A stretch of 64,000 nucleotides of DNA from Stygiolobus caldivivus (GTDB lineage Archaea > Thermoproteota > Thermoprotei_A > Sulfolobales > Sulfolobaceae), in contig NZ_AP024597.1 in NCBI RefSeq assembly GCF_019704315.1, positions 992,001 to 1,056,000 of the forward strand. The letters are read 5' to 3'. Position numbers and translations under genes: made by a program. Positions within the stretch are counted from its first letter, which is position 1, and every line of letters starts with the position of its first letter. This document shows, in pieces, positions 1 through 64,000 of this stretch. The notes under the pieces were generated by a model. It made no database searches, was not told where the DNA came from, and saw only the letters and a program-made list of their open reading frames with translations.

Positions 1-418
1 CCCCCCCCACAGTAACTGAACCCATTAAACACTTAACCCGATTTTCATACTCATCATATGTCGAATATTTAAAAAACCCGCACAATTAATGTGAGAAAGT
101 CCAACACCGCGCGTTAGGTTACTAAAAACAAACTTAACGCAATGCAATGTATAATCTACTAATAAATCTCCCGCTTGTAAAGATTATCTATGCGAGTATT
201 GTAACGAAATACATCTGTAAGGTCTAGATTTTGTCAGGCATCAAAGGGCAACGTTAATTCTCTCGTTTAACAAATTTTCACCTTTACACCAATCGTGTCG
301 TAGCCCTTTATTAACTTACCTAGTATAATATGTACTTCAAGGTATATTTTTACTTGAATTACAAAGGACATACTATTATAAAAATGTTTAAATAACTTTA
401 GGCGAATTTTTACTAGAC
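1..418. other. AT-rich non-coding stretch
   Basis: No credible open reading frame is seen. The stretch is AT-rich, unlike most other intergenic DNA here, and ends with the promoter of the gene that starts at 419. It begins with a run of eight C. Confidence 0.6.
387..394 (+). promoter_or_regulatory. TATA box of the gene at 419
   Basis: TTTAAATA is centred about 28 bp before the ATG. That is the spacing expected for a leaderless archaeal transcript. Confidence 0.5.
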
Positions 419-1627
419 ATGGTAAAAATATGTCCTAGATGCGGAACACCGAACGACGACTTCAGCCCAGTGTGTGTTAGGTGCGGGTACCAGTTCCCCC
501 CGCCGACGGGTTATAACCCCCCACCGTATGTACCCCCTGCAGGTTATACTCCTCCCCCTTACGGTAAGAAAAAGAAGAGCACGCCAATCGTTGCCGTACT
601 GATCTTGGTAATATTGGTCGTGGCGATAGGGGGGTACCTCTATTATAAAGGTGTGTTCACCCCTGCTAGGGCACCTGTAGTCCCCCCGATCGTCGTGACT
701 ACCCACACTTCTATAATGTCTACTACCGTACGGCCACCGCAGACTTCCACCACAGTACAACCTACACCCACTACTACCTCTCCGCCACCCCCCTCAACGA
801 ACAAGTACTGTGCGGTCTCGTTTAACGGTAAGGACCAGTACTTCGTCACTCCCCAATTTAACGTAACTGTCAACGGCGAAAACACGACCGTAGGGCTCTT
901 CAGTTACGTGGCCATGAAGTACCACGAGGAGACAATAGCCATAAGGGCCTACCTAACGCCAAACACTAGGGGTGTCCTCATAGGTTTGTCTGGAAACACG
1001 CTACCTTTTAACATACCTTATATAGGCTGGTCACCGTTGGTCTACATGAGTGACGGGAAACTAATAATCGCTGAGATAACGGATACGGGGCCGTCTTTTC
1101 CTAACGGGAAGGCTTACGAGTTCATTAAAGTCGGAGTAGGTCGTGGTATATACCCGAGAGTTAACGGGGGAGAGGCCGCAATGTGCGTCAACATAACTAG
1201 CCCGGGCTTTTACTGGATAGTGTTTGAGGAGTGGACTACCGGTAATGACACGTACGTCGCCGGGTACATTAACGGAGAACTAATAGCGGAGTTCTACGCA
1301 CCTGTAGCGAACGCGTCGTCACTCTTCGGGGCTATCGGGCCTTACGAGTACAACTTCGTCGGGATAGCGTACACTTATCAGTGGCCCTTGACGAATGGCC
1401 AGTGGTACCCCTTCAACGGTTCAATTAACACTATAGCCGTTTACCCGTATGTGCTGTCCCAGTCGCAAGTGGGCCAACTAGCCAGTGGTCCTTTACCACC
1501 GGGGTATTTTGCCTTGTTTATAGCCTCAAGCAAATGGTATAACCAAGCGACCGGGATATGGCAGGCGTATAATAACCCAGAGCTGGAGCTAATGACTAAC
1601 GGGAGTTCGCCACTAATTATAGAATAA
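419..1627 (+). CDS. zinc-ribbon, single-pass membrane protein with LamG-like outer domain
   Basis: The protein has 402 residues. The N-terminus is a zinc ribbon with two CxxC pairs (C5, C8, C19, C22). A Pro/Tyr-rich linker follows (about 27-49), then KKKK, one membrane helix at about 57-78, a Thr/Pro/Ser-rich stalk to about 128, and a 270-residue outer domain. The end of that domain (NTIAVYPYVLSQSQVGQLASG) looks like the last strand of a LamG/concanavalin-type lectin fold; this is inference from pattern. The ribbon should lie in the cytoplasm and the large domain outside the cell. Function is unknown; surface binding of a glycan is one possibility. The gene is convergent with the zinc-ribbon gene at 1756-2883, which has the same N-terminal plan. 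Confidence 0.85.
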   Translation: MVKICPRCGTPNDDFSPVCVRCGYQFPPPTGYNPPPYVPPAGYTPPPYGKKKKSTPIVAVLILVILVVAIGGYLYYKGVFTPARAPVVPPIVVTTHTSIMSTTVRPPQTSTTVQPTPTTTSPPPPSTNKYCAVSFNGKDQYFVTPQFNVTVNGENTTVGLFSYVAMKYHEETIAIRAYLTPNTRGVLIGLSGNTLPFNIPYIGWSPLVYMSDGKLIIAEITDTGPSFPNGKAYEFIKVGVGRGIYPRVNGGEAAMCVNITSPGFYWIVFEEWTTGNDTYVAGYINGELIAEFYAPVANASSLFGAIGPYEYNFVGIAYTYQWPLTNGQWYPFNGSINTIAVYPYVLSQSQVGQLASGPLPPGYFALFIASSKWYNQATGIWQAYNNPELELMTNGSSPLIIE

Positions 1628-1630
1628 TCA

Positions 1631-1662
1631 GTTTTTTTCCCTTCTTGTCCTTTGTTTTTATC
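1631..1662 (+). terminator. T-rich terminator
   Basis: A T7 tract and further T-rich tracts follow directly after the stop of the gene at 419-1627. Such tracts are typical archaeal termination signals. Confidence 0.45.
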
Positions 1663-1755
1663 TTCTTACCCTTTCGCCTCGACTTATCAAACGATATTAA
1701 GTCCAGCAGTGGGAGGACTAAAGTCGTTAAGTAGGGGAAAAAGATGGTAAACCCT

Positions 1756-2883
1756 TTATGAGTATACCGCTTGTGTGGTTATCACTTGACCGTTATCTAA
1801 ATATAACTGGATGGTATAAGGCGTATTCGGTATTAGCCCTTGAGTCAGTGCGAACTGTACCCTTATGTTATTATAACCTACGTTAAGTGTCGGGGGGACT
1901 ATGTTGGTCGTGGCCATGCTTGTCCCTAAAATTTCCGCTCTAACCACTTGTGCTTGGTATGGGGAGTAGACGTATATTTGGGCAGTACCGTCGCGGAAGA
2001 TATTACCCGTACTTGTAGGGTAGGGGACGTTTTGGTTAACTGCCGGAGCTGCTTGGCTAGGTAAGGCCATATTTGGTGTCGCCATTTGACTGGGCGGTCT
2101 AGCGGCCCTGAGTAGGTTACCGTAACCGCTGTCGACTATTCCGAACCCGATAGCGGCCAATAATAAACCGGGGAGGCTAATGAGCTTGCTACCTATTATT
2201 ATATCGCCCAACAAATATATTATAGGCCCTATTATGACGAAGACGCTCCCTGCTTTTATGCTACCGTTACCGTATAGCCCTCCGTTCCTCAAATACGCTA
2301 TGCTAATAAGTATTGTACCTATGACTAACAGCAAAGGGGACACTAAAAAATAGAGGCCTAATGTCGCGGTAGCTGAAGGACTGGCAGAAGTAAGGGACGC
2401 CAATACAGACAAGAGGACAAATAGCAAGTCCAAGGTATACCACACGAATATAAGTACGGAACCTGCTCCTCCTTCGCCGTACCCAAGGCCTAGGGGGCTA
2501 AAAGCCTTGAAACCCAGTCTGCTCAGCCTCTGCCCCCTGTACATATACCTGACCGCGATTACTAACAGCACCAAGGATATGGCAGCTAACCTGACCGATG
2601 GGACGTATTGTAACGCGTTTAGCAAGACTAGGCCTATTAACACCAACACCAGACCTCCCGCGAACTGCCCTGCCCCTTTTTTTAAGTATAAGAACGCTTT
2701 GGCATCCTGCTGGGAAGGCGGTAGAGTCTGTGGGTAACCGTAAGGTTGCTGTACTGGTGGGGGTTGCTGTACTACAGGTGGTTGCATGACGCTTGGGGGC
2801 TGTGTCAGTGGGTACCCGCACCTCGCACAATACAGTGATGAGTCCTGGTTTGCGGTATTACACCTAGGACACACTTTAACCAT
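1756..2883 (-). CDS. zinc-ribbon polytopic membrane protein
   Basis: I chose the ATG at 2883, giving 375 residues, because the zinc ribbon then starts at residue 5 (C5, C8, C19, C22), as in the gene at 419; a longer frame would add 21 unlikely residues. A Pro/Gln-rich linker (about 27-60) leads to a region with about six hydrophobic helices, then a Pro/Ala/Gln linker and an 80-residue Ig-like C-terminal domain (IRVQFALTQGLIPN). Archaeal zinc-ribbon membrane proteins of this shape are common but uncharacterised. The shared N-terminal plan with its convergent neighbour suggests related cytoplasmic interactions. Function is unknown. Confidence 0.8.
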   Translation of the reverse strand: MVKVCPRCNTANQDSSLYCARCGYPLTQPPSVMQPPVVQQPPPVQQPYGYPQTLPPSQQDAKAFLYLKKGAGQFAGGLVLVLIGLVLLNALQYVPSVRLAAISLVLLVIAVRYMYRGQRLSRLGFKAFSPLGLGYGEGGAGSVLIFVWYTLDLLFVLLSVLASLTSASPSATATLGLYFLVSPLLLVIGTILISIAYLRNGGLYGNGSIKAGSVFVIIGPIIYLLGDIIIGSKLISLPGLLLAAIGFGIVDSGYGNLLRAARPPSQMATPNMALPSQAAPAVNQNVPYPTSTGNIFRDGTAQIYVYSPYQAQVVRAEILGTSMATTNIVPPTLNVGYNNIRVQFALTQGLIPNTPYTIQLYLDNGQVITTQAVYS

Positions 2884-3769
2884 GGTCGAAATATTTTCGT
2901 GTAAAACAATATTAAACTTTTCTATTATAAAGCGGCCTATTGACATAGAGTAGTATTAGGCTATAAATTACAAACTACCACCCTTTTAAGATGGGCACAC
3001 CATTACGTCGAGGCCTACCTACGGCCTCCGTAGCTAGTATAGTACTTTACGTAAGACCCTCGTGCCGAAATGTTTTTATTAAATATGACGTGTGTTCTGA
3101 CAAGTTTAAGGATTAGGACGAGGTTAAGTGACTGTTTAACGTAAAATAGAGTATAAGTATTAGCGTAAATGTTTAGGATAAACTCAACTGCTACACGATT
3201 TTTTAGTAATCGCTATCAGCACAGCAACATGTTGAGGCATTAGTTTTAGCGGGAGAGTGTTTTATGCCCGGTCTGTTATTAAAGGGCAAGAGTACCGCAT
3301 AGGACGTACTGCCGAGTAGGGGGAGTCTATTCCCTAAAACGTCTGTAACAATCTGGGTAATTTTTAGTTTTTTTTTAACTATTCCTAAATGCTGTTTCAG
3401 CCCGGACAACGCTTAATCGTATTACCGTTTCCTACTAATGACCTCCCTAACTGGTGACGGGTATTCCTCATGAGGGTGGTAGTGATAAGTATGGATAAAA
3501 GGGTAGTTGTGTTCCCTCGATTAGCCACAACGGGTCGGGAGTTAGGGTGTACGGCCCTTAAAGGGGGGCGGGATTGGAGGGCAAGTTACGCCGTGAGCTA
3601 ACACTCTCAAATACGATATAAAGATTTTTTGCTGAAACCCCTCTCCTTTTCTTTTCTCTTTTAAAAAAAAATTATAAATATATTTCTATAGGACTAGGCT
3701 ACGACACTAGGAGCGTGTAATACCAGTGTAACAAGGTTTTTATTTTAATAAAACGAGATAACACTCAGG
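2884..3769. other. non-coding stretch
   Basis: No supported gene is seen. Short frames here lack promoters and coding character. The right end carries the promoter of the DUF3782 gene (TTTAATAAAA about 23 bp before the ATG at 3770) and a near-perfect T/A-rich tract at about 3650-3690. Confidence 0.5.
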
Positions 3770-4465
3770 ATGTCAATAGCTGATGAGATCAAGAAAGTGT
3801 TGACAGAGAACCCTTCAATATTAGCTGACGTTCTAACCTCGCACCCCGAAATTATTTACCAAGCCCTCGCGAGGCTCACGCCGTGGCAAAACTTGGCCAC
3901 AAAACAGGATACAGAGGAGATAAAGAAAAGCATGGCTACAAAAAAAGAAATAGAAGAAGTAAAGAAGACTATGGCCACAAAGCAGGAGCTCGAAGAAGTC
4001 AAGCAGGAGATCGCAGGTATTAAGAAAGTCATGGCCACAAAGCAAGACATAAAGGCCTTAGAAGTGATGATCAGCGCCTTAGGCACCAGGTGGGGGATCC
4101 TAGCTGAGGACGTGTTCAGAAAAGGCATGATGGAGCTCTTGTCTGGTACGAACTGGAAAGTAGACAGAGAAATAATTTTTGACAAGGAGGGGATAGTCTT
4201 CGGTTACCCGTCGGAAGTAGAAATAGACGTGGTTATTAGTGACGGCAGGGTAATACTAGTCGAACTGACGGCCTCGCTGAAGAGGAGCGATTTGGTCCCC
4301 TTCAGCAAGAAAAAGGAATTATATGAAAAAGAGAAAGGGCGTAAAGTCTCTGAAGTGGTCGTAATTACCCCCTTCATCGACGACAAGAACGAGGAGAGGA
4401 TAATAGCTATAGCTAAGTCGTTAGGCATCAGGATAATAAAACCGAGCGAAATCAACCCCTACTGA
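3770..4465 (+). CDS. DUF3782 protein with coiled coil and PD-(D/E)XK-like domain
   Basis: The protein has 231 residues. Residues 1-40 are a small helical head. Residues 41-100 are a coiled coil made of repeated MATKQ-x-EEVKK units. The C-terminal domain (about 104-231) has the shape of a PD-(D/E)XK nuclease core: E113, then EVEIDVV with D153, then VELTASLK with E165. The usual lysine two residues after E165 is T167, with K171 nearby. This is the DUF3782 family, numerous in Sulfolobales. Members are thought to be nuclease-fold proteins, but no activity has been assigned as far as I know. The gene is single, with its own TATA box and CAGG just before the ATG. Confidence 0.85.
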   Translation: MSIADEIKKVLTENPSILADVLTSHPEIIYQALARLTPWQNLATKQDTEEIKKSMATKKEIEEVKKTMATKQELEEVKQEIAGIKKVMATKQDIKALEVMISALGTRWGILAEDVFRKGMMELLSGTNWKVDREIIFDKEGIVFGYPSEVEIDVVISDGRVILVELTASLKRSDLVPFSKKKELYEKEKGRKVSEVVVITPFIDDKNEERIIAIAKSLGIRIIKPSEINPY

Positions 4466-4803
4466 ATTAAGCCCGACCCCACTACCGCCTTAGAGGAGAT
4501 GACGCCCCTCCCAACTACCCCCTCGTAGACCCCTTGTTATACTTCTCGTTTAGCGGGCAGTTAGGGTGACGAAGGGCGTCACCTAAGAGGAGGGCTCCCC
4601 CCGTAACGTCCAGCCCTTGTGAGAGGGCACTGACGCTCTCCCCACACCGAGCCACCTAGGTGGCCCAGAGTCATTAACACCGCTGAAAATTATGACAAAA
4701 TTCGGACACCCGTACCCTCGGCGAGGTTTTCCAGTCCCCTTTTTTGTAAACTTTACCGCGATAGTCGTCCCCTTTAGACCGCCATCCCTACGGTCAGCAG
4801 TTA
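4466..4803. other. GC-rich non-coding stretch
   Basis: No gene is seen. The base composition is richer in G and C than the flanking genes, as in most non-coding DNA of this window. Confidence 0.4.
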
Positions 4804-5060
4804 CTCCACTTTTCCTTTGTAATACGAAACACTCGTATTACGGATAAAGTTTTTAGGTCTGTGCCTTACTTATTGAAAAACGTGAAGCTAGAATGGTACC
4901 GGGTACTGTTGAGGGCGAGTCCAGCGTCAGGGCCGTTACCGTCCCGCAGGGCGTGGAGGGGAGCCCCCAGTGCCGTTCAAAACTATTTAGGAGATTTACC
5001 GTTATTGATGAAAATCTTTAAGCCACGTCAAAGTAGGATAACTGCTATCGCTCGTTTTAT
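4804..5060 (+). repeat. dispersed element, copy A
   Basis: One of four related sequences, with copies near 27524, 54996 and 58270. It starts with TTTTCC and two boxes, GTAATAC (4819-4825) and GTATTAC (4835-4841), then ATAAAGTTTTTAG. The 3' core (about 4975-5050) matches copies C and D base for base at most positions, ending AAAGTAGGATAACTGCT. A 73-codon frame starting with GTG at 4861 runs through this copy. In copies C and D the same frame is stopped by TAA just after the conserved F-x-x-R, so the element is either a decayed gene family or a non-coding RNA/MITE-like unit. Confidence 0.6.
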
Positions 5061-5265
5061 CTCCGATCACGACCTAGTGTAGGGGCTTTTCCTCAGTTAC
5101 CCAACAGTAGCGGGCCGTGGGGCTCCTTCGGGCCTAACGGCGTAGGGGTCATGCCCCTGCTTTGTCCCCGCCCTAAGCACAGCCGACACCAGAATGACGG
5201 GTCGTTCCGGTCGTAGAAAAGAGTGTGGAAAAAGGTCCTACCAGCGTGGAAAAGGGCCCGGCCCT
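5061..5265. other. GC-rich non-coding stretch
   Basis: No supported gene is seen. Confidence 0.35.
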
Positions 5266-6132
5266 TTACGTCGTGTTAACGCTTACAGTCCCGACGCTCG
5301 TAGTGGCGTATATCACGGGAGGGGGGTAGCTCACCCCAGCCGTAGTCACTACACGTACCTGGGGCGGGGCGGTCACCTCTATGTTGCCCACAGACGTCTT
5401 TAAGTAATAGGTCAGGTCGTAGTCCTCGCTCAGGCTCACGTCTATGTCTCCCGTGCCCGAGTAGGCGTGTAAGTACTTACCTAACGCGTTGACCAGTACG
5501 ATACTCCCCGTCGACGTGCCCAACATACCGTTCGAGAACACCGTGTCCTCTAACTCTACGTCCCCTGCCCCGTCAGTCAGGGTGACAGTGGAGACGTTTG
5601 CGCCTATTACCTCGATGTCCCCCGTACTCGACTGTACCTCGAGGGACTTGGAGGAAAAGGACAAGACCTTTACGTCCCCCGCTCCGGTACGGATAACCGC
5701 GGTGTTGGAGACCGACACTCCCTCTATTTTTACGTCCCCGGCCCCGTCGTTGACCTCTATGCACGACACGTTTGCAGGCAGGTACAAGTGGACGTTGACC
5801 ACTACGCTGGTGCCGAAGTCGAACGTGCCGCTGTTTACCCCGGCGTACAAGGTAAGCCTCCCGTCCACCTCCTTATAGGAGACGTTGACGGTAGGCTTAA
5901 AGAGGGAAAACCCTTGGACTACGTATTCTACAGCCATTTCCGGGGCGTGGCCCCCCTCGACCACCACGTCCGCGAAACCGGACCTGATCTCGACGTCCTT
6001 AAGCGGGAGCTTTAGCGGTACCGTTAAGACCCTGCTCTCCGAGACTAGACCGGAATTTATCACTAAGTATATCGACGCCGGTATGGCTATTACGATGCAC
6101 GCGATAAGGGCGATCGTAAGAAACTTGTCCAC
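5266..6132 (-). CDS. DUF4097-like membrane-anchored beta-repeat protein
   Basis: The protein has 288 residues from a GTG start with GGGAG about 5 nt upstream. Residues 5-27 are an uncleaved signal-anchor helix. The rest lies outside the cell and is built of repeated strands with the motif GAGDV/GTGDI (for example NDGAGDVKIEG, RTGAGDVKV, QSSTGDIEV, TDGAGDVELED, YSGTGDIDV). This is the signature of the DUF4097/adhesin-type right-handed beta-helix family. Such proteins often sit with membrane stress regulators in bacteria; here the gene stands alone, so no partner is suggested. Ligand and role are unknown. Confidence 0.8.
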   Translation of the reverse strand: MDKFLTIALIACIVIAIPASIYLVINSGLVSESRVLTVPLKLPLKDVEIRSGFADVVVEGGHAPEMAVEYVVQGFSLFKPTVNVSYKEVDGRLTLYAGVNSGTFDFGTSVVVNVHLYLPANVSCIEVNDGAGDVKIEGVSVSNTAVIRTGAGDVKVLSFSSKSLEVQSSTGDIEVIGANVSTVTLTDGAGDVELEDTVFSNGMLGTSTGSIVLVNALGKYLHAYSGTGDIDVSLSEDYDLTYYLKTSVGNIEVTAPPQVRVVTTAGVSYPPPVIYATTSVGTVSVNTT

Positions 6133-6206
6133 ATAACTCCCTTACGAGGCCATGTTTAAAAAACTTTACATAACTCCTAGCCCCGCGCGGCGTTTAGAGC
6201 GTAGAC

Positions 6207-6298
6207 CCTTTAGTGCCATGAAGGACTGACGATGGGTCACCTTAGTTAACGATTTTTTACGCAATTTATCGGGTCTTTTAGTCCTGTGAAGGATTAAC
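6207..6298 (-). CRISPR. decayed distal repeats of array 1
   Basis: Two degenerate repeats (6207-6230 and 6275-6298) precede the first intact repeat at 6341 with spacings of 68 and 66 bp. Both keep the ends CTTT...GGA(C/T)T(A/G)AC. Their centres read ATGAAG and GTGAAG, as in array 5, not ATGAGG as in array 1. Confidence 0.85.
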
Positions 6299-6340
6299 AA
6301 GAGTATATGTGATGGATAAACACATGATAAGGCTGATTTC

Positions 6341-9138
6341 CTTTCAATTCCATGAGGGATTAACTCCTCTAATTTTACAAGATCCTTTTCACCGTAAGTG
6401 ACCTTCTTTCAATTCCATGAGGGATTAACAGCCCGACAATGTTCGGGATGCCCGCAACAATAAGAATACTTTCAATTCCATGAGGGATTAACTTAACTTT
6501 CTCCGCTTTCTCTTCTACTTTCAGCCTCACACTGCTTTCAATTCCATGAGGGATTAACGCTCAAACCTGTGGTTTCTGATAGCTGAAATTTTTTGTAACT
6601 TTCAATTCCATGAGGGATTAACTTCAGATTGGAGAATTATGGTAAGTTAAAGAACACCTTAACAACTTTCAATTCCATGAGGGATTAACTGGACATAATA
6701 GGAGTAAGGAGTTATACAAGTGAAGTAGACTTTCAATTCCATGAGGGATTAACTAGCTCACCGATAATACCTACTGCGTCAGCAAACATACCAGCTTTCA
6801 ATTCCATGAGGGATTAACTTGTGTAGAGAATTTGAACGTCATTTCGTAGTAGACACTCCTTTCAATTCCATGAGGGATTAACTTCGTAAGTGTAGAGGTG
6901 ATAAAATAAATGTCAAACTACAGTCTTTCAATTCCATGAGGGATTAACTGGAGCTAACATAGTACTTTTCGTGAAGAGGCTACAGGACTTTCAATTCCAT
7001 GAGGGATTAACGAAAATGTCTTGAGTGACCGCGAAACCGAATTGAGCAAATGACTTTCAATTCCATGAGGGATTAACAGAAAGGTAGCGTTACTACTGCT
7101 TAGCATATTATCATCTTTCAATTCCATGAGGGATTAACCGATTTAATGAAAGACTATCATGACATGTTTGTACAATTGACTTTCAATTCCATGAGGGATT
7201 AACTCGATGTGGACAAAAGGGAGGAGGTGCTACCTTTTTTGAACTTTCAATTCCATGAGGGATTAACTCAAACCCGTCTTCTACCTTTTTAATATGGATT
7301 TTCATTTTCTTTCAATTCCATGAGGGATTAACGTTAAGATACATGTTGGCTAACTGTGTTACAAGTGAGTGTACTTTCAATTCCATGAGGGATTAACTTA
7401 TCAATATCAACATTTACCTGTGCTTTCTCTTCTAACTTTCAATTCCATGAGGGATTAACTTACTCAGCTATACCGCTACGATGAAGCACCTAAAAATCCT
7501 GACTTTCAATTCCATGAGGGATTAACTGGTTTTATGTCTAGTGAAGTTACTATTTCACGTGGTATGTTTCTTTCAATTCCATGAGGGATTAACTAGAGTT
7601 CGCCCTCATGAGTTTGATTATGTTCTCATTGCTCCTTTCAATTCCATGAGGGATTAACGGTAGTTGGTATCGATATACCGAGGTGGGGCGGAAGTCTTTC
7701 AATTCCATGAGGGATTAACGAAATGCATCTCTTTCATGTCATCAGAAAAAGTAGTGTTTACTTTCAATTCCATGAGGGATTAACCAAGTTATACACAAAT
7801 GCTAGCTAATGACGTGGCAGGGCTCTTTCAATTCCATGAGGGATTAACTGAACTCTTCGAACCTCATCTGGACGAAATAGTCAGCCTAATTCTTTCAATT
7901 CCATGAGGGATTAACCTCCCCAGTTTCCTCTTTGATTTTCTTCAGAACTAAGCTACTTTCAATTCCATGAGGGATTAACTGAAGTTACCAAAAAGGGTTA
8001 ATCATGAGGAGGAGGTAGGTCTTTCAATTCCATGAGGGATTAACATTTCAAAAAACAAATTGGTATAATACCTGATGATTATAACTTTCAATTCCATGAG
8101 GGATTAACAGTATACAGCATGCGATTTTGTCAGGAATGAAAGAGAACTTTACTTTCAATTCCATGAGGGATTAACAAAGGTGAAAGGTCCAGGTGAGGCT
8201 GATGATCATAGGAATCTTTCAATTCCATGAGGGATTAACAAACACTTTTCTTTAAACACCTCTCTTCTTTAGCCCTTTCAATTCCATGAGGGATTAACAG
8301 AGTTTCCCGTATACAATTTTATACAACAACATTTCAACTTTCAATTTCATGAGGGATTAACAGCAAGTTATAACTTATCATGGAACATACTCAATGTACA
8401 GCTTTCAATTCCATGAGGGATTAACGGCATACTCGTGCCAACATTAGACCCATGCGACTACGTCAAACTTTCAATTCCATGAGGGATTAACTGAGACTAA
8501 GAGACAGCTAGAAAGCAGGGGGATACAGGGTCTTTCAATTCCATGAGGGATTAACAATTTTGAGGAATTGAAACGGAAATATTTCAACATGAAGGAAAAC
8601 TTTCAATTCCATGAGGGATTAACTATTGACAAAAACGAAGGGCAAGCCTCGTCCTTTAGGGCGCTTTCAATTCCATGAGGGATTAACTGTGAAAACGGAT
8701 ATTGTATTTATACGCTCAATTGGCAAAGCTTTCAATTCCATGAGGGATTAACGTATTTCGTGCTGACTATTAGTAATTCTTCACCTATCCATTCTTTCAA
8801 TTCCATGAGGGATTAACTTATCTGGTAATAGAACGGTGTGCTTTTCTCGTTATAGGAACTTTCAATTCCATGAGGGATTAACAGACTTAAATAGGAGAGA
8901 AGAGTAGAAAAAAAGAGAGGAGCTTTCAATTCCATGAGGGATTAACCGATTTATGTAAACCTTTTTCTCTGTCAAGAGAGGTAATACTTTCAATTCCATG
9001 AGGGATTAACGAGATAACCCACAAATAGGCCCTAAAGTGCAAATACCAATCTTTCAATTCCATGAGGGATTAACTAGGGCCTCCCCAGAACCTCTTTATA
9101 TAATTTTCTCTATACTTTCAATTCCATGAGGGATTAAC
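6341..9138 (-). CRISPR. CRISPR array 1
   Basis: I count 44 repeats of 24 nt and 43 spacers of about 37-45 nt. The repeat starts CTTTCAATTCC, has the centre ATGAGG and ends GATTAAC. One repeat at 8338 has a single change (CAATTTC). The leader is on the right, so the pre-crRNA is read on the minus strand and newest spacers are near 9100. Type I-A by repeat and by neighbouring Cas genes. Confidence 0.97.
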
Positions 9139-9448
9139 TGAATGTTTTTATACTACTTCTTTTCTTATTTTAACTTTCCTCTTATATAAGCTTTGCTATA
9201 CTTGACAGTTTTATCATGACTGAATTTTTGTCATTCCTGTGAAATTTCGGGAGTTTGATAAAGAGATTTACGTCTTACGTACCTTACAAAGAGAATTTTT
9301 CCGCTCACTGACAAATTGAAAGTAATTCCCGCTAAAATCCGGGAATTATGAGGGCGAAATACTCTACATTGCATAGAAATACTACGAAAAATAAACTATA
9401 CGACCGATAACGGGCGTGGACGAAGTTATGTCCCCCACACATGACGGC
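9139..9448 (-). promoter_or_regulatory. leader of array 1
   Basis: About 310 bp, nearly identical to the array 2 leader and clearly related to those of arrays 4 and 5. On the minus strand it holds a stem (AATTCCCG/CGGGAATT), a GTCAGTGAG-type motif, and the TATA box TTATATAAG about 50 bp before the first repeat. Confidence 0.85.
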
Positions 9449-10558
9449 CAACACGGACCCAAACAGCCATTAGAATATAAGGTTATATACTCTGCAAAAA
9501 GCTGATAGCCTCCGGTATTGATGTAAGAGCCCTCAGGGCACCAGAATGTGTAAGGCGCGGCCGTCACGCATCGGGCTAATATGAGCAGCTACCAGTCCAC
9601 GGGTAAAGCCCCTCTCCTACAGGCACTTAACACAAGGAGGGTAATATGGGCGTAAGCACTCAAGGTTGTGCTTACTGACACGCTCTTTCCGGTAGACGTC
9701 GGGGGCTATTTTCAACACGTCCTGTGTTGCTCAGAAAGTCGAGGCCCTTGAAAATTTACGAAGGTAACGGGCGGAGTCCCCCAACAGCGTAGCCCTACCC
9801 CCTTTAGGCCTCAATGTGTTTGACCGGCCCGTGAAGCGTGGTACACAGTATTTAGTAAAATACTAAAAAGGGCACCCAAACGAGGGTAGTTTGGCCGTCC
9901 AGTCCCGCGCTCCCCCCCCCCCCCCGACAGCATAAAACCCACAACCCCCGCGGCCGCCGTTTTTAGTACTGCCCACACCTTGAAGAGCGGCAGTTTTCGT
10001 TGCAGAGGCCTAACACGGACGGGTGCGACTAGTCCCTACCAGCGTAAAAAGGGTTAAGCACCGTTAAGGACGCTTTACGTGTCCGGACTGAAAGGCCACC
10101 GCCCGGGGAACTTGTCGGTTTAGGGTAGCAGTTATTAAAAAATAGTGATAGCAGTGCATACCCTAAACGTATACGTTAATGCCAACACCGGTCTTACGTT
10201 AATGGCCTACTATTTCCGACTGTATGGTACGTAATAGCACACATGTAATTGGTAAATACACGTCGACACTGGGGACTTAAGTAGAGTGCTACTCAGCATG
10301 TTACAGCCCGCCTGGCTTTGTGGGGGCGGTTCACATGGGCGGACAGTGCAGTTTAGCAGTCCCATAAGCTAAGTAAAAGTGTCATACTGTCCTGCTCAGA
10401 GTACCTATCGTCTGGGTTTAGCAGTCCCATAAACTAAGTAAAAAGGTGGGAAAGGGGAATTAACAAACGCGGCTAACCCCGTGGTGACCTAAGTCCCCCT
10501 CGGGTACCACGCCTCACTGCGTGTCCGGTCTTACAGCCGGTACGGCTCTCGGCACCCT
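9449..10558. other. GC-rich non-coding stretch with a 65-bp-period direct repeat
   Basis: No gene is supported. A run of 14 C lies at 9912-9925. A near-identical 28-29 bp repeat occurs at 10351 and 10416, starting GTTTAGCAGTCCCATAA. The 65-bp spacing equals one CRISPR unit. Confidence 0.5.
10351..10444. repeat. CRISPR-period direct repeat
   Basis: Two copies of a 28-29 bp sequence with one mismatch (AAGCTAAG against AAACTAAG), starting 65 bp apart. Confidence 0.6.
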
Positions 10559-11116
10559 TTACTGAGCACTAGTACCACAGCACGGCTTGACGTCTACGCT
10601 TAAACGAGGTAACCTACGCCGGAAGTTATACCCCATGTCCCTCACCTTTGTAAACGGTGACGTGTTATTTAGCGCCTCACTCAGCTTTTTCTGTAATTCA
10701 GCAGCTACTCTATCGTCCCCGACGACAGGGACGTACACTACACGTTCAACGTTTGGGACTAGGTTCAGGTCGCTCAGCATGAGGTAAGTCCCCCGGAGTT
10801 TTTCGTTCAACTCGGTCGCTAATTTCGCTACGTCGTTGTCCCGGCTTAACTCTATAAGCCTTAATTCGCCCTGAAGGGTCAAGACCGCAGCGTCGACGTG
10901 CTTGGGGTTCTTCGACACATACTCCTTAATCGAGTCGGACCAGTCCTTGCACTCCCCTTGTATACTACTACAACTTTTGATCACCTTTTTAAATGCGGGC
11001 AGGACTGTTTTAACGAGGTATTCGACGTCTATATACACCTCGACTTCGTCGCCGTTTATCGTTAACTGGCACGGCCCCTCTTTAATTACCCCTTTATTAA
11101 CACACAGTGAGGGCAC
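10559..11116 (-). CDS. small partner protein of the upstream ATPase
   Basis: The protein has 185 residues with a GTG start 2 nt after the ATPase stop, so the two genes are translationally coupled. I do not recognise the family. Near the middle HVDAAVLTLQGELRLIELSRDND resembles a PD-(D/E)XK core (D, then E-x-S in place of E-x-K), much like the DUF3782 protein at 3770; this is inference. It has five or six cysteines, including a terminal CCG. The other ATPase in the window (49502-50422) is followed by a partner of almost the same length (181 aa). A nuclease or sensor subunit of a two-gene defence system is the best guess. Confidence 0.7.
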   Translation of the reverse strand: MPSLCVNKGVIKEGPCQLTINGDEVEVYIDVEYLVKTVLPAFKKVIKSCSSIQGECKDWSDSIKEYVSKNPKHVDAAVLTLQGELRLIELSRDNDVAKLATELNEKLRGTYLMLSDLNLVPNVERVVYVPVVGDDRVAAELQKKLSEALNNTSPFTKVRDMGYNFRRRLPRLSVDVKPCCGTSAQ

Positions 11117-11118
11117 CC

Positions 11119-12522
11119 TTACCCCCTCTCCACGTATAGGGAGTTAAACCAGTCTATTTCCTTATCCATTACTTCAGAAGTCCCGGGCATTTCCCTGGAC
11201 ACCTCCTCCAAGCTCATTTCCTCTGCAGTCCCGTCGTGGACGTAATAGAACTTGACCTTAGAGACCGAAGCCCTCTCCACTTCCTCCGCGAGTACTTCTC
11301 CCCCCTTTACCCCGAGGGCCTCAAACAGTTTCAGTACCTCCTCTTTCGTCGGCTTGGTCTTTGCCAAGTGGGCTAACGTGAAGGAGATCGTCTGGCTATG
11401 CGTGGTTATCACTACCTTATTAGACGCGGACAGGGCATAGAGGAATAAAGCCATCAGGATCTTAAGCCTCTCGTGTAACTGGTTTTCCGGCTCCTCTATG
11501 AGGACTAGCTGTTTTTCCCTTATAGAGAGTAAGACGCCCATAATTTCGAGGACCGACGCTGAGACATGCCCCCAACTTATGGGTTTATCACCTTCCGTGT
11601 ACACCAGCTTTTTCCCTACTGCCCTTATTTCTCCCTTAAGGAAAGGGGCTAACATGCGGTAAATTTTTGGGTTATACGAAAGTGAGGCCACCGCGGTCTC
11701 GAACTTCCACCTGTAGTCTACTGCGACATCTGACAAAACATAAGGGGCTGACCCTGATGGTGTCCCACCGACCACGTTTTTTAAGCTCAACAAAGTTGGG
11801 CCAATAAGGCTAAGGATGGGGTATCCCCTTAAACTATACTCTTTTCTTGCTTCAACCCCTTTCCTCAACTCTGCACTGATGACCGAAGCCCTATCAAAAG
11901 GGACGAAAATAACATCGTGTATCCCGTAATGTTTGCCCAGTTCTTCGAGGTATTTCTCTTCGTAGAGCCCGGCGATACGCTCTGCTACTTCCGCCTCTAC
12001 ATCTCCCTCAACGACCTCCTTTACGTACTTTTCGCAGTTTTGTGACACTTGGGGTAGATGTGCGTCATATTGTACAAAACCGGAAAGCCCTTGGAGCCCG
12101 TAACTTACCTCTACCCTACCTTCTTTGTTTACCTTGTCCACCTCACTGTCTGTACAATCGCTCCCGTAATAAAACATGACTCGGGGCCTCACTTCTAATT
12201 TTTCCTCCACGTTCAGCCTCGCTTCCTTTAGGAACAGCTGGACGTCAAAAGGTTCGACCCTGAACTCCCCGTCCGGTATGAACTTGGACATGTGCTCCTT
12301 AAGCCCTTTTAAGCCCTCACCAAGGACTATTTTAAAAGTGAGTTTACCTTCACCCTCCCTCGTGAAGTTGATCAGGACGGGGGTTGTCCAGGTTAAGGAG
12401 TAGTAAATGGCCTTCATTAACGTGCTCTTCCCCGAACTGGGAGGGCCTTCAAACACGGTCAGGTCTCCCAGCTCTACGGCCGCCTCGTCTATCGGCCCCA
12501 ACGACCTAGCTATGAGCTTCAT
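11119..12522 (-). CDS. AAA_21-type (SMC/RecF-like) ATPase
   Basis: The protein has 467 residues. The Walker A motif is GPPSSGKS (26-33). Walker B is LVLIEEPENQLH (339-350) with the catalytic pair E343/E344. A switch histidine follows in VITTHS (371-376). The long insert between the motifs and the LHE after Walker B fit the overcoming-lysogeny/AAA_21 group, whose members power two-gene defence systems such as Septu, Gabija and PARIS. No TOPRIM domain is visible. A TATA-like ATTAATATC lies about 27 bp before the ATG. It forms an operon with the gene at 10559. A shorter ATPase with the same partner arrangement lies inside the Cas locus at 49502-50422. Confidence 0.85.
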   Translation of the reverse strand: MKLIARSLGPIDEAAVELGDLTVFEGPPSSGKSTLMKAIYYSLTWTTPVLINFTREGEGKLTFKIVLGEGLKGLKEHMSKFIPDGEFRVEPFDVQLFLKEARLNVEEKLEVRPRVMFYYGSDCTDSEVDKVNKEGRVEVSYGLQGLSGFVQYDAHLPQVSQNCEKYVKEVVEGDVEAEVAERIAGLYEEKYLEELGKHYGIHDVIFVPFDRASVISAELRKGVEARKEYSLRGYPILSLIGPTLLSLKNVVGGTPSGSAPYVLSDVAVDYRWKFETAVASLSYNPKIYRMLAPFLKGEIRAVGKKLVYTEGDKPISWGHVSASVLEIMGVLLSIREKQLVLIEEPENQLHERLKILMALFLYALSASNKVVITTHSQTISFTLAHLAKTKPTKEEVLKLFEALGVKGGEVLAEEVERASVSKVKFYYVHDGTAEEMSLEEVSREMPGTSEVMDKEIDWFNSLYVERG

Positions 12523-12691
12523 ACTTACATATGGCTTTTCAAGATATTAATAGGTTTAGCGCCCTTCTTACTGCCCTTTCACGACACGGTAGTCTTGACG
12601 GGTGATAATGCGGGGCGTGGGTACCAAATACGCTAAGCGTGTGTGTAAGGGCGTGAGGTGGGATTTTATAGCCTGGTTTACGTAGGATTTA

Positions 12692-12778
12692 GTATACATT
12701 AAACGGCTTTATTCCTATGAGACGGTGGTGGAGATGGGGGTGGCGGTGGTGGGTATACATTAAATGGTTTTATTCCTC
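12692..12778. repeat. CRISPR-period direct repeat
   Basis: GTATACATTAAA(C/T)GG(C/T)TTTATTCCT occurs at 12692 and 12753, 61 bp apart with two mismatches. Confidence 0.55.
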
Positions 12779-13047
12779 ATTAAATAGCCTTACGCCGTGT
12801 TATTGGTGTGCTAAACTGTATTAATTTAAGGAAGGGAGGGGGTGGTCAGGGCCGCAGAGGTCCCGCCCCTTACCTACCGTGCAGGACAAGGGCTTACACG
12901 TCGTGAGTACCGCGGATAGGGTTTACGGCCAGGCGACAGCCCGCTCCCACTACCTTTACGTCGTCCTAGCCTTAATGCAGGTGATGGGCCTCCCGGGAGC
13001 GTGCTGTTCAGGGTGGCGTGTAATAAACCGGGGAGAGGGGCCTTACC

Positions 13048-13285
13048 GTGGAGCTACGATGCGGGGGCTAGTCAGAACTAATATTTAAGCTTTGACAATC
13101 TTGTTATTAGTAGTGGAGCTACGATGCGGGGGCTAGATAACTGATGGGCTGTTACAAGGACACATAGAAGAAATTAGTGGGGTTACGGCACGGGGTGGGG
13201 GTAGGACTAAACGTAGCTACTACTGCATTATCCGCACCGCTTTGCCACAGTTTCAGCACGGGGGGGGGGGGAGGACTAAACACTC
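13048..13285. repeat. decaying CRISPR-like run, period 64-66 bp
   Basis: A 24-bp unit beginning GTGGAGCTACG and ending GGGGGCTAG is exact at 13048 and 13113. It recurs in degenerate form at 13177 (GTGGGGTTACGGCACGGGG) and about 13243, where it is becoming a pure G run. Unit length and period equal those of the live arrays; the sequence does not. Confidence 0.6.
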
Positions 13286-13411
13286 CTTAACTATCGCGGC
13301 GGGGGAGGGGTGAGCGTAGGGGAGTGTAATAGCCCGAGGCGTTACAGCTCCGCTTACCGTAACGGCCCCTACAGCGTGGACTTTAATAAAGGCGGGAGGA
13401 AAAAGGTTGTC

Positions 13412-13804
13412 ATGGTGGACTTCCTCAGGACTAACGCCAAGCAGTTCCTCGAACAAGCGAAGTTTTCAATGCAAAGGGGGTTTTATAACCTGGTGTTATT
13501 TAACGTCGAACAAAGCGTCCAACTGAACTTAAAATACTTACTGTATTTGTCATCAGGGGACTTCCCTAAGACCCACAGGCTCTCAGACCTTTTCAGGCTT
13601 ATAAAAGCAGTAGATGACCCTTGCGGCGTGTACACTTTTTACGAGGGTAACAAGGACTTCCTCACGGTCATAGAGTTGTCTTATATTTCCAGTAGGTACT
13701 TACCGCAATCGTTCTCAGAGGAAGACGCCGAAAAAGCTTTAAAGTTAGGGGAGGAGTTTGATAAGTTAGTTGAAGGATGCGTGAAGAGTACGAAAAGGTA
13801 CTGA
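13412..13804 (+). CDS. HEPN-domain protein
   Basis: I chose the ATG at 13412 (131 residues); a TATA-like TTTAATAAAG is centred 26 bp upstream. The protein is all-helical, with the HEPN hallmark LFNVEQSVQLNLKYLLYL followed by GDFPKTHRLSDL. HEPN proteins of this type pair with a minimal nucleotidyltransferase (MNT). In characterised pairs HEPN is an RNase or toxin-like subunit and MNT modifies and silences it. The MNT gene follows and overlaps by 28 nt. A second pair of the same order is at 53855-54546. The canonical R-x4-6-H motif is not obvious, so this could be a non-catalytic HEPN. Confidence 0.85.
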   Translation: MVDFLRTNAKQFLEQAKFSMQRGFYNLVLFNVEQSVQLNLKYLLYLSSGDFPKTHRLSDLFRLIKAVDDPCGVYTFYEGNKDFLTVIELSYISSRYLPQSFSEEDAEKALKLGEEFDKLVEGCVKSTKRY

Positions 13805-14130
13805 GGGCGATCTACGAGGAGAGAAAGGAAATACTGGGCAACATAGAGAAGTATTTGAAAGGGGTTAAGGACAGTGTGTTGGAAAAAGACCCCGGGGCGA
13901 AAGTCCTCCTCTTCGGGAGCTTTGTCAGGGGGGACTTCAGGCCGGACAGCGACATAGACGTCCTGATAATATCCGACGAGTTCGGCGACGACCCACACAA
14001 ATACGCTGAACTGGTCAATTACATAAGGGACAGGATAAAGCGGTATTCACTCTTCGAGTTCCACGTAGTCACGAGAAAGACTTACGAGGAGTGGTATAAA
14101 AGGTTTATAGACGTGTATAAAGAAATATGA
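13777..14130 (+). CDS. MNT-type nucleotidyltransferase
   Basis: The protein has 117 residues. The catalytic motif GS-x10-D-x-D is intact: G47-S48, then SDIDVLI with D59 and D61. The N-terminal 45 residues are helical and charged. MNT enzymes transfer AMP or another nucleotide to a partner; in HEPN/MNT pairs the HEPN protein is the target. Start ATG at 13777 overlaps the HEPN gene in another frame, so the two are coupled. Confidence 0.88.
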   Translation: MREEYEKVLRAIYEERKEILGNIEKYLKGVKDSVLEKDPGAKVLLFGSFVRGDFRPDSDIDVLIISDEFGDDPHKYAELVNYIRDRIKRYSLFEFHVVTRKTYEEWYKRFIDVYKEI

Positions 14131-14543
14131 ACCCACCAAGTCGGTGCGGTGTGGGGGGCCTTACAGTGGGGGCACGTTAGAGCACTGTGAGCTGGGCCTC
14201 ACCTGAAGCCCCCGCGTTTACACCCTCTGCCGGTAGGGGTGCGGTATAATGTACCCGCGGTCGAGGCTTTTAAATCCGGGGAGCGGGCACAAAACGGGTG
14301 TGAGCGACGTGAGGGTGAGCCTCGACGCTACGTCATTTCACCGGCTGACGTGTGTCCCCGCCTCATAATAGCCCCTTTCCTACACTCCGTAGCTTCTAAC
14401 AGTGTCAAAGGCCGGCTCCACGTCGCGGGAGTAGCCCACTCCCCTTTTGACGGGGCTGGCGGGGGGCGTGGCGGTGGCGGTCTCTTGGATAACGGGGGAC
14501 GAAACAGAACCCTAAGTCGGCTAAAGTAACCGTGGTGACACTC
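14131..14543. other. GC-rich non-coding stretch
   Basis: The open frame through this DNA has low-complexity Gly/Arg composition and no promoter, so I do not call a gene. Confidence 0.4.
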
Positions 14544-14873
14544 CTTTCAATTTCGTTAAAGGCAAAAAGGAGAGGTTAAAGGGAGCAGTCCCGGACGGTG
14601 TCATACCTTTCAGTCCTGTGAGCTTGGGTACCGGGTTTGTCGACGTAAAAGTTAATTTCCCTTTTCCAATTTAGCTGAGGGTTAACTTTGTACTATAGCA
14701 CCGGAGGGTCGGGTTGACGCGACCCGCTTTCGACTCTATAGTGATCTAACAGCAAAAAACGGGAGTGACGTAAGGGTACCCCGTTATTGACTTTCAACCC
14801 TGTGGTAGGTCAACGTCCCTGCAAGACCCCATAACCGCATCGTCGTTTACTTTCAACTCTGTGGCGGACTAAC
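14544..14873 (-). CRISPR. fossil CRISPR array of the live repeat family
   Basis: Six degenerate repeats start at about 14544, 14607, 14663, 14727, 14791 and 14850, with spacings 56-64 bp. The last three are exactly 24 nt: CTTTCGACTCT...TCTAAC, CTTTCAACCCT...GTCAAC and CTTTCAACTCT...GACTAAC. The ends CTTTCRA and YAAC are kept, while the centre and the spacers have drifted to high GC. No leader is attached. It lies between arrays 1 and 2 in their orientation. Confidence 0.85.
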
Positions 14874-15078
14874 CTGAAGTTCCCGTATGGCTTTCCACCG
14901 GTATTACCCTCCCGTGGGTCGTCACCCGTTGAATAGCCGGGTACCCTTAGTCCCGGAGGGGGCCCCTGGAGTTTTGATCAAAAAGGCAAAGTTTTCACGG
15001 GCCCACGTTGACGGGGCGTAAAACGCGGTCCCCCTATGCGGTAGCGGGCGGTAATTGGAAGTAAAACTCGTGTAGGCT
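14874..15078. other. GC-rich non-coding stretch
   Basis: Nothing recognisable is seen apart from its position next to the fossil array. Confidence 0.35.
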
Positions 15079-15423
15079 TCAGAACACCCTCCTTAGCCTG
15101 CGTATATTCCCGTGGCCCACAATTATCTCTATCTCGGTGTGGGGAGGGTAAATGACGTTCACGTTCGCGTACCCGGCCACCTGTTGTTCGACGCCGTTAT
15201 AGTCTATGTCTATGAAGTTTATGATTATGCTCGGTCTCGTCTTGGCTACTGCTGAGCCGTAGAGGAAATGGGCGTAACCGTTCTCTGAAGTTATGGTGAA
15301 CTCTTGGGGCGAGTAGACCTTGACGCGGCCCATGTCGACGGACAGGAAGAAGGTGGTCTTCCTCCCGACCTTTTCGGTCTCGAAATACAAGTCGACCCCG
15401 TCCCGCCTGAGCCCCTCCAACAC
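15079..15423 (-). CDS. small hypothetical protein
   Basis: The open frame extends upstream, but its N-terminal part looks non-coding. A TATA box TTTATAAA at 15463-15470 puts transcription start near 15441, and GTG at 15423 is the first usable start after it (114 residues). The protein is beta-rich (VDLYFETEKVGRKTTFFLSV, IIINFIDIDYNG) and ends in a basic tail GNIRRLRRVF. I do not recognise a family. Start and reality are uncertain. Confidence 0.45.
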   Translation of the reverse strand: MLEGLRRDGVDLYFETEKVGRKTTFFLSVDMGRVKVYSPQEFTITSENGYAHFLYGSAVAKTRPSIIINFIDIDYNGVEQQVAGYANVNVIYPPHTEIEIIVGHGNIRRLRRVF

Positions 15424-16571
15424 GTCCCTAATAACTTGCTCGTCTCTACCTTGGAGCACAAAATTTATAAACACCGAAAAGTTTAAAAATTTTTCGGTCA
15501 GCTTTTTAGCCCTACCCGACGGAGCGGTCGGTAGCGGTGCCCCCGCTAAACAAGGGGGGTCGGTTAAGGGCCCTGACCCGCTCCAGAGCGGGTGCCCCGA
15601 GAGGCTTGGGTGAAAAAAAATTGGATAAATTTTCATCTGAGCACGCAGGGAAATACACACACGGTAGTGCCGCTCACGCCCCTTTACGGGTTTAATACCC
15701 CTCCCCGTTCAGTATAACCTTGTGTGTAAGTGGCAAAACACCGTTGGACGCCTAATTTAATTTAAGCCTTTGCCCCCGTTACCCTCCCCGCCAGCCCTAG
15801 TACTGGCTTTACTCGACGTAGAATTAACAGTTAAAACGGCTTAACGAGAAAGATAGGGGTTGCGACGGCCCGTGACGGCCCTCTCACTACCCGTCATTAC
15901 TGCTCTCAAGGCGATATCACTATCAATTACAAACCCGGTTCTCCGGCACACTCTTGGGCATCTGAATTAAACCCGGTTCGGAGGGCTTGGGGTCTGGAGA
16001 GGGGCGCCCGGATACGAGGCGGTGGCCTAACAATAGGAGGTAGGCAGTAGACCAACGCCGGCTGGAGAGAAGCTATATGTAATAACGTCCCTATAACAAA
16101 AAGAAGGTCGACTAAATCTTTTATAGATAATCTTTTATACGGATAATAATGTAATTAAAACGAGTCCTGATAATATTAAAATTGTTAAAATACGGGAAAA
16201 ATCCTAACCTTAGACTTGTCTCAATCGTTTTACCCGGTGTGTGTCGGGTACACGTCACCATTCCTAGTACGCGTTTATAGGGGGCTGATACTCGTCCCCC
16301 CAGTCGTCACCATAAAGCGTTATTTACATGACTTTTACGGTATAATTTATAAAATCGCCATGTCGTTTTGAAGGCTACCAAGTATTCGAAAGACCTTATA
16401 AATAAATACTGAAGGTACATTTGCTCCGTGCACAAAAACCGCTAGAAACAAGGCCGGAAAAAGGAACTGAAAACGGGTGACTCGCTTATGTCTTGTACCG
16501 GCCTAAAGGGCCCATCTAGGTAACAGAGGGGTGACCGGCCTACGTATTAATCAAGGTACCAGCAGTTTTTT
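15424..16571. other. non-coding stretch between a small gene and array 2
   Basis: No gene is supported. The right part is AT-richer. A 19-bp sequence starting GTACCGGCC (16495-16513) recurs at 44718-44736, beyond the distal end of array 4. Confidence 0.45.
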
Positions 16572-19500
16572 CTTTCAATTCCATTGAGGATTAACGAACA
16601 TGCAGAAGTATTTAGATTCCTCAATGAGGGACTTTACTTTCAATTCCATTGAGGATTAACGTGTGAAATAACGTTACCGATAACAGTTACCGTCTTTAAC
16701 CTTTCAATTCCATTGAGGATTAAGTTTCCGTCTCCAGTTCGCCTTTACTTTCTACGTCTTTTTCTTTCAATTCCATTGAGGATTAACGTGGTTTCAAAAA
16801 CTCTTAACGTTATGCAATTATACATTAATCTTTCAATTCCATTGAGGATTAACCTATTTCTTCATCCGTTAATTTGTCTTTATAATAATCAAACTTTCAA
16901 TTCCATTGAGGATTAACTCGTAGCCTCGAATAATTCGAGAGCCTCGTCTTTGTTTATCTTTCAATTCCATTGAGGATTAACGCAACACTTTGGATATTTG
17001 AATGGACTAGAAATATAGCAATAACTTTCAATTCCATTGAGGATTAACTTCGCTGTTGAGGTCATCTATGGCTTCCTGGACGCATTCCTTTCAATTCCAT
17101 TGAGGATTAACCCCTTCAATAACGCTCCCATTACCTTAGCCTTATCCTCCTTTCAATTCCATTGAGGATTAACTTGAACATTTACGTTAGTTTGTACAGA
17201 GTAAGTGTTAATTATGCTTTCAATTCCATTGAGGATTAACGTAGGGAAATAATTTAGCCTTCCACACCTCTACATTAATCCCACTTTCAATTCCATTGAG
17301 GATTAACGAGTTTAAGACCGAGTTACTGAAGATATTGCCCTCACAGTCCGTCTTTCAATTCCATTGAGGATTAACAGGGAAGAAGTTCCTGAAGTGAATA
17401 TATACCCTGTAAAACGTCTTTCAATTCCATTGAGGATTAACATGAATGCATAGGCGTACCATAAATTTATCAATTTTTCTCCTTTCAATTCCATTGAGGA
17501 TTAACTAGATATATTTCCTGATCTGTAAGGACTCTTCATCTTTTAACTTTCAATTCCATTGAGGATTAACTTCTGAAAGAAGCACTTAGGGTAGCTAAGC
17601 ACAAAGTGTTCTTTCAATTCCATTGAGGATTAACGTACCAGTTTAATGGTGACCCGTCAGATAGTTATTATGAACTTTCAATTCCATTGAGGATTAACAG
17701 ACTGACAAAGTATAAGCAATATTGTATAGCTGTCCATGATCTTTCAATTCCATTGAGGATTAACAATTGGTCAGTGCTTTCATTGTAAGCAAAGCGATAG
17801 AGAATCTTTCAATTCCATTGAGGATTAACATTGTCGAGTGTAGGTTTATGAGATATATTGGAAAACTTGTCTTTCAATTCCATTGAGGATTAACGCCGAG
17901 ATAATAGCGTTATTTGACCCAAGCAACGTTTCGGCTTTCAATTCCATTGAGGATTAACAGTAAAGACCCGATAGGCTGGTTTCTAAAGAAATCGGAACAG
18001 CTTTCAATTCCATTGAGGATTAACGAAATCGCAAAGGCGACTAGATCGCACCCTTCCATGACTTTCAATTCCATTGAGGATTAACATATCGATAATCTAC
18101 TTAGGTTACCTAGCATAAAACTTTCTTTCAATTCCATTGAGGATTAACTTGGAGCAATTATTTAAATTCCTTAAGCCTAACGAATTTGTCTTTCAATTCC
18201 ATTGAGGATTAACAAAGAGCTTGCTACTGCAACTAAAAATTTTGAGATCCAAACCTTTCAATTCCATTGAGGATTAACTCACCCTCCTCAGCCTTATGCT
18301 TATGTCCTCTAGGTTCTTTCAATTCCATTGAGGATTAACAACACGTTAGGTGGAGCCGTATACATAATTGCACCGATATTCTTTCAATTCCATTGAGGAT
18401 TAACCTCTAACCTCCTTCCATGTGCTTATTCCTAAATACCATTTCTTTCAATTCCATTGAGGATTAACAGTATCTTAGGTTCACTTAGGGCATATACGGC
18501 AAGTAATGCTTTCAATTCCATTGAGGATTAACTTGGACATGCAGATCCGTGTTGGTGACAAAATCGTGTCCTTTCAATTCCATTGAGGATTAACAACACT
18601 CCTTTCACTTTTTCAGGAGGTATCTGTTTTTTCTTCTTTCAATTCCATTGAGGATTAACCCTATGCCCATTATTGCACCGATTATTAACATAGTATAATC
18701 TTTCAATTCCATTGAGGATTAACAGTGTTATTCAACACGTAATCCGGTAAATCTAATTCGCTTTCAATTCCATTGAGGATTAACTTCACAGACGGGACTA
18801 ACATAAATGTTAGAAGCTTAGAGCACTTTCAATTCCATTGAGGATTAACGTCGATATCAAATATCATGAAACCCTATGAAAGCTATAAGTCATGGCTGAC
18901 TTTCAATTCCATTGAGGATTAACAAACTGGTTTATGCATAGTTATAATTGGGGATAAGAAAAACTTTCAATTCCATTGAGGATTAACTTGGTTCAGGATT
19001 CTTCTGGTATAATATTTGTAAAGCGTTCCTTTCAATTCCATTGAGGATTAACCCTTGCAGCAGTTTCTCTGATACCCTTAGCCGCAACCCTGCTTTCAAT
19101 TCCATTGAGGATTAACTTAATATTGAAAAATTGCAAAATGAAGAATATAAAATCCTTTCAATTCCATTGAGGATTAACTAAGTGCTTCCTTATGACCGGA
19201 ATTTCGGCGATGTTCAAGTCTTTCAATTCCATTGAGGATTAACGAATTGTAAAGCTAGGTGCGGTCGTCGTTGTGGTATTGGTGATGCTTTCAATTCCAT
19301 TGAGGATTAACCAATTTCTAAGAAGTTTGTTGTCTAGAGCTCTATCAAATTTCTTTCAATTCCATTGAGGATTAACTCAGTTATAGATATGAATTTACCG
19401 ACTAGAGAAGAATTGACTTTCAATTCCATTGAGGATTAACGAAAGGCATAGGTCCCTGTAGGCGACTTAGACCATAATTGTCTTTCAATTCCATTGAGGA

Positions 19501-21690
19501 TTAACTAAACTGTTTGCCGTCTTTGGTCGTCCCCGTTATTTCCTTCTTTCAATTCCATTGAGGATTAACACAAACGTGTGTAAGCGAGTATGTGGATGAG
19601 GATATGCACTTTCAATTCCATTGAGGATTAACATGGTACTATTTAAGTACCGTATTGGAACCTTGACGGTACTATACTTTCAATTCCATTGAGGATTAAC
19701 AATGATAGAGCTTTAGTGGAAAAGCTTGTAAAAGAGGACCAGCTTTCAATTCCATTGAGGATTAACACACTACAACAACGGTATATTCCACAACTTTGAT
19801 TACCACTTTCAATTCCATTGAGGATTAACATTTTCTTACATTCCCTTCTTCATATTCTATATCTGGTAACTTTCAATTCCATTGAGGATTAACCAAGGAG
19901 GGTGGTGCGTTAATTACCATAGGAGGGAAAGACTATACTTTCAATTCCATTGAGGATTAACACGATCATGAACTTTCCTTCTTTCTCGTCAAAAACAAGA
20001 TACTTTCAATTCCATTGAGGATTAACATATGATATAGAAAAATTATATATGAGGTTTCTGAATGCTTTCAATTCCATTGAGGATTAACACGAAATACCGG
20101 CGATGGCATACGGTTACGTCACACCGTCTATCTTTCAATTCCATTGAGGATTAACAAACAAGAGTGTTCTACTTATAGGTTATAGTGAAGTAGTACTTTC
20201 AATTCCATTGAGGATTAACCTGCCCCATGTCGTTATAGTAGTACAGTTTGAACGTGTGCACTTTCAATTCCATTGAGGATTAACTATAGGAAAGCTGTTA
20301 AATGCTTTAACTACTTGAAAGGTTTCTTTCAATTCCATTGAGGATTAACACGGGGTGGTGGGTAATGACGGTGTGTGAGGCGGGTTAGTCTTTCAATTCC
20401 ATTGAGGATTAACATTTCTCAAGTATTAAAAGACTCTGTAAACTCGTACGTAGCTTTCAATTCCATTGAGGATTAACGTAGTCGGTGCAGTAACAGTTTC
20501 GATCGTTAGCGGTGTTCTTTCAATTCCATTGAGGATTAACGGAGGGAGTGACGATATACACTCCGTCACCGAATCAGGTCTTTCAATTCCATTGAGGATT
20601 AACCCCTTCTGCCTTCCATAGTTGGTCGAAGGCGGAGAGGGTCTTTCAATTCCATTGAGGATTAACGAAGTTAAACGCGAAAATGATAGCGTCACAGTAT
20701 GTGAGAAACTTTCAATTCCATTGAGGATTAACAGATCTAGCTGGTGATGTATTATATAAATTAGGAGTATGGCTTTCAATTCCATTGAGGATTAACAAGA
20801 AGCCGTAATTGAGAGGGCATTAAAGGCACTGGAAAACTTTCAATTCCATTGAGGATTAACTGATTCTGGGACATGTTCTATTTTCATCAAAAGATCAAGA
20901 CTTTCAATTCCATTGAGGATTAACGAGTAAGGAAGGAAGGGAAGGCTCTTAATCAGTTCATGAGCTTTCAATTCCATTGAGGATTAACTTTTCGCCAAAA
21001 CATGTAACAATAGACAGACAAAAACTTACTTTCAATTCCATTGAGGATTAACTTCTACAGGATTTACACTCCTTCTACACCCGCTGTAGACTTTCAATTC
21101 CATTGAGGATTAACTCCCCGCAAGCTATTGGGTAAAGTTCCTTAGCCGTAATTACCTTTCAATTCCATTGAGGATTAACCTTTTATCGAAACAATTTCGG
21201 GGAGGAGTGTAGTGAAGTACTTTCAATTCCATTGAGGATTAACTTTTTTCTAAGGTAGTGGGAAGATGTTTGAGTTTGTCCTCTTTCAATTCCATTGAGG
21301 ATTAACGATGGCTAAAGACAAAGTGATCTTGAGGGCGAAAATCGTCTTTCAATTCCATTGAGGATTAACCCTTACGTTTGCCCGCTGTGTTTGATACCCT
21401 TTTCATCGTCAGCTTTCAATTCCATTGAGGATTAACTTCGTAGCGTTAGCATTCGCTAGATATGCAGCACTTCTTGCTTTCAATTCCATTGAGGATTAAC
21501 TGCCAAAGAAGTATTGATTTTTTTCCCTTTTTAAGTGATGCTTTCAATTCCATTGAGGATTAACATGTATTGGTTATTCATGATTTCGGTGATAGGTAGT
21601 TTCTTTCAATTCCATTGAGGATTAACATAGTGAAGTTGATGATGAAGCACCTACTGATGCTGATTGCTTTCAATTCCATTGAGGATTAAC
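16572..21690 (-). CRISPR. CRISPR array 2
   Basis: I count about 80 repeats of 24 nt. The repeat starts CTTTCAATTCC, has the centre ATTGAG and ends GATTAAC; the third repeat ends GATTAAG. The period is about 64.5 bp. The leader is on the right, so it is read on the minus strand, away from the adaptation cas genes. Frames reported inside it are read-through of the repeat (LILNGIE). Confidence 0.97.
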
Positions 21691-22000
21691 TGAATGTTTT
21701 TATACTATGTCTATCCTTAATTTTGCTCTTCTCTTATATAAGCTTTGTTGTACTTTACAGTTTTGTCATGACTGAATTTTTGTCACTCCCTTGAAATTTC
21801 GGGAGTTTGATAAAGAGATTTACGTCTTACGTACTCTCTGTGAAGAATTTTTCCGCTCACTGACTAATTGAAAGCAATTCCCGCTAAAATCCGGGAATTA
21901 GGAGGGCGAAATACTTCATATTGCATAGAAGGAGTACGAAAAATAGACTATACGACCGGTCCTGGACCGGGGCGGAGGTTATGCCCTACACACATGACGG
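21691..22000 (-). promoter_or_regulatory. leader of array 2
   Basis: About 310 bp, nearly identical to the leader of array 1, with the same stem (AATTCCCG/CGGGAATT), GTCAGTGAG-type motif and TTATATAAG TATA box. Confidence 0.85.
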
Positions 22001-23574
22001 GGTAAACGAGGCTAAACAGCAGTCAAAGGGCTGGTTTACGTAAGACATCATTTCAGTATTTTTTCCAATTCAGGTGATGACAGTGTCGACCTCGGGAAAT
22101 ACAAATCGAAATTGGGCATCAAATTTGAGTAGTACGGGTGGTGGCAATGCCTACCTCAAGGGTAGCGTTTATCAAAAGCATGACACTGGAGCAATGCCCG
22201 AAACTTTTACGTAAACGCTCATACCCGTTTTACGTCTAACCCTTAGGAGTCCCCGATCCGTGGCAGTAAAGTATGCAGGTCCTACCGCGTGAGAGGACAT
22301 ACAAGATAAACTATAACCGATCCGTGGCAGAAAAGTACGCCACAGCTCAAACCCGGTTAGTATAAATCATTTTGCAGTCTGCAGGTTGAACCGTAACATT
22401 ATCACTTGGGCCCAAACCCGGTTAGTATAAATCGTGTATATCATAGTAGGGATTTTACGTAAAACGTTACACGAGCAAAGCACCTACTTCTTAAGAGGGC
22501 GTCTCTAACGCGACCCTAGGTTAGCAGATGAACTCCCGGGAGAGACCACCTTCTCGAGACGGAGTCTTTGACAAGTAAACAGTGGAAAAATACTACCTCA
22601 CATTAGGTCAAATGAAAGTCAACTAACTTCCTGGCCTTTCACGCGCCCTCCTGGGTCGTAACTTTCTACAAAACAAGTTCAGTCAGTGCTCAGATAGTAC
22701 GGTGTGCGTAAAGCATTCCGCATAAACTAAATTATAGACCCGCGACCTACGCTCCTTAACACACTACTTATCAATACTGTCAAATGTATATTTATACTTA
22801 GGCACTCATCAAAGGGTAAACTCCAGTCCGTGTAGGGGGGTAATATGTCCTAAACGCGGGAAGCTGGGTCACACTCAAGAGAGCCCCATCCCCCGTTCGC
22901 ATAAGGTAGTGGGGCCGTGACGGCCTAGTATGGTGAGTAAAAAGCGGACCGCGTTCGCGTAAGGTAGAAATTTGCTGGGCAGTAGTACGTAGGGCTACTT
23001 GCCCATTAGTCCCTGACGAGGACGGTCTGCCAGAACTACGGGCCACTCACCATAACGGCTCCCCCTTTAACCCCTGACAAAGCGTGACGCGGTGACCGTG
23101 ACCTGCAGTACGTTAGTGACAGACCGAATTCACCCCAGACAAAGGGTAACCCGGCTCACCTTATTTGGGCAAATAGGCGGCACATATCAAAAGGCCGATG
23201 CGCCGAAATACCGCCCTAGACGTGTAGGTGAACACCCCGTTTTACGTTAAAGCACCCGACCCCCACCTCTGAGGACATAACACCTTTATCCTGAAGTATA
23301 AAAAAGTGCCGGCACAAGTTTTTACGTAAAACGCCTCATAGAACCGTAGTCGTGGCCCCGTCCCTCTCCTCTGTGTCACAAGTTTTTACGTAAAACGCTT
23401 ACCGCCCGCCGGGTTAAACCGATAAAGGGGGGTGGGGGACAAAACGTCGCTTATCGGGCCATTTGGCACCGTTACTTCCCCTCCTCGGGCGGGAAAGGAA
23501 GGGTGGGACGAAGGAGGAGACAGGGGTTAAAAAGAAAAAAGCCCGTATACCCACGCGACCCCCTTACACTCCCT
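22001..23574. repeat. non-coding zone of CRISPR-period repeat pairs
   Basis: No gene is supported. Imperfect direct repeats of 16-28 bp occur in successive pairs: 22253/22317 (64 bp), 22348/22413 (65), 22894/22952 (58), 23071/23133 (62) and 23313/23377 (64). Each pair has its own consensus. I read the zone as one or more decayed arrays behind the array 2 leader. Confidence 0.55.
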
Positions 23575-24105
23575 TCACGAGTACACGCTAACCGGGCACA
23601 CCCTCCTGTACTGGCAGAAGTCACACTTCTCCCTGTTGACCGGCGGCGGTCTGTCGCTATTTATTACGCCCTCTATCTTCCTCACCACCCCCTCTATGTA
23701 ACTGTAATGTTCTTCTGTGGGCTCTACCTCTAAAGCCTTCTTACCGCCCATAAACAGCACCGCCCTCTCCACCCTCCCTAGCCTTTTCCTCACCAAGTAA
23801 GCGTAAGCGAGTAACTGGTACCTGAAGTGCGAGAAGTCCCTCCTCTTATACGCCTTGTCCTCTACTACGACGAAGTCCTTGTCCCCAGACAAGACGTCGA
23901 CGCAGCCGTAAAGGCCGTTATAACTCAGGCACACCTCATACCTTATGGGCTCCTTTAACCCGAGGGCTTTCACCGCCACCTCGTGGGACACCTTACCTCC
24001 TTCCTCCATGGAGAAGGTACGGGGCTCCCTGTACCCGACCACGTAGTTTATCCACGGTATAGCTTTACAGAAGTGGTACTGTTTCACGTCTGTCACTGTC
24101 ACCAC
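23575..24105 (-). CDS. cas4: Cas4 exonuclease
   Basis: The protein has 176 residues from GTG. It carries the four cysteines of the Cas4 iron-sulfur cluster: C13 near the N-terminus and C161, C164, C170 at the end. The RecB-like core is H41, D70, E82-D83-K84 and the FRYQLLAYAYL helix (QYR-type motif). Cas4 trims and selects prespacers by their PAM side for Cas1-Cas2. It is the last gene of the csa1-cas1-cas2-cas4 operon and overlaps cas2 by 41 nt. Confidence 0.95.
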   Translation of the reverse strand: MVTVTDVKQYHFCKAIPWINYVVGYREPRTFSMEEGGKVSHEVAVKALGLKEPIRYEVCLSYNGLYGCVDVLSGDKDFVVVEDKAYKRRDFSHFRYQLLAYAYLVRKRLGRVERAVLFMGGKKALEVEPTEEHYSYIEGVVRKIEGVINSDRPPPVNREKCDFCQYRRVCPVSVYS

Positions 24106-24340
24106 TTATGACCACCCTCCTCTCCCAGTCCCTCAGGCCCAAGGGTATTATGTGGAGTATGTCCCCCTCCCCGTCTACGAGCTTGTCGCATACCCTGACC
24201 AAGTCCTTATACCTCTGTGGGTCTAAGTCCCCCACAAAGGCGCTCCTCTGGATCCTGCCCAGGCCGAGCCTCTGTAGCTCCCTGGCCACCTTGTTCCTCT
24301 TCCCGTCGTCCGATATGTCATATACCACTAAGACCCACAT
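24065..24340 (-). CDS. cas2: Cas2 adaptation protein
   Basis: The protein has 91 residues with the ferredoxin-like fold. The conserved first strand is VLVVYDISDD with D8, followed by RIQRSAFVGDL. Cas2 dimers bridge two Cas1 dimers in the spacer-integrating complex. It starts 51 nt after the cas1 stop and overlaps cas4. Confidence 0.95.
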   Translation of the reverse strand: MWVLVVYDISDDGKRNKVARELQRLGLGRIQRSAFVGDLDPQRYKDLVRVCDKLVDGEGDILHIIPLGLRDWERRVVISGDSDRRETVPLL

Positions 24341-24391
24341 TAGTGTCCCACCCTACTCTTGGTACCGTGGCAGACGCCCGGCCCACCCACT

Positions 24392-25297
24392 TCACCACAC
24401 CTTGACGAAACCCCTGAACTTCTCCTCACCCCTCACGGCCGACGCTAACTTCAGGGCGTACGCCCTTATGGCCTGTGAGCACGTCCTCACTTCACCCGCC
24501 TCGTCCTTTACCTTTGAGTTGAGCGCGTTTATCACACTGTCAGCTAATTTTTTCCTGCTTTCTGCGTCCAGTACTCCGTCTTTTACCTTCGGTTTAAACC
24601 CCTCCACGAAAAGCGAGACTAAGGGGAAGTCCACGGAGACGGGCTTGAACATCTCGGAAAAGTCGTAGACTAAGCTTAGCCTGCCGCTCCTGTCCTTGTG
24701 GACGAAACCGGCGTAGGGGTCCAGCCCTACCAGCTGGAGGGCCCTGTGGACGTTAGAGTACAGTATCGCGTACGCGTAGTTAAAGGACACGTTGTACCCG
24801 TCGGTGCTCTCTGGGTCTCTATTCTTCATGGGTATGATTCTGCTGAGGGCGTGCCAGTAATACCTAGCTGCTGTGGGCTCGTCATCTGTCTTACCCTCTA
24901 TCTGCTTGTAGTCGTCACCTTGTACCCCCAGTTTTTTGAACCAGAACTTCACGTGGTTGGCCTGGTTCCTGACCTTAGCCTTTATTATCTCGCGCGGGAT
25001 TTCGCTGTCCCCCCTGATGATGGCGAGGTACTGCCCCTTCCTGGTCTCCACTGTCTTTATGGGCTCCGACTGGAAGACCCTCCCGTAAGGCAACCCTCTG
25101 GAGTCGAGGAAGACCACGTCTATCCCGTGGTCTACGGCGAGCCTGATGGCCTTAGACGTTATGGTGACCCCCGAAGTCATTACCAGTATCTGGTCTACCT
25201 CTGCAGGGGAGATGTTCCTGGCCTTGCCCCCCTTCTTCGCCAACACGAAAGTGTTACCCTTTACGGAAAGCCTGACACCGTAGTCCGCTATCTCCAA
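24392..25297 (-). CDS. cas1: Cas1 integrase
   Basis: The protein has 301 residues from TTG; no better start is seen in frame. The metal-binding residues are E140 (DDEPTAARYYW), H200 (GFVHKDRSG) and D212 (VYDFSEMFKP), all intact. It inserts prespacers at the leader-repeat junction. It lies 77 nt downstream of csa1. The five arrays have related leaders, so it could serve them all. Confidence 0.96.
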   Translation of the reverse strand: MEIADYGVRLSVKGNTFVLAKKGGKARNISPAEVDQILVMTSGVTITSKAIRLAVDHGIDVVFLDSRGLPYGRVFQSEPIKTVETRKGQYLAIIRGDSEIPREIIKAKVRNQANHVKFWFKKLGVQGDDYKQIEGKTDDEPTAARYYWHALSRIIPMKNRDPESTDGYNVSFNYAYAILYSNVHRALQLVGLDPYAGFVHKDRSGRLSLVYDFSEMFKPVSVDFPLVSLFVEGFKPKVKDGVLDAESRKKLADSVINALNSKVKDEAGEVRTCSQAIRAYALKLASAVRGEEKFRGFVKVW

Positions 25298-25374
25298 GAC
25301 CTTAATACCGCTCCACCCCTCAGTAGCCCGTCCGGTTTTCCAATTACCGCCTCAGCTAAGGCATTTATCCCGCC

Positions 25375-26214
25375 TCACCTCCAACACACCTCGTAGAATG
25401 GGCAACTCTCCGGGCATTTTACCGGTTTCCCGGGGTCCCTGCCGTTCTGCACCATGTCCACCACTTCGTCCCTCCTGTCGAGGAAAGCCCTCCTTAAATC
25501 GGGGGAGACGTAATGGCCTTCAAACCTCACTTCGACGTTATTGGGGTACCCGTTGACGTAGACCAACAGCCCGTAGTCCACCGGTGTCTCCGTGACCGAC
25601 TCTATGGCGAGTGCGTACCCGGCTAGGGCGAACTTGTGGAAGTCCTCCTTTTTACCGGTCTTGACTTCGATGACGGTGAACTCACCTAAGGCGTCGATGG
25701 TCAGCCTGTCCGACATCCCTATAGCCGACCCGTCTACCCTAACTTCCGTAGACCAAGGGAGGAAGCCCACAGAGTCCCCGCCGTAAAACGCCCTCGCCTC
25801 GGCTACTTGGGAAGACCATATGAGGACCAAGTTACCGTAAACTTTCCTGCAGTAGTCGTACAGGTCTTGGGGGCAGTACTCCTGCTCTAAGTAACTCTCT
25901 TTCACCACGTCGTAGGGGTCCTTACCCAGCACGTACATCCTCTTAACGTCGTTGAGGGCCTTTGAGAACACCTTGTGTACCGCCTGCCCGTAAGCCAGCT
26001 GGGGCCTCTCCGCCCCCTTCTCGCCTAGTACCCTCCTCAGGTAGACGTCCCTCTTCGTGGGGCAATAGTCGTAAGCTATGTCCGACATGGTAAGCCCCAT
26101 GTACGCCCTGGGCTTTACGGGCGGGGAATAATAGTGCCAGCCCCTGAGCTCGTCGGGGACCGGGTCGGACTCCCTGATGTGGTGGAGGCGCTTGAGGTGC
26201 TGTCTCCAGATCAT
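25375..26214 (-). CDS. csa1: Csa1, Cas4-like adaptation protein of type I-A
   Basis: The protein has 279 residues with a clear ATG. It is a Cas4-family RecB-like nuclease with C51, H80, MSDRLTID (D169), VIEVKTGKK (E183, K185), a QYR-like helix (FHKFALAGYALAIE, Q replaced) and the C-terminal cysteines C267, C271 and C277. Csa1 is found with Cas1/2/4 in type I-A adaptation operons of Sulfolobales and takes part in spacer acquisition. It is the first gene of the operon. Confidence 0.94.
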   Translation of the reverse strand: MIWRQHLKRLHHIRESDPVPDELRGWHYYSPPVKPRAYMGLTMSDIAYDYCPTKRDVYLRRVLGEKGAERPQLAYGQAVHKVFSKALNDVKRMYVLGKDPYDVVKESYLEQEYCPQDLYDYCRKVYGNLVLIWSSQVAEARAFYGGDSVGFLPWSTEVRVDGSAIGMSDRLTIDALGEFTVIEVKTGKKEDFHKFALAGYALAIESVTETPVDYGLLVYVNGYPNNVEVRFEGHYVSPDLRRAFLDRRDEVVDMVQNGRDPGKPVKCPESCPFYEVCWR

Positions 26215-26233
26215 AAATAATTATACAAAAGAC

Positions 26234-26266
26234 GTAAAGATAAGTATTACCAAGATTTGGTATTAC
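26234..26266 (-). promoter_or_regulatory. csa1 promoter with two GTAATAC boxes
   Basis: On the csa1 strand, GTAATAC occurs twice, at 26266-26260 and 26250-26244, 16 bp apart start to start. A TATA-like CTTATCTTTA follows at once, about 26 bp before the ATG. The middle contains a perfect inverted repeat TACCAA-GAT-TTGGTA (26248-26262). The position just upstream of TATA fits an activator. Csa3a is known to activate csa1-cas1-cas2-cas4 in Saccharolobus islandicus, and a csa3 gene lies next door; Csa3 binding here is inference. Confidence 0.65.
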
Positions 26267-26609
26267 TAATTCCCGGGTTTTAGAGGGAGTACGCCCGCGT
26301 GTAGCCCTTGGAGCCGCATTTACCGGGCACGAGGTGTGGGCTGAGGACGGGGGACCCTCCGTGGGGTCGAGGTGAGCCCGGGGGCCTAACACACTTTAAA
26401 TGGGGTAGCTGAGCAGCGACACGCCCAAGATGGGCTAGGGACTTGAAGCACCTCAGACTGTACGTTTTGTGTCACGTGTGCAGCGGCACGCCCAGCGTGG
26501 GCCCGGTTTTCCTTAAGTGAAAAACGGTAGCCCGTATCAGGCCGCGGTTACCCCCCCCCCCGCCTACTGTCAACGGGCCCAGGTCACGCCCCGCAGTCCC
26601 GGTCTACCG
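26267..26609. other. GC-rich non-coding stretch with a CRISPR-period repeat
   Basis: GCAGCG(A/G)CACGCCCA occurs at 26413 and 26480 (67 bp apart), each followed by a TGGGC. A run of 11 C lies at 26551-26561. No gene is seen. Confidence 0.45.
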
Positions 26610-26610
26610 C

Positions 26611-26655
26611 GGGAAAAACCGGGGTTTTCCCGGGCTGTGTAATAAATATTAAAGT
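26611..26655 (+). promoter_or_regulatory. csa3 promoter and inverted repeat
   Basis: An inverted repeat GGGAAAA-ACCGGG-GTTTTCCC (26611-26631) is followed by AATAAATATTAAA, centred about 26 bp before the csa3 ATG. This is a candidate site for autoregulation or another operator. Confidence 0.45.
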
Positions 26656-26673
26656 GGCCTGAGATAGTGGGGT

Positions 26674-27327
26674 ATGAAGTCCTATGTGTTCACGATGGGG
26701 GTACACGAGGACTTCGCCATAAGGAGGCTGGTGTCCACTAACGCGGCGAGGGAGGACGACGTCGTGTGCCTGTTCAGGTCCCCCATGACGAACGGGAACA
26801 GGAGGGCGTTAAACGCGTTAAACGCTGTTATGTCTAAGATGGGCTTAAGGGAGGCCGTCGCGAGGGAGGTGAGGGTAAGCGGGGGGATCCTCGACGTGGT
26901 GGACGAGGTCACCGGGGTACTTAACGACCTCAAAGACCCGTTAGTAGTAGACGTCTCCGGCGGGGAGAGTAAGGCGATGATGCTAGGCGTAGTCTTGTCT
27001 TTAGCTATAAACGGCAGGGCCGGTAGGGTGTACGTAGAGGAGGACGAGGAGTACTACTTCTCTATCGAAGACTTCAGGACGGCGGTGGAGGGCATAAAGG
27101 GGGAGGCGCTCGCCCTGTTAACAAACGTGGTGGCACAGCCCGGGATAAGGTATTCCGAGCTGGCCGAGAAGACGGGTAAGAAGTTGAAGACGGTGATGAA
27201 CTCTGTGGGCGTGTTGAAAAAGAAGAGGTTGGTCTACCAGAGGGGGAGGGGAGAAGGGGTCTACCCTACAAAGCTGGGCGTCATAGTGTGTAAGAGTAGC
27301 GTTGCCGGACGCGACCTATGTAGGTGA
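26674..27327 (+). CDS. csa3: Csa3, CARF-wHTH transcription regulator
   Basis: The protein has 217 residues. The N-terminal CARF domain (1-135) has the typical DVSGGESKAMML loop (D93-G97) that binds cyclic oligoadenylate in relatives. The C-terminal winged helix (about 143-205) reads YSELAEKTGKKLKTVMNSVGVLKKKRLV. It is divergent from csa1, the place of Csa3a, the known activator of the adaptation operon. It is the only csa3 gene in the window, so regulation of the interference genes must rely on it or on a regulator elsewhere. Confidence 0.93.
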   Translation: MKSYVFTMGVHEDFAIRRLVSTNAAREDDVVCLFRSPMTNGNRRALNALNAVMSKMGLREAVAREVRVSGGILDVVDEVTGVLNDLKDPLVVDVSGGESKAMMLGVVLSLAINGRAGRVYVEEDEEYYFSIEDFRTAVEGIKGEALALLTNVVAQPGIRYSELAEKTGKKLKTVMNSVGVLKKKRLVYQRGRGEGVYPTKLGVIVCKSSVAGRDLCR

Positions 27328-27523
27328 CGAGGCCTTAAGCTGGGCCCGCGAGACCCTTCGTGGCTGCCCCTTACCTTACACAGGCTTAACACCCAAGGCC
27401 GAGCAGGGCGGTGGCAGTGAGCCCCGCTTCGGTATGACCAAGGGTAATAAGTGCTTACGCAGGCCTTCTACCTAGTTGCTAGGGCCGCTAAGGGGCTTGA
27501 ACCCTTTAACGTGCAGCAGTTGT
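27328..27523. other. non-coding stretch
   Basis: Nothing recognisable is seen. Confidence 0.35.
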
Positions 27524-27730
27524 CCTACTTTTCCTTTGTAATACTAAACCACCGGTAATACTAATAAAGTTTTTAGTTTTTTACGTCCGGTCTATTGGAA
27601 AAATATGGAGTACTAAAAGGGGCCGGGCATTACTAGGGGCTAGCTCGGTATCGGGGGGCCCTCCAGACCAGAGTGCGTGGAGGAGGACTCCCCATACCTG
27701 TTGAAAATAGCCTGGTAATTCGGGGCTCTT
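27524..27730 (+). repeat. dispersed element, copy B (truncated)
   Basis: It has the boxes GTAATAC at 27538-27544 and again at 27555-27561, then AATAAAGTTTTTAG and TTTTACGTCCGG. It matches copy D over about 170 bp, including TATTGGAAAAATATG and AGTACTAAAAGG. The 3' core is cut off exactly where an insertion-sequence end begins (27730). Confidence 0.65.
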
Positions 27731-27751
27731 GATAGTGTCGTCATTAAGCTA
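27730..27751. mobile_element. insertion-sequence end
   Basis: A 22-bp sequence beginning TGATAGTGTC and ending TTAAGCTA occurs here and, exactly, at 52761-52782. Here it overlaps the stop of the transposase remnant, so it is most likely the terminal repeat of that element. Confidence 0.55.
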
Positions 27752-28067
27752 CAAATTCTGGGATTAGCCTTCTCTCCCATGAGGCCAGCGCTATAGAATA
27801 CTTCACCATATTTATACTCCTGTTAACAGCCTTCGTCGCCCTCTTGAAACGCACAAGCCTGTCCCTCAGTGAGGAGTGGAAGGACTCGTTGGGGTTAACC
27901 GGTGAGACTACCGTGTGGTTTTTTAACCAAAAGTAAACACTGTAATCATCACTAACCCACCTACCGTCGTCAGGCAAGTGGTCCTTGACCTCACGAAAAG
28001 TGTCCTCGTCCCTATCACCCACAGAGTAAACTAGGTAAAACCCGAGGTAAGAGCGTGGGACAAGCTA
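27744..28067 (-). pseudogene. IS1-like transposase, C-terminal remnant
   Basis: The frame is open from about 28067 to 27744. A GTG at 28022 would give 92 residues, but homologous sequence continues upstream (FYLVYSVGDRDEDTFREV) to an in-frame TAG. The pattern SVGDR-x-EDTF, DDYSVYFWL, ESFHSSLRDRLVRFKRATKAVN resembles the C-terminal half of IS1-family DDE transposases, which are usually about 230 residues. Roughly the first half is missing, so it cannot be active. It sits inside dispersed element copy B. Confidence 0.7.
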
Positions 28068-28305
28068 CTTTTGTGCTCGCCGGGAAGCTTCGATAGCGTA
28101 TCACGTGTTAAACGACGGTGTTTACAAGGGTATGACCAAGGAGCGTGTCAGAGTACCCACGGGTAAGGGGGTGGGCGTCGAGGACTTCCATGTGGGGGGC
28201 GCACCGGACTCGTTATCCCCGTAGGTCTGTTAGGGGCGGAGCACGTGGGGCCTCTCGACTGGTCAACTGTCAAAGGTTATTAGCCCATTTCGTCCTTATT
28301 AACAT

Positions 28306-29139
28306 ATGGGCATTGCAGTATACTACGACGAAAAGCTTGAGGGCGTAGGTATGGAGTTCTTAGAAAAGGGTGAGGTGAGGAAAGCCTTCACCGGGACAAG
28401 GTTGGACTACTCGACAGTAGGGCAGTGGTTGTCGGAGCACGGTAAGGGGGACGTAATAGTCTTCCTACAGGACGTCCTGCCTTACACCGCTTTTAACTCA
28501 CCCTATTCCGACCTTTTTAGCTTGGACAATAACTTAGGTAAGTTCGTTTCTAGGGGAGGTACTGTAGTGTGGCTGGGTGACGTGCCCTTCTTCTACAGGG
28601 TTAGGTGTGATAAAGGCGTAGACAAACAAAAGGTCGAGCAGAAGTTCAAGGAGGGCTTAAAGTTCGTCCTAAAAGGCGAGTTTTTCCTAAATAAGTTCCA
28701 CGCTACGGAAGTAGACGGTTACGGCGTCTGTTTTAGGGACATAATATCTAACTGGCACTTCGACGAGTATTATAGCCTGAGGTTTATTTCACTCTCCACT
28801 AGATACTTGCGGTTCTTCGACATCTCAAAGGTGTGTTACCTCGAGAAGAAGGTCGAAGTAAGGGGGACGCTCCTCAGCCTGTTATTAGGCTATAAGTCTA
28901 ACGTGTCGTTGAGGCCCGTAAAACTGGACTCTGAATATATGCCCCTTAACGTCACCAAGTTGCTTACCCCATCGTGTTCCGGCAGGTACGCCGGGTCGTG
29001 GGTAAGACAGATAGGAGAAGGTTACTTTGTCAGGCTTTATGACTACACACCTACTGCCGGTGAAGTAACGGACGCTATAAGGATAGGTGAGGAGGTTGCA
29101 AGAGTCGTTAGTAAACCTGCTGGAGAAGTACTTGGGTAA
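28306..29139 (+). CDS. hypothetical protein with GATase-like N-terminal domain
   Basis: The protein has 277 residues. ATG is preceded by GTTATTAG about 27 bp upstream. The N-terminal half reads DVIVFLQDVLPYTAF, then SLDNNLGKFVSRGGTVVWLGDVPFFY, a pattern seen in class I glutamine-amidotransferase-like or ThuA-like Rossmann domains; this is inference. The second half has many aromatic residues and shows no motif I know. The next gene overlaps by 53 nt. The two genes lie alone between csa3 and the leader of array 3, flanked on both sides by decayed repeats. Function unknown; a defence cassette is possible. Confidence 0.75.
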   Translation: MGIAVYYDEKLEGVGMEFLEKGEVRKAFTGTRLDYSTVGQWLSEHGKGDVIVFLQDVLPYTAFNSPYSDLFSLDNNLGKFVSRGGTVVWLGDVPFFYRVRCDKGVDKQKVEQKFKEGLKFVLKGEFFLNKFHATEVDGYGVCFRDIISNWHFDEYYSLRFISLSTRYLRFFDISKVCYLEKKVEVRGTLLSLLLGYKSNVSLRPVKLDSEYMPLNVTKLLTPSCSGRYAGSWVRQIGEGYFVRLYDYTPTAGEVTDAIRIGEEVARVVSKPAGEVLG

Positions 29140-29632
29140 GGGTAGGGAGGAGGTAACCAGGGAGATAGGTGAGTACTTCAGGGGGGAGGTAGAGAAGATA
29201 AACGCACTGGTAAGAGGACGAGGGGTGAACGAGGGGCTAATAGGGGACTTACTCGTATTATTTAGGGGTAAATACGAGAGGTTGATAAACGTCAATAGAG
29301 TGGTCAAGTTAATAGCGGAGAGGTGTTGTGACGAAATAGTAAATGAGTTAAAAGAGGGGCGCTGTGCTAACTTTATCCAGGTCGTGAGCGGTATTAGGAG
29401 TAAGGCGTGGGTCGAGGGGACTAAGGAGGTGGTCAGCAGGGCCCTGACTGTAAACGAGAACTACGTCACCGAGATCAACAACACTTTAAAAAGTATTTAT
29501 GACCTGGCGAGTGGGTGGGTCCACGGAAAAACAGAGAGTAAGGACGTTATTATACAGAACTTGAACACAATTATTGACGACTTGTATTTCCTGTTATACA
29601 TCGAATTTAAACTCTCCTCCGGGACTATGTGA
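29087..29632 (+). CDS. hypothetical all-helical protein
   Basis: The protein has 181 residues from GTG, overlapping the upstream gene by 53 nt in another frame. It is predicted almost wholly helical. The C-terminal ASGWVHGKTESKDVIIQNLN and IIDDLYFLLYIEF resemble the last helices of HEPN/Abi-like proteins (R/N-x-HG type), but the catalytic arginine is not evident. I cannot assign a family. Confidence 0.7.
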   Translation: MRRLQESLVNLLEKYLGKGREEVTREIGEYFRGEVEKINALVRGRGVNEGLIGDLLVLFRGKYERLINVNRVVKLIAERCCDEIVNELKEGRCANFIQVVSGIRSKAWVEGTKEVVSRALTVNENYVTEINNTLKSIYDLASGWVHGKTESKDVIIQNLNTIIDDLYFLLYIEFKLSSGTM

Positions 29633-30209
29633 GGCCTTAATTAACCGGGCGTTAACACGGGTAAAAGCTCACGTAGACCGTTATTGGGAGGCAGTATACC
29701 GACCCCGTTTATCACCCCCGACGAAAGGCTGGGGCTTAAAATATAAAGCCCCGCCGCGGGATATAATTCAAGGCCCCTATGAGTATGCCCCCGTCTGCTC
29801 CCAAGTCTGATCCCTCAGCAGCACCGTAACAGGTCTAAAGGTCCACGAGGGGCCGACCTACGGGGGACGCACGCGTCTGTCGGGTGTTATGGTGTCTGTC
29901 CCCCACCGCATTCGCCGGTCTGTGTCGCTTACGCCTTTTGTCCCCACACCCCCGTTCATTCACTTCCTGTCAAGTCCCGGTGCGAGTGGTGTAGGCCCTT
30001 ATGTACCCCCTGACGACGACCCGGCTCCCCCGGCTAAGGCCGAGCGTAGGGGGGCTAAACCTTAAATTGACTGCACCTCCGAGTTTTTCCCTGATAAGGT
30101 GCCCTTTATCGAAGGTCCCTTTGTCCTTGGTTAAGGGTCAGCACAGACGATAGGTGGGGGTAAGTGTGGTAAAAACCCCCTTCGATCTCGCCTTATGCGG
30201 CCCCTTAGG
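29633..30209. other. GC-rich non-coding stretch
   Basis: Nothing recognisable is seen; it leads into the relic repeats at 30292. Confidence 0.35.
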
Positions 30210-30291
30210 CACCAAGGTGGCATCACTAACCCCGTTCTCGACTTTGAATTCTACCGTCTGGATGTCGTGAGGGGTCCACGTTCTGAAAAGT

Positions 30292-30570
30292 CTTACAATC
30301 CCGACGAGGTAGGGTCACTCCTAATTAACGCTTTTGACGTCCGGATGTCCGGGGTTAAAACAATCCCGTCGAGGTCGGGGTCACTGGGGTTAGACGCGGT
30401 ATGACTGCAATGGAGAGTGTCTTCTAACTCCGTCAAGGTGGTCTTCAGGTCGGTATGGTCGGTATCACGACGCTATGGGGCCTTCGGTACCGTCAAGGCG
30501 GTGGTGCATTATGGATCATTTTTACGTATTTGTAGTCCCTCCTTTTAATTTTGTCAAGGTGGGGGGTGAT
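30292..30570 (-). CRISPR. fossil CRISPR-like run upstream of the array 3 leader
   Basis: Five degenerate repeats share a core (C)CGTC-RAGGT. The G of this core lies at 30303, 30368, 30432, 30492 and 30553, so the spacing is 60-65 bp. The best copies begin CTTACAATCCC, AACAATCCC and CTTTTAATTTT, like CTTTCAATTCC of the live arrays. No leader directs it. Confidence 0.7.
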
Positions 30571-30762
30571 GAAATGACTGGGGTGCTAAAGGTAGTGACT
30601 GAGAGGCTGGGTGCTAAGGGTGGCTGGGCGACTAGTAAGGTGCCTAAGGCTATAACGCCCATACTCGGTGTGCCTAAGAAGGGGAAGGTGCACTGGGAGG
30701 GAGGACCGGTGTACCCTACTTAGTTAGGCGGCGCGGTGAGTAAAGGTAAGTAATTTTCTCCT

Positions 30763-31007
30763 AATAGTTCTATATAAAAAACAGTATTTCTGCCTTTTTA
30801 TTCCCGGCCTTTTCCGGGAATTCCTTTCAATTTGTCTTTGAACAGACAGCTTCTAATGAAAGAGAATGATGTCCATGATTCTCTACTTCGAACTCCCTAA
30901 ATTTCAAGGGAGTTGAAAAAATTCAATAATGATAAATACTTTAGGGGGAGTAAAGTTTATAAATGAGAAAGGTCAATAGTATTTTTGAAGAAGTATAAAA
31001 ATCTTCA
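30763..31007 (+). promoter_or_regulatory. leader of array 3
   Basis: It has the same order of elements as the other leaders (ATTCCCGG/CCGGGAATT stem, CTTTCAATTTGTC, ACTCCCTAAATTTC, AAGTATAAAAATCTTCA before the first repeat) but is clearly diverged from them in the middle. Confidence 0.8.
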
Positions 31008-37221
<6,214 letters not shown>

Positions 37222-37783
37222 GGTGAAAGTGTGAGGGTCGAAGTGCCGGACAAGGTGTATTTCCTTAGGACTTTGATCTGGAAATTGAGTAATAACTTTT
37301 CTTCTTTTCTCTATCATTTCGCCCCATATTGGACTTTGATCTGGAAATTGAGGGCGTCAGAGTAAAAGCCGAAACCGACACACGTCTTGACGGAGAGGTG
37401 TAACCGTGACCGGGGGGGGGGGGATTTTCGACACGGTACCACATAACCCTTCCGACGGACCTTGGGCTGTACTGCTCCTATGGAGTGTCTACTTTCGTAA
37501 AGATGTCCGGTACTAAGTTCCTCTAAAAGGGGTGGAGCCAATACGGCACAGCGACGTTTTGGGGTGACACCCCCGCCGGTGCCACCTTCAAACCGGCGTA
37601 GGCGTCAGACCCCTTACCCCGAGGCGTTAATACGAGCGGTTGACCGCTAACCGCGTGTGGGGCGCCGTTTACACGGAGCGGCGGCTTCAGGGCGACGACG
37701 TGTGCGTACCGCTACGCTGTGACGGGCTGAAAAAGCCTTGCACGTCTGTGCCCAACGCCTACCCCTACCTTCCAGCCGTTGGC
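37222..37783. other. non-coding stretch
   Basis: It holds a CRISPR-period repeat (37268/37331) and a run of 12 G at 37412-37423. No gene is seen. Confidence 0.4.
37268..37352 (+). repeat. CRISPR-period direct repeat
   Basis: A 22-bp sequence starting GGACTTTGATC and ending GGAAATTGAG is exact at 37268 and 37331, 63 bp apart. It can be aligned to the array 3 repeat (GTTAATCC...GGAATTGAAAG), so it may be two remnants of that array's distal end. Confidence 0.6.
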
Positions 37784-38062
37784 CTACCCGTTGTCGAGGA
37801 CTTGGCGTACCCCTTTTAGCATCCTCACGTACATCTTTTCGTACTTGTCTACTTTCAACACCACCGCCCGGCTGAACTTCAAGAAGTCTTTGTCCGTGGT
37901 GATTACTACCCCGTTGACCATTAAGGCGTAAGCCATTATGTGGTGGTCGTACCTATACGGGGCCATAACGGGCCTAAAGCCGAGGTACTCTAACCTCTTC
38001 CTGGACCAGTTGTAAAACCCCCTCAACGGCAGGTCGAAAATGAGGTAGGCCCCGTCCCCCAT
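37784..38062 (-). CDS. PIN-like / Mut7-C-type domain protein, possibly truncated
   Basis: The protein has 92 residues. DHHIMAYALMVNGVVITTDKDFLKFSRAVVLK is the second half of a PIN-like RNase fold (acidic D, then TTDKDF). The first acidic strand expected at an N-terminus (DTN or DAN) is missing, and an in-frame TAG lies just upstream. It is either a short DUF5615-like protein or a broken VapC-type toxin. No antitoxin gene is adjacent. Confidence 0.6.
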   Translation of the reverse strand: MGDGAYLIFDLPLRGFYNWSRKRLEYLGFRPVMAPYRYDHHIMAYALMVNGVVITTDKDFLKFSRAVVLKVDKYEKMYVRMLKGVRQVLDNG

Positions 38063-38919
38063 CCCGTAATCCTATCTAGGGCACACATTATTATCTTTTG
38101 CGGGCCTTAACGGGCGCCGCATCTGATTCCCGTTTGGCTGACACGGCCCCGTGGAGTGACAGCCTACCATGACCGGTGCCGAGGTTTTCAGTAAGACGGG
38201 GGTACCTTTGGGGCGTCTCGTAGCTACCCCGCCCCCTAAGGCGCCGGGTGGGGGGGAGAAGTAGGGGCCACAGCCCCGACGCGCAGCTGTGTATCACGAC
38301 AGTCGTGGGCCGGGAGGACTAGTGCGTAAACGCCTACACGGGTGCCCGATGGGGGAAACCCCTTGTTTAACGGCAGCCCTGATAGGCCCTTACGCCGACA
38401 CCGCTCAAATACCGCGGACGCAGTTACGTAGTCCGAGGTCGGGGGTACGAAGAGCTTGGCCACGACGGAGCAAACGTGCCGGTAGGACGGGCCCCGCTTA
38501 CCGGGGTTTAGGTAAAAGCCTCACGAGTTCCCCCTACTCCTACTAACTTAATAGTCACGGCACCAAGCCTCAGGTAGGGGCTACTCAAGACCGACTACGA
38601 GTACCGCACCGACAAAGGGCGTGTCTCGGACTTTAAACGGGCGTTACGCTGAAAAAGCCGGGTCTACTCCACCCGGTTCGGGGGTTCCGGCAGTCCTCGT
38701 GCTGGCCTTCTCTCACCGTGGCAGCACACACGCGAGTACCGAAGGCGTTTAGGGGTGATAGGCCCCTTTCGCAGTCGGGTGGGGGTGTAACGTGAGTTAT
38801 GTGGCCCCACGGTCGGGGGCCCCTCGTGAGGGGTGTGCGACACGGTCAAGCCGCATGACTTGGGCTCATTAGGGCCCCCTAGCGTCTTTAGGACCTCAGG
38901 CTTTAAAATTTTTAGCATT
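38063..38919. other. GC-rich non-coding stretch
   Basis: Several overlapping frames exist but none has coding character or a promoter. No repeat stands out before 38920. Confidence 0.4.
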
Positions 38920-39240
38920 CCCCTAACAAGAACGGTATTAGTGGAGGCGTTCTCGTATACAGCCTTTACTTCCTCCGGTGCTCCCCTAACGGGTACGGTA
39001 TTCTAATGCTCGTGTCACAAACCATTCTTAATAATCTAGAGGCGCCCCCTAACGGTGACGGTGTTACTTGTCCCGTGGGCTCTATATAAGCCGTAGTGCA
39101 CTCCCCTAACTGGAGTAGTGTTATTTGCAGTGACGAAGAGGGCACAAATAGGAATTGAAGGCAATCCACTAACTGAAACCGCGCGACGTTTACGGTACTA
39201 AAACCTCAGGCTTAAAGTTTTTTGCACTCCCCCTTACACC
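38920..39240. repeat. six-unit relic repeat run, period 57-63 bp
   Basis: The core CCCCTAAC or a near variant starts at 38920, 38983, 39046, 39103, 39166 (CCACTAAC) and 39229 (CCCCTTAC). Four of the five steps are exactly 63 bp. Similarity continues to the right (ACGGTATT, ACGGTGTT, TAGTGTTATT). The intervening sequences are unrelated, as in a CRISPR array. It lies upstream of the array 4 leader. Confidence 0.7.
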
Positions 39241-39490
39241 TAATAGCTTCCCCAAAAGGCTACGTCGTTTACCGCCGTGTTCGTCCACGCGTTTTCCTAT
39301 GACTATCCAGGGAGTTACCCGGTCTACAACACCTGCCTTTTTCTGGGCCCTTTCAAGGTAGGTGAAGCCCCCTGAGGGTTACTCTGCCTGAAGGCTCGTC
39401 CTTACTCTCTATCAAGTCAGCCTTTGTGTTGAGCCTTGGGCCTCGTCTAGCGTCGTCTTCTGTAGGGCGGAACTCAGCCTGACCCAAGTT
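39241..39490. other. non-coding stretch
   Basis: No gene is seen. TTTTCCTATGAC near 39291 may be one more decayed unit of the 63-bp run. Confidence 0.3.
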
Positions 39491-39750
39491 TAGTCTATTT
39501 TTCGTATTTCTTCTGTGTGGTAATAAGTATTTCGCCCTCATAATTCCCGGTTTTCAGCGGGAATTACTTTCAATTTGTCAGTGAGCAATAAAGTTCTTTA
39601 GGTGGAGTACGTAAGACGTAAATCTCTTTATCAAACTCCCGAAATTTCTTGGGAGTGATTAAAATTCAGTAATGATAAAACTGTCAAGTATAGCAAAGCT
39701 TATATAAGAGAAGAACGAAATTAAGGATAGAAATAGTATAAAAACATTCA
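39491..39750 (+). promoter_or_regulatory. leader of array 4
   Basis: About 260 bp, closely matching the leaders of arrays 1, 2 and 5: stem AATTCCCG/CGGGAATT, GTCAGTGAG, ACTCCCGAAATTTC, TATA box TTATATAAG at 39700-39708 and AGTATAAAAACATTCA before the first repeat. Confidence 0.85.
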
Positions 39751-42700
39751 GTTAATCCCTCATGGAATTGAAAGAAGCATATAGAGATGTTTAAGAAAGA
39801 GGAGTAAGGTCTGAAGTTAATCCCTCATGGAATTGAAAGTATTCTCAGTGTCATAATACCCATACTCCTTACAGTATTCTAGTTAATCCCTCATGGAATT
39901 GAAAGCCCACACTTACGATTTATTGACAAAGGTACAAAAGGGTCTGTTAATCCCTCATGGAATTGAAAGGAGATAGTGCAAAGCGTCTTAGAAATACGTT
40001 GCCCAGGTTAATCCCTCATGGAATTGAAAGAATCCCTGCGTCGTCGAAGATTATGAGCGGGATCCTATAGTGTTAATCCCTCATGGAATTGAAAGAAAGT
40101 TCTGTGTAACCTCTTGTTTCAACACTCCCCCTAGTTAATCCCTCATGGAATTGAAAGTCTTTTAGTTTTCCTAACTTTTAGCAAGAGAATTAGGAGAAAG
40201 TTAATCCCTCATGGAATTGAAAGTTCAATTGAACATAAAGAAGGGCTCGGGCCGGGACTTGAAGTTAATCCCTCATGGAATTGAAAGTTTATCGATATAC
40301 CTCTCCTTTTTCTTCACGTTCTTAGCCTTGTTAATCCCTCATGGAATTGAAAGTATATGGTGAGAGAGATGAAAAAGCTGAGTTTGGTCAAGTTAATCCC
40401 TCATGGAATTGAAAGCTACAGCGATACTGTAGCCGTAAAAGAAGGCCGTAACAGAGCCGTTAATCCCTCATGGAATTGAAAGTAAGGAGCTACTTCTGCC
40501 CAGCTAATTACTGGAATATAAGTTAATCCCTCATGGAATTGAAAGGTAATACATGTTCTGCTGGAATTAACACTTTCCTGTGGATGGTTAATCCCTCATG
40601 GAATTGAAAGCACTTGCCTTGACAACCGATGATTTCCATTAGGACGTTGGTTAATCCCTCATGGAATTGAAAGACTGGTTTAAATGTAAGTATAGGCTGA
40701 TTTTTATTATTTCTCGTTAATCCCTCATGGAATTGAAAGACAAGTGTACCTGACCGGCATTGCAGTCACCTCTTTGACGTTAATCCCTCATGGAATTGAA
40801 AGCATGATAGACTACATCAGCAGTGTATTCGAAGCCTCTGAGTTAATCCCTCATGGAATTGAAAGTAAAGATTATCTCTTTGAGTGTTTGTTTATTGTCC
40901 TCGCTAGTTAATCCCTCATGGAATTGAAAGGAATAAATTAAAAGAAATACAAAAATTAAAAACGCGTACTCTTGTTAATCCCTCATGGAATTGAAAGATT
41001 TGTCTGCCATAAACTGTTCATAATGTTCCACAATGTTAATCCCTCATGGAATTGAAAGTACATTGGGTCAAGTATGTACGCTAACGGAGTCCCTACCTGT
41101 TAATCCCTCATGGAATTGAAAGTAATTCTATACTGGTGACTTTAGAGGTTATTTCTATTATCCGTTAATCCCTCATGGAATTGAAAGTTCTCGAAGAGTA
41201 AAAGGAGTGTACCGTAGTCGTAGTAAAGTTAATCCCTCATGGAATTGAAAGCACCTTATCCGATATCTATGAACTAGTCCTAGCACTCAGGTTAATCCCT
41301 CATGGAATTGAAAGTTTTGCTACGATGTAGATAATTAGTGCTACTATCCACGCCCAGTTAATCCCTCATGGAATTGAAAGTACCAGGTTTTTGCTAGGCC
41401 GTCTAACTACTATAACGCCACGTTAATCCCTCATGGAATTGAAAGTCACAATAGTAATAATAAGGAATAACACAATCATCCATTCTCCGTTAATCCCTCA
41501 TGGAATTGAAAGTACAGCTCTTCTGTTTTAGACAATGGAGTTTATTGTGTTAATCCCTCATGGAATTGAAAGCTTTAGATGACTGTGGAATTAGATTTAA
41601 GACCGCTTTAAGCTCTTGTTAATCCCTCATGGAATTGAAAGAAATAGGAAATACCCCTACATAATGCCAATAGCCTGGAACTTTCGTTAATCCCTCATGG
41701 AATTGAAAGATACCGATGATCATATCAACATCACCCTGACTCATGATATGTTAATCCCTCATGGAATTGAAAGTAACTGCCGATATCTCTGCTACAATCT
41801 CGTCATCTTGAAGGTTAATCCCTCATGGAATTGAAAGTCCGATGCCCGAATTTCCTTTGGTAATTTATGCTGTTCTAGTTAATCCCTCATGGAATTGAAA
41901 GGGAAATTTGTGAGAAGATGGGGTTAAGAAATGACTGACATGTTAATCCCTCATGGAATTGAAAGCAGAAGAGTCTTTTCTCCAAACCCGGGCATACTCA
42001 TACTTAAGTTAATCCCTCATGGAATTGAAAGCTTTTTCCCTTATCTTTACGTACAAATCTTTTGGGAGATTTGTGTTAATCCCTCATGGAATTGAAAGTT
42101 GTATAATGCATCCTGGATAGGAGGGAAGTACCCAGAAGTTAATCCCTCATGGAATTGAAAGCTATGACCGATTGCGTTGACTAAGTTATCAGTCCTTATC
42201 TCGTGTTAATCCCTCATGGAATTGAAAGGAACTCATTGAAAGAGGGCGAAGTAGAGATGTAACCGTTAAGTTAATCCCTCATGGAATTGAAAGTCAGATA
42301 AAGCGTTAAATAAAACGTTCTCAAAAATACGTGTTAATCCCTCATGGAATTGAAAGCTTCCCTATAACACGCTTTAGGTAGTAAGACCAGTTCTTCCAGT
42401 TAATCCCTCATGGAATTGAAAGCTCGTCCGCCGGTGCCTCGCCCCTCATGAACTTGTAGTATGCGTTAATCCCTCATGGAATTGAAAGAGGGAACTATGA
42501 GGTGAGATGAAATGAAAGAGGTTAAGCTATGTTAATCCCTCATGGAATTGAAAGATAGTATTTGTGCTGTTCATGATACTGTCGTACTCGAAGAGTTAAT
42601 CCCTCATGGAATTGAAAGCATTTTCCGCCCACCCTAGCAAGATACTCTTTAAACGAGTTAATCCCTCATGGAATTGAAAGTACATGTACGAGTTTTGCAG

Positions 42701-44545
42701 AGTAGAATTGTATACGAGTTAATCCCTCATGGAATTGAAAGTCTTGAGACATAAACCATGCCCTTTTTCGCATATGCCAAAGTTAATCCCTCATGGAATT
42801 GAAAGGAAAGTTTGGTAGTCAGAGACCCTAAATATCTGGGTAAGTTAATCCCTCATGGAATTGAAAGAGGCTACATTTCGAAAGAAAAATCGGAACTAGC
42901 AAAAGCGAGTTAATCCCTCATGGAATTGAAAGCTCTTTTCGTAAAGGTGGGTGTGTTACACAGGAGGGGTTAATCCCTCATGGAATTGAAAGCTCCTCCC
43001 GCGGTTTTCCTAAAATTGTCCTGAGTTTCACGTTAATCCCTCATGGAATTGAAAGTCTTCCCTACCTTGATTACCCCGCTATCACTAAGTGTTACGTTAA
43101 TCCCTCATGGAATTGAAAGGTGTACTCGTTTTATGTAGCTGAAGTTAAAGCTTATGCGAAGTTAATCCCTCATGGAATTGAAAGACTTGAGCTAAATATA
43201 TGTATGTTAATGCATAAAGTAATAGGGTTAATCCCTCATGGAATTGAAAGACTTGAGCTAAATATATGTATGTTAATGCATAAAGTAATAGGGTTAATCC
43301 CTCATGGAATTGAAAGAATATTAGAAAACTGAACGTTACAAGTCAGATAATCTCACGTTAATCCCTCATGGAATTGAAAGAAAAATGCTAGACCAGCTAT
43401 AGCACCGCCCATTGCAGCGTTAATCCCTCATGGAATTGAAAGTTGGAAAGACAAAGAGAGGATTAAACAAGACATTGAAATAATGTTAATCCCTCATGGA
43501 ATTGAAAGTAGTCCTTGATGCGTTGGACTTCTCTCGTAGCAAGCCTGTAGTTAATCCCTCATGGAATTGAAAGTTGCTATAAAGCATCGACCTCGGCGTA
43601 CCCATTACCAATTCGCGTTAATCCCTCATGGAATTGAAAGATACTCAAACACAAATTTGTATCTTCTCTTATTTGTCCCCGTGTTAATCCCTCATGGAAT
43701 TGAAAGCTAGTAATAGTATGATTAAAGATCTCAATACTATTGAATAGTTAATCCCTCATGGAATTGAAAGATATCTTTGCACAAACTGGAAATTTCAGTG
43801 ATGAAGTTTATGTTAATCCCTCATGGAATTGAAAGTTATGTGGGTGAGTAATAAATTTAATAAGTATATCGCTAAGTTAATCCCTCATGGAATTGAAAGT
43901 CATCCCAGCTCTCTCTAGGTGTATATAACCACTCTGGTATGTTAATCCCTCATGGAATTGAAAGTCAAACTCCTCAAAGGTGAGCTGAATGGCGGGGAAG
44001 AGGAGTTAATCCCTCATGGAATTGAAAGGACATTCATATAAGCGTGTTCATATAGCCACTTAGCCTTCTCTGTTAATCCCTCATGGAATTGAAAGCATGA
44101 TAACAAGGACGTGGAACGCGGGAACCATAGAAATAAGTTAATCCCTCATGGAATTGAAAGTTTACTGTTCTTGCCGAAATAATAATCTATAACACCAGCG
44201 TTAATCCCTCATGGAATTGAAAGACAAGTAAATCCCAACTGTTAGTGAACACTATAATGTCTACGTTAATCCCTCATGGAATTGAAAGTTGATATCTTAA
44301 ATACTAAGTTATGTACTCTGTACTGTTTTGCGTTAATCCCTCATGGAATTGAAAGTGTCATAAACGGTATGGGTAGAGAGGACTTAGGTTCGTTTGTTAA
44401 TCCCTCATGGAATTGAAAGACACATTGCGTTATATTGTACTATTTTTATATTTGTATATATGTTAATCCTTCCCGGAATTGAAAGTAACTGTACAGTGCG
44501 CGGAATATGTGTGGTGTCTGTTATGTTAACCCTTAGAATTTAAAG
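39751..44545 (+). CRISPR. CRISPR array 4
   Basis: I count about 73 intact repeats (39751-44419), starting GTTAATCC and ending GGAATTGAAAG, with the same repeat as array 1 (ATGAGG centre on the other strand). Two degenerate repeats follow: 44462-44485 (centre GGGAAG on the other strand) and 44525-44545 (21 nt). The leader is on the left. One spacer starting ACTTGAGC is tandemly duplicated near 43185 and 43251. Confidence 0.97.
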
Positions 44546-44862
44546 TAGTGAAAGGTATTCCTTCTCGTAGCCCCCGTCCCTCCGACCCACGACAAGACCG
44601 GGAGGATCTTTATTAAATATAGTAGAAAAGGTGTTAGGGGCACAAGGATAGGTCTGGGTCAAGACCGGGTATAAGTCTTTACTGTGGTGTGGGGTCCCCC
44701 ACCCGGTCAACTAGCTGGTACCGGCCTAAAGGGCCCCTAAGAGTCAACGACGGCTACGCGGGGTGCCCCTACCCGGTTAGGCACGGGGGCATACGTCGGG
44801 CGTGCTCGTGCCCCGGGCCAGGGCCGTTATCCCCTCTATAAGCCGACCAAAAGTTAATAAAT
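44546..44862. other. non-coding stretch before csa5
   Basis: No gene is seen. It holds the second copy (44718-44736) of the 19-bp sequence found beyond array 2. The csa5 promoter lies at its end: CTATAAG at 44836-44842 and TTAATAAATA at 44853-44862. Confidence 0.45.
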
Positions 44863-45261
44863 ATGTTGGCCAGAGAGAATTTTATGGACGAGGAAAGGTG
44901 TGAAAAGGCGGCCTCCGAACTCGCCAAGGTGGCCAGGGTAGTAGTGAACTACGACAGGAGTTACGACATAATAGACGAACTCAACAGGGCCGCAGACGAC
45001 CCTAAAAAAGTCCTCGAGCTCCTGACCAACCTGTCAAGGGTAGTCCTGAAGGTCTATAAGAAGGTAGAGGAGGGAGGAGGGGAGGGGTTGAGGGACGTCT
45101 TAGCCCAGATCCGTAAGTGGGATCAATACCTAGAAGTGTTTGAAAAAGACTGTTTAAACGGCCCCAAGTACGTCAGGGTGTTCACTTCTCTCTCGATAGT
45201 CCCCGACGACAACGCCTTCAGGGTGATCAGGGCACTGGAAGGTAGCGGGCCCGAGGCGTGA
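44863..45261 (+). CDS. csa5: Csa5, small subunit of the I-A effector
   Basis: The protein has 132 residues, all-helical, with ELAKVARVVVNYDRSYDIIDELNRA as in Csa5 (Cas11a). Csa5 forms the inner filament of the I-A Cascade complex and helps hold the displaced DNA strand. ATG at 44863 fits the TATA at 44836; the ATG at 44884 fits the TATA at 44853, so the start is open. It is the first gene of the interference set; cas3' follows after 18 nt. Confidence 0.8.
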   Translation: MLARENFMDEERCEKAASELAKVARVVVNYDRSYDIIDELNRAADDPKKVLELLTNLSRVVLKVYKKVEEGGGEGLRDVLAQIRKWDQYLEVFEKDCLNGPKYVRVFTSLSIVPDDNAFRVIRALEGSGPEA

Positions 45262-45279
45262 GACACCGGGGTAGGGGTT

Positions 45280-46953
45280 TTGAGGGACTTCATAGAGGAG
45301 ATGATAAACGCGTGGGGCCGACACAAGGGCAAGCGGGTGGCCCTCGACTCGGAAAGGCTAAACGACCAGCTCGCGCTGGCACGGAGGGTCTACGAGGAGG
45401 CCTCGGCCGCCAACCAAGGCGTATTGTTCATGTTGAGAGCCCCTACGGGTTTCGGTAAGACCGAAGTCCTCTTCGCCCCGTTCCTCTACCAGTTCGTGGA
45501 GGGGCAGTGGTTCGCACCGAGGATGTACTTGGTGGAACCGGTAAACGCGTTACTTAAACAGATGGAAGAGAGGGCTAAGGTGTACTCACAATTGGTGGCA
45601 CCGAGCCCTACCGTGGGTAGCGACTACGGCGACACACTAAAGAAGACGTACCTGTACACAGCCGTCATAACCCTCACCACAGTGGACAGCGCATTTTACG
45701 GTTTCACGGCTAAGAGAGTGGTGACGTGGAGGGAGAGGGACTATGAGACCGGGAGGTACTCGATGCCTGCGGGCCTCCTCACGGGCTCGTACCTCGTCTT
45801 CGACGAGGCCCACCTGATACAAGACCAAGTGTTCTTGGGGCCCAGGGTGATGTCTAAAGTGATATGTAGTATCGTAGCGGCGGGCGGGTTAGTGGTCTTC
45901 TCTTCGGCCACGCTACCGAGTATAACGGCGGGGCTGTTTAAAGAGGAGTGCGATAAGTACGGCGCGAAGGTAATAGACCTCCCTTTCCCGCGGGCGAAAA
46001 AGGAAGCCCGCGTAAGTTACGTAAACAGGCCCATATCCGAGGCAGAGTGCGGAGAGGGGTCTGCGATATTTGTAAACACGGTCGAGAGGGCGATAAAGAT
46101 GAAGGAGAGGTGCAAAGGCGCGGTGTTATTACACTCGTTGATGAGGAAAGACGATAAGGAGAGGGCGTTAAGGGGACTGGAGGAGGGTAAGGCCCTCATA
46201 GCCACGCAGGCCGCAGAAGTGGGGATCGACTACGACTTCAAGAGGGTCATAACGGAGCTGGCGCCGATAGACAGCCTAATACAGAGGTTCGGGAGGGTGA
46301 GGAAGGACGTGATAGACGCTGAAGTATATGAGGTGGAAAACAGCCTACCCTATGACGACGACGTGGTCAACAGGAGCAGGGACGTACTGCAGTCGGTCAG
46401 TACTATAAGTTCAAGTGACGTAGGCAAACTGGTGGACGAGGTGTACGACGAAAGTATAGTGGGGAAGCTGTCGGAGTTAGGTGACACGTTTTACTTGAGT
46501 ACGGTGGAGTACTTGCAGGGGCTTACGCTTTTCTCATACCCCCCTGAAGATACCCCTTACCTAAAGCCCTCGTACTACGTGACGCTGTACTTACTCAGCG
46601 CGGCGGAGTACGAAAAAATAAGGGACCTCCACGAGGGGGGTAAAGCCGACGCCGTCGAAGAGGTCAGCCGCATAATGGCCAACGCTTCGGTCAAATACCC
46701 CATTTCGTACATTGACGACTATAATAGGAAGAGGTTGGAGTCGTTCATAGAAAAGGGCGACGTATATAACGGTGCAGTATACAGCAAAGACTTCCTCAAG
46801 AAGGTGAAGGGGATAACCCACGAGTTGATAATAGTGGTAGACGGACAGACGTATTCCCCGGACGAGGGGTTTAAAGGGTTAATAGGGGCGGTGGGGGGAC
46901 AAAAAGGGCGGAGCGAAAAGCGGAGCCGGAAGAAAGGGAGGGGGAAGAAATGA
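45280..46953 (+). CDS. cas3': Cas3' helicase
   Basis: The protein has 557 residues from TTG (ATG at 45301 is an alternative). It is a superfamily 2 helicase: Walker A APTGFGKT (54-61), DEAH (175-178), SAT (209-211), and QAAEVGIDYDFKRV followed by LIQRFGRVRK as motifs V-VI. No HD domain is fused; it is encoded by the next gene, as usual in type I-A. It unwinds target DNA for the Cas3'' nuclease. The C-terminus is a basic tail rich in R, K and G. It overlaps cas3'' by 4 nt (ATGA). Confidence 0.95.
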   Translation: MRDFIEEMINAWGRHKGKRVALDSERLNDQLALARRVYEEASAANQGVLFMLRAPTGFGKTEVLFAPFLYQFVEGQWFAPRMYLVEPVNALLKQMEERAKVYSQLVAPSPTVGSDYGDTLKKTYLYTAVITLTTVDSAFYGFTAKRVVTWRERDYETGRYSMPAGLLTGSYLVFDEAHLIQDQVFLGPRVMSKVICSIVAAGGLVVFSSATLPSITAGLFKEECDKYGAKVIDLPFPRAKKEARVSYVNRPISEAECGEGSAIFVNTVERAIKMKERCKGAVLLHSLMRKDDKERALRGLEEGKALIATQAAEVGIDYDFKRVITELAPIDSLIQRFGRVRKDVIDAEVYEVENSLPYDDDVVNRSRDVLQSVSTISSSDVGKLVDEVYDESIVGKLSELGDTFYLSTVEYLQGLTLFSYPPEDTPYLKPSYYVTLYLLSAAEYEKIRDLHEGGKADAVEEVSRIMANASVKYPISYIDDYNRKRLESFIEKGDVYNGAVYSKDFLKKVKGITHELIIVVDGQTYSPDEGFKGLIGAVGGQKGRSEKRSRKKGRGKK

Positions 46954-47666
46954 CGAAGCCCTGTGCGTATTTTGAGGGCGGGGAGTGTAAGGAGAGTTAC
47001 CTCACCCACATACGCTATATGCTGGACGTCTGGGAAAGGATAAAGGGGTACTACGTCAAGACGTTGGACCGGGTGGCGGGGAAGGGGTCTGAACACTACC
47101 TGAAGTTGGCGTTCCTGGCCCACGACGCGGGTAAACTCCTGAAAGCGTATACCCGCGACAAGCGTAAGTTCAGGCACGAGTTGGTCGGCGCGTACGTGTT
47201 GTACAAGATGGTAGGGGGAGGGGCGGGCGACGTCTTCGCTACCGCCGTACTCCTCCACCACGAGAGCATAATACTCAGTGTCTACGCAGGGCAGTACGGT
47301 GAGAGGATAATACCGCTGTCCACGGTACGGGCGGTACTGGAGGACTTTAAAGGCCTGCTGACGCCTTATGCTTCGCTCAAAGACGACGAGGCGTACGGCA
47401 AAGTGGGGATGGAAAAAGAGATAGACGAGATGGAGGGGATCCTCAGCTCACTGAAAGCAGACGACGTGTACGACGTGGTTAAGTCGCTGGTAGTCGGGGC
47501 GAGTTCAGGGAAGGACAGCTTGGTCTTTAGGAACAAGGTGAGCGCGGTACTGCACGTCTTAGTGTTGGTGGACTCTGTGGCGGCTAACACCAGCAGGGCT
47601 GACAGTAGGGATGAGGGGACGTGGGTGACAAAAGCGGCTAAGGTCGCAGAGCCGGGTGTGTGGTGA
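46950..47666 (+). CDS. cas3'': Cas3'' HD nuclease
   Basis: The protein has 238 residues with the HD metal site: H20, H58-D59 (LAHDAGK), H76 (RHELVG) and H103-H104 (LLHHE). The HD nuclease degrades the target strand during I-A interference together with Cas3'. Its start overlaps the cas3' stop and its stop overlaps the cas8a2 start (TGATG), so the three are coupled. Confidence 0.93.
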   Translation: MTKPCAYFEGGECKESYLTHIRYMLDVWERIKGYYVKTLDRVAGKGSEHYLKLAFLAHDAGKLLKAYTRDKRKFRHELVGAYVLYKMVGGGAGDVFATAVLLHHESIILSVYAGQYGERIIPLSTVRAVLEDFKGLLTPYASLKDDEAYGKVGMEKEIDEMEGILSSLKADDVYDVVKSLVVGASSGKDSLVFRNKVSAVLHVLVLVDSVAANTSRADSRDEGTWVTKAAKVAEPGVW

Positions 47667-48712
47667 TGGCGGAGATCTATACCCCCGGGCACGGTATAGT
47701 CACAGACTCCTTAATTATGCACGGTATAGTTAAGCTATACGACGTCCGAAAGGTGGAGAGGGTGGGGGAGAGGTTCAAGCTCATGGGTAGTTTCGAGACC
47801 CCCGATAGCGGTACGCTTTCCCTACTGGAGGAAGAGCTCAGGATTTACTCTAAACACCCGGAGGTCCTCAGCTCTTCGTCTGTACTCGGGAAGGTCACGG
47901 ACTCTAACGTAAACGTCAGCGTGACCCCCAAATGGTTAGGTAAGCTCTCTGACGCGTTGACCGAAATGGAGGGGGACATCACAGACGTCTATACTGTAGA
48001 CCACAAGGACAAGTTAAAGGAGGGGAGGAAAGGGAAGCAGGAATATTTACTGTACCTCCCTTTGTCGTTCGTCTACGGGAAGTTTTCACAGTCAGACTAC
48101 TCGGTGACCGCTAAGGACTATTCGGTGTGCGGTCACTGTTTCGCGCTGTCTAATATAGGGCTAATTTACGGTACCGCGGTGGTGAGGTATTCGGGTAAGG
48201 ACAAGACTTCCGTGACCTTGATGACTATAATACCTGACGAGGAAATGGACAGGGCTGACCTCCTGTTGGCCCAGAGGTTCGTACAAGGTAAGTCCGTAAG
48301 CTTATACACTGAGCTTACGTTAAAGTCCGTTGTCCTTTACGTGTTGTCGGTGGGCGAGACGCTTTTTTCCTTCGGGGAGCACTCACCTCAGGTGCTGGTC
48401 TGGAGGTTAGAGCGGTCCGGGAACTTCATGAGGTCTTTACAGCCCATGGCCCTCAGGCTCGGCGGGGTGCTAAAAAAGGTAGCAGAGATCAAGGCAGATT
48501 ACCCCTACTTCACAAACATAGTGCTCAAGCTGTCCCGGAGCGAGGACGGGGCGGTGGTCTTGGACAGACTGGCTGACATAATACTTTTTAACGGGGACCC
48601 GTACCCGGCCTTGAGGCAACTCTCCTTATTCCTGAGGAAGAACAAAGACGAGGTGGGGGAGCTAACTGTCAAGGACTTACCGAACTTCGCGAAAATACTC
48701 ACTAAGCAGTGA
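47666..48712 (+). CDS. cas8a2: Cas8a2 (Csa4), large subunit of the I-A effector
   Basis: I chose ATG at 47666, overlapping the cas3'' stop, giving 348 residues; two GTG codons lie just upstream. A CGHC pair (about C155 and C158) is the remaining half of the zinc-binding site typical of Csa4. Cas8a recognises the PAM and recruits Cas3. It ends the first half of the interference set; cas7 and cas5 lie beyond an inverted ATPase pair. Confidence 0.85.
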   Translation: MAEIYTPGHGIVTDSLIMHGIVKLYDVRKVERVGERFKLMGSFETPDSGTLSLLEEELRIYSKHPEVLSSSSVLGKVTDSNVNVSVTPKWLGKLSDALTEMEGDITDVYTVDHKDKLKEGRKGKQEYLLYLPLSFVYGKFSQSDYSVTAKDYSVCGHCFALSNIGLIYGTAVVRYSGKDKTSVTLMTIIPDEEMDRADLLLAQRFVQGKSVSLYTELTLKSVVLYVLSVGETLFSFGEHSPQVLVWRLERSGNFMRSLQPMALRLGGVLKKVAEIKADYPYFTNIVLKLSRSEDGAVVLDRLADIILFNGDPYPALRQLSLFLRKNKDEVGELTVKDLPNFAKILTKQ

Positions 48713-48955
48713 CCGCAGTCCCCTTAATATGCTCCCTTTTTCGTTAGCGGCTGTGACGGGTCGCCCCCTTGGGCCCGCGGTGATCGGTATTACGCTTTAT
48801 CAGGGGCTTCAGGGGATCCCTCGTCCCCCACTTAGCGGGCCTCTGCCCACACGCAGTCGCCCCTATTAACTGAGTGTGTATGAACACTTAAAGGCACGAA
48901 ATGTGGGTAAAAAAGGGCCTATAAAAATTATCCCATTTAGTAGTACCCCTATCCA
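48713..48955. other. intergenic stretch between convergent genes
   Basis: cas8a2 and the partner gene at 48956 converge here. Nothing else is recognisable. Confidence 0.4.
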
Positions 48956-49501
48956 TTAGAGGACGAAGACGTAGTAGTCCTTATCGTTAGCCTTTATCCT
49001 TTTCGCGTATTTGAGGTCTATATTTATCAATAAGACGGCCTTATCGTAACTAGAGTAACAAAGGTTACGTAAGGAAAACACGTCCCCTACCTTTATTTCC
49101 ACGTCGTTGTACTCCCTTATTATATCGAACAGTAAGCGTTCCTCGCCCGGGGTGTACACGACAAGGACATCGGCTACCCCCTTTTCGAGTTTTTTAATAT
49201 GCTTGTCCATAGATTCTAAGTCCGTGACGATCACGCCCCAAGTCGTGAACTCCACTTTGGTACCTTTACCCCCACAGTTTATAGTACAATCGGTCCCGTT
49301 CTCGTTGACAGTACAAGACTGGACGTCACTGCAGTTGTACTTATAAATATATTCTTTGACAGGTCCCGGTACGTAATCCCTTACCTTGTTTAGCTCGTTA
49401 ACATCGGACAACAAGGCCTCGTTATTGCAGAGCGCGACTACCACCGACTTGTCATACATTATTATTGGCCAAATACAGTTACAAGGCGGGATCGTCACCA
49501 C
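48956..49501 (-). CDS. small partner protein of the Cas-locus ATPase
   Basis: The protein has 181 residues from GTG, abutting the ATPase stop; ATG at 49459 is an alternative start. I do not recognise the family. The first 85 residues hold about eight cysteines in pairs (PPCNC, CTVNENGTDCTINCGG), which could be disulfides or a metal site. The second half has alternating strands and helices (GVIVTDLESMDKHIKKLE, DVLVVYTPGEERLLFDII). Its length and position match the partner at 10559-11116, though direct sequence similarity is weak by eye. Confidence 0.7.
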   Translation of the reverse strand: MVTIPPCNCIWPIIMYDKSVVVALCNNEALLSDVNELNKVRDYVPGPVKEYIYKYNCSDVQSCTVNENGTDCTINCGGKGTKVEFTTWGVIVTDLESMDKHIKKLEKGVADVLVVYTPGEERLLFDIIREYNDVEIKVGDVFSLRNLCYSSYDKAVLLINIDLKYAKRIKANDKDYYVFVL

Positions 49502-50422
49502 CTACGTGCAGTTCTTATAAACGCTCAACGAATATTCGGTGTACGTCGGTATCGCGCTACTAGCGACACTGTACTCTTCTATGTGCTTGTCTTTCACTAC
49601 ATAAAGGGCGGGGGCCAGCCCGAATTCGTCGTTATACCCTAAGGTCTTAGCGACGCCCCTGAGGCACGCTAAGAGTGAGAGGAAGCCCACGTTATGAGTG
49701 GTCAACAGTATTTTATAGCCCTTTGAAGCCATCAACCCCAACAAGTACGCGAGCCTCAACATGTACTCAGCGTGGAGGCCCTCCTGTACGTCGTCGAACA
49801 GGAGGACTGTCGATTTAGGGTCACCCAAAAGCCCCTTCTCGAGGAGGGACACCAGGAAGGAAAGCTTGAGGCTACTTGAAGAAGCTAATTCGGCCCTGAA
49901 CTGCTTGCCCCCTACCTCTTCGTATAGTTGGAAGTCCCTCGCTATGAGGCGCGATTTAATAAACCCCTTTTGTAACTTCACTGCGTAATACTTGTCCTCC
50001 ACTTTAGCCCTCAGTTTGTTCAGCACAGTGAAGAACTCGGAATAACTCTCGTAATACACAGGGGAGTAGTTGTACTTTAAGATATACTCCATGTCTGAAG
50101 GGAAAAAGACCCCTTTATACCCCACCTTCTCCTTATTGTAATCGCACGAAGGGTCACCCTCAAAAGTACTGCAGGTCAGTACCCCGCTTACGCCCCTTTT
50201 ACCTACTGAGACTTTCATCTCGCCGTCCAGGAACTCTTTTGCGATAACACTGGCCTCCACCGGTACGACGCCCAGCTCCGAGGCGTACAGCACGTCGTAG
50301 ACCAGCCTGAGGAGTGTCGTCTTCCCGGACATGGGTTGTCCCATAAGTACGGTGATGCCGTTAACTTCCAGGTCGCCCGTAATGAAGCCCGGGAATTGGA
50401 CTGATATTTTCAGCGGCTCCAT
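49502..50422 (-). CDS. AAA_21-type ATPase inside the I-A interference locus
   Basis: The protein has 306 residues. Walker A is GQPMSGKT (28-35). A signature-like SSSSLK lies at 181-186. Walker B is TVLLFDDVQEGLH (205-217), with D211 where the catalytic residue is usually Glu, and the switch is LLTTHN (239-244). It is the same general family as the ATPase at 11119-12522 but 160 residues shorter in the insert. It is divergent from cas7, and the two share a 36-bp promoter region. With its partner it may act as an accessory of the Cascade complex or as a separate defence unit that moved in. Confidence 0.82.
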   Translation of the reverse strand: MEPLKISVQFPGFITGDLEVNGITVLMGQPMSGKTTLLRLVYDVLYASELGVVPVEASVIAKEFLDGEMKVSVGKRGVSGVLTCSTFEGDPSCDYNKEKVGYKGVFFPSDMEYILKYNYSPVYYESYSEFFTVLNKLRAKVEDKYYAVKLQKGFIKSRLIARDFQLYEEVGGKQFRAELASSSSLKLSFLVSLLEKGLLGDPKSTVLLFDDVQEGLHAEYMLRLAYLLGLMASKGYKILLTTHNVGFLSLLACLRGVAKTLGYNDEFGLAPALYVVKDKHIEEYSVASSAIPTYTEYSLSVYKNCT

Positions 50423-50458
50423 ATAAAAGCGTCTATCGCAAAGGATATATATGTTTAG
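50423..50458. promoter_or_regulatory. divergent promoter of cas7 and the ATPase
   Basis: TATAAAAG at 50423-50430 lies about 32 bp before the cas7 ATG. A TATATAT at about 50444-50450 lies about 25 bp before the ATPase ATG on the other strand. With only 36 bp between the genes, the two promoters overlap, so they may exclude or co-regulate each other. Confidence 0.55.
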
Positions 50459-51430
50459 ATGGAATTTTCTCTTGGTATGTCATACATCAGGGTTTCAGGG
50501 AGGTTTGAAGCACAGCTTGCCGTGCTCACTGGGTCGGACAACATAGGGAACTACAACACACACGCCACAGGGAGGATAGTAGTACCCACAAGGGAAGGCT
50601 TCAAGCCCTACGACGTCCCTATCATGACGGGTAACTCACTGAAGCACTGGCACGCGGTGTATTTAGCTAAAGCGTACGAGAACTTAGGGGGGAGTAAAAT
50701 AAACGAGCTGTGTAAGGCGGGGTTAGGGCTGAGGGGGTACACCGTCGACTCTACACTTGAAGGGCTTAAACCCGCCTCGTCGGAGTCTGAGGCGATAGAA
50801 GACGTCTGTAACGACCTCCACGGGTTCCTGATCACCAGGAAAAACGGGAAACAGACCAAGAGGGACAGCCTGGTAAAGTTCTCCTTAGCCTCACCTGTAC
50901 TGGACGCCGAGGTCTTGGAGTACGTTAACAGGTTTTCCGTTATACATAACAGGGTAGACCCGCTTACACAGGAGCAACAGATGGTCTTTAAACAGGAGTA
51001 CTCTTCGTCACCCCTCTACGGGTTCAATGTGGTAATGGACTTAGACTATGTCTGCAGGCCCATGTACGAAGAAGGGGAGGTCGTATGCGACCAAGACGAG
51101 GTAAAACGGAGGAAAAAGTCCTCGGTATTGGCACTCCTGTACATGTTCACCGGGATAGGGTCGAAACAAGCGAGGGCACTGCCGGTAGCGAGGGTCACGG
51201 AGGTGGTCTCGGCGGTCTCGGACAGACCCGTACCCAACTTAGTCCACGGCAGTTACAAGGACTACGTGCAGGGCTCTTTAGACACTTTGGCCGCGTTTAC
51301 TAAAGCCACGAACACAGATATGACCGTGATATGCTATAACGCCGAGTGTAAGTCGGAGGGGGTGAAAGTGGTAAACACTAAGTCCCTTGAAGAGTTCTTC
51401 AACGCTTTGATAGGGGCCGTCAGTAAATAG
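50459..51430 (+). CDS. cas7: Cas7 (Csa2), backbone subunit of the I-A effector
   Basis: The protein has 323 residues. SYIRVSGRFEAQLAVLTGSDNIGNYNTHA and the following PIMTGNSLKHW are hallmarks of Csa2/Cas7 (RAMP fold). Cas7 coats the crRNA spacer as a filament. It starts a separate short operon with cas5, under its own promoter, instead of following csa5 directly as in many Sulfolobales. Confidence 0.95.
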   Translation: MEFSLGMSYIRVSGRFEAQLAVLTGSDNIGNYNTHATGRIVVPTREGFKPYDVPIMTGNSLKHWHAVYLAKAYENLGGSKINELCKAGLGLRGYTVDSTLEGLKPASSESEAIEDVCNDLHGFLITRKNGKQTKRDSLVKFSLASPVLDAEVLEYVNRFSVIHNRVDPLTQEQQMVFKQEYSSSPLYGFNVVMDLDYVCRPMYEEGEVVCDQDEVKRRKKSSVLALLYMFTGIGSKQARALPVARVTEVVSAVSDRPVPNLVHGSYKDYVQGSLDTLAAFTKATNTDMTVICYNAECKSEGVKVVNTKSLEEFFNALIGAVSK

Positions 51431-51447
51431 GGGCTGTGGGGTACCGG

Positions 51448-52125
51448 ATGAGGGCACTCATAGCTTCCTTTAGGGCCCCGTTTTTTTCCATCAGGGTACC
51501 TGAGACGTACCAAGTGGCGGTCACGTACAGCTTCTTAATGCCTTCTACCCTTTTCGGTTCGATTTGTGCCTCGCTGTGCGTGCTTAACGGTTGGAGTGAA
51601 CAGGAATGTAGAGAGAAACTCAGGGGGACTAAGGTCAGGGAGTCCTATAACGGGCTCATATATTCAACTAAGTTCCCGGTAATACTCAGGAGGACGAGGA
51701 AGGTGCTCGAAGAGGGGAAGTTACCCGAGACCTTAGACGAGTTCAAGGGGTTTTCCGACGCGATGGTGAGGGAATACGCGTACTCTTTAGACGAGAGGAA
51801 GGTCGTGGTAGTGTCACACGGGATAGACGCCTTAAAGGAGGCCCTGCGGCTAGTGAACAGGGTAGGGGACTCGGAGTCCTTAGTGGCAGTAGTAGACCTG
51901 AGGGAGGTGGAGTTAGAGGAGTGCGGGAGTGGGGAAATAAACGTCATGTCAAAGGTAGGTGCGGGCGGGGACGTAATTAAGGGCTTCGACGAAGAGGGGA
52001 AGCCCTCTACGTTTTACGTACCCGTTAAGGCTTTCCCGTGGTACCTCATATACTCCCCCGTAAAATATAAGGGGAGGGTGTTGTGCGGCGGGGGGATAAA
52101 AGTCCCTGCAGAGGGGGAATGGTAG
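51448..52125 (+). CDS. cas5a: Cas5a, crRNA 5'-handle-binding subunit
   Basis: I chose ATG at 51448 (225 residues); a GTG 12 nt upstream is possible. MRALIASFRAPFFSIRVPETYQVAVTYSFLMPSTLFG is a typical Cas5 N-terminus (RAMP fold; glycine-rich C-terminus CGGGIKVP). It caps the Cas7 filament and holds the repeat-derived 5' handle. It follows cas7 by 17 nt. No cas6 gene follows. Confidence 0.92.
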   Translation: MRALIASFRAPFFSIRVPETYQVAVTYSFLMPSTLFGSICASLCVLNGWSEQECREKLRGTKVRESYNGLIYSTKFPVILRRTRKVLEEGKLPETLDEFKGFSDAMVREYAYSLDERKVVVVSHGIDALKEALRLVNRVGDSESLVAVVDLREVELEECGSGEINVMSKVGAGGDVIKGFDEEGKPSTFYVPVKAFPWYLIYSPVKYKGRVLCGGGIKVPAEGEW

Positions 52126-53528
52126 TGCGGGGCATGGACACAAACGTTGTGGTAACGCGTCACCAAAGCAGGGGAAAGTACGCGGGGAGCCCCTCGGTCG
52201 GCTCTCATTTGGAAAAGGGGAGTGACCGGATATCACCACGGACGTCCCCCTTACCGTGCTCGTAACCTACTTTATTCCCAACGCTTAGAGGGCCGGGCCC
52301 CCCATTAACGCACCGCGTATTGACACACGTCCGGTCGGTAAACCTTACCTCGTAAGTACCGGAGGTAAAAGGCCCTACACGTGACGGGATCCCGTATGGC
52401 CGAGGTACTGTAGTGCCTATTTGTTAGGGCCTTTTATGGCTACGGGAAGCCTTTTACGTAAACCCCTTATGTCCGCATCTTTTTCCACTAATGTACCTAT
52501 TACGCTCTCCACATTAAATGTCAGGGGCCCTTAATGGCCCTCTTCGAGTGTTTTACGTAAAGTGGAGCCTGAGTACCCACTTAGTGGTAATACCGGTCGC
52601 CACGGTTTTTCGATGGGTGCTAAACGTAATTTTGGGAGGGCTCTCGCCCCTTACACCTCGGTCGAGTATAAACGTGGAGTAGCAGTTACCGTACTTTATC
52701 CTTTACTGGAAATGAAACTCTACATCGCTTTTGAAAGTCTTTTAAGCCCGTTGAGGTTGGTGATAGTGTCGTCATTAAGCTATTTAGTTTCTGAAAATTT
52801 TTAGTACATAGTGACATGTAAATTCTTGTTTATACTCCTTATAAAGGAAGGTCGTTTGACAAATTCATATACGGATGGCGACGCTAATATTGCGGAATAC
52901 AATTTATTTAACCTGAAATAAATTATATGAGGTGTGGGCTTAGTTTAAGTCTGTGAGTAAGCCTACCATACGGTGGCTTAGACGTTACGGTTTTAGTCTT
53001 TATTTGGGTTTTTCCACGCCTTTGTGTCCGTTGCAAATTGAGATGTCCCTTAGCGGATTAGTATAGTTCTAAGTACAAGGGCAATACACTAAGGGCCGTT
53101 CCGCGTAAACTAAACCGTAAACCCGTCACTTTACGCCATGCGTTATCACGGGTAAAAATGTCGTCGAGTGTAAATTTAACGTGATGACCTCACCATACTC
53201 AGTCAGATGGAGGCCGTAAAGGAGCCTTAAAAGGCCCTTAAAAATAGATATTATGTTAATTTTTTTAATTTAATTATAATAATAATTTTAAGAACCCATG
53301 AGTAGTAGTAGTTTTTACTCCTTGAACTATAACGCTAGGCCATTTAATAACGGGCGATGGCCTTCGCACAGAGCCCCTTATGAAGCGAAGCACACGTGTT
53401 AGGCTGGAGGGAGGGGTTTTGCCCTTTAGGGCCTGACAAGTCGTGTCACCCCCCATGACTAAGCACTCACGAAAAGCGGATCTGAGGGCTAAAATTAGAG
53501 GCCCAACTCTTATTACTTAAGTCCCAAA
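52126..53528. other. long non-coding stretch
   Basis: No gene is supported. It holds an insertion-sequence end (52761-52782), two TTTTACGTAAA palindromes (52452 and 52551), and an AT-rich zone at about 53250-53330. Confidence 0.45.
52761..52782. mobile_element. solo insertion-sequence end
   Basis: It is an exact 22-bp copy of the sequence at 27730-27751 next to the IS1-like remnant, without a transposase gene nearby. It marks a former insertion. Confidence 0.5.
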
Positions 53529-53760
53529 ATGTATTATTTAGAAAAGGTGGAAAAGGCTGAAGGGGAGGCTATGGAGGCGGGAGGGAGACCGCTGACCGGG
53601 AGTTTATAAAGGCACTACCGCTAGAGCTGAGGGTAACAACAGAGTACTACGTAGAGACCGGGGACTTTAGGGAAGGCCCGAGGATCGCCGGTATGGCCGT
53701 GGGCAGTTTTATACTTTGTCTGGGGGTAAAGGCCTTATTCCCTTTTTTACAAAATTTTCA
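53529..53760 (+). pseudogene. possible frameshifted gene remnant
   Basis: The ATG frame at 53529 reads MYYLEKVEKAEGEAMEAGG and stops. A second frame then reads TADREFIKALPLEL, followed by TTEYYVETGDFREGPRIAGMAVG, which looks like real coding sequence without a start. One frameshift would join them. I do not recognise the family. Confidence 0.35.
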
Positions 53761-53854
53761 CCCTTACACTAACCGCACTGTTGTCATCTGTTGGCTGGCC
53801 GAGGGTGGCTTTTCGGCGTCCTGGCCCACTACTCACCGTAAACGCCCCACCGCC

Positions 53855-54181
53855 TTAACACCTGACCTCGACTACCGGTTTCAGGAAGTCCCTGTAAAAC
53901 TCCTCATAACCCCTCCGGTCGGCGTAATGGAACTCAAACGGCGTCACCGCGCCCTTAAACACTGTAGAGGTGATGTACACGGTCATATTTGCCTGCCACA
54001 CCACGTCACCCACTTTATCGGACACTACCATGACGTCGATGTCACTCAGGGAAGGGATGTAATTCCCTTTAACTACGCTCCCGAAGACGACTACCATTAC
54101 GTCCGGTAACACCTTCTTGAGGGAAGTGCAGATCTCCTCTGCGTACTTCTTCCAGTCCCTGAAGTACTCTACCCTTTCCAT
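53855..54181 (-). CDS. MNT-type nucleotidyltransferase, second copy
   Basis: I chose ATG at 54181 (108 residues). The motif is VFGSVVKGNYIPSLSDIDVMVV, with G34-S35, D47 and D49 intact (GS-x11-D-x-D, one residue longer than usual). It overlaps the upstream HEPN gene by 13 nt. It is the same two-gene design as at 13412-14130, but the sequences have diverged, so it is not a recent duplication. Confidence 0.85.
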   Translation of the reverse strand: MERVEYFRDWKKYAEEICTSLKKVLPDVMVVVFGSVVKGNYIPSLSDIDVMVVSDKVGDVVWQANMTVYITSTVFKGAVTPFEFHYADRRGYEEFYRDFLKPVVEVRC

Positions 54182-54546
54182 ACCCCTAACACCTTTAGGC
54201 ACTCCTTTACCAGCTCGACCAACTTTACCGCCACTTCCTTATCGTAATAGTCCGGGGAGTATATGGAGCCGGTGTACGCGACCTTTAGTAGGGTAACTAA
54301 CTCCCTATTCCTGTCCCTCAGGCCTACCAAGCGCGTGTCGGCGAGGGAGTTTATCAGCTCGTCTATGTCGTGTGTGAAGGGGTAGCTCCCTTTTTTCTCG
54401 AGTAAGGCCGCCTTAAGTGCCAGCTGTAACGACTGTTCTAAGTGAAATACCGCGAAGTCGTACCAGCCCTTATCCAAGTCCGATACTGCTTCCTCAAAGA
54501 ACCTTAACGCCCTGTCCTTAAACGCGTCGACCAGTTCCTTTTTCAT
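54169..54546 (-). CDS. HEPN-domain protein, second copy
   Basis: I chose ATG at 54546 (125 residues). WYDFAVFHLEQSLQLALKAALLEKKGSYPFTHDIDELI is the HEPN hallmark, and it can be aligned to the first HEPN protein. It is the first gene of the HEPN-MNT pair. Likely role: toxin-like RNase or partner silenced by the MNT. Confidence 0.85.
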   Translation of the reverse strand: MKKELVDAFKDRALRFFEEAVSDLDKGWYDFAVFHLEQSLQLALKAALLEKKGSYPFTHDIDELINSLADTRLVGLRDRNRELVTLLKVAYTGSIYSPDYYDKEVAVKLVELVKECLKVLGVWKG

Positions 54547-54913
54547 GCCCCCACCTCTCATAAGACCGTAGTCGTGGCCCGTCCCTGTCCACTGTAAAGT
54601 CTACGGGGAAGTCGACTGCTGTAAAGGCGACCTGCAGGGCTTTGTAAAACGCCCTCCCCGTGTGAGGTCCTGGGGCAGTCCCGCTCCCTGACCTAAGGCT
54701 TGCTGGCGAAGGCCTATGTAGTCCCCACCCCCGCACTGGGGGCTTTGCCCATAACCTACCCGAAATTTTAATATAAGCCCCTATCGTCTCCTCTGAGGGG
54801 CCCACGTAAAGGTACCTTAACTTAGGCTTAGGTCTGTCGGTATAATAGACGAAATACTCCCCCTTGTCCCCTCGCGTGGAGGTGTTACCCGTATGAATGA
54901 CTTCACGTGTCAT
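54518..54913 (-). CDS. possible small protein upstream of the HEPN/MNT pair
   Basis: The frame has 131 codons. ATG at 54913 has AAGGAG 2 nt upstream and TTTTTAAG about 28 bp upstream, so the start looks real. The first 58 residues (EYFVYYTDRPKPKLRYLYVG) look coding; the middle is low-complexity Gly/Pro/Ser and may be a frameshifted part. It overlaps the HEPN start by 29 nt. No family recognised. It could be a decayed gene. Confidence 0.35.
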   Translation of the reverse strand: MTREVIHTGNTSTRGDKGEYFVYYTDRPKPKLRYLYVGPSEETIGAYIKISGRLWAKPPVRGWGLHRPSPASLRSGSGTAPGPHTGRAFYKALQVAFTAVDFPVDFTVDRDGPRLRSYERWGHEKGTGRRV

Positions 54914-54995
54914 AACTCCTTATTTTCTTGAAAGCTTAAAAATTGCGACGAGAGAGCGTAGAGTTAAAGGACGCGGTAAAGAGCCCTCGGAAGTA

Positions 54996-55130
54996 ATACT
55001 ATTTCAGCGGTTATCCTACTTTAACGCGTATCAAAGGCCTGCATGAGGGCCGGTGCACCTCCCAGACGGTCTCCAATGAACCATATAAACACGTTTGCAA
55101 GTCCGTCACTGGGCTGGACGCCTTTCTTAC
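54996..55130 (-). repeat. dispersed element, copy C (3' core)
   Basis: On the minus strand it matches copy D over the core GACCGTCT-GGAGG-GCACCGG through CGCGTTAAAGTAGGATAACCGCT. The promoter part with the GTAATAC boxes is not recognisable in this copy. Confidence 0.6.
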
Positions 55131-55315
55131 ATGGTGTCCTAAGTACTAAGAGCTTTACCCGCCTCCAGATCCGGCATCGGTCTTAAAGCTGGATATAAGG
55201 GACAAACCCTTGGTTTTTGAATTTAACGAAAAATTACCGACCTAAACCGTTTTCCCAAATTTTTAACGTCGCATAGTATAAAATATTTTTATAGTGCCTT
55301 GTTAAAGAGTAATAT
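55131..55315. other. non-coding stretch with promoter
   Basis: GTATAAAATATTTTTATA at about 55276-55293 is the likely promoter of the PaREP1 gene. Confidence 0.4.
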
Positions 55316-55660
55316 GTGTTACCGCTAACGTCTGCTGAGGCTTATTTACAAGAGGCTGACGAGCTTTTAGAGAAAGGGGACATTGTACAAGCTTCAGAAA
55401 AATACTATAAGGCAGTAGAGGAGGCAATAAAGGCCCTCTCAAGAAAATATAATTTAGGTGTTTTAAAAAGGTTGAGACACGGTAGGTGGTCCTCAGGGCT
55501 CCTATTTGACGCTGTAAACGAGCTTGGTAGTGACGAACTTAAAGAGGTCTGGTATATAGCTTGGGAACTACACGTAGACGGGTTCCACGAAATGGTATTA
55601 ACAGGGGAAAGACTGAGGTTAGTAAGAGATAAAATTAAGAAAATTTTAAATTATTTATAA
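55316..55660 (+). CDS. PaREP1-family protein
   Basis: The protein has 114 residues from GTG. AEAYLQEADELLEKGDIVQASEKYYKAVEEAIKALS followed by WYIAWELHVDGFHEMVLTGERL is the PaREP1 pattern, a HEPN-like helical family found in many copies in Crenarchaeota. Function is unknown; association with nucleotidyltransferases in some genomes suggests a toxin/antitoxin-like role. A run of 11 G starts 4 nt after the stop (55664-55674). Confidence 0.8.
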   Translation: MLPLTSAEAYLQEADELLEKGDIVQASEKYYKAVEEAIKALSRKYNLGVLKRLRHGRWSSGLLFDAVNELGSDELKEVWYIAWELHVDGFHEMVLTGERLRLVRDKIKKILNYL

Positions 55661-56480
55661 CGTGGGGGGGGGGGTGGACAGCCCTGTCGTCCTCCGTCAC
55701 TTGTCAGAAGTCCAATTAAAGCCCTTTTTCCGCCTTTTAGGGTGTTCCCAAACAGTCATGGAATTCGAAAATTATTTGTAATCCCTCAAAACCAAGGGTG
55801 AATTACGCAAAGGTTACGGGGTCCATCTCGTGTACCCCAATGAAGTCTCGTAACCCTCGCACATGAGTTTTTTCCCCAAAACGGTTTCCCCCTTACACTT
55901 TATGTATTCTCGGTGAATTAACTAGAAAAAATTATTTTTATGGATACGCGGTAGTTTTATAGACACTTATCGAATTTGACGGCCGATTGAGACCGCCCCC
56001 GAGTGCTCGCTCCCCGGAGAGTGTTAGAACCGGTGCTACCCTTTGCTTAGCCCGTTTACCGCGCGTGTCCCAGCTAAGTAGCCGTACGCTTCGGTTAGCT
56101 TTTCGCGGTGTTCAGCCCGTTTTCGTCGTTTGTTTTCCCGTGTTTCACGTTTTTGAAGAGACCGGGCGTGGGCCTGAAGACTTTACTAGTATTACTAGTC
56201 CTCGGTGTAGCCAAGGAGAAATAGGGTAACTGCTGGGAGTAGTCAAAATGGGTGTAAGCCTATATAATGAGGCAAAATTCAAGAAAAATAGTGAAATTTC
56301 TGGGGGTTTTTAGCCGGGAACTAAAAGGGTAATAAAATAGCGGTAATGGTGGACTCTTAGTTGCTGCCAAAGGGAATATAATACCAACTGAAATAGCTAA
56401 ACCTTAATATTTTGTAGAAATAACTATTACAGATTAAGTTTTTAATTCAGTATATACTCGCTAACTAAGGTAAAAAAGAT
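55661..56480. other. non-coding stretch
   Basis: No gene is supported. AT-richer than most intergenic DNA here, with an 11-G tract at its left end. Confidence 0.4.
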
Positions 56481-57137
56481 TTAAGGTTGGGGCCTACCTT
56501 CTATATCTATTACATAATTCCCTTTTCTACCTCTTACGAAGAATATTTGGCCGTTGGTAGTATTTACCTCGATCTGGTACCCGCTCTGAGTTAAGACATT
56601 AACTAACTGCGTGTGCTCAGGGAGCCCCCCTTGAGGCGGTTGTGGCGTAGGGTGGTACATCGGGGGTTGAGGGGTAGCAGGCTGGGGCATAGCCGGTTGT
56701 GGGGCAGTAGGTTGCGGGGCAGACTGCACGGGGTGCGGGAACTGCGGCTGGGGGGTCATTGGGGGTGACGGAGAAGGCGGCCGCATTACCGGGGGCTGGG
56801 GGGCAGCCTCTGGCATAGGGCGCACTTCAGCTGTCTGCCCTTGGGCCTCATTGAGCTGAGGGGGGCTCTCCGGCATAGAAGGCGGCTGGTTTATTAGTGG
56901 TTCGGCGATGTTCATTAAATCCCATTCCAGCTCACCGTGTGTTATTAACCTGACCGTGCCCCAATCGTTAAATACCTCGACTTCCCCGTGTGCGTAGTCC
57001 CTCCTTACGAAGACCTTAAAGCCGTTGTCCCTAGGCTCATCTCTGTGAATTTCGAGCCCTCTATTCTGTAATTCATTCACTAACTTATCATGTATGGCAT
57101 TTATATCTACATTATCTATTTGGAAGGTCTTTTCCAT
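56481..57137 (-). CDS. Pro/Gln-rich protein with two small folded ends
   Basis: The protein has 218 residues. Residues 1-85 form a folded alpha/beta domain (FQIDNVDINAIHDKLVNEL, FKVFVRRDYAHGEVEVFND). Residues about 86-165 are a low-complexity Pro/Gln/Met linker. The last 45 residues (NVLTQSGYQIEVNTTNGQIFFVRGRKGNYVIDIEG) form a second small domain that looks like a partial repeat of the first. It lies 96 nt downstream of the zinc-ribbon gene at 57234 and may share its promoter. Function unknown. Confidence 0.75.
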   Translation of the reverse strand: MEKTFQIDNVDINAIHDKLVNELQNRGLEIHRDEPRDNGFKVFVRRDYAHGEVEVFNDWGTVRLITHGELEWDLMNIAEPLINQPPSMPESPPQLNEAQGQTAEVRPMPEAAPQPPVMRPPSPSPPMTPQPQFPHPVQSAPQPTAPQPAMPQPATPQPPMYHPTPQPPQGGLPEHTQLVNVLTQSGYQIEVNTTNGQIFFVRGRKGNYVIDIEGRPQP

Positions 57138-57233
57138 ATTAGCTCATAAAGTTTTATTCATTATTACTATTAAAGTTTTCTATAATTTTTAAAAATATAA
57201 AGTTAATATATAGAATTTATTACATAGAAAAAA

Positions 57234-58019
57234 TTACGATAAAGCCTCTTGCTTAAACCTGTCGTAGTTGTTATTGACGCACGCGGACATCTGCGATATC
57301 TGGTTTACCAGGTCTGGCGGCAACCCCTGGTCTATGGTAGCCTGGTACTTGTCACCGAACGCACTCCTAAAGTCTTCCCTGACCTTATCGACGAACCTAT
57401 CAAAGAGACCAGTCTTCCCGCTGGGTATAATGAGTACGTCCCTGTCAATTGTCACCCTACCGTTGCTGGTGTCGTAATCAAATTGTTTTGAAACTTGAAC
57501 CGTTATGTGGCCGTTATAGTTTTTCACGTCTACGTTATTTACTAGGGACGGGTCTTGTCCTTTATACGTCTGGATCATCACGTCTATTGCTTGCGGGTTG
57601 TACCAAATAGAGTCTACGTACGGGTTAAAAGGGGGCTGGTGTATACACCTCGGGCACGAATAGTTTTGGGCGTGAAATACCACCCTCATGTTAGTTATGT
57701 AAACTGCTCCGTAGACGTACATGGTCGCGGAAATATACTGAGGGTTATTATAGTCCGGTTGTTCACCTATGTTTATAAACCCCCCGATGCTGAATTCCGG
57801 GGTCTGCTGGTAGTATGTTTGCGTTATATACGACTGCTGCATATACCTCGCTACGAGTATTATTTGTTCTCCGCATATCGGAGTAAACGGGGGGTTACTA
57901 GTGTCCACTTGTTGTAATAGGCTCATATCGGGTTGGTCGGCGTTTGCGAATTGGTACCCACAATTAGGGCACTGGGGGACACTGTCTGGGATTTCTTGAT
58001 TACACGAAGGGCATAACAT
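57234..58019 (-). CDS. zinc-ribbon protein with GRAM/PH-like domain
   Basis: The protein has 261 residues. The N-terminal zinc ribbon has C3, C6, C18 and C21 (LCPSCNQ, PQCPNCGYQF). The central domain contains GAVYITNMRVVFHAQ, typical of bacterial/archaeal PH-like (GRAM) domains, and an extra CPRC. No membrane helix is seen. TTTATATAAT lies about 27 bp before the ATG. Function unknown; it may work with the downstream Pro/Gln-rich protein and the other zinc-ribbon proteins of the window. Confidence 0.8.
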   Translation of the reverse strand: MLCPSCNQEIPDSVPQCPNCGYQFANADQPDMSLLQQVDTSNPPFTPICGEQIILVARYMQQSYITQTYYQQTPEFSIGGFINIGEQPDYNNPQYISATMYVYGAVYITNMRVVFHAQNYSCPRCIHQPPFNPYVDSIWYNPQAIDVMIQTYKGQDPSLVNNVDVKNYNGHITVQVSKQFDYDTSNGRVTIDRDVLIIPSGKTGLFDRFVDKVREDFRSAFGDKYQATIDQGLPPDLVNQISQMSACVNNNYDRFKQEALS

Positions 58020-58269
58020 AACATTTTCCTTTAGATGATATTATATAAACTTTTTCAGAAGAACTAAAAGTAGATAATTTCACATTTGTGCAAAATATAG
58101 GACTAAGCCTTGAAATTCCGGTGTCCGGGCTCGCGGTGAGGTGACACGAACTAAATTCGTGGTTTACGACAGCAGTATTTTACCTACGAAGTCCGGGCCT
58201 CGCACGCGTGTAAGCGTCGTGGAGTCCTTTCCCCTCCTCGCCAGTACGATGAGGCCCCGTGTGGTGCTG
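58020..58269. other. non-coding stretch with promoter
   Basis: The promoter of the gene at 57234 lies at about 58043-58052. Nothing else is seen. Confidence 0.4.
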
Positions 58270-58530
58270 AGTTAACCCTGTCACAGCAGTCATCCTACTT
58301 TAACGCGTCTTAAATGTTTTCATCAGGACCGGTGCCCCTCCTAGACGGTTTTCAACGAATTTGAGGAGTTCTCCTCCGCGCCCGTTAGGTCAGTGGGCTC
58401 CCCGATGCTGAGCTAGATCTTAGTAATGCCCAGCTCCTTTTAGTACTTCATATTTTTCCAATAAACCGGACGTAAAATCTAAAAACTTTATCAGTATTGC
58501 TGGTGCTTGGTATTACCAAGGAAAAGTGGG
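58270..58530 (-). repeat. dispersed element, copy D (most complete with copy A)
   Basis: On the minus strand it has GTAATAC (58516-58510) and GCAATAC (58500-58494), 16 bp apart, then TGATAAAGTTTTTAG and TTTTACGTCCGG. It matches copy B over about 170 bp and copies A and C over the 3' core ending AAAGTAGGATGACTGCT. Confidence 0.65.
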
Positions 58531-58821
58531 ATAACTGTTGTTACGCATAACAACTGTTACACTTAACAACATTGGTACATAGTACGTATAAAAACGTGTT
58601 ATAATAAGGTTATAATTCAGGCTATCCAGGGTGGTTTCGCGTATACTGTATTATATAAACATTGAATTATACTAATTTGATAGAGAAAATTATAATTTGC
58701 AAAGGACACGCGAAAGACCACCTAATCAACGCAGGACTTGAAAAATATGAAGGGTAAAAAAAAAAAACAAGTATAGCATAAGGGGTTTTAACGCCTATCG
58801 GTTTAGGTTCGTCTTTATCGG
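58531..58821. other. AT-rich non-coding stretch
   Basis: No gene is seen. It contains repeated CAACTGTT/AACAAC stretches and a run of 12 A near 58757. Confidence 0.4.
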
Positions 58822-60396
58822 CTATCTCTTAGCGAACTTCTTCAGGAGTAAAATTACTGCGATAACAGCCACTATAGCGATCCCCACTAACACTACAGGG
58901 GACACCGTGACTCCCACACCAGCAGGGCGTGCGGCACTCTCCCCGTGTGACGTAGTCCCCACGAGGGCTAACGTGAGCTCATACACCATAACTTCACTCT
59001 CTGCCGTACCGTTACTACTCACAGTACTGTTACTCTCCACTAGGTAGTACTCATAGGGGTCGGCTTCAATTAACCTGACGTGCGGAGACCTGAACAACGA
59101 AGTACCGATATTCACTGTCCCCCTTACAGTACCGTTATTGTTCAGGACCACCAACGAGAAGTTACCGTCGTCACCAAACAACAGTACGTTATTTCCGATA
59201 AACTTCGACACGTTCCCCCTTATAAAGTAGTGTGTCACCCCGCCGGAATAAACGTCGGTAACGTTAGAGCCAGACGGCGTAGGGTTGACCACAAGGAAGT
59301 AGCCCCTACAGCTAGAGAAGAACTGGGAGACAACCACGGTCTGGGTTATGCTAACATTTGATCCGAAATAGTTTTGGAAGTGTATAACTTCAGTTTCCGT
59401 CTTTATCGGTATTTTAGCTACGGGGGCCAACCCGCTACCGTTATACCTCTCTAGAGTAGCGTAGTGCCTACCAATTAACGCGACATACAAACTGCCGCCG
59501 ATATTTAAGAGGTAAATTTTCAGTATTATACTCGTTAGCGTGAGCCTAGTAGTGACTTCGCCGTTCTCCAAGTTTATCCCTAGTATACTTACGTTAACGG
59601 GGGCCTTCGGTATTTCTATTTCTGAATACGGTATGGGGGTGTTATTAACGACTATGAACAACTGGTCCCCTACTAAGGTGTTAGAAAATAAGTTACTGCA
59701 GACGTAGTACTTTTTACTCCATATCACCTTACCAGTACGAGTGAACATACTTATGTTAAACAAGTGTGGGTCTACACTCCCGTTTGAGATTGTCAAGATA
59801 CCTTGAGGTAATTCCACTGCCCTTACGGGGTCGAGGTCCCTTAATGTAATATTAGTGTTATTTAACATAATGATAGTGCAGTTATTGTTAAAAGCTGCTA
59901 GGGCGGTGAGGTTATTTAAGTCCACATGAAATATGTCCCCTTCCATAGTGTAGGTGTCCACTAGAGTTAAGCCCTTAAACACATACACGTAGGTATTGCC
60001 GGTTTGTGCAAACTTATAAACCGAGACCAAGACGTACAATTCCCCGTTCATGACAAAGGTGCTGAATATCGAATAACCTGTTAACGCCAACTTGTACAGC
60101 TCCAAGTCGAGGCTACTGTTAACGAAGTAGATACGTGCTACGGAGTAGAACCCCGTCTGTAAGTGGCCCTTATGTGAGCTACTAGATATTGTCACGTTAG
60201 TATACGTTGCTGCTATTACCAAGCCGTGGTCGTAATGTGTTACGCTGTCTATCTGTATTGAAGGTACGTCTTTGAAGACGAGGGTAGCTATTCGCTGTTC
60301 TTTAAATAACGACTGTGGTGTCTGCCCCGTTGAGACCGGGACTACTATGATAAAAAGTGTTAGTAATATTAGACTTAATACGTCTATTTTCTTCAT
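58822..60396 (-). CDS. secreted/membrane-anchored glycoprotein-like protein
   Basis: I chose ATG at 60396 (524 residues); transcription likely starts near 60400 after CTTTTAAAC. Residues 5-24 are a signal peptide (VLSLILLTLFIIVVPV). The body is beta-rich, with blade-like repeats (DLNNLTALAAFNNNCTIIML, ENGEVTTRLTLTSI) and many N-x-S/T glycosylation sites, as in archaeal surface proteins. The C-terminus has one membrane helix followed by KKFAKR. A beta-propeller-like surface protein is likely; the ligand is unknown. Confidence 0.8.
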   Translation of the reverse strand: MKKIDVLSLILLTLFIIVVPVSTGQTPQSLFKEQRIATLVFKDVPSIQIDSVTHYDHGLVIAATYTNVTISSSSHKGHLQTGFYSVARIYFVNSSLDLELYKLALTGYSIFSTFVMNGELYVLVSVYKFAQTGNTYVYVFKGLTLVDTYTMEGDIFHVDLNNLTALAAFNNNCTIIMLNNTNITLRDLDPVRAVELPQGILTISNGSVDPHLFNISMFTRTGKVIWSKKYYVCSNLFSNTLVGDQLFIVVNNTPIPYSEIEIPKAPVNVSILGINLENGEVTTRLTLTSIILKIYLLNIGGSLYVALIGRHYATLERYNGSGLAPVAKIPIKTETEVIHFQNYFGSNVSITQTVVVSQFFSSCRGYFLVVNPTPSGSNVTDVYSGGVTHYFIRGNVSKFIGNNVLLFGDDGNFSLVVLNNNGTVRGTVNIGTSLFRSPHVRLIEADPYEYYLVESNSTVSSNGTAESEVMVYELTLALVGTTSHGESAARPAGVGVTVSPVVLVGIAIVAVIAVILLLKKFAKR

Positions 60397-62114
60397 GATA
60401 AACAACTTAAAACACATAGTTTAAAAGTATTTTCGCAATACCCCTTCGAAGACTTTAAATTTGCATTATCTATAAAGCATGGCTCATTCTTTTAGAACTA
60501 TTTCCAAAAGGTTGACCGGTCATAATACTTTATCTCCCACTTTGAAAAGTGTTAAAAGGATAAAGTAATTTTAAAAGAATATAATATATATAAAAACTGT
60601 TCTAAATATAAATCAATTATTAACCCGTCACCTTTACGCCTTTTCACGCTAACACTTATTGAAAGTCCTTACAGCCGGGTATTACCCTAAATATTTATGT
60701 AAATACTTATACATGACCTTATGTTAAATTACCAAAAAACCCTTATTTCCAGTCGCGGAGTACGTAACAGCACACACATGACCGGTAAAAACACGTAGAC
60801 GCGACGGCCTTACGTAAAACGTCGCACGTGCTATGTATTAATATCGCTTAATGCGGGCTAACTGCTTCACCCGGTCACGGTTAGACAAACGGGGACCGTA
60901 AAGGCCGTGAGAGACCCCTCGGTGTAACCGGTGGGCCACATTTAGAGTTACCCTAAAAAGTATGACGCGGCTTCTTCTCGTCAATTCTTACTAAAAATTA
61001 TAAAACACCCCGCTTACACGTCTAACTGTGAGGCGGGGATAATCACGGGAAAACTACCGCTCGACGACTTTGAAGTATTAGAGAGCCTCACCCCGGTCAG
61101 ATATTATTAGCCTTCTTCTCTTTTTTCTTTATTTTCTCCCCCTTCTCTTTTTCCGCAACGAGATCATCCCTTACGGATAAGCGTTTACCCGTGGCGTGAC
61201 CCACCCTAACTTCTGCTCCCGCCACGGGGCACCCCTAACGGGCCGTACACCGTCACCTCAGATTTGTCGGGCCAACCGGGAGGTGGGGAGAAGGAAGATG
61301 ATAAGTCTACATACGGTAGAAGAAGTCCATCCCGAGGTCTACCATGTCGGAGAAGGAAGATGACATATCCACCGTTTTTGTTTTATTAACCTCGTCTATA
61401 TGGGGGCGGAGAGGAGGGAGACACTTACCTTCCCACCCTTACTTACACCACCCCCTATCCCCTGAGCATGGCCCGTCACTTGTAGGGAGGTTATCTAAGT
61501 ACCCAAGTAATACTCTACAGACGTGACCATGGTGATGAAGGTCATATTGAAGAGCGTTTAAGGGAGTTCAAAAGTTACATAAAGTTGTTACGGTCTGGGG
61601 GGAATGATTATCACACTATGGGATATCACACTAAATGTATTCAAAAGTAGTCAAACACGTTACACCGTGAAAAAACGTAAAGCCACGGGACGATAACTTA
61701 GTTTATGGGGGGGAGGGGGACAACGCCGCTAGTTCAACGACACGGGTGCCGTGTTATAGCGTGGACGCGGGACTGCTTAATAGACGCAGTATTTATCAGC
61801 GGCGTGGTAGTTAGGAAGTAGGATCCGTTAATCGGAGAGTGTCAACACCGGTCATAGGTAAAGACACACGGGTTCTTGTGCCGAGGCGTTAGGCTATGAA
61901 GGGGTCATCAGGGGGAGGGAAAGCCCAAGTGCCTCGATCGTGTCGAGACGTGAGGGGCTGAAGGGACTTAGGAGGACGGACTAGTGGCCGCGTCTCCGAG
62001 GCATAGAATAGAAACCGACGCCGATAACAGCGTTCTCGGTTCACTGTGTCTTAATTGTGCAAAGGCGTTGGAAGTGGTTTGCTCCTGATACAATGGCCCT
62101 CTAAGCGTAACAAG
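60397..62114. other. long non-coding stretch
   Basis: No gene is supported. GAGAAGGAAGATGA occurs at 61288 and 61350 (62 bp apart). A G-rich run is near 61706. The part before about 60700 is AT-rich; the rest is GC-richer. Confidence 0.45.
61288..61363. repeat. CRISPR-period direct repeat
   Basis: A 14-bp exact repeat at 61288 and 61350, 62 bp apart, lies upstream of the array 5 leader, as the runs at 30292 and 38920 do for arrays 3 and 4. Confidence 0.4.
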
Positions 62115-62378
62115 TAGATAGAATTACTAACATTTTTTGTCTATGTGATATAGAGTATTTTGCCCTTATAATTCCCGGTTTTCAGCGGGAATTACTTTCA
62201 ATTTGTCAGTGAGTGGAGAAATTCTCTACCATAAGTACGTGAACCGTAAATCTCTTTATCAAACTCCCGAAATTTCAAGGGAATGACAAAAATTCAGTCA
62301 TGATAAAACCGCAAAGCACAGTAAAGCTTATATAAGAGAAGAGCAAAATTAAGGATAGACAAAGTATAAAAACATTCA
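62115..62378 (+). promoter_or_regulatory. leader of array 5
   Basis: Close match to the array 4 leader: stem AATTCCCG/CGGGAATT, GTCAGTGAG, ACTCCCGAAATTTC, TATA box TTATATAAG at 62328-62336, then AGTATAAAAACATTCA before the first repeat. Confidence 0.85.
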
Positions 62379-64000
62379 GTTAATCCTTCATGGAATTGAA
62401 AGTGTAGCGATGCTAGGCGGCTGAATCGAAGCGAAACTCATGTTAATCCTTCATGGAATTGAAAGTTATATTCAGGTATCTGGTCCATGGCCTAAAGGCG
62501 AGACGTTAATCCTTCATGGAATTGAAAGGTATTTCTCCCTCTGGACTAAATAGGAGGTATCTCTTTTGGTTAATCCTTCATGGAATTGAAAGTCTCTTTG
62601 CCCAGGGCGTCCCTCAGGAACACGTAGTTGGTTAATCCTTCATGGAATTGAAAGTTCACTCTGACCCTGAGAGGCACTACTTGGAGACTCATTGTTAATC
62701 CTTCATGGAATTGAAAGTGAATTGAGAGATATTCGTATATGAGCTCTTGTACATAAAGTTAATCCTTCATGGAATTGAAAGCTTCATCGACCGGTGCCGT
62801 AAATTGGATTAACGTATCGTTGTTAATCCTTCATGGAATTGAAAGTTAGCCTGTTTAATTCTTCCCAACTAAAGGAGGTCTTAAGTTAATCCTTCATGGA
62901 ATTGAAAGTAAAAATGCTTAAGCAAACTGTGAAACAGCCCAGCTCGCTTTGTTAATCCTTCATGGAATTGAAAGAGTAAGGAGACGGAAAGAAGGAGAGA
63001 AGAGAAAAGAGTGTTAATCCTTCATGGAATTGAAAGTAATCTTGTTCTCTATTGATTCGAAAGGTCTTATGTTAATAGTTAATCCTTCATGGAATTGAAA
63101 GTCAAAGGTGGAGATGGGTAGCATTTTGTAGTAAAACTTAGTTAATCCTTCATGGAATTGAAAGCGATGCCCTGGTCGAACTTGCCCTGTATGCCTTTAT
63201 TATTTGTTAATCCTTCATGGAATTGAAAGACGGGGAGAGTGAGGCTCTGCCCACCAAACACGCGGGCGGACAGTTAATCCTTCATGGAATTGAAAGTATA
63301 ATCGTCTACTAATGCCCTGAGTCTGTTCCTAAGAGCTAGTTAATCCTTCATGGAATTGAAAGTATTTTATTGGTTGTTTGGCCTTTTTCGGCTTTCTCAA
63401 CCTTACGTTAATCCTTCATGGAATTGAAAGTCTAATCGTTAAAACGCTGGTCTACCACCCGGAACTGCGTTAATCCTTCATGGAATTGAAAGAATAACAT
63501 ATTCGAGTGCATGGCGAAGCTAGTCGTGTACGATGTTAATCCTTCATGGAATTGAAAGGATAATATTCTGGATGTCATTACCTATAACAAACTGACCTGT
63601 GTTAATCCTTCATGGAATTGAAAGATCAGTCCACCTAAAACGCCACCAATTATGCTGTACGTATGTTAATCCTTCATGGAATTGAAAGTTTCACAAAAGA
63701 CCCCACACGGATCAACATTCCGTGGTTAATCCTTCATGGAATTGAAAGAGGATACCAGTTCGAATGGTATGCAGGAGACACAGGTGATATTGTTAATCCT
63801 TCATGGAATTGAAAGAACTCTCTATTAACGTCAAAATTGCTTTTTTTATCATAAAGTTGTTAATCCTTCATGGAATTGAAAGGTCTTAACAACATCTTTA
63901 TAACGTTCACCGCTTCTCATTTATTAGGTTAATCCTTCATGGAATTGAAAGTAGAATTAGAAGAGAAGACCATAGGGACATATTACTTCACGTTAATCCT
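62379..64000 (+). CRISPR. CRISPR array 5 (cut by the window end)
   Basis: 26 repeats are seen, the last only in part (63992-64000). They start GTTAATCC and end GGAATTGAAAG; on the opposite strand the centre reads ATGAAG. The leader is on the left. Confidence 0.96.

Follow-up and report, generated by a model that had tools for sequence, protein, structure and literature searches.

What is usually seen of array decay is no more than a mutated repeat or two at an array end, and units as diverged as those described here tend to be discarded by CRISPR finders. Repeats furthest from the leader gather substitutions and indels (PMC8047081, PMC2886076, PMC4869251), and programs have difficulty with degenerate arrays (PMC4869251). 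Locus F of Saccharolobus (Sulfolobus) solfataricus is leaderless and inactive in spacer acquisition, and its 88 spacers are frozen, strains agreeing in both spacer content and spacer sequence (PMC4390879). For Haloquadratum walsbyi DSM 16790, a vestigial CRISPR locus is reported by a source that cites other work for it, and a related strain has a homologous locus (PMC3404096).

Six degenerate, evenly spaced repeats of Stygiolobus caldivivus (positions 14544-14873, + strand) are the remnant of an old, dead CRISPR array. All positions refer to the window, i.e. the whole analysed stretch of 64,000 nucleotides (bases 992001-1056000 of the 2.96 Mb single-contig genome), unless stated otherwise. Like locus F, the remnant is a Sulfolobales array without a leader but, unlike locus F (PMC4390879), it retains six units only, which are about 28% diverged and carry indels. 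It also resembles the decay known from trailer ends, which occurs in this genome in the arrays at 6341, 39751, 62379 and 78621; trailer-end decay, however, usually affects a single repeat or a few that still adjoin a live array, whereas the six units are all degenerate and stand alone. Like the H. walsbyi locus (PMC3404096), it is a remnant array in an archaeon, but no related strain with a homologous locus was found for it. Leaderless inactive arrays (PMC4390879) and degenerate terminal repeats (PMC8047081, PMC2886076) were thus already known; new are a well-supported, strongly decayed example and a possible record of repeat-type replacement.

Genomic setting and repeat units

Judging by its cas genes (Csa2/DevR, Cas_Csa4, Cas3 pieces, Cas4, Csa3 and Cas11a) and by repeats of 24 nt, the locus is of the Sulfolobales type I-A. 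Live arrays are located at 6341-9138 and 16572-21690 on the + strand, and at 31008-36934, 39751-44485 and 62379-64403 on the - strand, the latter continuing beyond the window end; a sixth lies outside the window (window position 78621-82819). The repeat CTTTCAATTCCATnnnGGATTAAC is common to all six live arrays of the genome, their leaders begin with TGAATGTTTTTATACT or near-identical letters, their repeats start about 65 nt apart and their spacers measure 40-41 nt. The remnant sits between the first two of these arrays, in the same orientation as both.

Directly to its left are genes for a HEPN protein and a nucleotidyltransferase, forming a toxin-antitoxin-like pair (13310-14130). The nucleotidyltransferase is 79% identical to a homologue in another genome (G004), where no repeats adjoin it. 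On the right, an ORF at 15079-15660, without Pfam or PADLOC match, is confined to this genome among the 21 searched, and has a second copy (40% identical) at genome position 1,460,946. A less decayed copy, as envisaged in the first-pass annotation, did not emerge: no syntenic locus was found among the related genomes searched, and the 1-kb locus occurred in none of them other than this one.

The units are 24-26 nt long, with start-to-start distances of 63, 54, 66, 64 and 59 nt, and all lie on the + strand. Unit 1 (14544..14567; CTTTCAATTTCGTTAAAGGCAAAA) differs from the live consensus by 7 changes in 21 scored columns; unit 2 (14607..14631; CTTTCAGTCCTGTGAGCTTGGGTAC), with an indel in its right half, is the weakest of the six; and unit 3 (14661..14686; CTTTTCCAATTTAGCTGAGGGTTAAC) carries a 2-nt insertion. 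Units 4 (14727..14750; CTTTCGACTCTATAGTGATCTAAC), 5 (14791..14814; CTTTCAACCCTGTGGTAGGTCAAC) and 6 (14850..14873; CTTTCAACTCTGTGGCGGACTAAC), the last on the would-be leader side, are all best fitted by a repeat type of related genera, and correspond to the three units of exactly 24 nt noted in the first-pass annotation. The CTTTC end noted at the same time occurs in 6/6 units, provided that unit 3 is read with its insertion (CTTT[TC]CAAT), and the -AAC end in four of the six (units 3-6), being absent from units 1 and 2.

Direct repeats of one family recur at regular spacing, as in CRISPR arrays. The near-identity of repeats typical of such arrays is lacking (mean pairwise identity 53%); since this is expected of a decayed array, the locus is named a remnant rather than a live array. 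The five spacer remnants (14568..14849, + strand) measure 39, 29, 40, 40 and 35 nt, so that 4/5 fall in the 35-43 nt range, and no two are alike.

Evidence for a decayed array

Scanning the window with four live consensus variants, allowing up to 9 mismatches, returned five consecutive same-strand matches over 14544-14850. When unit scores at 54-76 nt spacing were summed into a chain score, the remnant reached 71.7 bits against the live consensuses, compared to maxima of 21.2 ± 2.9 bits (highest 30.7) for permuted-column consensuses (n = 60; 464 kb, both strands). The next best place in the 464 kb scored 22 bits, extensions of the remnant chain being set aside. With related-genus repeat types added, the score rose to 88.3 bits, against a null of 26.7 ± 5.3 bits (maximum 45.3; n = 20; 464 kb, both strands). 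A template-free test of the six 24-mers gave 192 pairwise identities versus 93.9 ± 9.5 (z = 10.4), and none of 62,178 slid placements equalled this self-similarity. The comparison of the units and live consensuses with shuffled sequence, by which the array reading was to be judged, thus placed the score far outside the permuted, reversed and slid controls. Chance is thereby refuted, and a non-CRISPR repeat, such as protein-binding iterons or a gene fragment, is barely conceivable: apart from the weakness of unit 2 nothing speaks for it, the window gave no Rfam match, and the units overlap no known gene family.

The kind of change agrees with decay. Across the six units, 29 transitions and 4 transversions separate the remnant from the live consensus when the variable columns 14-16 are left out (nominal P 1e-10, counting changes shared between units as independent), compared to 33% transitions at chance-matching sites with a similar identity count. 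Repeats with 1-7 changes and the same spectrum occur at old ends of live arrays, the degenerate end repeats (6207, 6275, and the ends at 39751, 62379 and 78621) totalling 25 transitions and 5 transversions. Two of these (6207..6298, + strand, starting at 6207 and 6275) are found at the old end of the live array 6341-9138, where this decay has gone only part of the way. They read CCTTTAGTGCCATGAAGGACTGAC and CTTTTAGTCCTGTGAAGGATTAAC, and the second has four changes in common with unit 2. Because chain score, self-similarity and transition excess all lead to a decayed CRISPR array, this interpretation, already put forward in the first-pass annotation, is strongly supported.

Substitutions affect about 28% of the scored sites in the remnant, with similar per-site rates from AT to GC (20/79) and from GC to AT (11/39), rates that would settle at about 47% GC at equilibrium. 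Their distribution over the repeat is uneven, as columns 1-5 (CTTTC) were changed in 0/30 cells, with 33 changes elsewhere (P 9e-6, uncorrected). This constancy is unexpected under plain neutral decay and not easily explained by it, although it is partly a consequence of changes that units have in common and of the way in which the units were recognized.

In crRNA, the CTTTC end becomes GAAAG in the 5' handle, and the unchanged columns would suit a divergent array whose transcripts are still made and processed, selection preserving this end. Such an array seems highly improbable, as two units have indels, each unit is different, two spacers are shortened (29 and 35 nt), and neither a leader nor spacer targets were found; moreover, end repeats of live arrays do vary in columns 1-5 (10/45 cells).

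Concerning the spacer remnants, no match was detected among 372 live spacers or in phage and plasmid records, nor in IMG/VR using exact 22-23-mers from three of them. The viral or plasmid origin sought for the interspaced segments was therefore not recovered, and exact matches are not expected of decayed spacers. The remnants have 52% GC, compared to 38-40% in live spacers, so that the reported shift to high GC is a real difference, part of which may reflect regional composition: non-coding DNA has 47-52% GC in the window but 36% in long non-coding stretches of a 400-kb genome sample, itself at 39.5% GC overall. The GC content of the spacer remnants thus approaches the local composition. Coding and non-coding DNA around the arrays (9139-62000, arrays left out) is at about 50% GC, making the whole CRISPR region compositionally odd.

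Repeat types, leader and flanks

Screening 31 genomes of the family for a T in repeat column 11 identified live arrays in other genera, with CTTTCAACTCTATAGGAGATTAAC in one genome (G033) and CTTTCAATTCTATAGTAGATTAAC in two others (G035 and G037). The related-genus type that fits units 4-6, CTTTCAACTCTATAGNAGATTAAC, is live in other Sulfolobaceae genera. This genome lacks a live array of that type, and the T11 pattern matched it at one place only, which by its sequence must be unit 6. Units 4-6 share with the repeats of those three genomes C8 (as in G033), T11 and G15, which units 1-3 do not possess as a set.

Allowing for shared changes, the related-genus type is the better fit for units 4-6, by 7.7 bits, while the live type of this genome leads by 9.0 bits for units 1-3. 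In simulations, only 0-1 of 150 triples of the live type were as foreign as units 4-6, and 0/150 triples of the other type were as native as units 1-3, for a 3|3 split that was chosen after the data had been seen and with unit 2 only half aligned. Models over all six units separated neither repeat type nor direction. Given the post-inspection split and these undecided models, a mixed ancestry is a moderate claim, namely that the array was non-uniform before its death, with units 1-3 derived from the type live here and units 4-6 from the related-genus type. Assignment of all units to the live repeat family, as first proposed, is accordingly favoured for units 1-3 and disfavoured for units 4-6.

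A change of repeat inside one array is not exotic, as a live array of G033 has CTTTCAACTCCATAGG at its old end and CTTTCAACTCTATAGG nearer the leader. The change in that array (L097, 1241-10872) is stepwise: C11 gives way to T11 once a block with mixed repeats has been passed. We tentatively consider that the remnant records a repeat-type change of this kind, in which the newer half had switched to the type of other genera, later lost from the genome, though the odds are somewhat against it. The order of changes was also considered as an indicator of growth polarity and was uninformative (rank 97/720).

No leader is recognizable in the right flank, where it would be expected (14874..15078). 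A by-eye likeness to live leaders (TGAAG..., CCCGTTGAATAGCCGGG, GGAGTTTTGATCAAAAAG, TAATTGGAAGTAA) had suggested a decayed one. In that flank nhmmer found no match to the leaders, and anchored alignment to them gave shuffling p values of 0.005-0.08 with an unremarkable rank among other anchors, the flank as leader start being no better than many starting points nearby. As a positive control, live leaders that had been given 25-40% mutations and 2-6% indels were still picked up, with z values of 7 or more, compared to about 3 at best for the flank. The leader has thus either disappeared or suffered much more damage than the repeats, in agreement with the first-pass annotation, and a decayed leader is rejected by the control except for one with large deletions. 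On neither side of the six did any additional unit rise above chance.

A right edge without leader is also what would be expected if the units were the oldest end of the live array 16572-21690, severed when DNA around the ORF 15079-15660 arrived. Remnant and array share their orientation, unit 3 best fits the TGA repeat type of that array, and a precedent exists in a lone degenerate repeat (window position 77426) 1.2 kb from the old end of the 78621 array. Conversely, units 4-6, which are nearest to the array, least resemble its repeat, and the interval 14874-16571 has no convincing degenerate unit (best 13.1 bits, inside the shuffled range). We regard such a severance as unlikely, though not negligibly so. 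The roughly 1.2 kb between the 77426 repeat and the 78621 array (genome 1069426-1070621, L022) contains, by eye, a RelE-like toxin ORF; toxin-antitoxin DNA may have entered at array ends there (77426-78621).

Probable decay in place and its significance

Very probably, the locus is what is left, now inert, of a Sulfolobales type I-A-like array in which loss of the leader was followed by decay in place. Once leaderless, the array would have gained no spacers and was probably no longer transcribed, so that substitutions and small indels could have piled up in repeats and spacers alike. Based on the indels in two units, the partly shortened spacers, the missing leader and the lack of spacer matches, the remnant most likely has no function now.

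The first-pass annotation had also taken the locus as direct evidence that whole arrays decay in place. This broader claim is not supported, as it relies on a single remnant that may be a fragment, having only six units and lacking a leader; a scan of about 29% of the genome (864 kb, made up of the window, its flanks over 400 kb and a sample of 400 kb spread over the genome) revealed no further fossil array. What is general here is that live arrays decay at their old ends.

A statistically demonstrable remnant yields a measured decay spectrum, with transitions outnumbering transversions about seven to one and per-site rates from AT to GC close to those from GC to AT. The template-chaining test could be applied to many genomes, where it would address how often arrays die in place as opposed to being deleted. 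The mixed types suggest that remnants may preserve a record of lost CRISPR lineages and, if the repeat-type change is true, fossil arrays could date the replacement of adaptation modules.

Follow-up and report, generated by a model that had tools for sequence, protein, structure and literature searches.

Probable scars of off-target CRISPR spacer integration beside the arrays of Stygiolobus caldivivus

Introduction

Off-target spacer integration and the neo-CRISPR loci that it creates were reportedly described by Nivala, Shipman and Church in 2018 (Nat Microbiol), and putative natural cases are said to have been noted there in Sulfolobus islandicus and Yersinia pestis. In Streptococcus thermophilus, ectopic spacer acquisition has been observed inside arrays (PMC7999890, PMC5338259). 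According to a study of S. islandicus, Cas1 integrates non-specifically in vitro, is repressed by Csa3a and is released by leader binding (PMC9456107).

Here, we analyze a window of 64 kb (the whole stretch of DNA under study), which covers positions 992001-1056000 of a single-contig genome of 2.96 Mb and contains many short repeat pairs at CRISPR-like spacing. We conclude with high confidence that each pair is the scar of an off-target CRISPR spacer integration.

Results

CRISPR arrays and adaptation genes

Five arrays were identified in the window, all belonging to one CRISPR system with a native repeat of 24 bp (CTTTCAATTCCATTGAGGATTAAC and close variants) and 310 spacers with a mean length of 40.6 +/- 1.8 bp. 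In the second CRISPR system of the genome, repeats measure 30 bp (GTTTCAAGCCCCCAAGGGATTGCTACAAAC) and spacers 37 bp. The five pairs of the original prediction (22253-23398) are located between cas4 and the leader of array 2; this leader begins at 21691 and runs leftward into its array. Beside them lies a complete adaptation operon (csa1-cas1-cas2-cas4) with an adjoining csa3 gene:

16572-21690, array 2
21691-22000, minus strand, leader of array 2, shared at 85-90% by other arrays of the genome
23575-24105, minus strand, cas4 (Pfam PF01930)
24065-24340, minus strand, cas2 (PF09827)
24392-25297, minus strand, cas1 (TTG start; assigned from operon position and matches to other Sulfolobales loci)
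25375-26214, minus strand, csa1 (PF06023)
26674-27327, plus strand, csa3 regulator (PF22662)

The predicted system is a type I-A adaptation complex, Cas1-Cas2 with Cas4/Csa1, and the relatives of the window Cas1 are found in the Sulfolobales and neighbouring archaea.

Rfam and tRNA scans of the window gave no matches. A HEPN and nucleotidyltransferase (MNT) gene pair at 13310-14130, likely a toxin-antitoxin module, sits between ectopic units. Within the arrays, an exact 66-bp repeat-spacer unit occurs as a tandem duplicate (43161-43317), and one spacer was found twice (35773-35813 and 35967-36007). The noncoding segment 22714-22794 is about 74% similar over 81 bp to positions 1567928-1568009 of the same genome.

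A peak in repeat distances at 57-69 bp

With the arrays masked, 21 imperfect direct repeats at a spacing of 57-69 bp were identified in the 64-kb window, as compared to 0.67 expected (Poisson P ~3e-24); repeats were counted at a score of at least 11 and the expectation was taken from distances of 80-600 bp. Twenty local shuffles gave 0.3 repeats at this spacing. The original prediction had claimed that the spacing of the pairs was not due to chance and had proposed the distance distribution as a check, with a flat distribution as the contrary outcome; the distribution is peaked at 57-69 bp, and the claim is borne out. When arrays and coding sequences were both excluded, 17 pairs remained in the noncoding DNA of the window at a score of at least 12, as compared to 0.08 expected.

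The density of noncoding pairs is 8.7 per 10 kb in the window and, with 800 kb of the remaining genome sampled, falls to about 2 per 10 kb at up to 20 kb from an array and to 0.65 farther away; the last class takes in a locus (L070) bordering a second-system array, so that the true far density is lower. The peak recurs near the arrays of four relatives, with 21 pairs identified against about 1.3 expected (6, 4, 9 and 2 pairs per genome versus 0.53, 0.12, 0.45 and 0.20). The surroundings of arrays at six loci of other archaea contain too little noncoding DNA for such a comparison.

Some of the window hits were set aside. Those at 3971, 5669 and 54024 (distances 60 and 66) lie within ORFs and are probably coding repeats, and the pair at 14787 consists of two decayed canonical CRISPR repeats rather than a unit of the kind described below. 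The pairs at 61287 and 61878 are weak. Decayed canonical CRISPR repeats were observed outside the arrays at about 14543-14870 and also at 6278-6300; they are left over from an old array or from the end of one, and those at about 14543-14870 are distinct from the repeat pairs.

Anatomy of the units

Each unit has the structure R-S-R, in which the insert S is present once and the repeat R is ordinary local sequence that differs in every unit. All five pairs of the original prediction, placed there at 22201-23400, were recovered with slightly shifted coordinates, and together with the other units of the window they are:

22253-22340, R-S-R; 22253-22276/22317-22340, 24-nt repeat (22/24), period 64, insert 22277-22316 (40 bp)
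22345-22433, R-S-R; 22345-22368/22410-22433, 24-nt repeat (23/24), period 65, insert 22369-22409 (41 bp)
22891-22967, decayed R-S-R; 22891-22909/22949-22967, 19-nt repeat, period 58, insert 22910-22948 (39 bp)
23067-23154, decayed R-S-R; 23067-23092/23129-23154, 26-nt repeat, period 62, insert 23093-23128 (36 bp)
23313-23398, R-S-R; 23313-23334/23377-23398, 22/22 identical, period 64, insert 23335-23376 (42 bp)
10351-10443, R-S-R; 28-bp repeat (27/28), 37-bp insert; 1.2 kb away from array 1 on its leader side
12692-12777, R-S-R; 25-bp repeat (23/25), 36-bp insert
13048-13136, R-S-R; 24/24 repeat, insert 13072-13112 (41 bp)
13182-13281, R-S-R; G-rich repeat of about 31 bp with an indel, 37-bp insert
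26410-26502, decayed R-S-R; between csa1 and csa3, 41-bp insert
30295-30385, R-S-R; 25/26-bp repeat, 40-bp insert; 0.64 kb away from array 3 on its leader side
37268-37352, R-S-R; 22/22 repeat, insert 37290-37330 (41 bp)
38919-39065, R-S-R-S-R, three copies; periods 63 and 63; leader side of array 4

The last of these, with repeat starts at 38919, 38982 and 39046, is the sole three-copy unit in the window. Decay is graded, from perfect copies at 13048, 23313 and 37268 to units that are heavily decayed.

Among 22 clear units from this genome and its relatives, R measures 24.0 +/- 2.0 bp and S 39.3 +/- 2.0 bp, and these lengths match the native 24-bp repeat and 40.6-bp spacers. On the leader side of one second-system array, two pairs were observed in which the repeats measure 30 and 31 bp and the inserts 36 and 37 bp; the occurrence of 30-31-bp repeats beside a system with 30-bp repeats indicates that the length of the duplication tracks the neighbouring adaptation system.

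Neither a consensus target motif nor a resemblance to the native leader-repeat site was found across the pairs, and there was no enrichment of stem-loops at the targets (P=0.24). The first target base shows a weak excess of G.

A palindrome, GTTTTACGTAAAAC, is located at window positions 22453, 23238, 23320 and 23384. It has 43 sites genome-wide (with at most one mismatch) as compared to 0 for a reversed-pattern control, is also found within the leaders of second-system arrays (1420973, 1446751), and is probably a regulator site.

Empty sites in related species

We examined two species of the same genus, G004 and G020, which show the same pair pattern. At position 2662855, G004 has three copies of (AC)TTCATTAAGAGTGAAAAAAGAG and two inserts, while G020 has one copy and no insert at 2620709-2620730. 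Likewise, three copies of CTTTATTCATAATGCTAATTCCGT at 2694294 in G004 correspond to a single copy at 2654379-2654400 in G020. A single copy without the insert in the sister species shows that the prior state was unrepeated DNA and not an array. At a site adjacent to the second locus, the two species have different inserts at overlapping, shifted targets (2694559 in G004, 2654527 in G020), which indicates independent events. One older pair is common to both species (2657014 in G004, 2612078 in G020), and the scars are thus heritable. New spacer-sized DNA was inserted with duplication of its target and subsequently decayed, and empty sites are present at the relatives' loci. For the pairs of the window itself, we found no close relative whose intergenic DNA could be aligned, and the congeneric genome G001 gave no DNA match to the pair region.

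These data bear on the possibility, raised in the original prediction, that several old CRISPR arrays with different repeats have been reduced to two surviving repeats each. Decayed canonical repeats do exist at about 14543-14870, and the three-copy unit at 38919-39065 resembles a mini-array. An array would carry at least three repeats of its own system beside a leader; the pairs consist of two non-CRISPR copies and lack a leader, and even in the three-copy exceptions (38919 in the window, 2662855 and 2694294 in G004) the repeats are foreign to the CRISPR system. Pairs with perfect repeats have neither a third copy nor any sequence in common, a dozen repeat families would be needed inside 64 kb, and at two loci the sister species has an empty site. 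Since nearly all units are single R-S-R events, each with its own sequence, we consider an origin from old arrays to be very improbable.

Origin of the inserts

Off-target integration implies that the inserts come from elsewhere, and for four of them an outside origin was observed. The insert at 13072-13112 is a 41/41 copy of positions 919580-919620 of the same chromosome, with match ends that coincide with the unit boundaries to within one base; the source has GTC, not CCN, at both ends. The insert at 23335-23376 and window positions 54557-54595 share 88% identity over 40 bp, and CCT is located immediately 5' of the latter. In G004, the second spacer of site B matches a large ORF of its own chromosome, which resembles tmcA, at 41/41 positions with CCT at one end, and the second spacer of site A matches a noncoding stretch in the Sulfolobus virus SMV1 (82%), the plasmid pBEU9E1 (84%) and pNOB8 (89%), of which only the pNOB8 copy is flanked by CCC. 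In at least one record each, the CCN PAM is thus found at one end in three of the four insert sources and is lacking in the fourth.

Two of the 15 ectopic inserts of the window are self-derived, as compared to none of the 310 native spacers with a full-length self match in the 864 kb of the genome that was compared (Fisher P ~0.002). Most inserts had no traced source in comparisons with a phage collection, IMG/VR and sampled genomes: in the phage collection, neither the region of the five pairs nor any of three further noncoding regions had a genuine virus match, and five exact 18-20-mers from inserts had no match in IMG/VR. Phage hits to 12719-12756 were low-complexity, G-rich and not genuine. 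The first insert of a three-copy unit in G004 (2662879-2662919) terminates with CTTTCAATTCCATTA, which is part of the canonical CRISPR repeat, and a CRISPR array may thus have been its source.

Non-CRISPR local duplication by replication slippage, template switching or recombination is generally a common source of direct repeats in noncoding DNA. It predicts broad distances and doubling of whole units, whereas the peak is restricted to 57-69 bp and the insert occurs once; moreover, some inserts copy distant or foreign DNA and the length of the repeat matches that of the CRISPR system nearby. The distance distribution refutes this explanation as a general one, and we regard it as exceedingly unlikely. 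The suggestion in the original prediction that repeat-spacer units were duplicated locally by the adaptation or recombination machinery and then decayed is retained in part, with the adaptation machinery as a candidate agent and with the decay, but not with regard to what was duplicated, since the insert is single and only the target of about 24 bp was doubled. Functional paired binding sites at fixed spacing, for Csa3 or another regulator, can practically be dismissed: the pair 23313/23377 does contain the palindrome that recurs in the genome and in second-system leaders, whereas no motif is common to the other pairs and the empty sites indicate recent insertion rather than conserved site pairs.

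Concentration on the leader side

In this genome and four relatives, the leader-side 2 kb of arrays, which amount to 26.0 kb of noncoding DNA, contained 23 pairs, as compared to 5 pairs on the trailer side (17.7 kb) and 17 pairs elsewhere (143.7 kb). The leader-side 2 kb, a zone drawn after the window data had been seen, is about sevenfold denser in pairs. A few of the 23 leader-side pairs belong to leaders or were copied along with them. Four are duplicated motifs located inside leaders or very close to them (1420925, 1446732, 112209, 162012), and about 7 pairs per 10 kb remain when these four are left out. A three-copy unit at 1095460-1095597 and a 24/40/24 unit at 1120757-1120844 are separated from the nearest array by 20 and 46 kb; ectopic units are thus not limited to array flanks.

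Discussion

To our knowledge, the only agent in these cells that gives such a product is the Cas1-Cas2 integrase, and we infer that it formed the scars. The Cas1-Cas2 complex, with Cas4/Csa1, would capture a fragment of about 40 bp and insert it by two staggered strand transfers about 24 bp apart, into ordinary DNA in the neighbourhood of an array rather than into the leader-repeat junction. Repair would then copy the target of about 24 bp, giving an R-S-R unit with a random R that decays afterwards, and a second spacer may occasionally enter the same target and generate a three-copy neo-array.

By analogy with the S. islandicus protein, the leader-side hot zone may arise because Csa3a lets go of Cas1 close to the leader. 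Complexes that are released at the leader and miss the leader-repeat junction would strike nearby DNA, which fits the leader-side excess. The self-derived spacers presumably survive because no guides are made from these repeats. Tentatively, and with somewhat less than even confidence, we propose that leader-side DNA is a permanent hot zone in which misplaced adaptation repeatedly seeds silent neo-arrays, which lack guides and therefore keep self-derived spacers. If this is true, neo-arrays record spacer capture before autoimmune selection and keep self spacers that are purged from real arrays, and those on the leader side provide a route to new arrays with new repeats.

In the scars, misplaced immune memories are preserved as in a fossil record, and some of these memories were copied from the cell's own chromosome. 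The fidelity of natural integration, the capture of spacers before autoimmunity removes those from self, and the birth of arrays are open questions that have so far mainly been addressed in engineered strains, and the scars offer a natural, dated record from sequence alone. They also provide a counting assay for integration errors that is usable in any genome with arrays.

Like the neo-CRISPR loci reported by Nivala et al. (2018), the units contain a spacer-sized insert between repeat-length copies of a non-CRISPR target. By contrast to the reported loci, many units occur here in one neighbourhood, with a concentration on the leader side and graded ages; their lengths match two CRISPR systems, and both empty sites and source matches were identified. 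A resemblance of the target to the native locus was not detected here. The ectopic acquisition in S. thermophilus is likewise misplaced integration by the adaptation machinery, with the difference that spacers enter an internal canonical repeat in that species and non-CRISPR DNA here.

The Csa3a-restrained Cas1 of S. islandicus (PMC9456107) comes from a system of the type found here, in which csa1-cas1-cas2-cas4 occurs together with csa3. According to that article, Cas1 integrates non-specifically unless it is held by Csa3a and is released at the leader, a model that would predict misplaced integration near leaders. That work is biochemical and genetic and, in its accessible text, does not describe genomic scars near leaders, and the concentration reported here makes the release model, as presented there, directly testable. 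In our literature search, which left most subscription papers outside, no report of such clusters beside leaders was found. The process as such is already known, and what is added by this study is the density of the units, the leader-side hot zone, the three-copy neo-arrays and the self-derived spacers.

Follow-up and report, generated by a model that had tools for sequence, protein, structure and literature searches.

The window, a 64-kb stretch of Stygiolobus caldivivus DNA, carries csa1, the first gene of the spacer acquisition cassette, the divergent regulator gene csa3, the leaders of five CRISPR arrays and three dispersed elements, A, B and D (Table 1). A sequence-only reading had placed two GTAATAC boxes 16 bp apart directly before the TATA box of csa1, and this was confirmed: the boxes lie together in an imperfect palindrome, and the TATA-like sequence TTATCTTTA comes next. 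The box core is itself near-palindromic (GTAWTAC), so the strand of a box, or the "same orientation" of two boxes, carries little information.

Table 1. Features of the csa1–csa3 region, the array leaders and the dispersed elements. Coordinates refer to the window, except in the last row, where they refer to genomes G016 and G030.
Feature	Position	Strand	Details
csa1 (Cas4/Csa1 exonuclease), acquisition cassette gene 1	25375-26214	-	PF06023 8e-85, TIGR01896 3e-109
csa1 operator box 1, GTAATAC	26260-26266	-	-52..-46 from csa1 ATG; identical in G028, G029, G030
csa1 operator box 2, GTAATAC	26244-26250	-	-36..-30, expected BRE place
23-bp imperfect palindrome GTAATACCAA-atc-TTGGTAATAC, containing both boxes	26244-26266	-	sequence, own-genome search
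CAPPa TCCC-N10-GGGA, published Csa3a-linked motif	26271-26288	.	-74..-57 of csa1
Second CAPPa	26597-26614	.	-77 of csa3
csa3 (Csa3a-type CARF-wHTH regulator), divergent from csa1	26674-27327	+	PF22662 1e-25, TIGR01884 3e-41
Array 1 leader	9235-9344	.	CAPPa at -206 (9327-9344), one-mismatch copy at -114; no GTAWTAC pair
Array 2 leader	21787-21896	.	CAPPa at -114, -206; no GTAWTAC pair
Array 3 leader	30802-30911	.	CAPPa at -206, -114; no GTAWTAC pair
Array 4 leader	39545-39654	.	CAPPa at -206, -114; no GTAWTAC pair
Array 5 leader	62173-62282	.	CAPPa 62173-62190 (-206), 62265-62282 (-114 from first repeat); no GTAWTAC pair
Element A, MITE-like ISC1217-type, both terminal inverted repeats	4795-5046	+	boxes 4819-4825 (+), 4835-4841 (-)
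Element B, ISC1217-type, 5' terminal repeat present, 3' end cut	27514-27729	+	boxes 27538-27544, 27555-27561 (+)
Element D, MITE-like ISC1217-type, both terminal repeats	58284-58540	-	boxes 58510-58516 (exact), 58494-58500 (one change)
GTANTAC beside transposase starts	G016 36336, 1061613, 1063145, 1087618; G030 1135014, 1156742

The GTAATAC pair of the csa1 promoter

Shuffles of the window gave an expectation of 0.00 for the spaced box pair, and across the 2.96-Mb genome the exact pair with a gap of 8–11 bp occurred 15 times, against 0 for the reversed pattern; the pair is therefore not a product of chance. Most of the 15 occurrences belong to element copies, and besides csa1 there are four others, including one in a conserved coding stretch. 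The 23-bp palindrome as a whole had no second exact (0-mismatch) match in the genome. Its exact matches in the genome_contigs and viral_contigs collections, three unrelated bacterial sequences and one viral contig, were taken as chance. Reading the family-wide pair matches as one regulon was rejected, because conserved coding sequence and lineage repeats account for several of them. Two loci that are not ISC1217, L122 (645-657) and L118 (499-511), both have GGTATTACCAA with similar sequence (TAATGACT...) after it and perhaps represent a further small repeat family carrying the box.

The csa1 promoter was then compared with those of three genomes from a different genus (G028, G029, G030), in which csa1 is 78-79% identical to that of S. 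caldivivus. The two boxes are identical at 14/14 positions in all three, and the 23-bp palindrome at 20 to 23 of 23 positions (87-100%), whereas the upstream region from -190 to -75 is merely 20-23% identical. All three promoters repeat the S. caldivivus order: TCCC-N10-GGGA stands at -74, with one mismatch in G029, and is separated by a 4-bp linker from the GTAATAC boxes at -52 and -36. Boxes kept beside so diverged a region indicate that the csa1 site is under selection, as expected of a genuine operator, and support its earlier reading as a real regulatory site. Judged by this comparison, the pair is a true operator in its own right, placed downstream of the Csa3a site and before the TATA-like sequence.

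Nearly all other csa1 promoters checked in the family have the TCCC-N10-GGGA palindrome at -73 to -75, some with a mismatch, and lack the GTAATAC pair; among the promoters checked, the GTAATAC palindrome is restricted to S. caldivivus and G028-G030. The distance from TCCC-N10-GGGA to the ATG is constant with or without the GTAATAC palindrome, which shows that the pair arose in place, and insertion of an IS as its source was rejected on the same ground. The csa1–csa3 intergenic region spans ~460 bp in S. caldivivus compared with ~170 bp in G028, and the widened region includes a stretch of roughly twelve C (26550-26562).

CAPPa, Csa3a and Csa3b

The sequence-only reading had named Csa3 as the simplest candidate for the factor shared by csa1 and the elements. 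Csa3a is linked instead to TCCC-N-GGGA, the CRISPR-associated promoter palindrome (CAPPa), which tracks Csa3a across Sulfolobales at acquisition promoters and leaders (PMC8699464). The Csa3a footprint on the S. islandicus csa1 promoter extends from -81 to -42 (Liu 2015, PMC4333418), and in the S. islandicus leader Csa3a binds the distal motif, at -143 to -94 (PMC9456107). Csa3a binding of CAPPa in vitro is non-specific (PMC8699464), so the link between the two is one of footprint, position and co-occurrence. TCCC-N10-GGGA occurs 12 times in the window, against 0-3 times for every other spacing from 4 to 19, and just one of the 12 copies falls outside the csa1, csa3 and leader sites. CAPPa at -77 of csa3 suggests that this gene may be autoregulated. 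The palindrome GTAATACCAA-nnn-TTGGTAATAC at csa1 does not contain TCCC-N-GGGA; the true CAPPa adjoins it. A search for the GTAWTAC pair, with one mismatch allowed, returned none in the five leaders, and the S. caldivivus csa3 promoter has none either. Thus CAPPa, present at csa1, csa3 and all leaders, has the distribution expected of the Csa3a site, which GTAATAC lacks, and the proposal of Csa3 as the common factor was not supported. Both the GTAATAC pair and CAPPa are palindromic and precede BRE/TATA in the csa1 promoter; they differ in half-sites (TCCC/GGGA vs GTAWTAC) and in that CAPPa also stands at leaders and csa3 and is conserved family-wide.

Csa3a could in principle bind the pair as well, with a second dimer beside the CAPPa-bound one activating csa1 and, incidentally, the elements. 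The csa3 gene is adjacent to and divergent from csa1, a footprint such as that in S. islandicus would reach box 1 (PMC4333418), two Csa3 dimers bind long DNA cooperatively (PMC8699464), and the palindrome of G028-G030 is without any other match at <2 mismatches, which would fit a local regulator. Against these points, every leader, csa1 and csa3 carry CAPPa and not GTAATAC as the common site, the pair is absent from csa1 of other genera that have both Csa3a and CAPPa, half-sites and spacing differ between the two palindromes, and cdvA and cran1 (below) have the box without CRISPR context. We consider binding of the pair by Csa3a distinctly improbable.

A second, repressive regulatory site at csa1 has a precedent in the Csa3b site of S. 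islandicus, at -168 to -128 (PMC7480081). That site lies upstream of the Csa3a site, whereas the GTAATAC pair lies between the Csa3a site and TATA, and in the related csa1 promoters no GTAATAC was seen at the Csa3b-site position.

Some further observations concern CAPPa and the arrays. The CAPPa copies are 92 bp apart in all five leaders (counting the one-mismatch copy at -114 of array 1), and the same spacing appears beside csa3 in G028 and G030 (L169, L168: 6275 and 6367). In G028-G030 the divergent genes csa1 and csa3 have just one CAPPa between them. Array 3 contains one spacer with its repeats twice, letter for letter (35749-35838, 35943-36032). A related-locus search for Csa3 relatives in genome_contigs returned none.

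Identity of the dispersed elements

The box pair had also been described at the heads of A, B and D, and it is there in all of them, at spacings of 16, 17 and 16 bp, respectively, with ATAAAG after each pair and one change in D. In A the two boxes form an inverted pair. The elements are non-coding MITE-like relics or derivatives of the ISC1217 insertion sequence. Copies of ISC1217 start with CAGCAGTTATYCTACTTT, and complete ones finish with its inverted repeat; accordingly, the terminal repeats CAGCAGTTATYCTACTTT / AAAGTAGRATAACTGCTG, common to full-length copies, are found at both ends of A and D. A whole-genome search with the 5' part of element B recovered >20 copies in the S. caldivivus genome. 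Two copies are longer, L120/L034 (C1:86089) and L121/L035 (C1:870594), and in these the boxes and TATA are immediately followed by reading frames. In L121 the transposase frame is split by an in-frame stop, and its two halves match the archaeal ISC1217 transposase (PF04693) at 8e-50 and 1e-63; L120 is more broken, and no intact ISC1217 copy was seen in the genome. Elements A, B and D share the terminal repeats and 5' promoter region of L121 and L120 and differ from them in having no transposase gene. An Rfam search of the elements found no known RNA family, and reading the ends of element A revealed no clear target-site duplication. Element B is adjoined and cut by a second repeat family (27730-27900), of which a 98% identical copy lies at C1:2924938-2925106. 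Co-activation of the elements with spacer acquisition, as the sequence-only reading had it, would yield no protein from A, B and D, since they are without a transposase gene, and this part of the reading was not supported.

Relatives of the IS are present in 15/31 genomes of the family, and many of their copies, from several genera, keep the inverted pair GTARTAC...GTAYTAC just before TATA. The pairs at csa1 and in ISC1217 might nevertheless be unrelated, the element pair being an IS promoter or subterminal repeat shared by descent (perhaps bound by transposase or acting in cis as an end) and the csa1 palindrome serving otherwise. The entire first 70 bp of the S. caldivivus copies are conserved, so that the boxes do not stand out from their surroundings within the elements; the second box of the G028/G029 elements is mostly GTACTAC, not GTAATAC; and the CC/GG extensions are inner in csa1 and outer in ISC1217. 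Core, spacing of 16-17 bp and place before TATA are alike in both, however, and several other transposase genes have GTANTAC by their start. That the two pairs are unrelated seems to us quite unlikely.

Likeness to the aCcr1 box and possible cell-cycle control

aCcr1 is a ribbon-helix-helix (RHH) cell-cycle repressor of Sulfolobales, and its box was reportedly defined in 2023, by Yang and by Li. The consensus that we assume for it is anchored here solely by the promoters we read. Boxes of this kind lie between TATA and the translation start, downstream of TATA, and cdvA is the defining target. To our knowledge, none of the genes of the CRISPR adaptation module has been reported as an aCcr1 target. 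In both G030 and G016, GTATTACC stands directly before the ATG of cdvA; the cdvA of S. caldivivus itself was not found in the 400 kb in which it was sought. GTATTACC also lies between TATA and start of G016 cran1, an OLD-family ATPase gene whose product matches the published Cran1 residues throughout (T37, E246/E247, H280/S281). An aCcr1 recognition sequence with binding in EMSA has been reported for the cran1 promoter (PMC12796447). Likewise, segA and cren7 are reported to be aCcr1-regulated (PMC12284271, PMC12796447), and in G016 both have the one-mismatch box GTATTAT upstream. Occurrence of the motif before many unrelated housekeeping genes would, by the standard that the sequence-only reading set, have told against it, and the boxes at cdvA and cran1 go part of the way there.

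Similar boxes were found in two further settings. In csa3a of G015, G016, G018 and G027 (L234, L235, L236, L237), GGTAATAC(C/T) lies between TATA and ATG, and in G013 and G014 this box is degenerate; the probability of GTANTAC by chance in any 30-bp window is ~0.009. Transposase genes of several IS families (IS630-, IS5- and IS1-type by Pfam) have GTANTAC near the start, after a TATA-like sequence. Near gene starts overall, GTANTAC showed no clear excess over other palindromes, and at multi-copy genes a small one (2/8 vs 3/108). The class is thus not clearly enriched, and the boxes at transposase starts remain a lead.

The site at csa1 shares the GTATTACC core with cdvA and cran1. In position, the csa3a boxes of other genera match aCcr1 boxes, being placed between TATA and start, whereas csa1 and ISC1217 have two boxes, upstream of TATA. 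Given this placement and the differing sides of the extensions, we describe the csa1 site as aCcr1-like on its sequence and do not count it as a member of the aCcr1 box class.

Another host factor, for example of the Lrp, MarR or GntR type, could bind TTGGTAWTACCAA at csa1 and ISC1217, the likeness to aCcr1 being accidental. The boxes of cdvA and cran1 are shorter than the extended palindrome TTGGTAWTACCAA, single boxes of this form are present elsewhere in the genome, and a GntR gene of the YtrA type is present. Yet no candidate gene is linked to the site, and in S. acidocaldarius YtrA controls very few genes and recognises a 14-bp motif that overlaps the TSS (PMC6746942). GntR/YtrA was rejected as the binder, because the published motif and regulon do not fit (PMC6746942); some other factor of this sort we regard as unlikely.

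Our preferred reading, to which we give a probability of about 0.5, is that an aCcr1-type RHH cell-cycle repressor uses the csa1 pair as its operator, at a place distinct from the Csa3a site. What we observed comprises the boxes, how they are conserved at csa1, the occurrence of the box at the published targets cdvA and cran1, CAPPa sites that stand apart from it and the identity of the elements; from these we infer binding of aCcr1, or of a viral homologue, at the pair, repression and cell-cycle gating. One RHH dimer would occupy each near-palindromic GTAWTAC box, and at csa1 a neighbouring pair of dimers would mask BRE/TATA and keep the gene from being transcribed. The repressor would thereby oppose Csa3a, which would act from CAPPa as the activator of csa1. 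The same type of box is found in the ISC1217 transposase promoter and in the csa3a promoters of other Sulfolobaceae. Repression is likelier than activation, since box 2 overlaps BRE/TATA and aCcr1-repressed genes carry this box after TATA, ahead of the start codon.

Such a repressor would bear on how archaea restrain adaptation when it is not needed, for which the known inputs are the activator Csa3a and the repressor Csa3b. With aCcr1-type boxes at csa1 (or csa3a) and at some transposase genes, acquisition may be gated by the cell cycle, and spacer acquisition is perhaps silenced by viral aCcr1 homologues. In its broadest form, which we advance tentatively and hold to be rather unlikely as a whole, acquisition in Sulfolobaceae would be under cell-cycle control: around division aCcr1 would silence csa1 in S. 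caldivivus and G028-G030 and csa3a elsewhere, together with transposases, and viral aCcr1 homologues would thereby stop both host division and new CRISPR memory. If this is true, memory formation and transposition would be tied to the cell cycle, and viral ribbon-helix-helix proteins would gain a second use, that of blocking adaptation.

Follow-up and report, generated by a model that had tools for sequence, protein, structure and literature searches.

How did a regular ladder of degenerate repeats come to lie between two live CRISPR arrays of Stygiolobus sp. KN-1, whose genome is available as a hybrid short- and long-read assembly (PMC8483694)? The window, i.e. the entire stretch of 64,000 nucleotides that was analysed, corresponds to G000:C1:992001-1056000 of one 2,958,410-base contig. 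Its live arrays use two closely related 24-bp repeats, and the ladder, here called the relic, occupies the 2.8-kb gap that separates two of them (Table 1). The gap starts with a decayed CRISPR ring-nuclease gene and contains one short ORF with a weak match to DUF5615, while the remainder is GC-rich and without recognisable genes. No matches were returned by Rfam and tRNA scans.

The surroundings of the gap have peculiarities of their own. At 36911-37100 the last repeat of the array that ends at 36934 abuts the remaining coding end of the ring-nuclease (Cas_APE2256) gene, as if the two had been fused through a deletion. Homopolymers of C or G, 10-12 bases long, occur once in a live spacer (36236) and twice in the decayed gene (37108 and 37411) and reflect either real slippage or assembly error. 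Within the live array on the other side of the gap, a 66-bp unit of spacer and repeat is present at 43161-43317 in perfect tandem copies, which represent a recent internal duplication.

Table 1. Features of the window with their coordinates; fractions give identical positions over the length stated
Feature	Coordinates	Strand	Remarks
Live array, 46 units	6207-9138	-	
Live array, 80 units	16572-21690	-	
Live array, 92 units	31008-36934		
Live array, 74 units	39751-44485		
Live array, 25 units	62379-63951		
Leader of live array starting 39751	39512-39750	+	conserved copies beside other arrays of the genome and in relatives
cas1, presumed integrase gene	24392-25297	-	PF01867 match at G000:C1:1016542-1017291 plus ORF
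Cas3', Cas3'', Cas8a2/Csa4	45280-48712		
R1, relic repeat (24-bp register, true length maybe 20-24)	38915-38938	+	GCATTCCCCTAACAAGAACGGTAT
S1, relic filler, 39 bp	38939-38977	+	no full-length match in own genome; 19-mer absent from IMG/VR
R2, relic repeat	38978-39001	+	GTGCTCCCCTAACGGGTACGGTAT; 18/24 to R1
S2, relic filler, 39 bp	39002-39040	+	copy of own elp3 (36/39); CCT adjoins source
R3, relic repeat	39041-39064	+	GGCGCCCCCTAACGGTGACGGTGT
S3, relic filler, 33 bp	39065-39097	+	short unit, spacing 57
R4, relic repeat	39098-39121	+	GCACTCCCCTAACTGGAGTAGTGT
S4, relic filler, 39 bp	39122-39160	+	no full-length match in own genome
R5, relic repeat, strongly decayed	39161-39184	+	GCAATCCACTAACTGAAACCGCGC
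S5, relic filler	39185-39223	+	like flank upstream of R1
R6, possible relic repeat, marginal	39224-39247	+	GCACTCCCCCTTACACCTAATAGC
Ectopic insertion, perfect 24-bp duplication, 41-bp insert (13072-13112)	13048-13136	.	insert is exact copy of G000:C1:919580-919620
Ectopic insertion, 24-bp duplication 23/24, 40-bp insert	23311-23398	.	insert is diverged copy of window 54557-54595
Ectopic insertion, 24-bp duplication 23/24, 39-bp insert (37290-37328)	37266-37352	.	seven relatives with uninterrupted site
Candidate insertion, 24-bp duplication 23/24, 41-bp insert	10351-10439	.	
Candidate insertion, 24-bp duplication 23/24, 41-bp insert	22345-22433	.	
Candidate insertion, 24-bp duplication 22/24, 40-bp insert	22253-22340	.	
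Candidate insertion, 24-bp duplication 22/24, 37-bp insert	12692-12776	.	
Candidate insertion, older, 20/24, 35-bp insert	14782-14864	.	
Candidate insertion, older, 20/24, 38-bp insert	61287-61372	.	

The ladder and its fillers

The ladder units at 38920-39240 recur with spacings of 63, 63, 57, 63 and 63. Four units are clear, with CCCCTAAC exact at 38920, 38983, 39046 and 39103, the fifth is weak (CCACTAAC at 39166) and the sixth, CCCCCTTAC from 39229, is marginal. Autocorrelation of 38900-39260, a check proposed in the earlier note, peaks at lag 63, followed by lags 120 (63+57) and 126. The best score of a 20-mer in three copies within 37500-39520 is 34, at 38920 with a period of 63, and none of 500 dinucleotide shuffles reaches this value (mean 23, maximum 27). 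The six-unit ladder claimed in the earlier note is thus real, with one interval of 57 instead of 63.

When up to three mismatches are allowed, CCCCTAACNNNNACGGTRTT occurs six times in the window against 1.5 expected, and four of these occurrences lie in the relic. The conserved unit is longer than 8 bp and spans approximately 20-24 bp (for example GTGCTCCCCTAACGGGTACGGTAT), which may also have been the repeat length at birth, when the copies were presumably identical. Today the relic repeats are 70-75% alike over 24 bp, i.e. 25-30% different, and beyond R1 and R2 they resemble each other even less, so that the relic does not have the near-identical repeats of a canonical array. It does have the regular spacing with unrelated spacers, one unit being 57 bp. 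The fillers are mutually unrelated with a single exception, a 36-bp stretch at 75% shared by the upstream flank of R1 and the filler before unit 6. The pattern of two relic repeats was found once in GTDB genomes, on a Synechococcus contig, and this match was taken as chance.

One of the fillers has a recognisable source. Comparison of 37500-39500 with the own genome gives one significant match elsewhere, between 39001-39042 and a site inside the Elp3 gene (39/42), and the copy fills the interval from R2 to R3 in the manner of a captured spacer. The three differences between S2 and the own elp3 are all transitions. The relatives with an alignable elp3 site carry 6-14 differences from the own elp3, and in six of the seven the gene has exactly three more differences from S2 than from the own elp3. 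Judging from this comparison, the three differences would most simply have arisen in the relic, with the elp3 of this lineage as the source. Sulfolobus type I-A systems are known for a CCN motif, with which the CCT preceding the elp3 source site is compatible. The source has a C-rich flank on the other strand too, and S2 may have been captured in either orientation.

The constant period, the unrelated fillers and the elp3 fragment between two repeats support the suggestion that a CRISPR-type remnant is present here. The other four of the five relic fillers have no significant match elsewhere in the own genome; S1 and an ATPase gene agree at 19/20 positions, but this likeness has no extension and was taken as chance. 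Exact 19-23-mers of S1, S4 and two nearby inserts are absent from IMG/VR, and 37100-39520 has no match in phage and plasmid collections.

Insertion footprints around the CRISPR loci

The relic is not the only place in the window where a duplicated sequence surrounds a fragment of spacer size. In the 43 kb of non-array window DNA, pairs of 24-mers alike at 20 or more of 24 positions occur nine times at a lag of 57-70 and never at the other lags between 30 and 149; the range of 57-70 was set after the first window hits had been seen, and the relatives constitute the independent test. Direct repeats that are exact over 13 bp or more, at lags of 20-499, likewise number nine in this DNA, and eight of the nine have a lag of 60-65. 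One of these eight, the direct repeat at 3971-4045 (14 bp, lag 60), has the look of a coding repeat and was left out of the footprint count.

At the nine neighbouring sites with 24-mer pairs a duplication of repeat length encloses an insert that matches the live spacers in length (40.6 ± 1.8 bp, n=305), and each footprint has its own, different and locally derived 24-bp repeat. The identity of the duplications grades from 24/24 at 13048 down to 18/24 for units 1 and 2 of the relic, the kind of series that events of different age should leave. The insertion at 37266, for which the uninterrupted site is preserved in relatives, sits 1.6 kb from the relic in the decayed ring-nuclease/aspartic-protease gene junction. 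Captured DNA is recognised in S2, which derives from elp3, in the 13048 insert, which derives from 919580-919620, a site 85 kb away, and in the 23311 insert, which derives from window position 54557. Self-DNA accounts for three of the 16 inserts searched in KN-1, and the live spacers (n=305) have no full-length self-match in the sampled 18% of the KN-1 genome.

Away from the locus, 299 kb of the same genome contain one pair of at least 20/24 at lag 57-70. Close to CRISPR loci (867 kb, 13 genomes) there are 29 pairs of at least 22/24 at this lag, at least one of which is a canonical repeat to be dropped (L154:4310), and the pooled pairs have a median duplication length of 25 bp. The far stretches (998 kb, 7 genomes) contain no such pair, these controls being sampled stretches of about 0.3 Mb from KN-1 and 0.7 Mb from six relatives and not whole genomes. 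The near and far samples are not matched for gene density or strength of selection, and weak selection on DNA near CRISPR loci could keep scars that are purged elsewhere and in this way account for part of the clustering.

Inserts traced to the host's own chromosome were also found in four relatives, one each (G004, G027, G003 and G021). In G004, three identical 24-bp repeats (ACTTCATTAAGAGTGAAAAAAGAG) that are unlike the live repeat enclose inserts of 41 and 43 bp (L098:12855-13010, G004:C1:2662855), of which one copies the own genome at 2359695 and the other has part of the live repeat at its end. This site looks like a young two-spacer stray array, and its three identical copies with two inserts show that one ectopic site can receive two insertions. 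In KN-1 itself, about 40 kb outside the window, L079:19458 (G000:C1:1095458) contains a 23/24 duplication at lag 60 that is followed by a weaker third copy. Duplications of 22-26 bp located 58-66 bp apart were seen near CRISPR loci in L127 (G020), L141-L143 (G021), L147 (G003), L151 (G009) and L159 (G027). When read in one orientation, many such duplications in relatives begin with GTT, as the live repeats do, which hints that certain targets are preferred.

Origin of the relic

The clustering of spacer-sized fragments and repeat-length duplications near CRISPR loci points to off-target integration by Cas1-Cas2. Stray events of this kind are to be expected, since Csa3a is reported to restrain the non-specific integration by Cas1 in Sulfolobus islandicus (PMC9456107). 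Given the neighbouring footprints and the twice-used site of G004, the stretch 38915-39247 is probably what decay has left of a small ectopic ('neo-CRISPR') array built by the resident Cas1-Cas2. It is proposed that the integrase would have placed fragments of about 39 bp into a non-array site, that the local target sequence would have been duplicated each time and thereby have become a 'repeat', and that several successive insertions at one site would have produced a small array, with at least one captured fragment coming from the cell's own elp3. The units would then have drifted by mutation, and the relic is probably inert today. With at least five units at one site the relic exceeds the other events, which have one insert in the window and two in G004. 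An uninterrupted site is known for 37266 and not for the relic, at whose place insertion is deduced; among 60 relatives, neither a counterpart of the relic nor its uninterrupted site aligns.

The earlier note had proposed that the repeat might come from another repeat type or an older system. It is conceivable, though rather unlikely, that a once-ordinary array with a separate repeat family lost its leader and cas genes and survives as the relic, its decay perhaps helped by the self-targeting elp3 spacer. The several regularly spaced units, the presence of a self-spacer and a decay that increases to the right, resembling that of an array towards its trailer, all agree with such an origin, and the relic consensus is somewhat like a repeat present in G003, GTTGAACCCATAACGGGATTGAA. 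However, the likeness to Sulfolobaceae repeats is not significant, as 32 of 300 shuffled consensuses perform as well against approximately 30 repeats of relatives. The relic repeat was also correctly described as unlike the live family, for R1-R5 share 9-11/24 positions with the live repeats, which is not significant when 12% of background positions reach 9. Upstream of R1 there is no copy of the known leader, and this flank has no match elsewhere in the own genome that could represent a different one, though a decayed leader of another kind may lie there. A second CRISPR family is moreover not needed where many single insertions with local repeats lie nearby; the different repeats at the nine sites fit off-target activity of the resident integrase better, and an older system or another repeat type, possible as it is, is not the best-supported origin.

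A second alternative, a minus-strand coding repeat that has decayed, appears improbable. In this reading N-T-V-x-V-R-G returns at intervals of 21 codons (19 in one case), and two of the fillers give KPEVL. Every spacing is divisible by three, third codon positions of the minus-strand frame account for many of the differences between units and 38800-38979 has a slightly positive coding score (+0.09), but the other codon scores are around zero or below, compared with +0.28 for the nearby PIN-like ORF. Stops break the frame, most other fillers have no common protein pattern and the elp3 piece, located in another frame, is out of keeping with a coding repeat. No match was found in Pfam and no convincing relatives in 32 genomes. 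The frames, the coding potential and the lack of relatives therefore do not support a satellite or coding repeat with conserved fillers, which the earlier note had set against its own reading.

CreA/CreR-type systems comprise regulatory crRNA-like RNAs with degenerate repeats and a guide-like sequence that matches the host. The relic resembles them in its degenerate repeats and host-matching guide-like sequence but differs in its full-length match within a gene body, its several units and its lack of conservation. A functional mini-array whose crRNA-like transcript guides the type I-A effector to elp3, or acts on it as antisense, is highly improbable: the whole length of S2 matches elp3, with CCT adjoining the source, the plus-strand transcript of S2 would be antisense to the elp3 mRNA and a TATA-like stretch can be seen by eye before unit 1, yet the match lies in the gene interior rather than the promoter, S2 has drifted while elp3 is conserved, the relic repeats lack the live 3' handle ATTGAAAG, one of the five fillers has a target and no counterpart occurs in the 60 relatives.

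Relation to known systems and significance

With its unit size the relic, read as a decayed ectopic array, approaches the canonical type I-A arrays of the Sulfolobales, represented by the live arrays of the window with units of 60-68 bp, 24-bp repeats and spacers of about 40 bp, but it differs from them in its unrelated degenerate repeat, few units, self-derived filler and lack of a recognised leader. Self-targeting spacers in degraded arrays have been reviewed (PMC6990116). The relic shares with these the host fragment between repeats, here with three mismatches to its source, but lies outside a canonical array, and the other self-copies of the region are also located at ectopic sites.

A close parallel is offered by loci where spacer-sized fragments lie between repeat-length duplications outside an array. 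Off-target integration and such 'neo-CRISPR' loci were reportedly described by Nivala, Shipman and Church in Nat Microbiol in 2018, with natural cases proposed in Sulfolobus islandicus and Yersinia pestis. Most of what is known of off-target spacer integration comes from laboratory set-ups, and proposed natural cases are few. The present locus is distinguished by events of graded age packed densely around the CRISPR loci, by a decayed array of several units, by inserts from the host chromosome and by a clustering that extends to related genera. While off-target integration as such is already known, the clustering near CRISPR loci and the content of self-DNA look new.

One natural genome thus displays fresh, middle-aged and fossil events together, and the twelve relatives of the first sample show the same clustering near CRISPR loci. 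This renders two questions testable from sequence now, namely which DNA the integrase samples before self-targeting spacers are removed by selection, and whether misplaced integrations are the starting point of new arrays. As a tentative generalisation, the integrase of the Sulfolobaceae may regularly insert fragments, some of them from the host chromosome, around the CRISPR loci; these sites could serve as a harmless sink for self-spacers and occasionally grow into arrays with new repeats, of which 38915-39247 would be a fossil. If this holds true, misplaced integration would be a natural route for the birth of CRISPR arrays.
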